From contig AZLU01000093.1 in NCBI GenBank assembly GCA_002224055.1, forward strand, positions 86,730 through 150,729: DNA of 64,000 nt, written 5' to 3'. Positions 1 to 64,000 of the stretch are shown here, in pieces. The notes under the pieces were generated by a model, which searched no databases, was not told the DNA's origin, and was given only the letters and a program-made list of their open reading frames with translations. Position 1 is the stretch's first letter. Each line of letters begins with the position of its first letter. The stretch comes from Pezizomycotina sp. ARF18 (lineage: Eukaryota; Ascomycota). The position numbers and the translations under genes are program-made.

Positions 1-498
1 ATCTTCGTCTTTGTTTCCGGAGGTTTATGTAGCTAAATTCTAACTTTCTCAACATATTGCAGCAAGAATTTGAAGGAAGAAGAAAGAGAAGGGAAGTAGG
101 CTTGTAACCTATGATTAGGCATAATAATTCGAACACGGGCGGTAGACCTTTCTTCTCATGAAGCAATTCATTCCGCTCAACTGGAATATATTACTGTAAG
201 AAAGGGGTAAAACATTGGCACTGAGCCTATATTCAGATTCATTGCGACGAAACCGATTAAATTAGTAGAATTAGGCGTGCCAGCTACATTTCCAGGTCGA
301 CTAGTTAATCCAAGAGCTCTAAAAAGGAAGTTTACGCGAACGTAGCACTCTCGAATAAAGGCCCGATAAAAAGCTCTGAAAATCGGCGTCACGGTCTTCC
401 TAGTCATTGTATTCATAATAATCGTCCTCGAGTCCATCCTCTATTTTGGGGTCCCTGCTCCTTCTACTTGTCGCAGTGTATTCCCAGCTCTTGTTGTC

Positions 499-868
499 TC
501 AGCTGCTGCTGTTGTTGTTCCCGTTGTTTTGTTGTTCTTGCTGCTGCTGTTCAAGTTTATGTTGCTCCATCAGTAATTTCTTGGCTTTTCTTTCTCGCTC
601 CTATCGAGCCAATTCTTCCCAGTTTCTCTCCAGATATTCTGCAGTTTGATATATTTGGCTTCCTTCTCGTCATCTGTCCACGCTAGGTATCTTTGATGTT
701 CCATTCCTTCTTGCGCGCTTTCCCACATTTTGGACAGCGCCAGGCACGGCTTTTGTCTTCAGACGCAATCTTCGCATATACATAATTGCAAAACATTGTA
801 TTGACGCATCGATCGATGTCCGCTAAGCGACAGCCACATTTTGTATAACTTGTGTATATTTCGTACAC
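499..868 (-). pseudogene. Decayed Cys-rich, Gln-rich protein gene
   Basis: I do not recognise the family. Reading leftward from 868, the first frame has a compact set of cysteines (CGC, DRC, MFC, then CPKCGKARKKEW), which looks like a small zinc-binding module of about 50 residues. The frame then breaks near 690. Coding character continues in other frames, with YLAWTDDEKEAKYIKLQ and then a charged helix (LERNWEELAR, KAKKLLMEQHKLEQQQQ) that ends in a Gln/Asn run before the stop at 499-501. At least two shifts are needed to join the parts. It could be a real gene with sequence errors or a relic. No promoter or intron is clear upstream. Confidence 0.4.
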
Positions 869-2394
869 ATCCCAAAGAAAAGTCGCTGTGCGTTATGAGG
901 ATAAGTTTGGTCTTAGTTGCAGGTTTGAGTATGACTTCCTCTTCTAGGGGAATTGCCTTGGATCTAGGCCAATCGGCACGTCGTCTTATCAGGTGATGTG
1001 GATGATGGTAGAGAGGAATCGATCAGTGTCCAATCTCATGGTATAAGCGTATAGTTTTCCTCCGCAGACAAGCTTGATGCCTGCGTCGTTTGGATCTTAA
1101 GTTGACGCAAATGCAACCTGAATAGCATTAAGTTGCAGGAAAGATTTATACTCCGTATTATCTCAACTTTTCCGGTCGATCAAGTTCTCGCTGGTGGATT
1201 TTTCGCTCCTGCTTCTGGACGCCCTTTCCGGTAAAGCCAACACGACCCCGTTGCTCTGGCGGTATTCTAACTGACCTTTTATGAGAAAAATTTGACAAAA
1301 TTTAATCTTGAATGAATGCACTTAAGTAATTGCTTTCTTGCTATTATTATTTGGCAATATAATATCAACACCCAGAAGTACTGTAAGGCAAGAATTAGCA
1401 AACTTCAACACCAAAAAATGAACTGAAACTGATACTAATACTTTCTTTCAATGACCAAAACTTTTTTCTACAAACTTTTATTTGCATCTTAGTTGATAAG
1501 GCTTGCTAGGTAAGAATTATTTCTAGTTTATTTATTTATTCATCTTCTTTTTCAGAATATATATAGAGAGATCACGGGAATAATGGCTAAGATCAAGACT
1601 ATATTAAGACAATGTAAACATTCTTCAGAGCTAACTAGCGGTTAAGTGGAGGAGTACTCGATTTTTATTAATCCACCAACCCGCCCTTCTCCCCCCTTCC
1701 CCCACTCCTTTTTTTTTTTTTTTAGGTTCTCCCTCCTACGTTGACAACTAAATATGCGATTACGGCTATGAATGTTCTGATCTCTTTCTCTCTGCTGTCC
1801 TTCAAGTTCTTGTGGCTGCCCCTACAATTCTTTCCTTTTTCGCCTTTGGTCTCTTCTTCTTTGGTATATTTCTTCCTTGTGGGTTTGGCCATAATCTCGG
1901 CTTTTTGCCCAGAACTAGAGGTTTTGTCTCACCAAAGTACTGTGAATGAAGGGAGACAGGAGCAGAACCATGGATTTCCGAAGCTCTGCACAATATCATT
2001 TTATAGGTGCTTGTGGATCATTTGGTAGTCAGTTTAGTAATTGTAGCTTGAAATATTTGCTCTTCATATTGGAACTCGCGATATATATCCTAGAAGAAGT
2101 ATATGAATATAATGGTTCAGGATAGAGTAAATTCCACCAAGCAGTTTTGATGGAAATGAGTCATACTCAGAAAACATACACGCTAGCTTGAAAGTTCCTC
2201 CTCTTATGTTTATGAGCTTGAAGATATAGATACTTCAAACGCATCTTCTCCGTACATTGTATCTTCATAGAAACTCCAAAATCAGTTCGAGAGAGTAATT
2301 CTCTCTTTGTTTAGGGTGTCACGGAGACAGGCTTTACGAATGTGCCTTTAGAGATTTTCAAGGTGCGTTGTACAGAAATCGTCCCTGAATACCT
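869..2394. other. Intergenic, no supportable gene
   Basis: I see no convincing coding region. A Lys/Glu-rich minus-strand stretch around 1760-1990 reads like a charged helix in two frames but has no recognisable motif. There is a 15-base T run near 1710-1726. Confidence 0.4.
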
Positions 2395-2640
2395 CTATCT
2401 TCTCTTAAACCTCTCTGCAGCTCTTGCGTTATAGTTCTCTGTTACTCGTCTCCTGCTCTTCTTGCTTCTCTCGCTGCAAGCGCTCTCATCGCTCCTAGCT
2501 CCTCTAAACGCTTGCAGTATTGCAAACAGGCATAAGTCTTTGATCTCATACTTCTCTAATTTGAGGCTTGTGCCGACGCAAAGTTATCCTTCGGGATGAC
2601 ATACGAACTTCATCTCAGCTGCTTCCAACAACTACACGAT
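2395..2640 (-). pseudogene. Relic of KFVCxPEG family, copy 1
   Basis: Minus-strand relic. From the ATG at 2613 the frame reads MKFVCHPEG, then an in-frame stop, then LCVGTSLKLEKYEIKDLCLF and a basic Ser/Arg stretch to a stop at 2395-2397. A neighbouring frame carries a better helical continuation (QYCKRLEELGAMRALAAREA), so at least one shift has occurred. It resembles the segment at 4481-4720, which has KFVCDPEG followed by a Thr/Leu stretch and an Ala/Arg helix. The family is not recognised. The shared motif and order are seen directly; common descent is inferred. Confidence 0.4.
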
Positions 2641-3645
2641 TAGTAGTGCCTATAAACGAGGCGGCACATTCTTTTCCTCTCCCTTCTTTTGCTTCCTAAT
2701 TCGTTTCCGTGAAGTATCTGTGGAGTGTCTTGGCTCCCCAAAAAAACATTTCGGTGTGGAGTGCATTCTCCTAGTTTCGAACGTCGTGAAAGTTCAAGTT
2801 AATTGACGGTTATCTGGATGGTAACCAAAGCTCCGCGTCTATCAATTGGTATTTTATTTCCCACCTTGAGATCCTCGTCGTTTACTTCCGAATTTCAATT
2901 GTATGTATACCATTCATCTAGTAGTTCTAGTATGTACCAACGCACTAGTATTAAAATGTAGCAGATTTAGGCACCGAACTGACATTTACGGCGCCTGAAG
3001 TGCATTTTTACGCACTGAAAAGATCCGTAACCCGCTTGAAAGATCGGAGAAAGAAGCGTGCTTGTCCCCTTTGCTTTGTTGTTCTTGCTCTTTATCACTA
3101 AAATCTAACAATGTGCAAGAAATGGCGTGCGTTCGAAGTTACGCGTCAACGGCTCACGGCATTCGCCATCTTGTTTGCCGGTTTCTTCATCCATATCCAC
3201 AGACCGTAAACCGTTGATATTTGGCGTTCAGATTACAATATTTAAATGGTTTCGCTACTAATCATCTCAGAGCCTGCTGCAAATTTGCTTCCGCAGCTCT
3301 CTGCACCGAACGCCTCCTTCAAAACCGTGAGAGAAGTAGCTCTGCGTTGTTGAACAACATGGGTTATCCGTCCACTAATGCATATTTAGACGACTTGGGC
3401 GTGACCCCTACCACGATGGTTCAACGAAATGCTCTTGGCGCTGACAAAAATCGTACATAAAATGTCATTGCGGTCCCTGACTTTAAATTTCCAGTTCATC
3501 ATAACGATCTTGCGATCCAGAGAAAGGTATAATCTTGAGCTATCCGTATCCAAATAGATAATAGCCAACTAGCATCGTCTACTGACTCTCAGCAGCTCCA
3601 TCCCAAGCAAAGAGAGCAATAAACCGAGTGTAAAAAGAATCCAAC
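2641..3645. other. Intergenic, no supportable gene
   Basis: Read on both strands. There are only short open frames without recognisable motifs. Confidence 0.4.
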
Positions 3646-3930
3646 ATGAGCCGTAATCACAATCGCCGCCAGGAAAGTGAAGCGGGGTTCGAGGGTCATA
3701 TGCGAATTCTCCACGTGGCCATCATGACTATAATGAGCGGGGTACATCCACGTATTGGTGCGGACGCCGCCAACGCGATTGCGAAAGGCATAGTCGATGA
3801 TGGAGGAGCAGGATGCGACCAATGGGTAGAAATATCGCAACTTTCTGATGCATCGCGTCACCGATGAAATGAGAGTGTATTGATATGCAGGCGTAGACAC
3901 TCGGCCACTACGATTAAGACCGCATGGTTC
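3646..3930 (+). pseudogene. Small-protein family member (copy H), broken
   Basis: Member of the small family described at 24854-25177. The ATG at 3646 opens MSRNHNRRQESEAG. EGHMRILHVAIMTIMS then aligns with EEHIEVFRGAISDVLS of copy F, and AANAIAKGIVD aligns with AEHFAPKIVD. The frame then shifts near 3790. The third frame carries ATNG, a stop, KYRNFLMHRVTDEMRV, matching MTNANRDLTMHDIYDHMK. Coding-like sequence may continue to about 4070 (AVKRVEYFDKLMKNW in yet another frame). It is broken by one shift and two stops. Together with copy A it lies far from the main cluster and on the opposite strand. Confidence 0.5.
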
Positions 3931-4480
3931 AGTTGGTTGTTTGAATGGGAGCCCACGGAGAGAGAGGCGGAGGAGATGCTGTTAAACGTGTCGAATACTT
4001 TGACAAGCTAATGAAGAACTGGAGATCTACACGCAAAAATCTAATCTCATACTTTGAGGAGCGTCGGCAAGTCCCTGCTCCGTTTTTATCTTTTCAAATG
4101 AGGATACATCACATACTAGAATCAGATAACATGCTCTCTGATTTTTTAGTATCTTGTATTTCTAGCTTGTTATGTTTTAAAAATGTTAGAATACTCAGTA
4201 GTTCACCAGCGGCCTCGTTGATTGAAGATCTAGCACTGCAGTTCTCTTGAGGATGTATCTTTTAGGACTATAAATAACGAAAATAAACAAACCTAATATA
4301 AAAAGAACGATGAAAAATACTTAATAAACGCCCGCATTGATAATACAATCCATAATTACTATAATCCATTCCCGATAACTTACATCTTCCGACGAGTGAC
4401 GGAAGCTAAAAAATGGATATACGGATGCGTACATATGATCATTGGACTGTTTCAAATCTAAGATCTAGAAAAATCGTCCC

Positions 4481-4720
4481 TTAATATTCTTGCTTCCGCC
4501 GCAAAACAATCTCACTGTTCACCCTCTCCCTGGTATCACCTCTCCTCCCCTTCTCCTCCCACAAACGCTTTCGCCGCTCTAATATGTCGCCGCAGGAGTT
4601 CGTGGTTGAGACAGTAAGCCTGGATCTGAGTAGCCTCTCGTTTAAGGTTTTTGTCAGTGCAGAGCGGCCCTCAGGATCGCAGACGAACTTGACGTCTTTG
4701 AGTTCCAAGCAGCCGCAAAT
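4481..4720 (-). pseudogene. Relic of KFVCxPEG family, copy 2
   Basis: Reading leftward the frame opens CLELKDVKFVCDPEGRSA followed by LTKTLNER. The neighbouring frame then has the better continuation (QAYCLNHELLRRHIRAAKAF), so a single-base shift sits near 4650. Compared with the relic at 2395-2640, the KFVC-x-PEG core and the following order of a Thr/Leu stretch and an Ala/Arg helix are shared. I do not know the function. No intact start was found. Confidence 0.4.
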
Positions 4721-5750
4721 GTAAACGGTTATAGATGACGGTGCACATGGCTGATTTTTTTTTTCTTTCCGAGATAATAGGTATCTATCTTTCGACTCAA
4801 CATAGAACAGGTTTATGAATACGTGAAGATTTTTAGTTTCGAATAGTCTAGTCGGGTCTTAGGAGGTAAGAGTGGGCCATCTCGAAGCTCCCTGGGTTGT
4901 ATAAATACCGGTAATTCCTAGGCGCCAATTTCAAACTTCAGATTCTAATCCGACTCCCAATCCTCAAGCTCTTTCACATACAGAACGCTGTGGTTTGTGA
5001 GGATTGAGCGCGTTCGCGTATCCGAGTCCTGAGGCATATTTAATAGACATAAAATATCTGTAACCTTTTTTGAGGAGCAGAAAGAAAAACACTATACTCT
5101 GATCATTCTTTTGCTTTGTTGATGTCAATATCGATGGCCATTAGATCTAGAATTCAAAAGCAGCATGCACTAAGCGGCATGTCTTCCGACGCGGCTTAGT
5201 ATATCCTTGCATTTATAGGCTTATTCTCGAACTTGAGTTCGGTTAGCTAGAGATCGAAAATTCTGAAGATTGAAATTGGATGCTTATCCAATTTTAGTTT
5301 ATCCACTACTTTGACAGGATGCCCTGCCATTCAAATGTATCGCAGTTCTCGGCCCTGCATCCTGGCTGCGATAGCCGCTCTCTTGCAGGCCGTTAGGACC
5401 ATACGCTCCTCTATAAGTTATCAATTCTATGATTCGCTTCACGCATCAAGGACTCCGGCACCTTCTGTCGTCTTTTTCTCCCACAAGCCTTATAAAACTA
5501 TCTAACAGCATGTAAGTTGGTATCGAGGCTAAAGTTTCACATGAAGAAATAATTATTCTGTGTGAACGTCGAGAAGAACGTATAAAAGGTCTTCTGGCTA
5601 GTTAATCTGTCTTTCTAATCCATAATCTCGACCTCAGAATCTCAAAGCAAGTCATTGTCAGTTTAAAGTCGCCCGAAGAAACAGATAGCACCCCGGGCCT
5701 ACGACACATCAAAGCTTACAATTCAGCGAATTCTTCTCAGAGAAAGCGCT
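4721..5750. other. Intergenic, no supportable gene
   Basis: No gene seen. Several short open frames lack motifs. This stretch would contain the promoter of copy A downstream, but no clear TATA element stands out. Confidence 0.35.
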
Positions 5751-6195
5751 ATGCCTAACCAAAACCAGCTTGCCCACCTCGCAGCACTTGATCGTTCTGG
5801 CGAAATGCTCTCGTCATCCTCCTGACGGATCTCAGCCCAACACCAACCACGGTACCGCAATGAACATAGCTAACGAGATCGTCGCTAGACGAACTGATAG
5901 AATGTCGCTGCTTACAAACCCACAACGCAATCTGCTAATGCACGAGATATATGGCTACCTAAGGGGCGTAATAGCTTCGCGGCTCGAGAGCTCGGATACT
6001 ACGACTATGATCGGGTTGTTGAGCCGGTCGATGAGTATGATCCAGATGCGTAGGACTGACGGTGCTTGGCACATTATTGCTCGGGCTCGAGATCCCGGGT
6101 ATCGTATGGGAGCTAACTGCGACCGCTACACGTGGATAGTTCATGACTTGAATCGCTGGCTGTGTTGTCATACAGAACTCCCTAAGCACGGATGA
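5751..6195 (+). pseudogene. Small-protein family member (copy A), broken
   Basis: Plus-strand member of the small family. The ATG at 5751 opens MPNQNQLAHLAALDR. One shift later the next frame reads FWRNALVILLTDL, the counterpart of VFRGAISDVLSEIL in copy F. A second shift brings in the frame that stays open to 6195, with ANEIVARRTDRM and then LLTNPQRNLLMHEIYGYL, which aligns with APKIVDVWRKGL and MTNANRDLTMHDIYDHM. The C-terminal third (to PKHG) is longer than in copy F. Two single-base shifts break it as sequenced. The homology is seen in the order and spacing of three motifs. Confidence 0.55.
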
Positions 6196-6541
6196 GGCCA
6201 ACAGGTGCTACAAAGACTACAATGTTTTGCTCTCGTCTTAAAATCCTTTTCTTTTTTTCTCGTGCACCGTGACGAGAGACTGCCCACCGACTACCTATCT
6301 CTTCTGATAGAATCATGGAAGTATATCGCTTGTTATGTCCTGATAACTGAGCGTGGGTATGTACTTTCTTTATTGGAGGACTTCAATAGGGTTCATGCTA
6401 CATAGATCCTACCAAGATAGATTAGTTAATACACTAGATCTGAATTAAAAGAATGAAGAAATACGTCGTGAAAGTACGTGTTCATTATATTAAAATTACA
6501 TATTGGATAGCCATCCGCCTTAGTACAGAATTCCCAAAGCT
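6196..6541. other. Intergenic, no supportable gene
   Basis: No gene or repeat recognised between copy A and the stop of the split serine-hydrolase pseudogene. Confidence 0.35.
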
Positions 6542-7022
6542 TCAATGCTTCCTCAGTTTAATCCCCAGCGCCGGAACCTCCAACCCACCACCTTCTATCA
6601 TACTCAAAAACAACAACATCCACGGCTTCCCAATTAATAGTCCAAATATCACCACTAAAAGTGTCGTGCACTACTAATACACCAACCCATTCTGCTCCTT
6701 CGTTACGATCGTCTCCGGCGAAATCCTCCACCTAATCCCTTCCTCATCAACAGTATACAACCTAAAACTTCTCGTCGCCGCACTGACACCGTACAACAAC
6801 GCGTAATTACCGATCATATCAAACCCGTCACTAAAGAATCCCGAAATCCTAAATCCCGGCCCTCGTCCTCTGTAATCGTAAAGTTCGCTTTATCAAAAGA
6901 ATAAGTACCAGCATACTTGTTCGCCGCAGGGGTAACAGCCAGCTCCTCCGCCGCTGATAATATTCCTAAATAGCGCATTTTGGAGTACGTATATCGCGAC
7001 CCCGCGCGGGTGATGAAGCAAG
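6542..7022 (-). pseudogene. Beta-lactamase-like serine hydrolase, C-terminal part
   Basis: 3' part of the gene whose 5' part lies at 11875-12406; the copia element at 7023-11874 separates them. Minus-strand frames read AANKYAGTYSFDKANFTIT, then after a one-base shift FSDGFDMIGNYALLYGVSA, RSFRLYTVDEEGIRW, then INWEAVDVVVFEYD, and finally EVPALGIKLRKH with a stop at 6542-6544. This is the order of the beta-rich C-terminal domain of fungal beta-lactamase-related serine hydrolases (the YAGTY, WE-VD and ALR-K blocks). At least three shifts and a stop separate the blocks. The catalytic domain is not here. Together with the missing core at 12.1 kb this is a dead gene. Confidence 0.6.
7018..7022. repeat. 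Target-site duplication, left copy (GCAAG)
   Basis: GCAAG directly abuts the 5' LTR. The identical GCAAG lies at 11875-11879, directly after the 3' LTR. Five bases is the usual Ty1/copia duplication length. Confidence 0.75.
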
Positions 7023-7333
7023 TGCTAGCTATTGGGCATGCCAAGAGGCATGACAAGTCTATAGGCATCGAGGTAATGCTTGTATAGCTGAGGAACAAGG
7101 AACTTCAGCTAGAGATATCAAGATCTCAGCTATAGATGTTAAGGAGATTACGACGATAAGGCTCTGCGAGCCGTCGAGGTAGACTATATATATTATATTA
7201 AGATTATAGTATTATTAGTTTATTATATATAGTATTATATATTCCCTTAGTTAGTCTAGTTAGTTTAGAGTTAAATCTATAAGTTCGATCCTATCCTATA
7301 TTATTAGATATATACCATATATCTACGCTAGCA
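7023..7333 (+). repeat. 5' LTR of copia element
   Basis: Starts TGCTAGCTATT and ends GCTAGCA, giving TG..CA termini. It aligns with 11562-11874 over its full length with about two one-base indels. The remaining differences are C/T or G/A. The outer 100 bases keep many more C and G than the matching part of the 3' LTR. Confidence 0.9.
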
Positions 7334-7351
7334 GGTTATAAGCCTAATTAG
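7334..7351 (+). promoter_or_regulatory. Primer binding site (half-tRNA type)
   Basis: GGTTATAAGCCTAATTAG follows the 5' LTR directly. With one G to A change undone it would read GGTTATGAGCC, complementary to the anticodon arm of initiator tRNA-Met (loop with CAU) rather than to a tRNA 3' end. Drosophila copia is known to prime from such a cleaved tRNA half. The match is seen; the priming mode is inferred. Confidence 0.55.
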
Positions 7352-10300
7352 TAACATATCTTAATAAACGTATAGACTTACTTCTTAATCTTCCTAAACG
7401 ATATATCTTACGATATCTCTCTTACTAAGTTTAACGAGGTAAAGCTAAAGCTAATCTTACAAACTACCTCGATTAGAGTATACACATAACTACGTTCCTT
7501 AAATATAATAAAGTCTAAGATATTACTAGTAAACCGCTTAAAGCTACGGTAGCTAACGTAAAGCCTAATACTAAAGATTAAAATAATAACTTAAAGACGT
7601 ATACTATTATTAAAGCTTACTACGAGGTAAAGACTCGACGTACTTATCTACGATCTACTAATAATAGCGCGAATAAGGTATAAGATACCTTAAGTTTAGT
7701 ATATATCGCTATTACCGCTATTAGTAAGCCTTATATTAGAAAATAATTAAGGTAGATTCGACTTAAGAATAAAGTCGATATTTAAGAATTTATATAGAAG
7801 TATTAAGATCTTATTAGAATATATAATAAGATATTAGGCTTAATCTTAATAGAGAAGACTAAGGCGGAGACGGCGGAGAAGACGGAGCTAGGTATAGGCC
7901 TAAAGAATAATATAGCTATAGTAGAGGCTATTAATCTCGTCTATAGTAACCTTAATAGCGACTAGGAGACGTTTATCACGAACTTTAATAGATAACGGAT
8001 TTAATAATAAAGAACCGACCCTCGATATACTCGAAAAGGCGCTACTCGTTAAAGAAGTAAAGCGTAAAATATAATATACCGGAGACGTTAGCTCTAAGAA
8101 TAATAAGGCGCTATTTAGAAGGAATAGCCGAGGTAAAACCTAAAGAAACGATAAGAAGGTTTATAAGTTCGAGGATAAATATTACTACTACGATAAGGTC
8201 AGATATAAGAGGGACTATAGAAAGCGTATAAAGGATAAGAAGATAGCGGTAATAACGGGTATTAGGCCTTATAGTATAAACCTTAGTACGAGATACTAGC
8301 TCTTAAAGAATAATCCGGTAGTTCTCGACTTAGGCGTATCTTCTTATATAACGATAGTAAGAGAAGTATTTTCTACCTATAAACCTCTCTTAAAGCTATA
8401 GAATATTACGATCGGTAATAAAAAGTACTATAGACTATTAGTACTAGCTTAGTATTTATAAAGCTTAGTAGAGAGCACGGCGGTAGTCTTATTAAACTTA
8501 AGAATACGCTATACGCTCTAAAGATAAAGTATAGCCTATTCTCGATCTCTCGCGTAATAAGGTAGGATATATAATAACAATCCGATAAAGTAGATATACG
8601 ATAACTAGACCGGGCTAAAGATTAAAGCTACTATAAAAATAGGACTATAAAGATCTTAGGTAAGATTATAATACTATAAGGAAGAGTTTAGCTCTCGTTA
8701 CTATATAAGAATATATAAACGGCTCGGATATATCGGTAAAAATTATATTAAACGAATAATTAAGTATAGAAGCGTTATAGTATTACTAAAGACGATAGAG
8801 ATCTATAGCTATATTAACTACGAGGCCTATAGACTTACTAAATTAAAGACTATACTAAACCGCGAAAACCCCGTTTAGGTAAGTATAAGCTAATAGAGAT
8901 AATCTTCTTAGATTTCTACTAATAGGCGTATATAAAGAGCCTCGGAGATTATATAGGGTTTATTATTTTTTTTAAAGGAATAGTCAGAAGTTTAGATCTA
9001 CTTTATAAAAGATAAAAAGGTAGAGACGATACTCTTATACTTTAATAATACTCTTAAGATAGCTAAACGTTAGTCGAACCTTAAGCTTATTAAGCTATAA
9101 TACGATAAAAGTAAAAAATATACCTTAATCGATAGACGCTATAATAAAATAGGAATCGTAGTCTATATCTTAGCTATATACGTATTTAATAAAATAGCGT
9201 ACCTAAAAAGCTTAATTAGATTCTTATCGATAGATTAAAAATAATATTAGCCGCGTCGGAATTACCGCCGTAGCTATAGATAGAGGCGGTAAATTATTAT
9301 AATCTAATTTATAACTATACGCTATTAAGGCCGCTCGAGGTACTAAAGAATAGTAAATAGACGATACCGTAGGGAAGATAGAAAGGTAGAACTCCCGATA
9401 TCTTAAACTTTAAGATATTAGTAAACTATACTACGTATATATTAATAATAAACTTTAGAAAAAGCTAGATAATACTATTAAGAAAATATATTTTATAGGC
9501 CTAGAGGCTTATAATATCTACTAAGTCTAAATTCTACTATTTATAAAGTACTAATCTATAGAGATATTAGATTCTAATTAAATCGACCTTTAAAGTATAT
9601 AACTTTGTAGAGGATAATAAAGATTCTCTAAGTATATTAAAACGGTAACAGCGCTAGATTAAATTAAAACTTAATTTCTAATCGTTAATTAGATATCTAC
9701 GAGACGATTATACTAGAATAGCCCGAGGATAAAAGTAAAGATCTCGATAACGCTAGTCTATAGCTAAGATCCGAGGATGCTTACTTTATAGAGGAAGTTA
9801 CGTAGATACTATAAGATAGATTATAACGATTAACTAAAGATAATAGGCGTATTCCCGAATCGCTAAAGATAAGATCTAGTAATTAAACTATAAAGATACC
9901 CTATAGGCTAAGATACGTTAGTAAAGATCTAATAGCTATACGCCTTAAGAGAAGGCCTATAAAGGATTAATAGTATATATCGATAAACTAGAGCTACTTA
10001 CCTACGAAGAGGCTATAAGCTCTATAAACTATAAGGGATAGTATATATCGATAGATTAAGAACTATTCTCGATTAAAGAATAAGACGTATAGAAATCTAT
10101 AGATTTTAAGATCTCTTCCCGGAAGATAATATCGTCAATAGTAAATAGGTATTTAAGTATAAGCGCGATATTACTAGTTAGATTATAATATTAAGTCGAG
10201 ACTAGTTACTTAAAGCTTTATATAAAAGTAAAAGATTAATTATAACGAGATATACGTATTGGTAGCTAAGATATTAATAGTAAGCTATTCTTTGTATTAG

Positions 10301-11553
10301 TAGCCTAACTTAATCTTAAATATAAGTAGATAGATATAATAACGGCCTTCTTTATATCTAAACTAAAGTAGAGAATTATCGTTAGGCTTTTAGAAGGGAG
10401 TAAAATTAATAGATTAGTTTAATTAATAAAAACTCTATACGGCCTTAAATAGTTACCTCGAAAATAGTACGGAGAACTTATCTTAGTTTTTAAATTACTA
10501 AAGTTTAAAGTTTATTAGCTCGATAATAGTTATTTATTAGTAAGGATTATTAGCTAATAATAATTATCTATATTAATAATCTATTAATAGCTAGATCTAA
10601 TAAATATAAAGTCGAGATACTTAAGCGAGATCTTAGTTTATACTTTAAGATAAAGGATATAGGGCCGGTAGCTTATTTCTTAGATATATAGATAAAAGAC
10701 TAGGTCTAAAGATCGACGTCGCCTAGTACTATATTAGTCCGTATATATACGATCGCTCCTTAAGAGATTTAGGCTTAAAGATACTTCTAGGATTAATACT
10801 CCTATAGAAAAGAAAAGTATCCTTAAACGAAGGATTAAGATACTATACTAGTAGTATAGTATCGATAGATAGTAAAAAGTTTAATCTATACTTTATTTAC
10901 TAGGCTAACCGATACCTTCGCTATCTTAACGTTAGAGTAATACGTTAGCGAAGTAAACTAAACTTATAAAAAGGTAATAAAAAGTACTATAATATTAGGA
11001 AAATCTCTCGATTATACGCTTACGTATTATACCTATAAGATAGAGGATAAAATATTAGATTATATATCTATATAGACGCCGACTAGGCCGAATATAAGCT
11101 TACTTATAAATCTACTACTAACTATATAATAACGTTTAACGGAATAGCTATCTTATACTATTTAAAAAAGTAATACTATAGCTACTAATAGTATAAGGTA
11201 GAATATATAGCTATAGGGAGGCTTTATAGGAAGCTCTCTAAATACTTTAGATACTAAAGGATATATAGTAGCCTTTAAGTTTAAGGCTCCTAATAATATC
11301 GAGATATATATAATAATTAAAGTACTATTAGTATTATGAAGGATCCTAAATACTATAGTAGAACTAAGTATATCGATATATAATATTATTTTATAAGGGA
11401 ACTAGTTCGAGAAGGAACTATCGAGCCTTATATATAAATCGGAGGATAATATCGCGGATATGCTTACTAAACCGCTTATAAAGATATCTTACGATAGCGC
11501 TATAAAGGCTATAGGTATAAGAAGATAGGATAAAGATTATTAATATTATCGAT

Positions 11554-11561
11554 AAGGGAGG
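11554..11561 (+). promoter_or_regulatory. Polypurine tract of copia element
   Basis: AAGGGAGG immediately before the TG of the 3' LTR, the expected site for plus-strand priming. It retains its G residues although the surrounding DNA is RIP-mutated. Confidence 0.7.
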
Positions 11562-11874
11562 TGCTAGCTATTAAGTATACTAAAGAGGTATAATAAGTCT
11601 ATAGGTATTAAGGTAATACTTATATAGCTAAGGAATAAGGAACTTTAGCTAGAGATATTAAGATCTTAGCTATAGATATTAAGGAGATTACGACGATAAG
11701 GCTCTACGAGCCGTCGAGGCAGACTGTATATATTATATTAAGATTATAGTATTATTAGTTTATTATATATAGTATCGTGTATTCCCTCAGTTAGTCTAGT
11801 TAGTTTAGAGTCAAATCTACAAGTTCGATCCTATCCTATATTATTAGATATCATACCATACATCTGCGCCAGTA
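11562..11874 (+). repeat. 3' LTR of copia element
   Basis: Starts TGCTAGCTATT and ends GCCAGTA; the terminal CA has become TA. The start is strongly RIP-mutated while the last 100 bases retain C/G, the reverse of the 5' LTR. It is followed by GCAAG. Confidence 0.9.
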
Positions 11875-12406
11875 GCAAGAACAGAAAACGTAAGGTCGTA
11901 TTCGGGAATCCAACCGATGATCGAATTAAACGCAATATACGAGCCGGCTGTGGTATACACATCGATCGGCCGCCGGCTCTTGGTGAAGTTTGTGGGCCTG
12001 TATATCGCCCACGGCGTCCCCAAGTGCTCGTACGGCGAACTCATGAACGATCTCGGCTTTAATTACTCCCTGGATTTCGCTGTGCCGAGTAACTTCGGTA
12101 TACCGTGAATGTACAAGTTCAGATCATTCGTGGTGGAGTATAATACGCCGCACGCCCACCGGGAGCGTTAACGAGTCCGTACGACACCGTCGTCTTCAAA
12201 AAGTTTTCTCTAACACAATCCGTATCGCGGCTCTTACATTCCTTAATACCTGTAATATTCTTCCCTTGGGAAATCCCAGAAGAGGTAAGAACGCCCCGCG
12301 TCGTAGTCGATGCTTGCTCGGGCGGGAGGATTGGGCCGGTCGGCGGGCAGTAGGCGAGCACGCCTTCCCCAAAGAGAAAAGACGAGAAAACAGGCGCGAA
12401 GTTCAT
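11875..12406 (-). pseudogene. Beta-lactamase-like serine hydrolase, N-terminal part
   Basis: 5' part of the split gene. The first frame begins at 12406 (MNFAPVFSSF) and reaches CPPTGPILPP, the conserved opening of secreted fungal beta-lactamase-related hydrolases, then FLKTTVSYGLVN. Within about 60 bases the sequence jumps to a C-terminal-domain block: LKPRSF, SSPYEHLGTPWAIYR, DVYTTAGSYIAFNSI, IPEYDLTFSVLA. A normal protein has roughly 250 residues between these blocks, including the catalytic SxxK and YxN motifs, and they are absent. A TAA just before LKPRSF sits where a Trp is expected. The core deletion and the transposon insertion are two separate knock-outs; which came first is not visible. 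Confidence 0.6.
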
Positions 12407-12409
12407 TGT

Positions 12410-13681
12410 GAGAAATGAAGCTTACGGACAAAATTCAAGGAATGTTATGGATTAGTTGGAGGATTGATATTTGCCCATGGAGATTTTTCCGGTTAGAGGA
12501 CAGGGAATATAAAGAAAAATTTGGCCGTCTCCACTTGAGGGCTTGATATGTCTGGTTCCCGGTGATGATCCCCGCATCAGCATTGAACTCTCCATTGCAT
12601 CCATGGAGATCATCCGTCGAATTAGATTCCTTTGCGATTGAGAAATAATAGCCTATAGGAGATTCGAATTCTTCTCTAAAAGTTATTCCACTTGATATAT
12701 ACGAAGCCTATCAAAAAAAAGCTTGAACAGAAAGGAGTCTCACCGAAAGGATCACATCCGCAAATTCGTTTAAATTACGACCTCAAATCTATCCGTTAAA
12801 AGTCTCCACCCTCCGGCGTCGAGTGTTTGGAAAGGATCTCCACAGTTTAGACTCACCGAGGTATCCCTCTCCAGGCTAACTCCTGTAGGATTCGTAAATG
12901 CTATAACTTGCGGAAAGTTTTCCGCAAGGCGGTGCTCTACCTTGGACCTCCGCGGTAAGATGCTGGTATTCAGACGATGGCGAAGCCAGGATGCCGAGAT
13001 GCAGCTGCGTCTAGCGTAGGATCACATTTTCGTATAATTCTAAAGGATTTTCATTTTAGAGGCTCGAACGGAAGTAAGCGTCATCAGGATTGTCTTATCT
13101 ATAGCTTATAGATGCCATGGATGCACAGGTTGCAGACAGAAAAAAGAAAAAAAAAAACCATCCCTGGGAATTCTTTCTAGCTGCCGTAAAGCTAAAGCAG
13201 CTTTCATTTCAGTCTATTTCCGTTGTTCGGATAGGGAAACCCTTCCGCCATTAGCCTGATCAGGCTAAGTTAGTATGCGGTAATACTGGACATATTATGA
13301 TTCGGGCCCACTTTGAAAAATATTAGCAATCCGTAGCTAACGTCTGTCGTTATATTCCCTTCGAGCAGTCTAAGAAGAGAGGAAAGCGGCGATTGGGTTG
13401 GGGGGTAAGGGGCAGACCCGAAAAACGGACTTCAATTTGAGTTGCAATTCAGACGCAATTCACGATCACGAAGGCGCCATTCTTCAGAAAATCCCTTCAA
13501 TTCTAATGCTACTCTAAACTATGCTATCTAAAAACACTCTCTCTCACACACAAAAAAAAAAAAAAAAAAATCTCTCTAAACCCTTATCATCACCACCTCA
13601 TCCCCTAAACACCTACATACTTACTAAACTGTCTCACGCTTCAACAACCCACCAATCCACCTACCAGCTGCTTGCCAGCGC
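12410..13681. other. Intergenic, no supportable gene
   Basis: No gene recognised. There is a run of about 19 A residues at 13551-13569. Confidence 0.35.
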
Positions 13682-13909
13682 CTAGCGCGGTGATCCACCT
13701 CTTTGCCCTCTGTGGACCGCGTCAGGGAGCTTGTAGCTCTTCTGAGCGGGGTTGTGCCCGCAGGTTTGCGAGTGCAGACTGACGTCGCTGAGCCTGCGCT
13801 CGCGGACGTGCCAGTCTCCATCGCAGTACTCCCAGTTCGCCAGGCTGTCGCAGGACCTGCTGCAGTCCCAGCGATAGACGAACTGGGAGTAGTTCTTGGT
13901 CTTCGCCAT
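13682..13909 (-). CDS. Small Cys-rich protein, function unknown
   Basis: 75-residue frame starting at 13909 (MAKTKNYSQFVYRWDCSRSC). Its N-terminal half has six cysteines in DCSRSCDSL, WEYCDGDWHV and SQTCG, and its C-terminal half is basic. No signal peptide is visible. Support for a real gene: a TATA element (CTATAAAAGC on the minus strand, 14131-14140) lies about 225 bases upstream, and a pyrimidine-rich leader precedes the start. The overlapping minus frame 13624-13821 also looks coding at its 3' end (EVDHRARRWQAAGRW), so a one-base shift near 13700 may have cut the true C-terminus. I do not recognise the family. Confidence 0.4.
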   Translation of the reverse strand: MAKTKNYSQFVYRWDCSRSCDSLANWEYCDGDWHVRERRLSDVSLHSQTCGHNPAQKSYKLPDAVHRGQRGGSPR

Positions 13910-14130
13910 GGTGTTGCGAGCCTCTTTTGGGGTAGGGGGGGGGGTTGTTTTGTGGGTTGGGGGTGAAGGACCTGTGGGGGGTTGCCTTTTGGGCGGTTTC
14001 TTTGAGTCCTTCTGGTGGGTTTGCTGCTTGTTCGCTGGTTTTGTGTTCCTGTGAGCAGCTTTGGGGGTTGAGGGTTTCTTGGAGGGGTGATGTAAAAGAA
14101 GAAAGGAAATGGAAGAAGGAGGGAAGACGC

Positions 14131-14140
14131 GCTTTTATAG
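14131..14140 (-). promoter_or_regulatory. TATA element of small Cys-rich gene
   Basis: Reads CTATAAAAGC on the minus strand, about 225 bases before the start at 13909. Confidence 0.35.
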
Positions 14141-14149
14141 ACGATTAGA

Positions 14150-15230
14150 GTTTTCTTTCGGCCATGAAATAGCCTTTTTCACGATGTTGTTGTTTACTAC
14201 GCGTCGTTGCAACTTTGCGTAGATGATAATCATTTTTCATTGTGAAGGTTAACGGCGGAGGACCAATAGTTGGTGGCCGTGGTGAGTATCGAAACAAAGG
14301 TTAATTGTCGTGATGGTCGACTTTGCAACTGTACTTCTACCGTGGGAGGTTTCTAGCTCCCCCCACACCAAATGCGAAAATGGAGGGTCAGCTTATACGG
14401 CTACCACAGCAGCAGCTACTACTCCATATAAACTATAGGATTAAATTCATGCAAAGAAGGACAGCAAGAAAAGCCCAGCCACCAGCCTTGAACTTCCAAC
14501 CCCCAATCTGGTCGGCGGCATTCATCGATATATCTCATCAACAAATAATGTCTAACACTTACATCGACTTCCATGACTCGCTCTCTGTGTCACGATCCCC
14601 ACCCCGCAAATTTAAGATTTGATAGGTGCGCAGGGAAACCACGGTACGACAAAGTTCGATGGGAATTCCCGAGATCTATACTAAATGCGTCCGCTTCCAG
14701 CTTAGCCTTTCCGGCAACGGTCGTTTCGTACTACCGTGACGTTCGCCCTGAAATGCACATGGCAGAAAACGTCTAGAAGGATATCAACACATTTGTGTGA
14801 CAAATAGTAGATAATGTTGCGATAGCAACTCATATGCCTGCTATTGATACTACAGGTGGGGTTGCTGTGGAGGGGGCGAGCAGTGGGGCATAAAAAGGGA
14901 CGGTTCTGTCTGTTCAGTTTTCCCGAATTCTTTATTTTTGTCATGAGAAACCAAAAAGGTGAATATCCCAAAACTTTCGAGGGAGATTAGGATCTCATTC
15001 CACTTCTCTCCACTTTTCGAGAATAAAGTTCGAGGTTCGCGCATTTTACTTTAGCGCAGCTCCCGAAATATTCCGTAACAACGTCACCAACGATCCGTCG
15101 TTTTAGCAACGCTATATCTCCGACATCACAGAAATCACGGGCAAAACTTTCCGATTTATTCCGAGCTTCAAAAGTCTAACCTCTTCCATCACCAACTCGC
15201 GACCCTCGCGCTTCCCCAAAAAAAATTACG
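14150..15230. other. Intergenic, no supportable gene
   Basis: No motif-bearing frame seen on either strand. Confidence 0.3.
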
Positions 15231-15428
15231 ATGGCAACCGGCTCAGGTACCCGCTCGAGAAGGAGCAGGCGCACTTCCTCCCGCTCGCGAAGGAGCGGAG
15301 GCGGCTTTAAGAGGTTCCTCAGGTCTCTCTTCTGTTCGGTCATCAATACAAGCAGCGGCGGCAGAGCCGAGCTCCCCGGGCTAGTCTGCGGAACAACTCC
15401 GCAAGTGAGGAATCACAGGTATACCTGA
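15231..15428 (+). CDS. Arg/Ser-rich small ORF
   Basis: 65-residue frame starting MATGSGTRSRRSRR, with a second RSRRSGGGF block. The repetition comes from a tandem-like duplication of about 30 bases around a CTCG(A/C)GAAGGAGC core. In another frame the same DNA reads YPLEKEQAHFLPLAKERRRL, so it is unclear which frame, if any, is coding. No family recognised. Confidence 0.2.
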   Translation: MATGSGTRSRRSRRTSSRSRRSGGGFKRFLRSLFCSVINTSSGGRAELPGLVCGTTPQVRNHRYT

Positions 15429-15429
15429 C

Positions 15430-16639
15430 GCATCGGAACAACCTCGAGGTTTTGATCGAGACTATACAAAGGTCGGAGAGAGTAGGCAGGATACTTGGGA
15501 ATCTCTGAACGGCTAAAAGTAGCTATTTACGTGGGAAAGATGTTATCTTTTGCTATTGCCGTTGGCTTCATCTTCGTCAATGACTTTACGAGTATGCTAT
15601 CGTCGTTTTTTTTTTTTTTTTTTTTTTTGTCATCACAGCATTGAGGTGGATTCTTTCACAATCTCTAATAATTCGAGCTGTAATTTTCGTTGCCACGACT
15701 TTTGTTATGCGAAAAATAATTCGCAGCTGGTTGTAGATTTTATTGACCGTTGCTTTATATCTTGTTGGAACCCTTTTTTATCGTTAATCTTCACGGCCGG
15801 ATTCAATGATCATGCTAGCTAGATAAACCCCAAAACTACTTGCATCGTCGTTTTTGTCGCTATTCAAACTCTTTGATACACAGGATTTAACCGGAAGATG
15901 TGAAACTGCAAACATGTAGACCAGTGTGCCCTTACGAAGATCTCCTTATTAGCCATTGAAGACCCCTTCAGTTACTCACGATAGCCTTCCCCCTCCCCAC
16001 GGTAGACTCGCTCAGATATGTCACGATTAATGCGCAATCGCTAGTTTAGGCTTGATACAGGCAGGACCACCGGCCTGCAGGCATTTCTCTTTTTTCTGCA
16101 AGGCTTTATCACATGTCTATTCCTTGTAGGGTCGATCGCGCAGTGCGAATCAATTAATACCTCTCGACATCACCATCATTACACAGACCTTTTCAGCAAT
16201 GTTGAGAAAGCCTTGCATTGCAGGCAGGCCTCCATAGTCTCAGGCCATCGCTTTGGGCTCTGCATATATTTTGAGGCTCGAGACCCCTTACCAGGCGCCA
16301 GTGCGCTGTCCGTATTGCCATCGTGCCATGCTCTATTGTCCTGATATCGCTCGTCCTATCAAAAGACGTTTGACGATCCTATGATCGCTGCGGTCAAATG
16401 AATTGAGGCACTGACAAGTGGCGGTGCACGAGTTGAGTTTATAGAGGTAATTTGTTGGTGCTGAGATATCTATACCTGGCGTACTTTTCATCATGTGCAA
16501 ATCTTCGATGGCCTTGTGTACTGCCTTTTTTTTTTTTTTTTTTTTCTTGTCGCAGGAGAGATCAACTGCTGCTTTGGGGCGAAATATAAACAATTTGTTT
16601 TTTCCTAGCGAATCTTCATATCACCGTCATCGTCATCAT
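15430..16639. other. Intergenic, no supportable gene
   Basis: Holds two long T runs (about 15607-15629 and 16527-16545). No gene seen. Confidence 0.3.
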
Positions 16640-16640
16640 C

Positions 16641-16670
<30 letters not shown>
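16640..16670 (+). repeat. (CAA)n microsatellite
   Basis: About ten CAA units, just before a TATA element (ATATAAAAAC, 16671-16680) that probably belongs to the arrestin-like gene downstream. Confidence 0.8.
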
Positions 16671-16671
<1 letters not shown>

Positions 16672-16680
16672 TATAAAAAC
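16671..16680 (+). promoter_or_regulatory. TATA element of arrestin-like gene
   Basis: TATAAAA about 170 bases before the ATG at 16847, next to the CAA repeat. A pyrimidine-rich leader follows. Confidence 0.45.
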
Positions 16681-16846
16681 GCGCGCAAAGCCCTCTCTCT
16701 ACTTCTCCCTTTTCTCACGATCCTCTCCCTTACTTCAAATCCTCTCGTATAATGATTTCCACGTCCATCTTATCTTATCTCCATCCCCAATATAGACCAG
16801 ACGAAGACGTAACCATCCCATCACATCCAAAACCACATCACCAACA

Positions 16847-17907
16847 ATGCGCTTCACGGTAACAACAACGCAACCCCCCACCCCTCAACCCCCCTCTACC
16901 CCGGCGATCCATCTCCGGCGCCGTAAACTTCTTCTCCCCGCAAGCCGAAGACATCCTCTCCGTCAAGCTCTCCTTCGCCGGCCGCGCAAAATCGAAAATC
17001 ATGACAACCCCTCCAACGGGTCTGGCACCTACACCGAAATCCGCCGAACCGCGACGTCTTCTTCACCTACGACGTAACGTTATACACGGGCACTATACCT
17101 TACGGCAGAACGTGAGTACACGTGGCCGTTCAACTCTTCCCGACAGAAGTAAAAATTACCCTCCGCAGCCTGGACGGTTAAGCTCCCGCGGACCCATACC
17201 GGCTACCGTGGAGAGCCGCCGTGCTCGTTCGAGAGTAATTGCAAGTTCAAAGGTCGGCAGAAGGTTCCTACGGCGCCGTGCAGTACACACTCACCGCCGA
17301 ATCGTCCGACGGGGTACAATAAAAGACCACACGACGGAAGCAGAATGCCAATTGACCGTCCGTAGTTTCCGTCCTGAAATCGTAGACGCGGGATACACGA
17401 CGCAATCGTGGGCTTCAGCGCCGTCGACGTTAGATTATTCCCCGGAATGGAAGACTACACCCCCAGCATAAAAGAACGCATGAAAGAAGCGTTCTCCTCC
17501 AACCCAAAGCCGAAACCATGCCTCGCGGTCGATTTACGGTGCTACTTACCATCCAATCTGGTAATCGGTGAAGGAATGGCGGGGAAAGTATGGATAGAAT
17601 GGTCCGCCGAGCGCTCACGCTTACTCGAATCCGGACGCCCGGTGAACTCGTCAGCGTATCCGCGAACCTCTGGATGCAGACCACCATTACAGCGGGTAGT
17701 ACATTACAAACGGCGCATAATAAAACGGAGAAGTTACTCGCGTACGTATACACTTCCGCGGAGGGAACTGAGATGCAATACGGCGAAGAAAACGCTGTAG
17801 ATTTAAGCGCGCAGATGAGCGAGTATTGGAGTAAGATGGTAGCAGCGGTGTATAGTCCCCAGCTTCGATACGACGACGGTGAGCAGGAGGTACTGGATCG
17901 AGGTTAA
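16847..17907 (+). CDS. Arrestin-like protein, frame-broken as sequenced
   Basis: Fungal arrestin-domain proteins link ubiquitin ligases to membrane transporters and receptors. The ATG at 16847 opens MRFTVTTTQPP. The next blocks lie in alternating frames: ISGAVNFFSPQAEDIL then SVKLSFAGRAKSKI (the arrestin-N GxI-G-V and V-L-F-G-A pattern), RDVFFTYDVTLYTG, EYTWPF, PCSFESNCKFKG, GSYGAVQYTLTAES (PPSF and V-Y-L patterns), FPGMEDYTPSIKERMKEAF, YLPSNLVIGEGMAGKVWIE, then LTRIRTPGELVSVSANLW to a stop at 17907. The order is that of a complete arrestin N domain and the start of the C domain. At least six one-base shifts separate the blocks. Those near 16905 (CC) and 17044 (AA) can be explained by one base lost from a run. 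No PPxY motif seen. It may be intact in the organism. Confidence 0.6.
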
Positions 17908-17909
17908 GG

Positions 17910-18483
17910 TCGTGTGATTGTTTGGGGAAGAAGTGGAAGAAGGAGTTTAGTAGGAACGTTACTGTGCTGCCGGGGATGAGAGGAGGGGTCCGCTGGAGCT
18001 GCCGCCGCCGCCGCCGCCTGTGGAGGAGGGTTGGCAGTGGTAGTGGGTGGGTGGAAGTGAGAAAGGGAGGATTGATGCCGGCTGCGGCGCTGCTGCGTGT
18101 TTCACCGTAGTCACTTTCATTGGTAAAATCTCGTTTCTATTTTCATGGTTTGTATATGGGTCCTTAGGCGTTTTAGGGTTTGCTTCTGGTTTTATGCTTC
18201 ACATTCAGTTAATGGTCTGTTCGGATCCCTGTGCTTCTAGAACAAAGACTGCGTTGCTCTTCCTTCCTCAATACTGTATTTCATAATATACCAATGCTAG
18301 TTTCTAAAACTACTCGAGCAAGTAATTCACAATAACACCATCTCGCCACAATATCCTCAGAAATTGAAAAAATAACCTCACAAACTGCCAACAACTCTCC
18401 TTCTTAACAAAAAGCAACACAGCAACGCAACTATTACATAACCATATTGTTCCATCTGTAATTTTTTCTTCTAAAACCCCGGA
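17910..18483. other. Intergenic, possible arrestin 3' end
   Basis: Contains a Gly/Arg-coding GC-rich patch at 17990-18060 but no recognisable domain. The arrestin C-terminus might continue here in another frame. Confidence 0.25.
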
Positions 18484-18767
18484 TCATAAGCCAAAGGTTC
18501 TCCACAACCGGCTTGAGGAAGTCTACGTCGTCCCGGGGAACGCGATCCATAAGCTGTTTGTCGATCGCGAACCGAATACGTGTGTAAGCAACCAGATGAT
18601 GCCGGTCCTGAGTCGCTGAAGTTTGGCCTTAAACCGGTCTTCCAGCCGTCCGCGATTACAAGGCCGACGTCGGCGGCGCCCGGGTCCTTGAGAGGCCTTT
18701 GCGTATATAACTTGTCGACGGCCCCTTTCAGCCACTTATGGTGCTTGCTCGGTTAGGATACGAGCAT
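18484..18767 (-). pseudogene. Small-protein family member (copy B), broken
   Basis: Minus strand, ATG at 18767, with a stop at codon 5. The frame then runs KHHKWLKGAVDKLYTQ, GLVIADGWKTGL, PNFSDSG. These align with EEHIEVFRGAISDVLSE, KIVDVWRKGL and MTNAN of copy F; IADGW also matches VADGW of copy E. After one shift the next frame continues LVAYTRIRFAIDKQLMD and VDFLKPVVENLWLM, the counterpart of LTMHDIYDHMKMVLDSQ and the C-terminal helix. It is broken by one stop and one shift. Confidence 0.5.
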
Positions 18768-18769
18768 CG

Positions 18770-19500
18770 TGTTTTCTTTTCTTTCTTCTTTTTTTTTTTT
18801 TTTTTTTTTGGATTATGCAGGGACGTGTTCAAGTTTGTAAGTAGGTATTTGGTAATTTGCCTATTGCTGTTCTTTTTTGTCGTTCGAGTTTATGCTTCTA
18901 CTTATCCTGGGAGATAGAAAAAAAAAGCGGCCCGCTTAAGTACTCCTCAGTTCAAGTCGAGGCGACCAAAACCTCCGATTGTATTGATATATAATCTGTA
19001 ATATATTTCACCTCCGTAATAGTAATAGAAAAAAGATGAAGCTGAGATTGAGATGATATAAGAAAGTCTGCCGAATTCATTCTATTGAGACTTGTATATT
19101 GTCGTCGCGCAGAAAGAGAACGCGGGTTTGGCGTTAAGAACGCGCGGAAGGCGCGGCCTGCAGAACGCACGCGATGCCCCCCCCTAGCCCTGCTAAAAAG
19201 TTGTGTATATAAAGAAGCTATTCTCCCTCCTCCTTCGGAGGAGGATAGTCAATGGAACACGACTCGATTTACTCCTATTTACTATACTACTAATATACTA
19301 CCATTAACAGTGTGTTGCTTTCATAGTGACTACGCTCCACCCCGACAATATACCACCGTAACCGGTTTTGATTTTCGTTCGGGACCTGTCAGAAAGCAGC
19401 ACGAGAAATTCTAGCATGAATCTGAACATTCTATCGAAGAATAATTTGTTGACCTTGAATCCTGTATGAAAGCGTATCTATCAAGCTCTATATCAGACGT
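18770..19500. other. Intergenic, no supportable gene
   Basis: A T run lies at about 18788-18810. A short inverted repeat (CTCCTCC-TTC-GGAGGAG) near 19230-19248 could form a hairpin. Confidence 0.3.
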
Positions 19501-19672
19501 CTATGCTAGTTGCTCAACATTTAAATTCACCTTAACAGAACGAGACAAAGCAGCGGGGATCTCGTCTAGTTGAGCCTCCATCAGAATTGTCTGAATGGCC
19601 GTCCGGAATGTCCTGGCTTCTTCAGCGTTTGCGATAGATTAGTGCCAGTGATGTTTCTTCTACGGCTGTCAT
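19501..19672 (-). pseudogene. Small-protein family member (copy C), N-terminal half only
   Basis: The ATG at 19672 opens MTAVEETSLALIYRKR and stops. The next frame continues NAEEARTFRTAIQTILMEAQ and ends at a stop at 19501-19503. EEARTFRTAIQTILME aligns with EEHIEVFRGAISDVLSE of copy F and EEHQGIFKTAIRKFLMD of copy E. The middle W motif and the H-IY-M motif are missing, so it is truncated as well as shifted. Confidence 0.45.
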
Positions 19673-19679
19673 TGTTGAG

Positions 19680-20488
19680 CTGTTCGAAAAGTTTATTTAT
19701 TTAATTGGACTTTTAAGGATTTTCTTTAGTGTCTTCGGTTTATGATCTTAGAGAGCTGAGAGTACGTTGTTTGTTGATTGTGATGAGAGAGGTAGTGTTC
19801 CTTTTCACTGGGAGATGCAAAATGGTGTGCTTAATTAGCTTCTGCAGGTAAGCAAAAGTCCAGCACCATACATTAGCTTAAACATATATCTTTAAGTATT
19901 ACGAAAGCTGGAGCTCGAGAAGACGACGTCGGCGTATTTTTGCTCCGGCCTGAGTACCCATATGAAAAACCAGCACACGGACGAAAATTTTCCAGAAGAG
20001 CCTTAAAGAAAAGTCAAAGAACAATCCTGTTTATCGTTATTCAAACCCCTGATCCGCAAGTTTGCAGAGAAATGTCGGTGTGAAGTCATGAGCGGCATTA
20101 GAACATTAACACATACTTCTAGTAATCAATCTATTCCAGTATTATTCCCAACGAAAACCGAAACAGGGTCAAAAAACTGGTCGAGATATCACTTTGGAAA
20201 GTTCCCGTGTTATCATCTCATCGAGCTTTAGTTTTTCCGTAGTATTGTGAAAATATGCACACAACACATGGTCAATCTCAACTTCTGCTGTCCCAAGAGC
20301 TATTTAACCGATCCCTTTTTGCTTCTTCCCAAGGCAAGGGCTAAAATTTCTGTCATTATCATATACAACCGAAGAAAATCAGCTCAGCTCCTAAAAATTA
20401 TAAATTGGACAAAATATCAAATCTCTAACATCTCCCTAGTAACAACTCTTTAACTCCCAGAAACAAAAGATACCAGAAGCAAAACCCC
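19680..20488. other. Intergenic, no supportable gene
   Basis: No recognisable coding region or repeat. Confidence 0.3.
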
Positions 20489-20686
20489 GGACGAGTCCTA
20501 GCGACCGCTATCACCACGGTGCTGAAATATCTCGGCTTCAAGGAGGAAGAGGCCGAGTACAAGAAAAAAAAAAACCTACTTAAGTACTAAGTAGCTCTTA
20601 TGAGAACACTAAACAACTTTACGATCTACTTCTCCCTCGAGGTAGCACCACGATGTTGGGCATCAAGCTTCGATTTAGATCAGTAA
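20489..20686 (+). pseudogene. Small-protein family member (copy I), remnant
   Basis: The only plus-strand copy inside the cluster. One frame reads VLATAITTVLKYLGF, KEEEAEYKKKK, a stop, then VALMRTLNNFTIYFSLEV. It aligns with FRGAISDVLSEILGEEPAEH and, after the W motif, with MTNANRDLTMHDIYDHM. The A run coding KKKK and the stop after LLKY interrupt the middle helix. No start codon is evident. Confidence 0.4.
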
Positions 20687-20820
20687 TAGAGGCTAGATTG
20701 ATAGTTGCCTTTGTACGTAATGCACTACGACGCGCAATTAGTATAAGTATGAGAACGTTTTCCCTGTGATGAAGTTAATTGGGTAGCTATAGCCAGATCC
20801 CGATCTTTCGTAGTGGTCAC

Positions 20821-21060
20821 GAGAAAACAGATAAGGAAGGGAAGGGGGAGAAGGGAAAGGAGAGCGAAGGAGGGGAGAGAAGGGGGGGGGGGGGGTTGAG
20901 AAGAAAAAAGAAAAAAAGGAAAGCAAAATAAGAAAAAAGATAAGGTAGAGAAGAAGATAGAAATAAGAGAGAAAGAAAGGAAAGTAAGACAGAAAAGAAG
21001 GATAAGATAAGCCGATGGAATATACTAGTAGAAAAAAGGAACAAGGGCTGTGATAGATAG
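20821..21060 (+). repeat. Polypurine tract
   Basis: About 240 bases, nearly all A or G on the plus strand, including a run of about 14 G near 20882-20895. There are very few pyrimidine interruptions. It gives artefactual Phe/Ser/Leu open frames on the minus strand. Mirror-like purine tracts can form triplex DNA. It separates copy I from copy D. Confidence 0.8.
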
Positions 21061-21180
21061 ACCGCAGCAAATCTAACAGCTATTTCGATTGAGTGCAGCG
21101 CCCTCTCCTGTTCCATTCCTTTTCCCACCTCTCTCCGGCTTGAAAGTACTCCACGAGCGCCTCAGCGATGTTCCGGATGT

Positions 21181-21575
21181 TCAGGCCCCACCCGACTGGC
21201 GCTCGTAGTAAAGCTGGACGCGGGCCCGCGCGACTTCTCCTCCAGGTGGGACACTCTGCCTGTTCCGCACCCTGTCCAGCAGCTCCTGCGTTATCTCTAG
21301 CCTTGGGACCGCGTCAGCGAGGGCCTCCTTGCTCGGGCGCCTGCCTCGTACATACTCGTAGGCGTTATGTACGAGATATTGTCCAAATGACGTTCATGGC
21401 GATGTTCCTAGTCCCATCGCTATATGAATAAGCGCCCAGCCTCTGTTTCCATGGGCGCTGATTCTGGGAAGACATACGCGATGTAGTCCTCGTCGTACCC
21501 AAGGTCCCGCAAGTGACTCACCAGCGAAGTATGGAAGATACTTTCTTCAAAGCGTGACAACGTATTATGTGACAT
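21181..21575 (-). pseudogene. Small-protein family member (copy D), broken
   Basis: The ATG at 21575 opens MSHNTLSRFEESIFHTSL. The frame runs through VSHLRDLGYDEDY and PMETEAGRLFI to a stop at 21420. The next frame carries AMGLGTSP, a stop, TSFGQYLVHNAYEYVRGR, then PRLEITQELLDRVRNRQ to a stop at 21181-21183. FHTSLVSHLRDLG aligns with FRGAISDVLSEILG, and TSFGQYLVHNAYEYV with TNANRDLTMHDIYDHM. One shift and one stop break it. The 3' half is noticeably GC-rich compared with the other copies. Confidence 0.45.
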
Positions 21576-21579
21576 TGTG

Positions 21580-22685
21580 GTTCTTGAGTTTTGTTGAAGC
21601 ACTGCCCCAAGTTTTGTTTTTCTAAAGGGGTATGGTATTTATGTAGTGGATTTGTGACTTTCGAGGGTGGATTGTTGTTATTTGGTTGAAGCAGGGATGA
21701 AGAGGAGGCCTTTCTTCCCTGGAGATGCAAAAAGCCTTGCTTAAGTAGTCCCTAGAGGAAAGCAAAAATCTGGGATAGCGCGCGAACATGAGCTTTTCTA
21801 GCGAGAAGAGAAGCCTGATCTTACCGAGATAACAACTTGAACTTCAAGCTTATGCTTCAAGATAAAGATTTTCACTTGTTGCTTTAGTTTGGGTTTGATC
21901 GCTTGGTATAGGGTGATTCGTGGTACAGAATACTTTAAGAAACACGCACGATATATCTATGAACAGATCAATATTGAAGCAGAAAGGAAGTGTCAGAGGA
22001 CGATCTATTTTACCTTGAGCTTGAACTGTACTCCACAAGTCGGAGGCAGCCGTACGGGCATCACAACAAATCCGCATCAGCTGTGGATTGAATTTGAGGA
22101 GCGTTCCTTTTCAGTGATCGCTCAGCATCCCATTCCTAATCTCACATGATTAGACATTCAGCGGCCTGAATAATATTGATCCTCTAGTCTCGATTGTGTT
22201 ATAAAGCCGCGATTAATTATACCAATCTACTGTATATATAGGGGTTCACAGAGTCCGGAATTTCGGCCTCGGATTTAATCAAGGCTTTTAGTAGCACGGG
22301 CATAGGAAACTTGAGGCAGCGGTACGTAGACGCAACGGATGGAAATATAAGGGTACCCAACCTATATTCAGGCTAGCTCGTGGCGTTGTAAGGCATACAC
22401 TATTCAGCTTCAATCTGTGATAATATGACGTCTCGAAGAAGCATAGCAAGCTCACTACTTTTTATAATGTAGACGTTTATAATCTACATATGGATGAAAT
22501 AATTGTACGCGAAACACGGTTTAATTATATTAACGGGCTTTACAATTTTCTATTTTTTTTTTTCTGCCACAAGAGCGGAGTGAATAGTGCTACTCCTAAT
22601 TAAGAAATCCCGATAACAGCAGCTAGACGCGGGAGGCGCCTCCGAACCCAAGTAACTCCTTAAGGTAGATGTCCTTTCCCAAAGA
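21580..22685. other. Intergenic, no supportable gene
   Basis: No motif-bearing frame. An AT-rich patch lies at 22180-22560. Confidence 0.3.
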
Positions 22686-23115
22686 TCATACCAGATCAAA
22701 TTTGAAGGTGCCTCTTACCAAGAGGAAGAGGGGGAGCGGGTGAAGACGCATATTTCGTTCAGCGCCGCGTTGGCCTTCTTGCAACTTCGCTTGTCGCATT
22801 TCGTCGGTCACGTCAAATTCTACGATCGTCTGAATGAAGGCCTCAATGAAGGCCTCAATGCAAAGCTCTTGCCCGTCGGAATTGACGATGATGCTCTTCA
22901 TCACGTCGTAGAGCACGTGCATTGTGAGGTTCCCGTCGGCGTTCGACATTACGCTCAACTGAAGTTCCCACCCGTCGGCGACCTGGGTAGCAACCCTTCC
23001 AGCGTTCTGGTCCTAATCTGAGGTCCATCAAAAATTTCCTGATGGCAGTTTTGAAAATGCCCTGGTGTTCTTCCCGGCCGGCCTCAAGATTTAGCGTCTG
23101 TCTGTTTGCTGCCAT
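22686..23115 (-). pseudogene. Small-protein family member (copy E), one frameshift
   Basis: The ATG at 23115 opens MAANRQTLNLEAGREEH, then QGIFKTAIRKFLMDL. After one shift near 23010 the frame reads DQNAGRVATQVADGWELQL, VMSNADGNLTMHVLYDVM, then an acidic/helical C-terminus to a stop at 22686. Alignment with copy F covers the F-AI-L block, the W block and the H-xx-Y-xx-M block with near-identical spacing. A 12-base duplication (ATGAAGGCCTCA on the plus strand, 22833-22856) encodes repeated EAFI. The shift looks like one extra base in a GG, the opposite sign from most breaks in the window. Confidence 0.55.
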
Positions 23116-23293
23116 TGCTCTGGTGTGGTCTTTCAAGCAGCTGCGGGGCCTATAGGCCCAATACTACTTACTCTCACGGAGATGTCTTGTCTCATTCACA
23201 AGCGGACTGGGTGGCTATAGATCCAGGATACGATTGCAAGCAGGCAAGCCGGCATGCTAAGGTGAAGTACAATCCCCGTAGGCTCTCGTAACA

Positions 23294-23527
23294 CTACCGT
23301 ACGCTTTCGCCATCTTTCTTAGCATTTAAAAATGTTTCTAGGGACTTCATCGAAAGATAGAGACGTTGTGTCATTGACCTCTTCTCGGTATTGGCTTTGA
23401 TTTGATGTATACATGTAAGATGGAAAGACGTCAAAAGAAGACACCCAACTGGGCTTTGCGTCAAGTACCTCATCAACAATAGAAAGTTATCAAGCGCAAC
23501 CACAGCCGCGCCAGGATCATTTTCCAA
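23294..23527 (-). CDS. Minus-strand ORF next to helical gene, doubtful
   Basis: 77-residue frame (NDPGAAVVALDNFLLLM, later MKSLETFLNAKKDGESVR). It overlaps the stop of the larger frame-broken gene at 23517-24276 and may be its shifted 3' end. No family recognised. Confidence 0.2.
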   Translation of the reverse strand: MENDPGAAVVALDNFLLLMRYLTQSPVGCLLLTSFHLTCIHQIKANTEKRSMTQRLYLSMKSLETFLNAKKDGESVR

Positions 23528-24276
23528 AAAATTCTCCGAGTTTCTTCAGAGTGTCCCCATTTATCGCTTCAAAACTTTTCCAGACATCCCCCAAATTCAA
23601 GAAATTTCCCACATTTACTCCCTGAATGGTGTCAGGTGCATAGTTCAAAATGGCCAAGCCGTAGGCGTCTGTGGCGCCGTAAAGACTTGAAAAGATCTGC
23701 TGCACTTCTTTGTGCGCCCCCTCAGCCCACACCTGAAGCCCGGCAGCCTGAGCGCTGGTAAAGCTTCGCGCTTTGGCTATGTCTTTGACCGAAGCGAGAA
23801 CAGAATCGACGTGCTCGTCGACGGTAGCCTTGAGGTCGGCTTTAAGGCTCGCGCGCGTTTCCCGATGTCAGCTTGCACCGCGTCCCAGTTAGAGGCAACG
23901 CTCTTCGAAATCATACGGCACTCGCCGACGAATCTCTTGAACCTCGTGTGAATGCCTGCGCGAGCTCGTCCGTCTGCGCCTTGTACTCCTTCATAAGCTG
24001 CTGCACCGCTGGCTTTGTTACCGTCTCCCACTCGGTATCGCCCGGGTTCACGGGGTGGATCGGTTGCCAGGTGCCGCTGGTAGTGCTTCCAGCGCCGCCC
24101 CCGGCGCTCTCCGGAACATTGGCATTCTGATCAATAGCCACCGCCTTGAACAGGGAGAAATCGCCATACTCGAGGGCAACTTTTATGTGTTCGGCGCGGC
24201 AGCGTATAGCGTTCGACCACGACTCGTGCGATTTGGGTGCGTGGGCATGGGTGCAGGCATGGGCGTTTTCAGGCAT
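23517..24276 (-). CDS. Helical protein of unknown function, frame-broken
   Basis: Three overlapping frames join smoothly. First MPENAHACTHAHAPKSHESW to MKEYKAQTDELAQAF (from 24276). Then RFKRFVGECRMISKSVASNW and VQADIGKRARAL. Then LKATVDEHVDSVLASVKDIA, SAQAAGLQVWAEGAHKEVQQ, IFSSLYGATDAYGLAIL, and NLGDVWKSFEAINGDTLKKL to a stop at 23517. The joined product is about 240 residues, mostly amphipathic helix, with an early His/Cys stretch and no signal peptide. Two one-base shifts (near 23945 and 23840) break it. It lies inside the small-family cluster and on the same strand as most copies; whether it belongs to that family is not clear. Function unknown. Confidence 0.5.
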
Positions 24277-24279
24277 GAT

Positions 24280-24853
24280 AGGCGGGCAGCCGCCGGGTTT
24301 GATCGTTGTAAGTGCTTATTTTTAATTTTTTAGTTTTTATTTTTCAAAGAACGCAAATACCGAGCAAAGATTTTTAAATTTACGGCTTCTAAGTGGATAT
24401 GGTTACGTTCCTGCGAGGAGACTCGAGAGGAAGAATTGAACTTGAGGATGAAACAGAGAAGATGATTGGGCTATACCTGGACGGATATTCGGCAAGTATT
24501 TATAAAAATAATCCTCAACAAATATACGCCTGGGATGTGACGAACGACTATGCCTTCCTTTTGTCTATTCACTGAGAATCGAAAGTAAGAAATTGGCGCC
24601 CTATTGTCTAGATGTCTCATTAGACCCTAGTGTCTTGTTATGAAGAAAGTATCGAAATCAAGATCACAAAAGTTCCTCAATCGTTATTTTGACGTGCTAT
24701 TACGTACACGGGAATGTACAATGATCAATTGGTAGAAATGCTATACAAAGGCACCATAGATCACCAGTTTGTAAATAATTCTAAGTGTATATATTTATTA
24801 TAGCGCGTACCAGCGTTGTCTCGTATATTGCTCTCTAGTTATAATCGAAGTTA
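24280..24853. other. Intergenic, short plus-strand ORF only
   Basis: A 60-residue plus frame at 24393-24575 (FLRGDSRGRIELEDETEKM) has no support beyond being open. Otherwise AT-rich with no recognisable feature. Confidence 0.25.
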
Positions 24854-25177
24854 CTAGGGCAGGGAAAAGTACCGTTCGCTCGCCACCTCAAAAACTTTGG
24901 TCTCGTCGACTAGGTCAGTGAGATGATACCACCTTTTCAGCCTTGCCTGACTGTCCAGAACCATCTTCATGTGGTCGTATATATCGTGCATCGTGAGATC
25001 CCTGTTCGCATTTGTCATCTGCCCAAGTCCTTTTCTCCAGACATCAACGATCTTCGGTGCAAAGTGTTCTGCAGGTTCTTCTCCTAGAATTTCCGATAAA
25101 ACATCCGAAATAGCGCCCCGGAACACTTCGATGTGCTCTTCAAGGCTCAAGCTCGCATGTTGTCCTGTGTCAGACAT
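24854..25177 (-). CDS. Small-protein family member (copy F), intact, 107 aa
   Basis: Best-preserved member and the reference for the family. It is one uninterrupted frame from ATG 25177 (MSDTGQHASLSL). Blocks: EEHIEVFRGAISDVLSEILG (about residues 13-32), EEPAEHFAPKIVDVWRKGL (33-51), MTNANRDLTMHDIYDHMKM (about 54-72), then LKRWYHLTDLVDETKVFEV. It is probably all-helical and soluble, with no signal peptide or membrane segment. A TATA element (GTATATAAAGGC on the minus strand, about 25338-25349) lies about 165 bases upstream. I do not recognise the family, and no function is assigned. The intact frame beside so many broken relatives suggests this copy is, or recently was, functional. Confidence 0.6.
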   Translation of the reverse strand: MSDTGQHASLSLEEHIEVFRGAISDVLSEILGEEPAEHFAPKIVDVWRKGLGQMTNANRDLTMHDIYDHMKMVLDSQARLKRWYHLTDLVDETKVFEVASERYFSLP

Positions 25178-25337
25178 TGCTTTATTGTGCGTTGGTTTTC
25201 CTTCTTTTCTCTTCTCTTCTCTTTCCTTACTTAGAGCTTGGAATAAAATGTCGATTTTGCTAGCTTACCTTGGCAGATGCTTGCCTTTTCAGCTACCCCC
25301 TTGTTATGCCGTAGGAGATGAGAAGTACAGAAAAGCC

Positions 25338-25349
25338 AGCCTTTATATA
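25338..25349 (-). promoter_or_regulatory. TATA element of copy F
   Basis: GTATATAAAGGC on the minus strand, about 165 bases before ATG 25177. Confidence 0.4.
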
Positions 25350-25656
25350 CTTTGGCCTACACATGTACCAAGCTAGCAAGCTTGTGAGCACAAATATGGA
25401 AAGACTAATTAAATTCAAAGTCATGTCAGTCTATCAGTGAAAATTGATAATCGTTCCGATACATAGACGCAAAGCTTAATTTACTATGAAAATGGGATAG
25501 AGCGAGGTAACGTGGAAACAAGGTACCAAATCATCCAAGTGATTGAAAAGCTACACTTGACAATTTATCCGTCGAAGCATCATGGTTCGGACTCGGAGAT
25601 GTTGGCTAAACTTAACGATGCTAAACGCATAACACTAAAAGAAAGAACTAAGTAGA

Positions 25657-26043
25657 TCATGCCGTTATTTGGTTTCGTATTCCAATCCTCTTCGCCTCAC
25701 GTATGTGCAAGAAATGATTACTAGGGTGCCATCTGCAGTATTGTGGTGACGTGTGTCCCCACTGGAAGGCGGCAGCCTCCCGAAGAAGGCCATCGGGGAT
25801 CCAGTATTCATTATGGTGGTTCAACTGCGTCAGGGAAGCGCCCATCATACTATCGCGGATAGTACGTATCGCATGATTGCACTGAGCATTGTCCCACTGC
25901 CGCAAACTTGACTTCCAGCCTGCGACAATATCTTGCGACGTAGTCAACCAATACTTGGACTGAGTAAGCACTGTACTGAGCAGCACGACGATCGAGTCCG
26001 AGGAAATCTCGATATGACGGTCAAACGGGACACCATGAGACAT
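25657..26043 (-). CDS. Small-protein family member (copy G), open, 128 aa
   Basis: Uninterrupted frame from ATG 26043 (MSHGVPFDRHIEISSDSIVV). Against copy F: DRHIEISSDSIVVLLSTVL for EEHIEVFRGAISDVLSEIL, DIVAGWKSSL for KIVDVWRKGL, and NAQCNHAIRTIRDSMM for NANRDLTMHDIYDHMK. It then has a longer C-terminal tail (YWIPDGLLREAAAFQW). It is more diverged than copies E and F but without stop or shift. No promoter element is clear. Confidence 0.45.
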   Translation of the reverse strand: MSHGVPFDRHIEISSDSIVVLLSTVLTQSKYWLTTSQDIVAGWKSSLRQWDNAQCNHAIRTIRDSMMGASLTQLNHHNEYWIPDGLLREAAAFQWGHTSPQYCRWHPSNHFLHIREAKRIGIRNQITA

Positions 26044-26049
26044 ATTTGC

Positions 26050-29000
26050 ATGTTTCTCCGCCGGATTCCTTGTGCGGCTTTCGACGGGGTCAGTCAGAAC
26101 TTAGTGGTTTACGGTATCAAATGGGTGCTACTACTGCCAGTGGTTCATTGGTGTCCAGATGTCCGATGCAATCTATCGTCCAGAATTCACGCTTTATATA
26201 GTCTTTCCCAGATTTCAAACAGTTTATCATTAAACACAAAATGCTTAAGGAAGTGGTTTCTTGTACGCCTGGTAGCATTAGATTCATGATAGAACTTGAG
26301 GACGAACATAATCGAAGAAGCCACCATTTGCACCTGGTGAAATCGATCGAAATGGACTTGCTCTCAACGAAATCTTTCAAAGTCTACGTTTCAAATATGC
26401 CTGCTACCAAACCATAATCCCGCTGAAAAAACCAAAGATCACAAACCGAAACCCAATGTTTCTCGTCAGTATCGACAGATCGCCTAAGGTCACCTTATCC
26501 GTGTTAATATAGCGGTATATTTCTTCTCATGAACATTCTGAGAAAAGGTAATACAGCACGCTCACTCCGCCATTCTGATAAGCTCAGTCTTCCACGCCCT
26601 GTGATTGATCTTGAACTTCAAACAATAGTGTCTCCTATTGGGAAATTACCCGTACATATTGATATTCACAGGCTTTCCCCTTTTATAAATATCTGGTTAG
26701 CCTCGTGGAACACCCACTATGCTATCCTTCAGTAAGAATTATTTATCCTAGCAGGTATCTTTGGACAATCCACTTTCTCTCGATTAACGAAACGTTGTGG
26801 CGAAACACAATATTAGCCGATCAGGATTTTTATGGATTTATCCCTGTTGAAAGACTGAGGGCGACCTTGATGCGTAACTCAATGTGGGGCGCCGTCAGGT
26901 TTGTATTAGCGACGGCTGCTACCTACCTTCGAGATTCTCATTAGCAAAAGGGGTAGAGAAGTTAGCAACTAGAAGCCCCTACCTCCTTAGGTTCAATTTA
27001 CCACGGAAGGCTAGGAGATTCCCACGCAATTTCTAACTAATTTCCACAAAGTTTCTCCGAATATGCACGGCTGTGACGGTTTTTTCATATTGAGGTCGAG
27101 CTCGACCATGCTCCCCCACGTATCTTTCTCGCCGTATATTTCCTCGGCTGTGGGCCCGAGCGCCGATCGAGAGTAGGACCAAAACCACAGCCGTGGGGTC
27201 ACGAGAAATAGGTCTCTATCGATAAAAATTAATAGAGATATTTTGACCTAAGGACTAGATCACCCTAACAGATTGTGGCTGGACACTTTAGAGGATCATC
27301 CCTGTTTCGTAGTAGAATTACCTGCCTTGCAAAACCGCAAGTCTACAACGTTTTAATCAACGGAGCATGTACAGCCGCCGGTCGTGAGGCAAAATACATG
27401 GAAAAGGCTATAAATAAGTCGCGCTATATCCATTATCAAGGACAAGAGGCAGCCCTGGCGCCGGGCGGTATTTCTTGCCCTATAAGCGCGTCAATTTCCG
27501 AAGATTGTTCTTTCCATGAAAGCAAATGCTGAAACGGTCCGAGAATCCCGGCGTAAGATTGGGGATCTCCGTTGGGATCGTGTAACTATCGCTACGTTTC
27601 TTTTTCGCCGAGCTGAAGTCCGTAGCCTTACATTTCGGTGTTTCCGGGTAGCTTCACGGTCGCCTTATTCATGAGAAACTCGCAGAATTCACCTCACGTC
27701 TTTCCCCCGACAGATATGCAGCACATATAAGAGGCTTAGGCAAAAAAGCCCATCAAGCTCTCCGATTCTTATCCATAAGCGGAATGCATGCCATCGTGAG
27801 TCTGGTATTCTCTCGAAGATCGTGCCTAATTCCAACGCCTCAAACGTCTCGACAGCAAAGAGGAACTCTGCACGATTTCCGCTCATGAAAGCCAACATCT
27901 AGAAACCTCAAACAATACTCGTAGTAGCTGAACATGTCAACAATGACATTGGCAGCGTTGCATCACAAAGTGTTAAACATGTCTATGTTACAGCTATTAA
28001 AACTTCAGCGAAAGGCATTGGCAACTTAAAAAGTCGACAAAACAGACGGTTTGCGTTTTAGATGATGGAAAAAAATTTTTCCACTCCAGACCTGAAGCAA
28101 ATCCGAGAGACTCTTTTCCTTTTTTCTTCCTCTACTATCTCGTCTTATCTCTTAGAGACATTTTTTAATCGAATTTCAAACCAGAAAAGCCAACGGGATC
28201 AAGAATAGGGCTCGTGCCTCGAGTTATAAGTCATTCCACTGGGGTCTATAATGGAATCCAGTCCTTTGTTAATATGCTGCTGGTGCCCTCCTGAGATTGC
28301 GCCTCTCCCAACAACGTGGCTCGCCTCCGGAAATTGATCCGGATTTGGAAAAATCCTTTTGGGCAGGCACGATTGTGATATTTTCGCTCATGAGAAAAAA
28401 TAGCATCCGTTTTGATACCCCGTAATTGCGATGCCGAAGGCAGAAAAGAAGGAGCTTTGGTATGTCTAGCCTTGAGCCGGGCTGTCGAGAAGTTCTCTAG
28501 CTGAAGCCTGTGACGCCTGGGTGGACAGGCAGACCTACCACATGGCAATATTCTTACTGATTCAAGCGTTTGATAAAGACTCCGATTGAAATTTTCAAGG
28601 GACATTGTTCCATCTACACAAGATGAGGATACTCGGCACTGCTTCAAGTCCTTCGAGAAGCATTCCTCCCATAAGTTTCATAACTAAAAAGAAGCGTTCA
28701 GGGCCCCCAAATTCCCAGGGGTGTGAAATTTTTAAAAAGAAGTATCTCTCGGCTACGAGAACCTGAATTGAGATCTTCGGGGGCTCCAATTGCGTCCCTG
28801 AAACGGATAAAGTCGAGAAACCGCTATTTCAGCCAGACGCAGGTGCGTTTAAGGAACGCAATTCTACCCAATCCTACCGCTATTAAGGCAAGTCCTGCTT
28901 ACAATGCACACGCAAGATCTCAACCGTCCCAATAAAGGCGGAAGGAACAAAAGCATAGGTCTTCATTGGGGCTTATAGCAGGGGGCTGCTAAATGTGTCA

Positions 29001-30380
29001 AATTTCACTGCGGGAAAGCGTAAAGTAAACAAAATTCCTCCCGCAATTTCGGCAGGAAATATTTTCCCCACTCAGGCCATAAATTGAGCTATTTTTTTCC
29101 TTCTCTTGTTTTCATCACGACAAGAGAGCGATAGACACCTGACCGTGACACTGTAACTGTAATATGCTCTCCTCTTTTCGTTCTTTCCTCGCTTGTCGAC
29201 GGCTTGACGGCTTGCTACTTAATTAATATATAATAAAATTCGAACGAGACTGTCCGGAAAGTCACAAAAGTGGGGTGATACTTTGCCTTTTCATCGTTTT
29301 CTGCACCATGATCCTTTTTGTATGTCAGTGCACCGCCATCTACTACAAATAAATTTGTAAGAAAACAGGAAAAAGAAAAAAGGAAAAAATTGAACATGGA
29401 TCTATCGATGTCTCGGTTTTTCCGCCTGCTATCTTCAGGGTCAAAATACCAATCTTATGGGTTCTGTGCTTCTGGTCTCTGGCCCTCTTTTCTTCTCCAG
29501 AGTCCAGCCCCGAAGGCCTCCCACGCCTGCAATTGCAGCGAATGCCGCGCCATTACCCTAGAGTTCAGCGTCTATAAACCTGTAACTTCCTAATCGAAGA
29601 CAAGCAAGTGGATCCTACGGCAGCAGCAGCAAGTCATAGGTAGTTTAATACTAGCAGACCTATAAGAGTGTGTGGTCTATAGTGCACAATCGAAAATAGA
29701 TTCAGGGATGTTCCCAAACGTTATAGAAATAGTGACTGATCATGCCGCATGGGGTTATTATTGTTATTTATTATTATTATCGTTTTTCGCTTCCTCCCAC
29801 CGCCTCCAAGAACCTCCAGAAAAGAAAAGGTTACCCAGCTTCGACCATCTTGACGTTGCATCTTATAAATACGAGGATAGACCACCCCAGGCAACAGAAG
29901 AGAAAAGAAAAAAAAAGGAAGAGATGGTTCTACATTAGACGATGATTGATTTGTTATAATGAAAATAGCTAGCGCTGCCCCCAAGAAGAGTGTCAGCGTG
30001 CGCAGGCTCTACGAAGACGCAAAAGCTAGGAAGGGTAGGGATACTGGGATGTAGACGAATTATTCCAAGAAGTGTGTGTTTGACGATCCTTTTTGGATAA
30101 CGACACCTTGCTCCTAGTTCCATTTCCCCCTCGTCATCTTCCCTTCCCTTCGCTTTTTTTTATTTCTTGTCCTTCCTTTAATTTTCCTTTTGACAAATAT
30201 TCCGAATCCCTTTTATCAACTACACATCCTGCTCAAAATTCATGGCAGAGTCCTTCGTAAGTAAAAGATACTATTTCCCCTTTTCTACTAGTAAAGTCAC
30301 AAAGAAAACATGAGCGATGAAAACCGAGAGACCTTGCCCGAAAGTCGAAGAAAGCTAATGGAACGTAAACGCACTCCGAC
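26050..30380. other. Intergenic, 4.3 kb without a supportable gene
   Basis: Read on both strands. Open frames are short (the longest 133 residues at 28246-28647, minus) and have no motif, promoter context or intron signals. A minus frame at 27689-27898 looks slightly protein-like but is unrecognised. Confidence 0.35.
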
Positions 30381-31722
30381 ATGTTACAGCACAACAAATT
30401 CCAACAAACGATCGCGGTCATCACATTTTGCTTCATTGCCATCCGGCTGTATATTCGCTGCTGGGTACGATGGCGGTTCCCCACGCTAAGCGATTACTTC
30501 GTCCTGGCAGCTTGGGGAATGTATTGCACCGCTATCATTGTCGACGAAGTGATTGTTCCGAAGATGGACTTTGAGAACAGCCAGGCCGACGTACTCTGGT
30601 GGAATAAGGTAAATGCGAATGCTTCGACCCAGCCACGACGAGTTGCTATTTCTTACCAGTGGACAAACAGTGAGGGTCAATTGCTAACTTTAGGATTTTC
30701 GTTCCGAAAACAGTGGGTTTATTATTGGCAAATACAATACTTCACGATATACTACTGCATCAAAGCTTCCCTATTACTCTTCTACAACGAGTGGATACCG
30801 AGATCCCTGAACAAGCTATGGATTGCGAACCGCATCCTCATGGTTATTTGCGCAATATGTTACCTTTACCGCCCTCGCCAACGCACTGCGATGCCAACCC
30901 GTCCGTCTTCAGTGGGAAGGGGGTTGCCCACCTGCAAAGGGCCACTGGCTCACCATCTCGACATCCGTTTTGCACCTCTTCACCGACCTCCTAAGTAAGC
31001 AGTCTACCCATCTTCGGCAGAAAAACCCCCCACGCGGATGCGGTAATTTTGTTGTCATTTTGTTCACCTCGCTAACCTCCAGACGATCACCCAAATCAGT
31101 TTACATTCTTCCCGTCTTCGTCCTGTGGTACATGTCCGCCGTCCCCACGCGGAAGAAAATGGGGGCGGCATTTATGTTCCTCCTGGGCATCGTCTCCATT
31201 GTTTTCTCCGCCCTCCGCTTCGGTCTCACGGTATACTACTGGGGCCACCCAAACGGTAAAGTCACCCTGTCCGTAATCTACGTCTCCCAAAACCTTGACG
31301 AAAGCGCGGGTATATTCGTCGTCTGCTGCCCGCAGATCAAACTATTCGTCGGTCGCGTTGTACGATTCTGGAGGAGGAAATATTACGTGTGGACCGGGAA
31401 ACCACTGCCGACCGAGTTCGAAATGTCGAGTATGAAGAATTCGGGACGGACACCGAAGCTTGCGGGTAAAGGGAGCTTGGGGAGTTTATATTCGACTGCC
31501 GGGATGGTTACGAACATTTCATCGCCTGGCATGGACAACGGCGCATATCTGACACTCAAGTCGCCCGTTCAAGAAGAGATCGGGCAGACAGTCTTCCCAT
31601 ACGAGGATGGAACGATGACCCAGGAGGATGTCGAGCGGCTGCAGGTTGAGCAGGCTCGGACAAGACCAAGTCAGGAGCATCACAGCGATGATAGAATAAG
31701 CCGTGGCCATATGCGTATTTAG
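30381..31722 (+). CDS. Fungal rhodopsin-domain integral membrane protein
   Basis: Seven-helix protein of the fungal rhodopsin-domain (Pth11/SAT4-like) class. ATG at 30381. Exon 1 encodes TM1 (TIAVITFCFIAIRLYIR) and TM2 (LSDYFVLAAWGMYCTAII). Intron 30609-30713 has branch TGCTAAC. Exon 2 carries WQIQYFTIYYCIKASLLLFY, RILMVICAI, then CQPVRLQWEGG and HLFTDLL. Intron 30995-31099 has branch CGCTAAC and a split Ile codon. Exon 3 carries ILPVFVLWYM, AFMFLLGIVSIVFSALRF, a last helix near ESAGIFVVCCPQI and a 110-residue hydrophilic tail. Both introns are 105 bp, so the frame reads through them. One shift near 30850 (one extra or two missing bases) breaks exon 2. The usual CFEM domain is absent. The ligand is unknown. 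Confidence 0.7.
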
Positions 31723-31724
31723 CG

Positions 31725-34347
31725 TTCAACTTTCGGCGTTCATTTTATTTTTCGTTTGCTTTATGTTTCCTTTAACTTTTCTGCGTTCTAGGTTCTTGAT
31801 TTTTGCGCGAAGTGTACGTTAGGGATATGGGATTACCCTGGTTTGGTCTCACGTAACGACATTCATGTTCTCAAATTTTGTTATACATTTTTGGATTCTT
31901 TTTTGGGCGGCACCTGGAAGTTACGGTTCGTTAAAAGTCTAGATGTACTTTTATTGTATTTTGAAGGTTATTGGACACTGAAGCATACACAAAGACTTCA
32001 GCATTTTTCTGCTATCTTCCTCCTCTAATATTAGCCTTAGGAAATCAAGGGATCTTGAGGTCCTGAAGTGTTTGTATTGTTCATGATCACGATGCCACTG
32101 CACAAGCCACCGAAACCTTCAATTGCTTTCGGGTCTATAACTGATCTCAACCTAGCACCTGTAAACAGGTTCACAAGTTAAATGCCCCGTATGGATAAAA
32201 GCAACCTCAGGCCGTTATTTCATTGTCGCTCGTCATCAAGCTTAGGCTGTTCCAGTACGGCTTTATCTATAAGATTCGTTCCCCTCAACGAAAATCGCCC
32301 GAAGGTTCATAGTCATGCCACACTCCCTTGGCCTCGTAGGACCCCTGCGAACGTCTCCATAATTGGATATCATTTTCTCATGTAAGCCTACAAGGGGGTC
32401 ATCAGGAGCACAAATCCACAATTCTCACCTTGAACAATTACAACTCAAACCTTGCTCCTCGCATAAGAAAAAACCTGCTTCCGTCAAAGCGAGCTTACTG
32501 GGGTTCCTACTGGCCACGCTAACGCCGACGGAACATTTCCCAGCGTCGTGTTCTCGCGTGCCCCGTCGGAGTTCGCCAGCTCTGGGCGGATTGTATAATT
32601 TGCTAGGCCCACGCAGTCTCCAAATCCGTGTTCGTACCCGTACAGTGCTAATTCTTCAGCTGCTGAAATTTTCCTGCATGGTGAGATCGAGTGCGACGGT
32701 AACATGCCCTACGCTTCTTCGTAGCGGACTATATGTATGCAGAAAAGGGTGGGCGACTTCGCTTATCGTCTGCTAAGAGAAGTCTTCGATCGGACTAATC
32801 CGTACGCAGAGTTCACACGTCTTTTCTCTTAGGCCTACGATTATTAGCGGGAGGAATGAAGAATGCACTTACCACTTTTAACCCCCTAAGCTTGATGCAT
32901 TTGTGGCTATAGTAGTCAGCCCTAGCGTAAAAAAATATTCCTAATTTTGCAGGTCCATCTTCGTATTAACGCGCGCAAGAGTCTCTGGCCCGGGGGAGAT
33001 TAGTCATCTCACTCCTCGAGGTAAACGGCCTGTTCAATACGCTTGAACCTTTCTCACTATCGTCTTCATAGGGGCCAGGAAATTGCGCAGTAATCATTTA
33101 GGAAGGATTGTTTCTTACGTCAACTTTTCAGCAGCCATGATACGGCAGAGCTGATTTTTTTGTTTTTTTGGAGGTGTCCTTTGGGTTTTGTTGCCGGTTA
33201 CTCACGATGGAGTCACAGACGGCACAGAACACCAGCACAACTAAAATTTCAAATCACCAAATTACAAAGATTTTGAAAGCTGAAAAGGCTAGTCTGAAAA
33301 ATCACCATTTCAAATTATACCGGTCATCTTAAGCAAGCTTTTAATAATAGCAATGATTTGCCGCTGGCGAAACGTAATATACGATGGAAACAAATGGAAA
33401 CGTCGCTAGGTCGAATGAGTCTTAACTTACCTGCCGCTATTTCAGATGGACTGTATCATCTCATCCGGATTGAAGTGATCACGTACTACCAACCACTACT
33501 CACGCTATAAGTTAGAATACCACACCGAGTATGACTACCTCGTCTCAGTAAAAAGAATAATTGTGAATTATATCCATAAATCTTAGTCAAAATAAAACTC
33601 AGAAAGCACACCGTGGACGCCAGAAGCATTAAGCAAAGTAAGAAAAAAGGACGACTGACTCCACGCAAAAACCAAAAAGAAAAGAAAGAAAGGCGATTGT
33701 GAACGAATGACTATAGTTGGAAACTATCCTAAATCAAAAAAGAATGCTATACTTACAGTAAACATAAGAAAAAGAGTGTAATGAGCGACTAAGTGGAGAT
33801 CGTTTCGAGAGAATGTATACAAAAGCACAAAGCGAAAGAATAGAACTATATAGAATTAAAAAAGTGGATACAGATGTTATACACCAAAAGAAAAGAATGA
33901 CACGAAGAAGAATGTACAAAGAGTAAACCCGAATACAAGAACACCTTTCTCCTGTCGAAGGGCAATTATTCCCCGCAAAATAAAGCCCCTCCAAATGAAT
34001 AGCGCCGTATGCCAACGAAGGTTCCTTTTTTTGGTGCTTTTCTCTTCTTTTTTTTATGTTATCCAGTCTAAGTTTTTTGTTTTTTTTTTTTTTTTTTTTG
34101 TATATAGCAAATTGCGACGGTGAATAGAACGATAGTGTTTGTTTTGTTGAAAAACGGTTCGGTATCAAACTGGTTTGGTGATGATACAATGAAGTTAAGA
34201 ATGTTATGTTGAAGAAAATTAATAAACAGATGAACAGACAAAGGCAAATACCACCAGTAAACAATGAACGACGACGACGACGACAAACGTAACAAATGTA
34301 ATCGTACAAGACAGAGCTTTATACATAAGAAGAATTCTATTTTCCAC
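31725..34347. other. Intergenic, no supportable gene
   Basis: No recognisable coding region. A minus frame at 32484-32705 is open but unrecognised. There is a (CGA)n run near 34266-34284 and a T run of about 20 at 34079-34100. Confidence 0.35.
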
Positions 34348-36177
34348 TCACGAAAATATTATCTTGATCTCGCCATGTTTTGACCATGATTCAAGCCATA
34401 GCCTCGACGATCGCCATCCCTCTGTTACCCCTCTGCCAGTTCCCCTGCTCCTCCTCGTCAACATCGACACCTCCTTCTTCACGCTGACCAACCCCGTCAG
34501 ATCGCTCTTCCCTTTCTTCAACGTAACCGCCACCGCACCACCGATGTTGATTCTCTTCCTCGCCGGTTCGCCGCTCTCATCATCCCTAACTTTCCCCGCG
34601 AGCGTCATCAACCCCGCAAACTGCGCGATCCGATTGCCCCTCCCGGAAAAGCTCGCTGTCACGACCGTACTCCTCCTCACGCTCTTCATGACCCTCTTAG
34701 TCTCTTCTCCGCCGCCTCTGCGACTTTGAATCCGACCTCGGACATGGCGAGCTGGACTTTGTAGTAGTACTCGTTCGTCGACATCTCTTCAGCTACGTCC
34801 GACGCTAGCTCAAGCGTTTTCATAGCCTTGTCGTATTTGCCCTGGCTACTCTGAGCTTCGGCAATCTAATCGCGAGCGCAACGCGGTCGGAGCGGAAGAA
34901 GCCTTCCAGCGGACGAGCAAGCGATCACGTAAGCCGTCGTAAAGTGGCTCTCGCCGCTAAAAAGTCACCCCTGACAAGCGCGCGGGTCGCAAGTCTGGTG
35001 TGATTACGTTGCGTCTGGAACGACTCCGTCTCCTTCGCGAGGTCCTCGCCCTCGACGCCGTATGAAGACACGGAGGTAGAAGAGGAGCAGATACTGTCGT
35101 TATCGCTCTCGGGTCCTCGTTGGAGTAGTAGTCCGAGTGCTCGCGGGAGAGCGTCGAGGATACTGGTGGGGACGGGTAATCGCTGCCGCCGGCGCTGCGG
35201 AGGATGGCGTTGGAGCGCTGGAGGTGAGGCTGTGCTATTGCACGGGGATGAAGCTGCTGGGGCGCTGCATCATGCGGAAAGGGTTCGTGAACCGCGGTGC
35301 TGCAGTCTCAACCAGTTTCTTCTGCTGAGTAGAAGAGGTATCTTGCTGGCGGACTTGAAGTGGACGGTGAGTACCGGCATGGGTCTGTTGCTCTGCGGTA
35401 TCGTGAGCTTGGAGAGCGTAGGTTTGCCGCCGGCGCTTTTGACGCTGCTTGTGCTCAGCGGTTGTAGTCCACGGCTTCTTGCTGTTACCGCCGATGGCGG
35501 GAGGTTGCTGCTGCTGCTGCTGCTGAGTGGGTGCAGGTTGGGGTGCAACGGGACTAACGTTTGCACTCGCGAGCATGGTGGATAGGCCACTGTTTTGCGG
35601 GTAAGGACGGGAGCCCGGCGGACTTGGGTCGGTAGTGCGGGATCTTAGAGTCCTGCGGTGCGACACAGAGCGGCGGATGGCGTTCTCCCAGAAAACTTAA
35701 GACTTTTGTTAACATGATTGTTTTTTAAATAAAATTTTTTTTTGTTTATTTTATTTATTTATTTATTTATTTATTTTGTATAAAATACTAACCTTTGCAA
35801 GCGGGACAGTAATAATCCCAGCGAGTGGCATTAGAAACCGTTCAACGCCATCCACGTATCTGTTGTACAAACAAAAAAAGAAATCAGTCAGTGTCGATGG
35901 TCCAGAATATGGTTGAATTTCAAATTGTAATAATAGCGGATTGTTGTACGTACTTGGTGTAAAACGGCTCGTGCGGTCGCTCGTCCAGGCATGCGCAGCA
36001 GCGGTTCCGTCGACCTCGACGGAGCACTTGATAGTGGCCTTGTGGATACAAGTTGCCGCGGGTCTGTCTCTGTACCAAGCCACCGTTCATAGTTGGTTTG
36101 CCTTGTGGCGAATGTGTTATTGTTGTTGTTAATATTAGGTAGTGCATTTTGTTGTGATTTGGTGTAACGTCGTTCAT
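34348..36177 (-). CDS. Zinc-binding, Gln-rich protein, three exons
   Basis: Exon 1 (to 35954) ends RCCACLDERPHEPFYTK. Intron 35860-35953 has donor GTACGT. Exon 2 (35793-35859) reads YVDGVERFLMP and, after one shift, TRWDYYCPACK. Intron 35696-35792 has donor GTTAGT and a GTTAAC branch. Exon 3 opens VFWENAIRRSVSHRRTLR. The CxxC..CPxC pair, interrupted by an intron, looks like a small zinc finger; splicing restores the codons at both junctions. Exon 3 continues with Pro/Ser-rich sequence, a run of seven Gln, AGGKPTLSKLTIPQSNRP, and C-terminal helices (ETESFQTQRNHTRLATRAL, GDFLAARAHY, SSQGKYDKAMKTLELASD, NEYYYKVQLAMSEVGFKVA). Exon 3 switches frame several times. The start at 36177 is only the first ATG. 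No family named. Confidence 0.55.
35743..35776. repeat. (TTTA)n microsatellite in intron
   Basis: About eight ATTT units, lying inside the second intron of the zinc-binding gene. Confidence 0.7.
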
Positions 36178-36179
36178 GG

Positions 36180-39100
36180 TATGTTGTTGTTGGTGGTGCT
36201 GATGTTGTGGTTGTTCTCGTTCATTGTTGTCTATCGAATACTCTCGGACGTTGTTGTGATGTGGCTGTTGGAAAGTTGTGATACTGCTGCATTGTGGCGG
36301 TTGAGGATAGTTTTTTTTTGGGGGGGTGGTTTAATTTAGAGTGGAGATTTCGATTTTTGTTAAGGCAGGCGGTTGATAATTTACGGTGCTTAAAAGCGGC
36401 TTTCGAAGTAGATAGTAAAAGAAATTTGTTATAAAGAATCTTTTATTATATACGATTCATATAATAACGAAGACGGGAGAAAGGCTTTAATATCTCAGGT
36501 TTTTATTTAGAACCGGATTATTTCGAAAGTTATCGAGGAGGAAATCCGAATATTGACAAATTAATGGGAAAAATTCAAATGTTAGTGAGTCGGGATTTAT
36601 TGGGGAGATTTTGTTGATATTTTCGGAAAGAAGAAGAAGAGTTTTGTCAGAACTAGAGCATGGATTTCTGGAAGCTAGGAAGAGCATTGCGAGGAGACCT
36701 AATGGTAGTACATTTTGCCGTTAATTGAGGAAGGGAAAAAGAGGGAAGACGATGCTGAGGGGAGCGGAGGTTTAATATGTATATCTAGCTGTTTGACTCA
36801 CAGCCATGCTATCAGATATATCACCCACTCTATGATTGTCTATCTATCCACACAAGCGATGATTGTGTTGTGCCAGTTATGGTGTGATGGCAATCTAGTC
36901 GTTATAGGAAGTATAAATTGGGGTCAATAAAAAAAAAAGGTATATGCCACTATAATTTGCTACATGTACACTATTATAAAAAACTATAATAAGGTCATAC
37001 TTTTTCCCCTTTCGATGAATCCAATATATTATATTACAGAGCAATTAAATCTCTTAGTTCACCAATATACTTTCCTGGTGTCAAATGTATAGTCCGAAGC
37101 CGGCGGAACCGAAAAGATAAAAGACTAATTTTTGCTACGGAAAGTGGTACAGTACATGAACATCGCAGTCTTTCGAAGCCAGGGCCCATATAGAAAAAAG
37201 ATTGGGCGGTAGTGGTGGGTGTTGAGATTAACCTTTGTGAAAATCTTAAAAAAAAAAAAAAAAAAAAAAATATGTTGAGTCATAACCCTCGCGTTCCTTC
37301 GGGAAGGGGACTTGCCCAATTGCCCCCAGTCAAAAAAAAAAAAAAGCAACTTCCGCTCTTTTGTGTATCTTTCTCGCACCCAACCTTTTCAGGCCTATAA
37401 TGTGAAACGGGACTATACATTTCCACTATATACAAGCACTACGAGCATGAAGTGCAGAAGAAAAAGGCGAGGCAGAGTATTACACAGCAATAAAAAAGGT
37501 GATACATATGAATGTCCATTGTGTATATACTCCTCAGCCACGTTATATATAAATGGCTTTTAAGTGGAGATGAGTATTAGGGTGTGGGAAAATACTGCGG
37601 CAATAGGTATTTCCGGTGAGTACATCAGTGTGCAAAGACTCTCTTGGCGATTATTATATTGTCGCTCTTAAATTTAATAATATAAAAAGGCTTGGAAGGC
37701 TGGAAAAGCCTACTGTTGCGCAGCTGAATAGGGGTCATGATATAAATAATAATATAAATAAACACACAAAATAAAAAACGCGTCTGGAAAAAGAGGAAGC
37801 CGTATCGGGCTTCTTTCATGGAATGAGGCTCCAAAAGCCTTATTCGAACGCTAACGAGTTTGCCAAAATGATAAATCCGCTAAAAAAAAAAAAGCCTCCC
37901 CTTGCCTTTCGTTCGCTTCGAGCTGGCTGCATATTGTAACGTGGTCCGCGCTGAAGTCATTCGTTTGTTTGTCTTGTGCTCCTTTCGCTTTTCGCTTTCT
38001 TGTATACCAAAATGGTAGCAATGTGCTTTTGGTTCAGTCTGGTTTCTCCTTTGCATGTCAGACCCAGATCATCCAAGGAGAGACATAAAATGAGCACAGA
38101 CCTTTTCAGTCACGCTTTACATTTGGGCTTCAGCAAGTGGATTTAAGGTTGTCTCAGTTCCCCAGATTTTTCCGCTGTAGTGCTACTACTAGTGCCGGCC
38201 TTACTACAAGGGATATCGCTGTTTATCTTTGCTGAAGGGAAGTTTTACGATATGTAGTATGACAGCGCTTCCTCTGATTTGCCCAAAAATCCATCTTTCC
38301 AGTCCAGGGCGCTAAGTTAGCAGATGGCGAAAAAGCTGATGGTTCAAACGATAGAGATTTTGGGTGAGATGTGTGTCTGGGGGATGACTCCCATGCAAGG
38401 GCAGGCAGCTGCCAGCCGAAAGGTAAAAGAAAAGAAAGGTTAAAATACGCTCCCTTCTCCTGTAACACAACACGGCTGCCCGATTTCGGAAAGTCTCCGC
38501 AGTGGGCGAATATTTGCTCTAGAATTTTCTTTCCATAATTGGATGGATGGGTCAATATTTGACTCTAGGGAACGGATAAGGGAGAAAAAAACCATCCATC
38601 TTTTTCTCACTGGATGGCAAATATTACTCACTCACTTTTACACGACCATTCAAACTCCTATACAAAGGAGAGATGAGACGAAGTTTTGTTCGCGATTGCG
38701 CTATATTTGAATAATTCTCAAGATTTATAATGCCATGGTGAGTCGCTTTTGACCGTATTGTTATCAAAGACTAAGGGTTTTTATGACAGCGCTGTCAACG
38801 TAATGTGGCAGAGGCATGTCATCTTTCCCGCAACTCCCGCACTATTGTCACGGTCCTTGGCTAATCGGAAGTAAGAAACTCCGTCCAGATTATCCCCAGA
38901 AAGAAAAGAAAATACAATCCGTGAGACCTTCGAGTCTGCCATGCCGTACACCCGACCGTTGAACATGCTAGATAGGTAGATAAAAATAGAAATACCTCCG
39001 CTCGAAATATCTCTCTCCAATGCCTCGTTAATCTAGACCTGATCGCTTACGACGCGAAGGCGCTCTCGAACGAAAAATCCAGACGAGGTTACGAGGTGCA

Positions 39101-42100
39101 TTGTTAATCTCTCCGCGGCGGCAACGTTTTTCCAAGGGGCGGTTATTGAGGCGGTGTTTTCTGGAATTGTGGCGGTGTGCATTTTTTTTTTATTTTGCGA
39201 CAGCCTCCTTCCGTGCCCCTCGCAAATAGCAAGGAGTATACGCACGACGCACAACAGTTCATCTAGGATATTCGTACTTTTCAAGGCATTTCCTTCGAAA
39301 GCAGGCGATTTATCCTTCTGGATTGTTAATCGTGAATATACTGGAACTGGAAAGGGTCTGGAGTTAAGTCGGCACCGGTGATGAACCGGTCGGTTCAAAT
39401 TATGATTGGAATTATTTGGATTTTGGCTTTCTCGCAGATAGGAACTCCCGACATTATCCGACGGAATAGCAGGTTGAAAATGTCAAACGGTAATAAGGAT
39501 TCCAGAACAAAATACAGTTATAGGATAATACAATCTTTTTAGTTTGCCATACTGCTTGCGTACGTTTTCGTGATTGCAAAGCATTCATCCAACCCATAAG
39601 TGAAGTTTTTAACTTTTTGCAAAGAAATCCTAGGAGCGCCGCTAAGCAAATCCTGCCATTTGGATTTTTTCTTTCCTTGTGGTGGTAGGATATATTAATT
39701 GATCATCGGACTTGTACTCCGGTATCCTTCGCCGAGACCCCCTCCGAACGACAACCACATGTATTTGGGGGGGATTGTTATGACTCCGCAGAACCACCGC
39801 ATCACTGCAAAAGAGTCTTGACATCAACGACCATGATTTTTGCCTCCCAAACTAACTACTCGGAAAAAAAAAAAAACTTACGAGGATGTTTACCGTGTCC
39901 TCAGAAAAAGCTATCAGAATCGAAACTCTAGAACGTATACTTCCGCTTTTTTTTTTTTCTTTTTCTTTTTTTTTTCTTCTTCCTTGCGCAATTTCGGATT
40001 TCCAAGCTCCGAAAACGGAGAATTTTGTGTTTTGAAATCCTGCACTTTAAAGAGGAACAAGGAAAAATCGTGACTACGTGAGAACAGGGCGTTTCCGCTC
40101 GAAGGATTTTCTCACAGGGCGTCGTAATAAAACTTTGAACACTATTACTCATTCGCCGAATTGTCCTCGTGAAGACACAGACAGCAAAAGAGTTAAAAAA
40201 AAATATTTCTTAGGATAATTGCATTGTTGCTGGCTAATTTCCGCGGGAATACTGTTGGCATTGCTTTGTTCAAACGTACGAGACAAGAAACGAAAACTCT
40301 CGGTCTTGGTGCAGAGTTCTTCGAATCCCTGTTAATGTTGAGGGAAGATATTAAGTCTTAGTCTTAGCGCCATGTCAATCGTGGGGTAAATGAACCTGGG
40401 GGTTGCTAGGACGCGCGTAGGATTCTATCAGCAATCCTGGGCGTACAGACTCTTAAACAGCGATGGTTAGAAGGAAAGCAACAAGACAGCAGATTCGTAG
40501 AACGTTTATGCCAGTATCGTGAATGTAAGCTTACAGGTGTAAAATGATTGAAGGGAGATCTAGTCCGTGTTTCTCCGAGGAAGCAAAGTCCAACGTGGCT
40601 CTCTTGCCTATCGAGGTTTCGGTCCTCGGACTCTGATGTTTTACAGAAAGGGTTATACTGGGCTTTGAAACTTTCCAGTTCCTTCTCCCCGATTGACTCA
40701 TGAAAAGAACGCCGGTAGGAAAGGCAATGTGGATACCGCCAGCGATTGATATCAGTCAGTTATTATCAATGATTTGTATTGGCAGTTTACCGTAACGAGT
40801 ATCCAGAACCATTGCCTTTGGTAGTTAAGGCTCTAGATCACTATGCCACCAGAAGCAAAGGTATTCCACAAGTGCGTTCTGAATGAAGGACACATAAGGC
40901 TTCTTGATGTCCTCTCAGATTGCATTCTATTAACTTCACCTACCGGTAATGCAGAGGTAGCAGTTACGAATATCCGCGGAAAAGACTGACAGCATCGTAG
41001 GACTTCAGTTAACTCAAAAGCGAAATTTCTCCGATATTAGCAAGACTGAAGCACATTCGTGCTTGCGCGAGGGCATCTACAAGAGAGGGAAAGAACCCAA
41101 GAAGGCAGAGAAGATAACTAGAGCACGAAGTTTATACTACTTTCAGATGCGGAAACGCGAGAACCTTTGTTACGGAGTCATTGTTATGGTTTCTATATTT
41201 TATGTAACTTCTAATAATACCATCATACGATTCGAGAGTTATTCAGTAGAGAACGTGAAGAGGAGTAGCAGATAGACCAGCAAATAGCATTCAAAGAAAT
41301 TTCTTTGTCGAAACAGCAATCAGTAACAGAAAATCTCATCTAAACAAGAACATAAAAATATATAGGGAAGTGAAATCGACAAAACAAAAGAAATATCTAC
41401 CGAGTCACGTCGTTATCGACATGTTAACAGTGCTTTGCTCTTTCTCTGTGAAAAACCCGGGTTTTCTCGGCAGGACGTAAAGTGAGCTAACATAAAGATG
41501 GTGCATTTGCTATTGAACAATACTATCTTATATGGTGTTTATTAAAAACATGATATCGTCCGCTCCCATAACACATAGTTTTCGATCCTCATTTACATCT
41601 TATAGCTCCTAAGTACTAGGCAGCAGTCGTTAATCAGCTATTAGTGATAGTAGTCTAAAATTTAGGACTAGTCGCAACGAGAAACTACCTGCTATAACTT
41701 CATCACAGCGCCGCTATGAGGAAGGATATCGCGAGGCTCCGCTTAGATAGCTATCAAAGCCGACTTTTGCTTTTAACCTTACACGCCAACTGCTGACTTT
41801 CGCGCATGGGCTACCTGAAAAACAGTTCCACTCCTAGAGGAAAGAAGTTTCTGATGCGAATAGTATTTTACACAGCAGCAATGCAGAAAAATACGGCGGA
41901 TGCCGTGAACATGCCATAACAAACCGAGCTTTTCAGCTAGTTGCAGGTTTATTCGACTACACAAGTATCGCGTCGCACGAAGTGTTATCCCTCACATAAG
42001 GTACGTACGAAGGATTTCTCTTCATTTCGAGAAAGAAGTTCGTGCGTGAGGTTCGACAGCATCTGCGGCCGATGCTTTCAATATTCCAAGATCCCGTACG

Positions 42101-45100
42101 CTGTTGCGATCTCAATAGATTGTAATAATGCTCGTCCGAATGCTTATCAACCAGATGCAACTCGTAGAGTGAGTTTGGTAGGATGATTATTGATCACTGG
42201 AGATGCTCAGTAATACAACCTAGCGGCCGAAGCGGTTCAAGCAGACTTACACTCAGCCGGAGAAACTGTTCCTTTTAGTGATTGCTCAACGAGACCGACG
42301 GAGGTAGGTTATTGAAGTTGTCGTGCGAGGGGAGTGTGCTCTTACCCGAGTGTCCGAAGTTAGCCAAGTGAGCACAACGGACATTATAGTCCAACGTACG
42401 CCCGAAAATCCTACGAGCTTCTACGTCGTGCGAAACTGGTTTTGCAAAGCGTTTTCACGATCTTCTCAATGCCGTCCGGAGCGAGATGTAGCCCTTGATA
42501 ATCCTACATGCGGAGAAAGTGGAGATGGTATATTGTATGGCTAGCGGAGGATTTACTGAGCCGAGTATCGCATGAATATCCTTCGCACGATATTGGTAGT
42601 ATCACTTCTGAATAGATCACCAACAGAACTTCTATACTATACCGATAGACTCAGTCCTGGGGTCGGATTACCAATTGCTCCGTTCCTTTCGTACGAGCAG
42701 GAGGATTTAAACTTCGCAGTTACGATCTCGGACTTCTTGTAAACTATCTTGAATGCTCTGCGAAGAAGATGCCTCGGTCTCGGTCGAGGTTGATTAGTGA
42801 ATCGTAAGCAGCTGGACGACAGTTGAGTCTCCACAGAATCCACATTTCCCCCACATTGTCATTGCCTAGAAGGAGGAGGATTTCTAAACACCGTTCACAC
42901 CGAGGTATGATATGCCTTCTCGGTTTTCATACTCTCAATATTGCGGATATGCTATAGTGTGAAGGTAAGAGTGCTCAACTTCCAATATGGTCCTTGTCAG
43001 CTTCGCGTTTTTCGTTCGGAGCTTGATTGTTTCCGTCTCGCGATTACATAAGCTTCGGTTTGAATGGCGAACTACTCCGGCATCATCGACTGAATACCAA
43101 TATCATTTCTATTAAGAACTGAACTTCAACAAAAAGGATCAAGATGTCGAGCGTTTACGTATGGATTCTAGCGTACAACGTGGCCTATCGCATCCTCATT
43201 CTACATGTACATTCCGCTTCATAATTATGCCGTTATCCGGAAGGATTAATCTCAGCAAAGATGGGGCTCGGCCGAGTCTAAAATCTCTCCTTTTCATTCT
43301 CGAATATTGAATATCTACTTATTTAGATGAATACATTTCATAAGGAAACGGATACACGGGCTCAGGGGCACTTGAACGCGTTTTCATGATCTAAGATGTT
43401 CGAAAGGTTTTACGCGTTGTTGTCAAAACGGCCGAAAATGGCCCACCGGCAGATAATTTGGCTGGGGCTTTAGCTGCCTGTGTGCCGGACTATAAATCTG
43501 CCGGGAAACTCCGCGCAGGTTATCAGAATGCCGGCGACCCGACATTGATCCTCGGGTTCTAGCTATTCGATATATTCTTAATATCGGGGATTCTTCCAGA
43601 CGTCATTGATGCTGAAGAATGGGAGTCGAATTCATTACTATGGGATCGTATCCGTCTACAATTTGCTTTCATTGAGCTGGCTTTCTTGAGAAGGAAGTTC
43701 GAACACTCTTGGGCCTAATAGATTACCAATCTGGTTTGCCGGGGCTCGGCCGAGCAACCTTTTACTCACAATCGCGAACCCTAGACTGCGATGGGAATTT
43801 GGATCTGTGAAAGCACCGCCGACAACGGCGGGGATGATTTCGTGGATCGTGAATAAAACATTTCTCTTATACAGAGTCCTCGTATTAGCAAACTTAAATT
43901 CTGCAAAGGCGTTTGAAATGTCAGTGTAGTGATCGAACTGACGTGTGGAATATTCGAAACTCAGGCGGATTTAATCTTCGGTCCGAAGAAAGCAGCGTTC
44001 CGTGTCTGACTGACTTGAGAAACGATATCTCCGGTCAGCGTGGTCCATCTCCGCTCGTCAGTTGACAACTTGACGCGTTATGGTCTCACTTTAGTTATAG
44101 TTTCTCAGTTTCTCAATATACCCTCTGGTATCCTGTTCTTGTTTTCTCAAAATCCTTCACTCGAGAGGTCAACTAAAATTCATCAATCTAGCGACCGGAT
44201 TGAAGTTCTATACGATAATTCCCCCAGGGTCTTTCAATTTGGAATGATAACTTGCGAAGAATTTAATCACCGGCCACAGAGGGCATTTATGTGCAAGAAG
44301 GACCTAATGCATTAACGCTTCAAAGAAACAAATCGTATCGTTGTGAAGGGACAGAATATTCGTAAGGGATGCCCTCAGGCTTAGACATGTTCTCAACCGG
44401 ATTGAGAGCAATCCGATATGCAAACTCCCCAAAAACTTGCGCAGGAAACTCTCATCTCCGTGGATCAACGTTCAAATAGCAATTTCCAACACCAGTATCC
44501 TCGCTACTGTTGTTTCGGCTACCATGCTCAAAACTGCGGGGCGGAAATTTGGAGGCACCAGAGGGCGGGGGGATTCCATCGGATAATTAAGGCTATCCCT
44601 GGGATTGAGTCGCACGCTCCTTGGTATTGAATCATTGCTAGGATCTGGATGTAAATGTTCGGCGTTGGTCAAACAATTTTCCCCATCTTCCTCAGTATCG
44701 CTCGGGTTAAGCCATTTCTCGACCCGCTGATAGGCATTTACGTAAGATCAGGCGCATCGAATAGCTCGAGCTGGTACAAGAGACAAAACGTCCGCACGTC
44801 CGGAGGAGGTATTAAAAGATCCGCTAGATTACTCGATTTCGATCGCCTGCTCAGCAGTTCTCCGCTCTCGGCATCCTTTTTGAAGGAATAGGACCGAGTT
44901 CTCGACCGTTTTGAACTGCGCCCATCGGCAGCCGCCCATTGACCAGCACGCTGGTATTTCATGTACGTGCTGGCTGGGAAGGATGCCCACAACTCAACCG
45001 CGCTCCTCTAGCTCCCGCCTGCCTTCCCAAGGTTCCGGGTCCCCGAGCACCGTATGCGGACGCGGCCGACCGTGGTTCTGGCTCAGATATGCCCTTGCTC

Positions 45101-47009
45101 GTACTCGCTAAAAAATGACGGTAGTCCGTTGCCATTGAGCCGCAGAAGGGTGTGTGAATGTGGCAGTCAACGCAGAGATGCCATCGATATCCATCGCACC
45201 GTATGGCAAGGCGGAATCTGCGTGGTTTTCTGTAGCGTGTCGAAATGTTGCTCGAAGTGATTGTTTAATGTGGGGTGTCGAGGGAGAATACCCTAGGATT
45301 TCGGAATACTAAGTTCAAAGGCTATTGTAAGTAGATATTCGCTCTGAAACGACCCTCACGCCAAATTGACACAGTGTGCATGATGAAGGTACCTGGCGGA
45401 GGAATTTTGGGAGCGGAGAAAATGATCTTACTGCCGCTGCTTCGCGAGTTCATGAAGACTCCTGTACTCCCGTGGGATGCCCTAGGTGTATAAGGAACCG
45501 ATACCCGCACTACTTGCGCTATTACGAGCTGCAGCCATGTAGAAGGGCTCATGTGTCAGAGCGAGAAACTCTATAATCTGGAAGAGTGGAGGACGGAGGC
45601 AGTCTACCAGCTGAGAGCTGCTACTCTTATGATCAATATTGCCGTCCTGAAGCTTTCTATCAGTTCTTTGGATCTTTTCAGATGGAATTTTTGATTTCGT
45701 AGAGCGAAGTCTTGAACGCCGTCTCTTTGCCCTCGCCACTTCGTTTATTGACGTATCGAGAATAAAATCCCATTGTTTCGGCGTACAGCTTCAGGTATTT
45801 CTTGACGTTCACGTTGTAATACGATGCCGAATTTTGACGATCACTAACGGTAAGATAAAATATAAGCCGGCACCGGTATTAGCTTAAGTGGAGTGACCAA
45901 TCTCAGTGTGAAATAGAACAAATACTTGATTCTACCTTGCTATAAATCCTTCTGAGGCTAGTATGTCTCTAACTTCGGACCGAAGTCCTGGTAAAGCTCC
46001 TTGATTCTTGGCTTTACGCGTCCCATTCTTCTTTGGATGGATTAGTGTGCTGGACTACGGAGCTTCGTCTTCGTGGTGGCTCCGAGGTTGTAGTTCAGGC
46101 TTGCCCATTTAATTTTTGACATTGTGATATGCGTCGCTCCTGGCAATATCCACCTTTATCATTTGTACGTTCATGACAAAAAGGCAGATTGAAGTGAAGT
46201 CGGAATAGAAGAACCTATCGTCTGGCCGAAGACTTTAAAAGGACGATCGTGTCTTTCAGCCTTTCTCATCGCTGTTTACCTCTGCAAATTACGAGACCTA
46301 ATCAGGGTTAGCGCTCTTCTGCAAATTTACACACCTCTTTCGGACTTCCCGCTTAGTGCGCAGCGAAGTATTTTTAGCTACATCTCTCGTGGTTAAACGT
46401 GCACCAGTACCTCGTTTTTTCAGGAGACTTAAGGATAGCCAATTGACTGTTGAGTGTAACATTGAACTTGAAACTGGACTTACTAGTGAACACATTATAA
46501 TCCTTATAAGCTTTCTCGCTATGCTTCGCACTCGAGCTTTGCGTCGTGAAGGCCGATCAGCGTCTTCTTTGCGATACTTATTTGCCCTTAATTTTCCCTA
46601 TTGGGCCAAGTAATTTGGAAAGAGACGAAATAAATATTGCCGATCAGGGTATATTCACGACCATTCTCACAGCCTTCATTCCCCACAATCTTGAGTATAA
46701 AGATGGGAACATCCGCCTCGGGCTCAATAGAATCCCTCATCCCGAGTTATCTTCCTCTTCGGACAGCGCAAAGCATCGCTTCAGTTACAAGCTCATTGTA
46801 ATGAGCCTCGATCGATACCTTCTCCTCTAAGTTCTAGAAGCATTTCACCATAAGTACCACCTCGATAGAGAAAAGTAAACGCCTCGGAGACTCCATCTAG
46901 ATAGGATTGGTATCGCTCTGTTGCAGTGCAGCTGGAGCTTGTTTGCATTCTTATCACTATTTTCTGTTATATTCTTATATGCCTTTCGAATCAGGTAGGA
47001 GATCAGACG
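36180..47009. other. Intergenic, 10.8 kb without a supportable gene
   Basis: The longest empty stretch. Open frames are short and motif-free on both strands (for example 39033-39398 minus, 121 residues, and 44040-44315 plus). A-runs lie at 37249-37270 and pyrimidine runs at 39947-39985. A somewhat GC-rich island at 44540-45200 has protein-like pieces on the minus strand (LADLLIPPPDVRTFCLL) but nothing identifiable. Confidence 0.35.
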
Positions 47010-48109
47010 ATGGAAACCGCCAGTACACCAAATGAACCACCCGCGAAGAGACAACGGAAGGGACTGGAGTGTACATCCTCCTGGGAGGAGTGGGAACGAT
47101 GGAAACCGCGGATTCAGCGGCTGTATCAGAGCCATGGATGACAGACGTGGTATCTATCCTGGAGGCAGAAGGCTTCTTAGCGAGGTACGCATTTATGAGC
47201 CCCGTTTCCCGTTCCACATCATCAATACTGACTCTCGATAATAGTGAGAAACAAGTTGTTGACCACCTTAAAGCCTGGCCGGGGAACTTCAAATACCTAT
47301 CTCGGATGGATAAGCTTTACATAATGAGGAAGCTGATGGAGAGAAGTTGTCACAACAAGAGAACCTCGTTTCGAAATCGCGTGACTAGAGCGAAAATCTC
47401 GTCGTCGCGAATCCGACGAGTTTTGAAGAAGTATAGAAAGGATATAGGTAAGCAACCCTAGTTCAATAGCGTAGCTATAACCACGAGTCATGTGTAAAAT
47501 AGCTCGTATAGATTCATATAAAATCTAACCGAATATCAACTGCTTATAGACCTCCCCGCCACCGCTTCCGTTCTTAGTTCTCAGAATGTGTCAGCATACA
47601 CAGGTTCAACAGGCTATTGCCTCTCATCGCTCTTCAAAGGATACTCGACGCCTAAAAGAAGGCGAGGACGCCGGAAAGGCTTGCCAACGCCATCCCTATC
47701 GAAATTGCATATTTGTGACTCCGATGCAATCTAGGCTCTGGAACTGGCAGCTCATTACTCTACTCCGTTGGAGTTCGCTTTCGGACTACCCATTCGCCTC
47801 TGTTCGTCGCTACACAGGAATCTACGCGAACGCAGAGAACGTTTTTCGAATTGGGACACCCACGATGTGAGCTCTGCCGATTGTGCTTTTGGTATCGGGT
47901 TTTGAACAGAAGTTAGTGGGTGGCTTCATGATAATGACGCGGAAGCTCAAGTTCCGTCGAGGAGCCAAACATCTACTATCCTCCGGATGCGGACCTTGAG
48001 GACTGGGATACCTTTTTTGAGCAACTAAGCGAGTCAATCCCTCAAGTTGACAACGATGGCAAGCCAATCACGTATTACGACAATCCTCTAATTGTACGAC
48101 TCTGCTAAG
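47010..48109 (+). CDS. Clr5-domain protein, frame-broken
   Basis: Clr5 domains are fungal DNA-associated modules, first described in fission yeast silencing. The ATG at 47010 opens METASTPNEPPAKRQRKG, then SSWEEWERWKPRIQRLYQSH (the W-x-I-LY pattern). After a one-base shift it reads WMTDVVSILEAEGFLAR, HLKAWPGNFKYLSRMDKLYI, TSFRNRVTRAKISSSRIRR and VLKKYRKDI. Intron about 47451-47550 has donor GTAAGC, branch TCTAACC and acceptor TATAG. Exon 2 opens LPATASVLSSQNVSAYTGST and carries a basic patch, TPKRRRGRRKGLPTPS, a possible nuclear signal. Later blocks ALELAAHYSTPLEF and EEPNIYYPPDADLEDWDTFF sit in other frames. Coding character may extend to about 48400 (DLIQPEFWKTKFLSNVILW). The 3' end is uncertain. 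Confidence 0.55.
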
Positions 48110-48531
48110 CGCTAGGGATATAACAGCAATAATTACGACATATACGACCTCATTCAGCCGGAGTTCTGGAAGACCAAGTTTCTGAGCAATGTGATACTGT
48201 GGCGGTTGGGAAGAGATCGCATCGTCAAGATCTACTCCAAGCCCCTTGGGTAGATCTTGACGATGCTTGATTCTATTCTCGACCGCCGGTCGATCCAGTT
48301 GATATTTTATTCTCCAGTCTGGATGCTGGCGCCTTACTCGTTGAAGAGGATCGAGACCTAGGCGATCTTCTTCATCGTGTTGGGTCATTTCATTACTATT
48401 ACGATTTAAGAAGCTTCATGTATATAACAATCGGGATCATAATCCCCAGGTTTCGGGAAACCTGAAAAGATTTGAAATGTTGTGGTGATTTTGCATTTTC
48501 AATGCCGGGCGGTAATTACACACTCTCTACA

Positions 48532-49858
48532 TCAATCAGTTACTTGCATCCGTCCGTCGAGCCGTGTTGTCGAATCGGACCTCGCGCGAAAAATAAAGTG
48601 GAAAGGTATTATTAAAAGCTTTTTTCCCTCTCCTACCGTGATCTCCACGTCCGCAGTCTCTACTCCTTCTCTTATTGCTATCATACCTATCTCTCGAACT
48701 GGTGGTGACTGAAAATCCAGTCTGCACTGTAATACCCCCTGCGGCGTCTGGCCCCGCAACAGACCGACTCATCACCGGTCTAGATTCCATCGCGAACTCC
48801 TCAATATCCTTAGCCATCGATCCCGTGCTCTTTCCGATGAGCTTACCGCTCGCGTTTCTGCTGTGCTTGTTCCGCGACTCGCCGGCACCGGAGGAAGTGA
48901 ACGAGGAGAAATAGCGGCGACAGACTTGGGCGGAAACCGGACTGAATGACTTTCCACGTCGTTAGGAGCGAAGCGGCGATGAGACCGACGTGCATCTCGA
49001 CCGCTGCGAAGATGGTGTAGTTAGTCTGCATGCCGGGTTTGAGGGGCCGTTGGTTAAAGATTTAATTGAAAGAACGAAGCGCAGGGCGGAGGAGGCGACG
49101 GTAAGCCAGCCGAGGGCTAATATGAATGTCAAGGAAACTAGAGAGGTGGAGCTATCAGCACTGGAATGACAATTCCGGGAGGAAGAGGGTTACTGCGGGA
49201 TTGATCTTACTTTTCTTTCCGGAAGACATGTTGAGCGACCATACCGGCCTCATAGGGAGCAACAACTGCGCCGATGTCGAAGAGCAGTCCAGCGGAAGTT
49301 TCATTACCATAGCCGAATAGCCGGCCTTGATGCATTTCGTGAAGATAGCCACGACCTGATTAGGAACCCCGTACAGCGGCCACGCGCAGGCACCATCCAC
49401 TAGAGAACATTGTTAGTTTCGCCAGAATGCAGCGCCGTACAATTTTCAAAACAAAGAATTTAAGACTACAAATATCGGAACCCAAGAAGTCACCGTAATA
49501 ACAAGCAACGCTGAGTAGACAATGATCTTTGTCGTCTTTCCGGGGAAGATCTCAAGAAACAGTAGCCCGACGGACATTCGCAGGCACCAGAACGCGACCC
49601 ATTGTATAAAAACCGCGTCACTACTTATAAGCGGAGGTAAATTCGCGTCTGCGTACGCTTGAAGGGTTTCAAGGACCTCGACGACGTTGCAGGCTTGCAC
49701 TCGAGCTGGAAACCCAACCCCAAAAGTAGGAAGACGTCGCTAACCAGTAATCGTTTCATGTAAGAAATGCGACAGTATATCCGAAAGCCGACGAAGAGAA
49801 TTGAGAGGACTTCCAGGGTGTAAATCGTCGCCAGCACCCGTATCTGTAGCTCGGTCAT
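48532..49858 (-). CDS. Fungal rhodopsin-domain membrane protein, second gene
   Basis: Minus strand from ATG 49858. MTELQIRVLATIYTLEVL and SILFVGFRIYCRISY form TM1, VSDVFLLLGLGFQL TM2. After a one-base shift come VQACNVVEVLETLQAYAD, IQWVAFWCLRMSVGLLFLEI and KIIVYSALLVITVTSWVPIF. The next frame has CAWPLYGVPNQV; then SAGLLFDIGAVVAPYEAGMV, SLTFILALGWLTVASSALRF and NYTIFAAVEMHVGLIAASL (last helix). The tail includes PDAAGGITVQTGFSV and IREGVETADVEITVGEG. This is the loop and helix pattern of the fungal rhodopsin-domain class, as in the gene at 30.4 kb, but the sequences differ. Several shifts, some perhaps unrecognised introns, separate the blocks. It is arranged tail-to-tail with the Clr5 gene, about 400 bases apart. 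Confidence 0.55.
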
Positions 49859-49859
49859 G

Positions 49860-51955
49860 TGAGTTGCAGCGTAGACATGATTGAACTCGCGCGTAGGCTT
49901 CTAACAATACCTTCGACGACCGCTCGTGCAGAAACCACTGTATAGAAAACCCTTATAAGTAAAGCCAAGGATTCGACCACTTCGGGATCAAGTACTGGGA
50001 TTTGTGTTTACTGGGGATCGAGATCCTGCTGTAAGTGTGGGGGCTGGGTCACCTTTTATTGAAACCGATTTATACGACCTCTGAAATTCGTCGGCTGGTC
50101 AACGTTTCTCGTAGCTAAGAAATACGGTAATTCCAAATCTGCCGTGGATTTCATGAGAAAAGACCAGTCCTAGCCTTTTTACTCCTGACTCTGAACGCCA
50201 TTCGATAATATTCATGAGGGGAAACAAGTCAGATCGCGTTCCTGTTGTTCGTTTTTGGTACCTCGCTGATCATCTCATATGGTGGATGGGATACGATCGT
50301 GGCTGCATGAAGAATAATGAGCTGAGCGAAAACAGGTTTCGTTTCGCGGGCAGTATTTGTTCGTTACGCTGAACAGAAACCGATCGCTATTGGTCCTTCG
50401 CAATATTCAGCAGTACGTACTACAACGTCTCGAGGGACCACAATCCTCTCCTGAATAATCTTGCAAAACCGCGGGAGGAATGATTGCAAACGGCTTCTAC
50501 ACCGCTTTTTCCCCTTCACGGCATGTAAAAGAGAAAGGTATTACATAACGAGATCTATTCTGTTTGGTCTGCCAAGTTTGTTTGTCTTACGCTGCTGTCA
50601 GATCCTAGTATGATCGGCGTGCACAAGTATTGTTTTTACGGGCGGTGGTGTTGAGTAAATTTCACGAGAATGGGTGTCAGAGCTTCACAGACTACCGCTG
50701 ATTGATAGTCGAGTTCAGAAGCAAGGCACGATGATAGCAGTGGCCATAATTAAGCGAGCCGGTTGCTCGTCCATACAGGAATGCTTCGTTTACCTCGTAC
50801 TCGACTGCCATGAGTGTCGCGAGCCTTGATACTCCAATCTTCGTTTCATGACTTCGCTAGCTCCATGGTCTTTACTACTCGCTCTTTGGCGGGGCCAATA
50901 TTTCCGTCAGCAAAACAACGATAAATAATTGTGAATCTGATCGAGGTTTGAGGCACTATTGCGGTGGATAAAATGGCAACGTGCCCAGGCACTGCGGGAT
51001 GTTCCGGTCGACTTTCTCTCCACACTTCCCTCTTTCTCCATCCGAGTGCGCCTAACATCTAGATTTAGAGAACTTGAACAAGTTCTCAACGAGCTAACTT
51101 TTGGTAACCATTGATGTCTGGTGTCTACTAGGCCAATGGTTCCACCCCTGCCCTTTCTACAAGTGTTGGTATGTCTTATTAAAATCTTCTGTCGCAAATT
51201 TCTGCAGATCAATGGCCAACTCTGGTAATCCTATAACGCCGAAAAGCTTTCGCGGGGTAAAACAAACGACAAGCAGGGTACTGTAATAGTATATCCTGTT
51301 ATTGCATAGCGACATCTATTCAACTAACTTCGAGAGATAGTGAAACGTAAAATTACAGTTGGAGTGTGTGGATGTTATCTTCAACTCCGCTCCAGAGGAT
51401 GTGGCTTGTCACAGTTGTTTCGCAAATCACGGAACTTCAAATGGAGCAATCAGGAACTCTCGGCGTGTCCTTAAAAGTCAGCCCAGACCACTCGCGAGCG
51501 ATGCTGTACGGATGAGGTAGACGAGAATTCCCTCAGCCATCCTAAAGGGTGAGATGACGACCATCGATCGCTATATTCGTTTGTATCCGCGCTTGCAACG
51601 TGCTCCGCGGCCTGCCCCTGACCGACAAGGTGCGAGGTGCGAGGGAACACGATCTGTGAAAACCTCCACTCAGAAAGTCCTTGCACAATGCGCCAATACT
51701 ACCTGTTCAATGACCTCAACGGCGAAATTCTGAATATCTAGATTGCATAACTTCAGAGAGGGGCTATATCTTCGATATATCCGGCGATTGAGGCGTTTTG
51801 GTATATTCTGAGGAGCAGTATTCATAACTTTGAGATGCCGAAACAAACACTCCGGTCGAGGAATATTACTTGCAAACTGTGTCATATTGAATATAGTGAC
51901 ATCAGGAGTGGCGAATTAAAACTAGTCATAACCGTTAAAAGACATTAATAGGTCA
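49860..51955. other. Intergenic, no supportable gene
   Basis: No motif-bearing frame on either strand. Confidence 0.35.
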
Positions 51956-54900
51956 TTAAATCGGACGCATAGGAGAACCATCAAGCACCAGCGCAGACTC
52001 ATAGCTAAACAACACCGCCTCCCTGTTGAGATCGTCTGATTGAGTGCCTTCGTCCTTCTTTGCATCGTCCTTCTTGTCATCGTCCTTCTTGTCATCGTCC
52101 TTCTTGTCATCGTCCTTCTTGTCGTCGGCCTTTGGCTCATCTTGCTTCTGTTCGTCTTCCTTTTTCTCCTCTTTGTTCTCTCCGTCCTTATTCTCATCTC
52201 CCTCTTTCTGTTCTTTCTCTCCTGTTACCGTCCGCTTCTCCTCCATAAACGAATCATCTCGAGAGCCAGTCTTGATATTAGAATCCCTTCCGCTTCCTTC
52301 GCATCTTTCTCTTCCGACTTGTCCTTCTTCTGATCCTTGCCCACGTCTTCAACGGCCTCATCTGGATCCAAAGGAACAGCGAGGGTCGGTTTCCGGGACA
52401 GCTTGAATTTCTCAGTCGGTCTCTTCTTCAACTGCAGAGGCTTACTCTTATCCTCCCATCGTTCTCCTCCTCTTCCTTCTTGTCGCCTCCCTTTGCCGGC
52501 GCTTCTTCTTGCGGTCGGATAACTCAATAGTGACCTTTTGCTTGTAGCTGTAAACGCGCAGTCCAACGACAGCGACGGCATTCCAGCAGTTCTCTTCGAA
52601 CGCGGCGTCGTTGTTTCGTCCTCTTCGTCGTCAGAGTCGCCTTTAGCGAAAAGACTTGGTGGAGGGGACGGATGCCTGGAGGCGGAGGCGGGAATGGTGC
52701 CTTTGGCATCGGGCCTCCCGGAATCACGATTGGCTCATCGTCAGGATCGCCACTCGCGCCCGGAGCAGTAGGCGCTGCGGGCTTAGTAGCCTCTTTGAGT
52801 TTGGATTCATACGCTTTCAGTCTAGCTTGCATGTCGAGGATGTCCACAGCTGGGACAGTGAGAAGCCAGTCGGGATACTTCTTAAGGATAACGTCCGGAG
52901 TTCCTGGGTTTCTTTCTCGAGGTCCGCAGCTTTCTCATCCTTCTTAGCATCGTCTTTAACGTCTTTTTCGTCCTTTTCGGTATCCTTGACGTCTTTCTCC
53001 TCTTTCTTTTCGGTTGCGTCCGCCTTCTCATCCTTCTTATCTTCGTCGGTAGAGGTTGAGGCGTCAGTCTTTTCGTCTTTGGCGGCGTCAGTCTTCTCGT
53101 CCGTGGAAGTTTCCTTCTTCTCATCCTCTTTAGTAGCATCGCGTTAGGCGTCTCCTCATCCGCCTTCTTTTCCTCAGTCTTGGTTTCAGACTTTGGCGCT
53201 TCATCCACTTTCTCGTCCTTCTTATCGGACTTGGCCTCAGCCTTTTCCGCCTTCTTATCCGTATCATCTGTTTGAGCTTCTTCGTCTTTCTTGGCTGCAG
53301 TTTCTTCATTCTTCTCTTCGTCCGACTTCTCCTCTCCATCCTTCTTCTTTTCCTTCACGTCGTCTTTCTTCTCATCTTCAGCGCCCTCTTTCTTTTCATC
53401 TTTAGCCTCTTCTTTCTTCTCGTCCTTCTTCTCATCTTCTTCTTCTCGTCCTTCTTCTCCTCATCCTTCTTCTCCTCATCCTTTTTCTCTTCCTTGGCCT
53501 TCTCATCCTTCTCCGGCGGCGCACCCTTAGCGTGAGCCAAATCGTAGCTCATCCCAGCCACAGGAACTTCTTCCTCGCATCAAGGCTAACCTGCTCAACC
53601 GCACTCTCCACAGGCTTCTGACCATTCCTCTCCGCGTGTATCTTAAACACAACATCATACTTCCCTTTCTCGAGCTCGCACTCCGCAGAGCACGACCTCG
53701 TCATACCCACATTCGCTCTGCTCCTCAGTATGTACTCTGCGGGGCTGGACTCAACGTTGTGCAGCCTGAAGTGCAGCGAGAGTAATACTCCCCTCGAGCC
53801 CCTTGAGTAACGGGTATCTAGCTGCTGGAGCACAATAACTACCATGCACTTTTCGGGTACGTCGATTTGGAAGCGCGATTGGGAGTAGGTATTCTCCCAT
53901 TCTACCGACTCACGTATCCACGCCGACGTGACGCTCCAATCGTCATCAAACAAACGGGTGCGGTCGATCGTGGTGAAGATGCGCAGGAAGTCTTTGTAGC
54001 TCATCCAGAAAACTCCGTCGTCGCCGAACTTGTGGTCCAGTTTGCGAACCCAGTCCGCCGTCCACTCCTTGGAACCGTCGGACCAGGGACCTCTCCACTC
54101 TGACTCGCCCAAGGATTACGTACAAGCACGAGGCGTTCGCCGTCAACTTCGACGGCTTTGAGGACAGAATAGGCGTGGTTTCCGATCACGCCGTCCTTTT
54201 CACCACCCCAGAAGCTGACGCCGGACTCGAACGCCCCGCGAAGAGGAACTCTTGGTTCACTTTCGTGAGCTGCTCCTTCCAGAATTTATCCTTCGATAAG
54301 ATATCGTTAGTAGCGATCTCAACGTAACTCCGCCGGTCAAATCCTCTACTCCCTCACCAGTCCAACCGCCTTCGATGGCGGAGTAGTCACCGTGAGCTTT
54401 TGCGTATGCTTTTTCCAGGAGCGGGAGCCAGGTCTCGTTCGAGTCAACGCATGAACCGAAGTAGAGCGCGTCGGAACCGCGAAGGAGCGCTTCCTGGTAT
54501 ACGGATTCCTTAGACAGGCCCTTGAAGCTGCTGTAGATTTGGAATTTGTCGGCGTCGTAGTAGTCAAAGGCTGTGAGGTACAGCTGATCGTCGACGATGC
54601 TGGAGATCCACTCGCCGTCGCGGTAGAAGACGAAACCGTAGATACCGACCTCTGAAAGCAAAGATTATTAGTGAAAAATATAAAAAAAATAAGTAAATAT
54701 ACTTGAGTAGGTGATTTTAAGTTACCTTCATCTCTGGCGACGCAGACGCGCTCGATGAGGTTCGGAACACACGTCACGGTCGCGACGGCAGCGAGGAACC
54801 AGCAGTCGCCGTTATGGCCCTGGCGGACGTCATTGTAACCGACGCCGTCCTTGAAGAATTCCGGCTTAGAGAAGATATCCTATTGAGACAGTTTATCAGC

Positions 54901-55609
54901 GAAGCCTATCTCAGAATTATTCTAGTGTTATGGCGAAAGTTCTAAGTTAACGTACCTCGATTCTCCTAACGCTCTTCGGGTCTAGAGACCAGTTATAGTC
55001 CAGTCCGTCCAGACATATCTCGGCGGTGGCCCCTTAGGAGCCGGCGGGGAGGCGGTAATGGCTCCCCTTCCTTCGGCGGAGGCGGCGGGACGGGATCCGG
55101 CTCTGGTTCCGGCTGCCACAGTATATCCATCTGCAGATCGAAGTGGTAATCACGGTACTTCTGGTTAATTCTCCGGCACTCCTTACTAATCTTCTCCACC
55201 TTCGCTTTACACGCCTTGACGGCATCGTCAAAGCCCTCCGTTGCCTTGATCGGGCGCGTAGTGCCGTAAGATTGCGGCGTAGCGTTCTCGGAGTAAGGAT
55301 TGAAAGGGAGGACAGAGAACGGGCGGCCGCGGCGACCCTTTTTGAATTTGCCCCAGTGCTTATTGACGGCTGATTCGGCGGATTTGGTGTGTGCTTTTTT
55401 GTTCTTCATGCCGGGAGTGATGGAAATGTTGACGACGGGGGCTTCGGGGTCTTTGGCCTGCGGAGCTTCGCGCTCGTTATTGGCGTCTTTGTCGTCGGCG
55501 CCTACACCGGGAGCATCGTCACGAGGCCTTTCCTCACGCCGCGGCGGTGGGAAACACCCACGGTCGCGGCGGTGGACTTACCTGCGGTGGTGGATCGCGA
55601 GGGCGGCAT
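51956..55609 (-). CDS. Calpain-like cysteine protease with charged tail
   Basis: ATG 55609 (MPPSRSTTAG); introns 55502-55581, 54880-54955 and 54652-54725, with reading frame restored at the first and third junctions. N-terminal region: AESAVNKHWGKFKKGRRGRP, ACKAKVEKISKECRRINQKY, then VRRIE joined to DIFSKPEFFKDG. Catalytic Cys lies in QGHNGDCWFLAA, His in GVIGNHAYSVLKA, Asn in LVRNPW, so the full calpain triad is present. WRGPWSDGSKEWT and FRLHNVESSPAEYIL follow (domain III-like), then MSYDLAHAKG. The C-terminus is very long and low-complexity: Lys/Glu/Asp repeats, a Pro-rich piece (PMPKAPFPPPPPGI), VVGLRVYSYKQKVTIE, and KKDDD repeats, ending VLDGSPMRPI at 51956. No MIT domain is seen, unlike PalB/Rim13. 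At least six frame switches occur; one at 54108-54110 fits a G lost from a GGGG run. Confidence 0.7.
52063..52122 (-). repeat. 15-bp tandem repeat in calpain tail
   Basis: Four units of TCATCGTCCTTCTTG (plus strand), encoding KKDDD on the minus strand, inside the last exon of the calpain-like gene. The plus-strand hydrophobic open frames here are artefacts of this repeat. Confidence 0.85.
52900..53540 (-). repeat. Lys/Glu/Asp-coding low-complexity region
   Basis: GAA/GAG/GAC/AAG-rich imperfect repeats of the calpain tail. The repetition makes alignment and frame-following unreliable here. Confidence 0.7.
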
Positions 55610-55614
55610 TGCGG

Positions 55615-58455
55615 TCGGTCGGTGATTCAATAAATCTCAGAACACCGCAAGAAACAAATGCAACATTCAACTTTATAATTTTCGTGGAGGAAGAATTAAG
55701 CAGAAGAATGATCAAGAGATCATCAGAGCATATATAATAAAGAGATGTGAAGATACCAAGAAAGCAAGGCTCTCACTGCACTTTTAAAGCTTCTGTAAGC
55801 TCCGTTAACATGAGAGTATCTCCACCGTCTTACCCCGAAGGAAAGCGGGGTGTGACTCGCGCATCGCCGCGGAGGGGTGATATCAAGTATGGTATGTGTT
55901 CAATAGATTATTTCTCAGCCTCGTGTCCTAATTCGCTAGCAATATCCTGCATATGCATCAGCAAAAAGGCCACTCAGCCGCAAATAATTGCAGAGTTCCA
56001 CGAGGATGCTTGGGATATAGTGAAAACAAAAGAGAGGTCAAGTAAGCACAAGGATAGATCTATAGACAACCTACTTCGATTCGCAGGAGCATCACGGAGG
56101 TAGTATTGCGAAGAACATCGGGAGAGGAGGATTACAGTCGGAACCGCCGTGTCTTACAAGAGAATCCTTTCCCCGTTGCGAGACGCTACGCAGAGAAAGT
56201 ATCTGACTGTTCGTTTGAATACAGATCCCGCAGAGCCTCATTATAGTGGGGAATTTTGAGGGATTATCGAACGTCCTCTCCGCACTGGATACGAGCATTT
56301 CCGAAAGGCAACAACGCGAGAAGTGAACTACCAAAATCACGGTTATCAATGTTAGCCTGTGCTGATACTTGATTACCTCGAATATTATTGTTTCAAGGCA
56401 ATTATGATTATAAGAGAATATGAAAAAGCCCTCCGCCTTTTATTCTAATCCAATCTTACGTAGTTATTCGAGTAGTTATTCGAGTTTTCGTTCCTGGTGC
56501 GCAAGGTGTGACAGATGTTTATATCAGCCATCGCTGCTGAGCTGGATGAGAGGATATACGAAGAGCTCGAAGAGTCCAACTTAAGACAGCGATGGCTTAG
56601 TAGCTAAGAGACGGTCACATTTCCCCTGTTACTTGTATTTGCGATCTCGAAAGCGATCCCTGCCAGCTAGGGGTTTGGCGCCAACAAGGGTTAGGATAAA
56701 GACATTAACGTTATCACAGACTTCAACCCCCAACCCGCCCAAATTTCTAAAAGTTTCTCCGCCTGGCAGATGGGCGGTGGGAAGTTCCGTTTTCTATATT
56801 AGCCGGTGCATGGTCTCGACCGAGACTCTGCGATCCAACTCGTTGGTAATAAGATTCTTCTCCAAAAACATTTCTCAACGGCTTGGATACGCAGTGACAA
56901 TATCGGTTGACTATCTAAGTAAAAGCACGACGTATATCGCTCTTTTTTAGTTTATTCTCTCCCCTATTAGTTACTGATATGCGACTGACTGTTGTTTTAA
57001 GGAGCCTTTCGTTTCCGAAAGTGGGGTTAACGTTTCCTGACTATACCAAAAACAAAACATGGGAAATCCTTGAAAGTCGGTCAGATTTCACGAGGAAAAA
57101 TAACGCAAAAAGCTGTGTTTCGCTCCTTGCAGAAACTGAGGCTTTGGATCTTCTTTATTCAGATATTCGTCCGAAAAGAAATTCGTTTCTGAAAAATATT
57201 AGTAGCACTGAGGGGCGCGTTTTCTCATATCGGAGTTGTCGTGATCTCGTTTACTCGAACGCTCGTTTACCCCCACTATCGGTTTTTAAGGGCTTGTTCT
57301 GAAAATCAGCCATCGTTTCTCAAATTTCAGGAACGGGTGATTGGAAATCACTTCTGATCAACTTTAGCTTCAAGATATCGTACGATCAAAGTAATATAGT
57401 CAAGACGAGAACGTGGATGCAGATATCGCCTCGCTGTCACCTACCGTAATTCATTTCGCAAAGGAAAAACCGACAAGTGCTCGGTAGTCTCGTCCGGACG
57501 TACTGAGGAAAATTTTGGCACTGTCACAGTATACGCGTTCTAGAAGCGACAAGGAACGCTTCATCCCACAGCTTATTGGTCACTTTGTTCTAAATAAAGG
57601 CGATTTATCTACGTAAACGCCATCTACCTCGAGGATTCATTTAGATATTCATGCTTTCTTGCCTTATGACCATCTTTCCCTTGCTTCTAGATAGATCCGA
57701 ATCGGTGTCCTGCTCTTTTAATCTTTCAGTGCGCCGAAAGAATGGGCGGGCGCTTAGAAAATGACTAAGGCAGACAAAACACTATTTTTATCCTGGACAA
57801 GAAATTTGGCGTTTTTAGAGATATTGACTATTCGGGAATGGGGTCAAGGAGGAGCCCTAGCTATATGCAGGTAATTTCCCACCCGGAAGTGCCCCACACT
57901 CACATTCATATCTCCACTATACATTATCCCAAACACAAGGAGGACAGGAATCAGGAACCAACTTCCCTTTATTCCTCTCTCGAGAGGTAGTCGAGTCTGA
58001 TCGCCACCTACAGGCGAGCCTACTCATACAGGTACTTCCTGGTTGTCCTGGTCGAGGCCTCCAACTTTTACCCTAATAGAGATCTAGCCAAGGTAGCGAT
58101 ACAAAAACGACAGACCGCGATCAGGGGAGTAACTGAAACAAACACTTTCACGTTCGGATTTTTGGCCCCATGCCTATGAACAGTACCTTGAACGGAACTT
58201 CCCAAGGGCGTTTATATTAAATTTTAATGTACCTATTTACAGGACATTTAATCAAACCCAACATCATGCTATTATACTTCTTATCACACCTGCCGTATAT
58301 CCCTTGGTACGCGGGAAGAGAACATGCAAGAAGGCTAGTTTTAGCGAAGAAGCTAGCGAGGATGTTACATGTTCTGCACATCGGATATCCCTAACCTAAT
58401 TTTTGTCTCTCAACCCCTCGTCCTGTGATTCCAAGGAGACTAGACTGCGATACTC
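55615..58455. other. Intergenic, no supportable gene
   Basis: No recognisable domain. The longest frames (55747-56103, 56633-56950 and 56979-57302, all plus) lack motifs, promoters and intron signals. Confidence 0.35.
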
Positions 58456-58458
58456 AGA

Positions 58459-58468
58459 TATATAAAAG
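58459..58468 (+). promoter_or_regulatory. TATA element of DUF3455 gene
   Basis: TATATAAAAG about 215 bases before ATG 58680, followed by a pyrimidine-rich leader (58545-58610). Confidence 0.5.
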
Positions 58469-58679
58469 CAGATCAGTTTCCCCCTCTGTAATTCGTTCTG
58501 AAGATGCAGCAGTAGGATCAACAGCTTCGTTCGCCTCGCCTCGTCCGCTTCCTTTCTATTCCCTTAGGCATTTTCCTTTTCCGGCCAGGTTGCCCTGTTT
58601 TTCACTTCGTTGGTTTAGACCTTTGTATAAGATACCTTTAACAGTCCGCTATACATTCTTCCATACCTATACCGCAACA

Positions 58680-59430
58680 ATGCAGTTTCCAACCTTCGTC
58701 GCCTTACTCTCCATCAGCGCCAGCGTGAGCGCGCTCCCCGCTGCTACTCCGGAACTCTTCCGCCGGGCAGCTGCAAGCCAGCATCGACATTCACCATTTG
58801 TACGTCCAACTAATTCCCTTGTCTTATAATCCAAAATTCCGCTGTCCAAGTACTAACATTGTCTCTTCACAGCATACGGCGACCTCCAGCTCCAGCAGGA
58901 ACCTGCGCCTACGCCCTCATCGGCCATGGCAACCAAATGTACACCTGCGCCGGCAAGCAACCCACCGATGCCCCGCCCTGACAGGCGCGCAAGCAACCCT
59001 CTACGATGCCTGCATCCTCACCAACCAGCTCCTCGTATCCGTCTTCAACGCCCTCCCAGGTCTGCTCATGAACCCCAAGACCGCGAACAAATCCATCACC
59101 CAATACCTCCAAAAGATCTCCACCGTCGGAACGCATAGCTACGATGTTCCGCCCGGTGGAAGCACGACGGTGCCGACGTTCCACGTGAACGGGAAGACGT
59201 TTTACGGCGCTGCGGCGCAGAAGTCGCCGGCCACTATTAACTTTGCGACCGCGACAGCAATACAGTTCGTGCACCTTATTCAAAATCCCGCTCCCGGCGC
59301 AGTGTCCTCGCTGCCTGTGCGGAATGTTTATAGGGTTGGTACCGTGGGCGGTATTCCGCCGGCGACGTGCGCCGGCCAGCCGGATACAATCCAGGTTCCT
59401 TATGCGGCTGAATACGTTTTCTACAACTGA
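58680..59430 (+). CDS. DUF3455-type secreted protein
   Basis: ATG 58680; signal peptide MQFPTFVALLSISASVSA followed by a short pro-region (TPELFRR). Intron 58800-58872 has donor GTACGT, branch TACTAAC and acceptor CACAG. Exon 2 blocks: YALIGHGNQMYTCAG (the DUF3455 G-G-Q-YTC motif), GAQATLYDACILTNQLL, GTHSYDVPPGGSTTVPTF, AIQFVHLIQNPAPGAV, NVYRVGTVGGIPPATC, and VPYAAEYVFYN at the stop. The family is widespread in fungi, secreted, of unknown activity, and often mislabelled malate dehydrogenase. The frame is broken three times, and each break disappears if one C is added to an existing run (58778-58779, 58886-58887, 58971-58974). It is probably intact in the organism. Convergent with the gene at 59876-62071. 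Confidence 0.75.
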
Positions 59431-59875
59431 TTTACACCTATTTCCTACGGCTGCGCCTTGCATTTTCCGCTTCGCTTTCTCTCTTCCACCGTTATTTCTT
59501 TCTTTACGGCTCGAATCACTTCGCATAGCTTTTGTATAGATACGATACTTAATGCTGCATAGCTTGTACATTTTCCCGTCGTTCGTTTCTTCTTTTTCAC
59601 ATATACCCATTCATTTCTTTCTTCGTTTCACTCTTTACGATTTTCCTTAACTTGTAATTCTAATCCATCGGGCGGTCATTGAAACAAAAACCTGTATATT
59701 AGAAAATCATCAAAAATACCCTAAAGAACAAATAAAAATAAAAATACAAAATCCCTTCAAGGGAAATCACAATCTGTACAGGAAACCTTACGTGTTCGCT
59801 AAACGTCTTCGTTTATTATCGTCTCATAAACTATAAATTATAATTGTATCGTGAAGCGCCGGCCCCAATCAAACC
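59431..59875. other. Shared 3' intergenic region
   Basis: Lies between the convergent DUF3455 and glycoside-hydrolase-like genes. AT-rich around 59690-59770, consistent with 3' ends for both. No other feature. Confidence 0.4.
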
Positions 59876-62071
59876 TCAAACACAAAGCGTCCTCTCGCTC
59901 CCTTTCAAATTCGCCTTCACGCACTCGCCACCAACGCCACTCCCTTTCTCTTCACTATCGGCGAAGTTAACTGTAACAACCAACTCCCCTTCCCCAAAGA
60001 TAGTCCTCTGCACACTCCTATCCTGCGTAACATACTCGAACTTCTTTAGCGGCAGTAAACCACCGACTTCATGCAACGGCTGGAAAAAATTCTGCCACTT
60101 CCCCATCTCCTGCCCTTTCTCCGCAATGCTAGTCCCGTTAACAGCCCACATCATGGGCACATTATACAACATACCCTGCAGTACTCTCCTCTTCACGAGA
60201 GCTGGGAATTTGTACAACGGCAAATCCCAACGATCAACGTTGACAACTGAATCGTGCAGAACCGCTTCAGTCAGCGGTATCGTGTATTTCGCATCGAACA
60301 TCGTGGTAACGTAGTTTTCTGGTAACGTAACCGGCTTGAAGAATCCCGTGGGACCGTTTGCGGGGCGTAGTTACCCCAAATACTGGAAATGTTCATGAGG
60401 GATGTAAAAGAGCGTGTATCGACGATGGATAACGATCCATGACCGTATGATACGGCGGTGTTAGCCCATCCGTGCGGATCTTCTGATCCCAACACCAACT
60501 TGTCAGCAATGGAGCGCATGCGATTCAACCGGTTCGACCGATCGGTCTTCATATTCTGCGGGTGCGCTTTGCTGAAATCCGAGAAAAACTCCGACGCGGC
60601 GTCGACGTCCAGGAAGTACGACTTCACCCCATTCGCCGTGGAATTTTTCAACCTCTCCTTCAAATTCTCCGTGGTAGCTTCCGCCAACGCCTGCGCCTGC
60701 GAGCTCATGTAACACCCCCGATTATGGAAACCGGCTTTGATTTCCCCGTTGTACTTGACGACACACTGGTCCGGGTATACCGTTCCGGGCCACTGCGCCA
60801 GCGGCGTATCGGCTGTGCCGTACGGCTGACCGTTAGCGTACGTATCGTACGGTCCCACAAGATACCCTGATCCTGCGCCTGCTTGACCGCGTCGGAGCTC
60901 ATGGGTGGCTGCTCATCGTATCCTATCCAGAGTTTTTTGATACCGGCTGTGTACAGGCTTTTCATCGCGGAGACGGAGAGGCCGCTTTCGCCGAAGCCGT
61001 AGGCATGGTAAGCGCCGAGGAGGCGGGCATTATCTGGGAGAACGGCGATTTTGTCTTTCGTTAGGAGGAGGTTGTTGGTTTCCTGGAGGTACTTGCGATA
61101 TGCGAGCGCGGATGCGAGCGGGGAGCCGTCGGTGAGGAGAACATGACGGTATAGTCTAGCGTGTCCTCCCTTTTTGAAAACTCGTGCGTGCACGACATCT
61201 GCAGGCTCCCGTCGACGGATCTGTGGGTAATTTCGTGTTGATGTCTTCTGGCATCATCTGCACCGAAACCAGATATCGACGTCAGCTTCTCAGCCACAAA
61301 TCTTCCACAAACCTGGTAAACAAAGAATGAAAGAAATCAATAAGTAAAAGGAAGGTTCCATACATAAGCAACCCCCAACCTTCCTCAGCGGTATCATACC
61401 CCAAAACGGCATCCAAAAGTTACTTGCCATATCCAAATTATTGTTATCATCGCCCGGGATGACCATATCACCGCCAGTCCCGTACCCATCCTTCCCCTCC
61501 GACGTTCCCGTATTCCAGAATTTATCTTTGAGCGGGATATTACGGCCCGCTCCGCGGGGTACTGTAAATTCAAATACTTATCATCTACACCGCCGCCGGT
61601 TATAGGCCATGTTATATCTGACCCATCGGGCTGTGATAACGTGACGATGAGGCGGCCGTGAGAGAGGGATGCGAAGACGGTGCAATTACGCGAGGGAAGA
61701 GACCAGGTCGCGCCATCTTTGGTGAGGGTAATGGTCGTTGGTTTAGAGGGAGGAGAAATGCCGTTTGTTAGGCGGAGTGGTACGCCTGAGGACGTTTTCA
61801 CGTTGATTTCGAGCGTGGATGTCGTGAGGTTTGCGATGCCGTCGGGAATGGGAAACGTTATGTAGGAGTCGGCGATGCACGTATCTACCAGTGAATGAGG
61901 GGCAAGGTTAGCCCTTAGAGGTTCTTTTTTTTTCCTTTTGCGACAGTAGACCGAAGATGAAGCGCGATATATACCTTTCGTCGCGTCGCAAGCCGCCTCC
62001 GATGTAGGAGTGCATGACGCCAACCCGCCGACGAGCGCCACGAGGACAGCAGTTCGAATGTTTGGTATCAT
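59876..62071 (-). CDS. Secreted glycoside-hydrolase-like protein
   Basis: ATG 62071; signal peptide MIPNIRTAVLVALVGGLASC. Intron 61885-61974 has branch GGCTAACC. Blocks in order: DTCIADSYITFPIPDGIANL, FTVPRGAGRNIPL, DKFWNTGTSEGKDGYG, DMASNFWMPFWGMIPLRK, a second intron (ends at the acceptor near 61315, donor uncertain), LTSISGFGADDA, DTLDYTVMF, ALAYRKYLQETNNLL, LGAYHAYGFGESGLS, KKLWIGYDEQPPM, GPYDTYANGQPYG, SYFLDVDAASEFFSDFS, GSEDPHGWANTAVSYGHG, FDAKYTIPLTEAVLHDSVV, then RTLCV-stop. The PFWG, FLDVDA and GSEDPHGWA blocks and the VLHD block suggest a retaining TIM-barrel glycosidase; it recalls GH101-like fungal proteins, but the family is not certain. Asp in FLDVDA and Glu in GSED are candidate catalytic residues. 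About four frame breaks; those at 60865-60867 and 60362-60365 fit a base lost from a G or C run. Confidence 0.6.
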
Positions 62072-62142
62072 GATGCTGTTATTCTCTACCAAACTAGCGT
62101 TCCGTAGGTTACTGTGACGGAAGACGGGGCAGATGGCTATCG

Positions 62143-62153
62143 TTATATAAATC
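62143..62153 (-). promoter_or_regulatory. TATA element of glycoside-hydrolase-like gene
   Basis: TTTATATAAC on the minus strand, about 75-80 bases before ATG 62071. Confidence 0.5.
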
Positions 62154-62229
62154 GCCCCTTTCGAATCTGATCCGGATTCCTTGCCGTCATATAGGTATAC
62201 CAATCTTACTTCGAGCGGCATGACCGATT

Positions 62230-63325
62230 AAAAAATCCCTTCTAGAATTTCTAAATTTGCACCTTCGCGAAAAAATAGCCGTTAGGGCCTCATTGTATCG
62301 GGCATAGCCGTAATCCCTGAAATGGAAAAAAAAAAAGATCCCGGATCGTTTATCGGAAAATGTCACTTCATGCATTAACGTCCATGACACTTTTTTGACA
62401 ACTGAAACGACCCGACTGGATGTAACCCTTCAGATCAATGGAACCACCGTTTGTAGAAGGTTGACACTGGCAGGTAGGCTTAGCGCTAGCAGCCTGCCAA
62501 TGGGTACCCAAAAACGTGTCCGATAATACCGCTCGCTGACGCATGAAGTTCCTAATCATTTTGTTCGAGGTGAACCGAATAATTGCCAGCGATCTTCGTG
62601 AAACAATTTCGACATGCGAAAGGCATATCGAAATAAAGATATACCCCAGTGTCAAAGTTCTACATAATTAAAGGAAACTAACAAGAATTAAATTTATGGA
62701 AAAAATTTGAAAAAGACATGAAAAACAACACGATACAATAGTGAAAACAACGATGAGAACATGGCCAAACGACATAGAGAGAAATGAGTAATTGGAAAGA
62801 AAAACGACATCACCGGGCGGACAAAAGGTAACAGGAAAACATGATGGGGCAGGAACCGTACGAAACATATTGTATAGATGCCACTTCGAAGTAAGCTGTG
62901 ATGATAGGAGACCGACCAGTTTAACGAAGGGGAAAGTCAATGAATGATCGAGTAGTGATCGTGTTCATAAGAGTACGTGAAATACGACGGAGTTACAAAG
63001 ATAGAAAGAATCGATGATAAGAAGACGAAAATGCAGGACGTGACGATACCAATGTTGCCGAATGAAAAGAAGAAGCTCGCTGCTGGGGAACAAAGAATAA
63101 AAGTAGTAACTTATAAAGTGAGCATTTTCCTTTTTGTTGGTCCGCTGTAAAGTATCGGCGGTGTTGTACTGTAAAGTATCGGCGGTGTTGTACGCAGCCC
63201 CTTTGGTTTTGCCTAGACTGAGAGGCGTGAAGAAAGAAGATTAATTGAAAGAGTGGAGTAAGGAGAGAGAGAAACAAGATAACGGCGGAGGTCGTGATAT
63301 TGAGAGAACGATTCTTTTGCTGGAG
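62230..63325. other. Intergenic, purine-rich, no supportable gene
   Basis: The plus strand is rich in A and G at 62690-62830 and 63220-63300. No gene recognised. Confidence 0.35.
63145..63192 (+). repeat. 24-bp direct tandem duplication
   Basis: Two identical adjacent units beginning CTGTAAAGTATCGGCGG, at 63145-63168 and 63169-63192. Non-coding as far as can be seen. Confidence 0.9.
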
Positions 63326-64000
63326 TTATTGTTGATATTTACCGAAGCTCGATGTCGAGGAAAGTGGCGGTCGTAATGATGATGTTAAACTAGAGACGGA
63401 AGAAGTAGTCGTAGAAGAAAAGAAAGAAAAGAAAACGAGGTTTAACAAATAGACGATGTGATAGATGGCGTGATGAAGTAAATTTCGAAGCGAACCGTGT
63501 TGTGCATGGTGTAACTCAGCCATTAATTGTTCGTGTACAGTTAGGAAGGCATACGGATCCCCGCTCCTGTAGCAGGTCCGCCGCACGCTGGTACTCGTAC
63601 AGCTCCGAGTCATCGGGTATAAGGCGGAGCCAACGGTTGCGTCTGCTGCTGCGGATGTTCAATAGTAGTATGCCTTGAGAGCGTTGGGCTAGCCTTCCTG
63701 GGCGTCCTGCTTGCCCGTCAAGTACTCCAGGCTCTGTCAATCTTGCTGAAGACTAAACCGAGACAGCTGGTCCCGTTCTCACAACCTTCTTCTCCTTTTT
63801 GCTCTGTGTGCTTCTGAGCCTTCTTCGCTCGCGCCGTGGGACTGCTGCGCCTGCTCAGTTTGGTTTCTTCCTGTTGCTGTTCCTGCACGAAGACTTCAAC
63901 CTTGCGTTGAATGCCTCGATTGCGGCCCGTGCGTCCGCTACATTGACGACGTGACGAACGTCGGATACTATTTTGCTGAGGCACCTGCCTCGTCCTCTCC
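63326..64000 (-). CDS. 3' part of unrecognised gene, runs off right edge
   Basis: Minus-strand coding pieces enter from beyond 64000: IQRKVEVFVQEQQQEETKLS and ARAKKAQKHTEQKGEEGCE (Gln- and Lys-rich), then after shifts WLRLIPDDSELYEYQRAADL and LQERG, then DPYAFLTVHEQLMAELHHAQ, SLRNLLHHAIYHIVYLL and a hydrophobic/Ser-rich end at 63326. The ERG-to-DPY break fits one G lost from a GGGG run (63559-63562). Family not recognised. The N-terminus is outside the window. Confidence 0.45.

What the first reader, a model, noticed from the sequence alone, without database searches (positions are those of the whole stretch)
18484..26043. Clustered, apparently undescribed small-protein family (seven copies here)
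Copies B, C, I, D, E, F and G share three ordered blocks: an F/W-xx-A-I-xxx-L helix (EVFRGAISDVL, GIFKTAIRKFL, RTFRTAIQTIL, KWLKGAVDKLY, ATAITTVLKYL), a W block (KIVDVWRKGL, TQVADGWELQL, VIADGWKTGL, DIVAGWKSSL) and an H-xx-Y-xx-M-type block (MTNANRDLTMHDIYDHM, MSNADGNLTMHVLYDVM, MRTLNNFTIYFSL). Two copies (F, G) are open; the others carry stops, shifts or truncation. I know no named family with this pattern. Local birth and death of a short soluble protein gene is typical of fast-evolving accessory genes.
Basis: partly seen in the sequence, partly recalled or inferred. Interest (0 to 1): 0.8.

Follow-up and report, generated by a model that had tools for sequence, protein, structure and literature searches.

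The report
Clustered small helical protein family, fungus
A stretch of DNA that looks like a filamentous fungus holds five to eight old, very unlike copies of one gene for a small helical protein that matched no family I could search; the family looks real but its role is unknown, and its apparently broken copies may partly be errors in the assembly rather than dead genes.

Summary
F (24854-25177 -) and E (22686-23115 -, two frames) are homologous (blastp and phmmer 7e-6). An F+E profile finds G (25657-26043 -) and A (about 5751-6192 +) below 1e-4. A frame-tolerant scan with F/E/A/G adds J (3646-3900 +). K, C and D/B (21.4, 19.6, 18.6 kb) are supported only as a set. "I" (20.5 kb) and a guessed "H" (35.9 kb) score like random sequence. 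So five firm and three possible copies lie in 3.6-26 kb, on both sides of a RIP-mutated LTR element. F/E codons show conserved second positions and exhausted synonymous similarity: old paralogues evolving as proteins. F is modelled as four helices without an obvious signal peptide. Pfam, NCBIfam and PDB sequences give no significant match; PHROGs at best 0.0026. Fungal proteomes could not be searched. "Birth and death" is unproven: GH129 and calpain genes here also change frame without room for introns, so assembly indels may explain the breaks. Best guess: a lineage-specific cytosolic helical binding protein; function is not shown.

The parts
24854..25177 (-). Copy F: intact ORF, 107 aa, the reference member; AlphaFold model with helices 12-31, 33-52, 56-80, 86-104
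25657..26043 (-). Copy G: intact ORF, 128 aa; low-confidence model whose first three helices come in the same order
22686..23115 (-). Copy E: first helix block in one frame, W and third block in another, in register with F; one frame change and no in-frame stop in the scan alignment
5751..6192 (+). Copy A: scored region 5857-6021 in one frame; an ATG at 5751 and a first-helix-like block upstream in other frames are by eye and have no profile support (19.7)
3646..3900 (+). Copy J (new): MS start, first helix and IVD in one frame, third block in another
   Evidence: against:
21374..21575 (-). Probable copy K (scored stretch 21386-21539): MS start and first helix in one frame, W..N..M block in another
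19561..19623 (-). Possible copy C: first helix block only
18551..18746 (-). Possible copy D/B: first helix and W block in one frame, further match in another
25344..25349 (-). TATATA 172 nt before the start of F
26195..26200 (-). TATATA 157 nt before the start of G
5581..5586 (+). TATAAA about 170 nt before the putative start of A (a second one lies 90 nt further up)

Best explanation
Shown: a family of small proteins (F 107 aa, G 128 aa) has five firm copies, and three possible ones, in 3.6-26 kb of this window; F and E diverged long ago while evolving as protein-coding genes; F is predicted all-alpha and shows no hydrophobic N terminus or membrane span. Inferred: it is a lineage-specific accessory family of a filamentous ascomycete, spread by old local duplication, in a genome where RIP (established knowledge) would mutate similar recent duplicates. 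Inferred: the proteins act inside the cell as small helical binding modules. A hydrophobic core is held (helix-1 aromatic/Ala-Ile/Leu positions, the W of helix 2, Met/Ile positions of helix 3) while the rest differs from copy to copy, so each copy would bind a different partner or the same one with different strength. Inferred: some of the apparent breaks are assembly indels or recent, so more copies than F and G may work. I put the family's existence at about 0.9 and the binding-module role at about 0.3; the figure given is for the whole statement.
For: Homology. Coding evolution: of 62 F/E codons 30, 42 and 24 are identical at positions 1, 2 and 3; 11 of 23 shared residues use different codons; NG86 dN 0.58, dS not computable. 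F/G over 102 codons: 45, 51, 30. The opposite-strand 135-aa ORF over F has no match below E 0.84 in the window other than itself. F model: pLDDT 71.5, pTM 0.62, four helices. F: best 10-residue KD 1.40 in the first 35 residues, best 19-mer 0.53, no Cys. TATA[A/T]A 157-172 nt before F, G and A. RIP: (CpA+TpG)/(ApC+GpT) 0.04 and 0.19 in the bins at 8-12 kb, 1.03-1.20 in the bins that hold the copies. Frame changes in GH129 and calpain.
Against: No partner, expression or phenotype is known. The model of G is poor (pLDDT 54.6, pTM 0.37), so a common fold rests on sequence and on F. Foldseek gives nothing with E<=0.001 (best 0.68 in the PDB; 0.33 in BFVD, where one entry without a name reaches TM 0.65 at E 1.4). 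G and J have a hydrophobic stretch near the N terminus (KD 2.63 and 2.32) and G has two Cys, so export of some members is not excluded. E and K have no TATA[A/T]A in 300 nt upstream, J only TATAAT at 118; the motif is common (0.57 per 300 nt of the window's plus strand), so the boxes are weak evidence. Core and surface were not measured on the model.
Confidence: 0.4

Rival explanations
1. Local birth and death with real pseudogenes: F and G are live, the other copies are dead and decaying.
For: E and J are read in more than one frame, A and K probably too; a stop lies just before J's third block by eye; C is a lone helix block. By my count about 5 breaks in about 1169 nt of family alignment against 4 in about 2151 nt of Pfam-matched ordinary genes. 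The break sites printed (8 short stretches, placed approximately) hold no run longer than four bases, so homopolymer errors are not evident.
Against: No in-frame stop in the scan alignments of accepted copies. GH129 and calpain show the same kind of frame change.
Confidence: 0.35
2. Effector family: the proteins act in a host after unconventional export or through a signal not recognised here.
For: Small, divergent and clustered near a RIP-mutated transposon, as many effector genes are (established knowledge; abstracts of MAX and EKA papers read).
Against: No hydrophobic N terminus and no Cys in F; no effector family of Pfam matches F, G, A or the two E frames at E<=1. Organism and host are unknown.
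Confidence: 0.15
3. Relic or co-opted piece of a transposon, for example a Gag-like helical domain, spread by transposition.
For: Copies on both strands and on both sides of an LTR element; the W..N..LT..M spacing recalls retrotransposon Gag to my eye (recalled, not a test).
Against: No Gag family of Pfam at E<=1 for F, G, A and the E frames; no Gag or Arc chain among the 50 of 83 Foldseek hits listed or the 5 profile hits. Direct repeats in 18-26.6 kb are at most 50 nt, and F/E synonymous similarity is exhausted, unlike recent transposition.
Confidence: 0.08
4. Chance similarity among short ORFs.
For: C, D/B, K and I alone are near or within noise.
Against: F/E at 7e-6, A and G below 1e-4 with a profile that does not contain them; J above all of 80 shuffles.
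Confidence: 0.03

Closest known systems
Lineage-specific gene clusters of Neurospora (PMC10684091; passages read)
   Same: Clustered genes, paralogues often together, with few or no known domains, in a filamentous ascomycete, in regions with large non-coding spaces.
   Different: Most lie near telomeres and with HET-domain genes. No HET family appeared for the ORFs scanned here (10 each; 113 at E<=0.01), and telomere position cannot be told from 64 kb. Those 670 genes are not one sequence family.
EKA family (Avrk1/Avra10 homologues) of Blumeria (PMC4641428; abstract read)
   Same: A multicopy gene family of an ascomycete, linked there to retrotransposons.
   Different: EKA derives from LINE ORF1 and has more than 1350 homologues; here five to eight copies in one window and no LINE link seen.
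MAX effectors (PMC4624222; abstract read)
   Same: Small proteins of very low mutual identity that may keep one fold.
   Different: MAX proteins are secreted beta sandwiches with a disulphide; F is predicted all-alpha, has no Cys and no hydrophobic N terminus.

Membership tests
Any Pfam family | Score above the family's gathering cut-off | tested here: not met
   F: best PF11053, E 0.043, 14.1 of 25 bits; G, the two E frames and A: none at E<=1. K's first frame and D/B were among the 113 members (E<=0.01), whose three families are calpain, pinin and AvrLm4-7; J, C and K's second frame were not scanned
Any PHROG or NCBIfam family | Significant match | tested here: not met
   PHROGs: best 0.0026 (E frame, 18.8 bits) and 0.006 (G), both of unknown function; NCBIfam: TIGR01531 with A at 12 of 1399.55 bits
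Any family with a solved structure | Significant sequence or fold match | tested here: not met
   F 0.39, G none at E<=10, profile 0.14; Foldseek best 0.68
MAX and other secreted effector families | N-terminal signal peptide | tested here: inconclusive
   Hydropathy only: F has none, G and J have a hydrophobic stretch further in; no signal-peptide predictor was on hand
MAX effectors | Six-stranded beta sandwich with a disulphide | tested here: not met
   F model all-alpha, no Cys in F
Retrotransposon Gag | Match to a Gag profile or fold | tested here: not met
   (50 of 83 hits listed)
Lineage-specific fungal gene family | No homologue outside a narrow clade of fungi | not testable with these tools
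   No fungal collection held. F: no relative in IMG/VR, GTDB genomes, plasmids, phages; G: none in IMG/VR; E frame: none in GTDB genomes
Lineage-specific fungal gene family | Clustered paralogues without known domains | tested here: met

The most novel reading that the evidence does not exclude
An undescribed fungal protein family with a four-helix fold not yet in the PDB, kept as a set of strongly diverged paralogues because RIP mutates similar duplicates, each copy binding a different partner, for example in self/non-self recognition or in fungus-specific regulation.
Probability: 0.12. Interest if true: 0.6.

Novelty: new member of a known kind. Interest (0 to 1): 0.36.

Why it matters
Clustered families without known domains are a large unread part of fungal genomes. 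Here one can be defined from a single window with statistics and a tentative fold, which gives a profile ready for a search of fungal proteomes. It also carries a warning: where ordinary genes of the same contig are out of frame, counts of dead copies are not safe.

Tried and rejected
Copy I and a copy at 35.9-36.3 kb: scores like random sequence; the blastp match of 35923-36330 to F (0.004) takes in F's leader and is not listed by the profiles. Segments 17806-17946 - and 35309-35434 - score as high as or higher than C and D/B and are taken as chance. The averaged profile did not recover J when J was left out and did not list K, C or D/B at 24 or more; I then used HMMER emission scores. The choice of profile was thus made after seeing results. 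Fold searches gave no usable match. Scans for relatives found none, in collections that hold few or no fungi. Literature, eight searches, all seen as listings: the family's kind (10 of 22 papers listed; 8 of 30; 11 of 11; 8 of 24; 6 of 24), its peptides (57, zero papers), EKA (63, 6 of 25), frameshift errors (70, 5 of 5); no listed title or abstract start names such a family. Gag-like reading considered and dropped (see rivals). tRNA scan: none.
Full report
Setting. The window looks eukaryotic and most likely comes from a filamentous ascomycete (inference): it holds matches to a fungal rhodopsin domain, GH129, DUF3455 and calpain and one strongly RIP-mutated block. No whole genome is held, so the work rests on this window and on public libraries that hold few or no fungi.

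The family is real. I cut the window into 2091 stop-to-stop segments of 20 aa or more in six frames and compared all with all: F and E match at 7.0e-6; phmmer gives 6.9e-6. E continues upstream of its W block in another frame, and both pieces align with F without a gap. A profile of F and the two E pieces finds A at 6.5e-5 and G at 7.7e-5. I then wrote a translated aligner that allows frame changes at a penalty. With F+E, A scores 59 and G 50; the best score in each of 60 dinucleotide-shuffled windows averages 37.1, maximum 49.5. With F/E/A/G and HMMER scores, J at 3646-3900 +, outside the given coordinates, scores 72.8 against a maximum of 50.1 in 80 shuffles. J was weak before: 41 with F+E, reached by 7 of 60 shuffles; 0.091 in HMMER; 27.7, below the null mean, with a crude averaged profile.

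Weaker copies. K (42.6 to 47.5), C (about 36) and D/B (35 to 38) lie near or inside the noise of a whole-window search: 10 of 100 shuffles reach 42, and a stretch at 35.3 kb scores 38 to 40. As a set they do better: in 7034 nt of cluster interior without F, E and G they are the only peaks of 30 or more, all on the strand of E, F and G; 1 of 400 shuffles reaches 42, 12 of 400 have two peaks of 35 or more and 0 of 400 has three. Nine overlapping stretches of like length from 27-64 kb have at most two peaks of 30 or more, the best 38.0. K begins with MS like F, G and J, a part not in the profile. Copy I and the 35.9-36.3 kb stretch are not supported.

Mode of evolution. Over 62 aligned F/E codons, 30, 42 and 24 are identical at positions 1, 2 and 3; 11 of 23 shared residues use different codons; NG86 gives dN 0.58 and no value for dS, and YN00 failed; I read this as saturation. 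F/G gives 45, 51 and 30 of 102. Alignment by protein similarity biases this count, most for the weak pairs. The 135-aa ORF on the other strand of F has no match below E 0.84 in the window other than itself. So the minus-strand reading of F is the gene, and the copies are old. Their 2-kb bins show no RIP signature: the index is 1.03 to 1.20 (18-26 kb, and 2-6 kb for J and A), against 0.04 and 0.19 at 8-12 kb.

The breaks. In the scan alignments of accepted copies E has one frame change, J two or three, A none or one, F and G none, and there is no in-frame stop. By eye A has a further change upstream, and a stop lies just before J's third block in that frame. Ordinary genes behave alike. GH129 at 59879-61253 is matched in three frames with overlapping profile ends (2-36, 30-208, 203-323), which leaves no room for an intron; the first of these pieces is below the cut-off (18.2 of 25.6 bits). 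The calpain gene has two such changes (89-166 to 209-245 at a matching distance; 209-245 to 243-294 overlapping), where the 209-245 piece is just below the cut-off (21.2 of 23.8), and one more place where an intron could fit. The rhodopsin gene changes frame once by eye near 30.9 kb. DUF3455 is in one frame. The sites printed hold no run longer than four bases, which speaks against homopolymer errors. I leave open whether the copies are dead.

Protein. AlphaFold with six rows from the window gives F four helices at pLDDT 71.5 and pTM 0.62. G with the same rows has its first three helices in the same order at pLDDT 54.6. F has no hydrophobic N terminus, no membrane span, no Cys and a net charge of -8. 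Foldseek finds nothing with E<=0.001 in the PDB or in viral models; PDB sequence searches find nothing significant. Pfam, PHROGs and NCBIfam give no convincing family. TATA[A/T]A lies 157 to 172 nt before F, G and A; E and K have none in 300 nt and J only TATAAT at 118.

Mechanism. By eye no polar residue is shared by all copies; what is kept is a pattern of hydrophobic positions with, in most copies, a W and an N. I commit to a cytosolic helical binding module of a lineage-specific accessory family; the role is inferred, not shown. The nearest described kind is the clustered lineage-specific genes of Neurospora, with few or no domains, near telomeres and with HET-domain genes (PMC10684091, passages); the HET link was not seen here and telomere position is not testable. 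EKA and MAX effectors (abstracts) differ in origin, copy number, fold or secretion.

Verdict. Useful as material for a fungal proteome search, ordinary as a kind.

Noticed in passing
7023-11874: LTR retrotransposon: direct repeats 91% alike (7043-7311 and 11583-11851), a GCAAG target duplication by eye (7018-7022 and 11875-11879), extreme RIP signature; it separates copies J and A from the rest of the cluster.
   Followed up: partly
59879-61253 -: GH129 glycosyl hydrolase gene read in three frames without room for introns.
   Followed up: partly
53552-54879 -: Calpain (Peptidase_C2) gene in four pieces over two alternating frames.
   Followed up: partly
23520-24315 -: Another helical-looking gene inside the cluster, in several frames; no Pfam, NCBIfam or PDB match for the pieces tried and no similarity to the family.
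   Followed up: partly
30369-31719 +: Fungal rhodopsin-domain (PF20684) gene that changes frame near 30.9 kb by eye.
   Followed up: partly
54996-55577 -: Weak match to AvrLm4-7 (PF18661, E 0.0033, 18.9 of 25 bits), below the cut-off and next to the calpain gene; probably chance.
   Followed up: no
22833-22860: Perfect 12-nt tandem repeat (2.3 units) inside the C-terminal part of copy E.
   Followed up: no
63145-63193: Perfect 24-nt tandem repeat, two copies.
   Followed up: no
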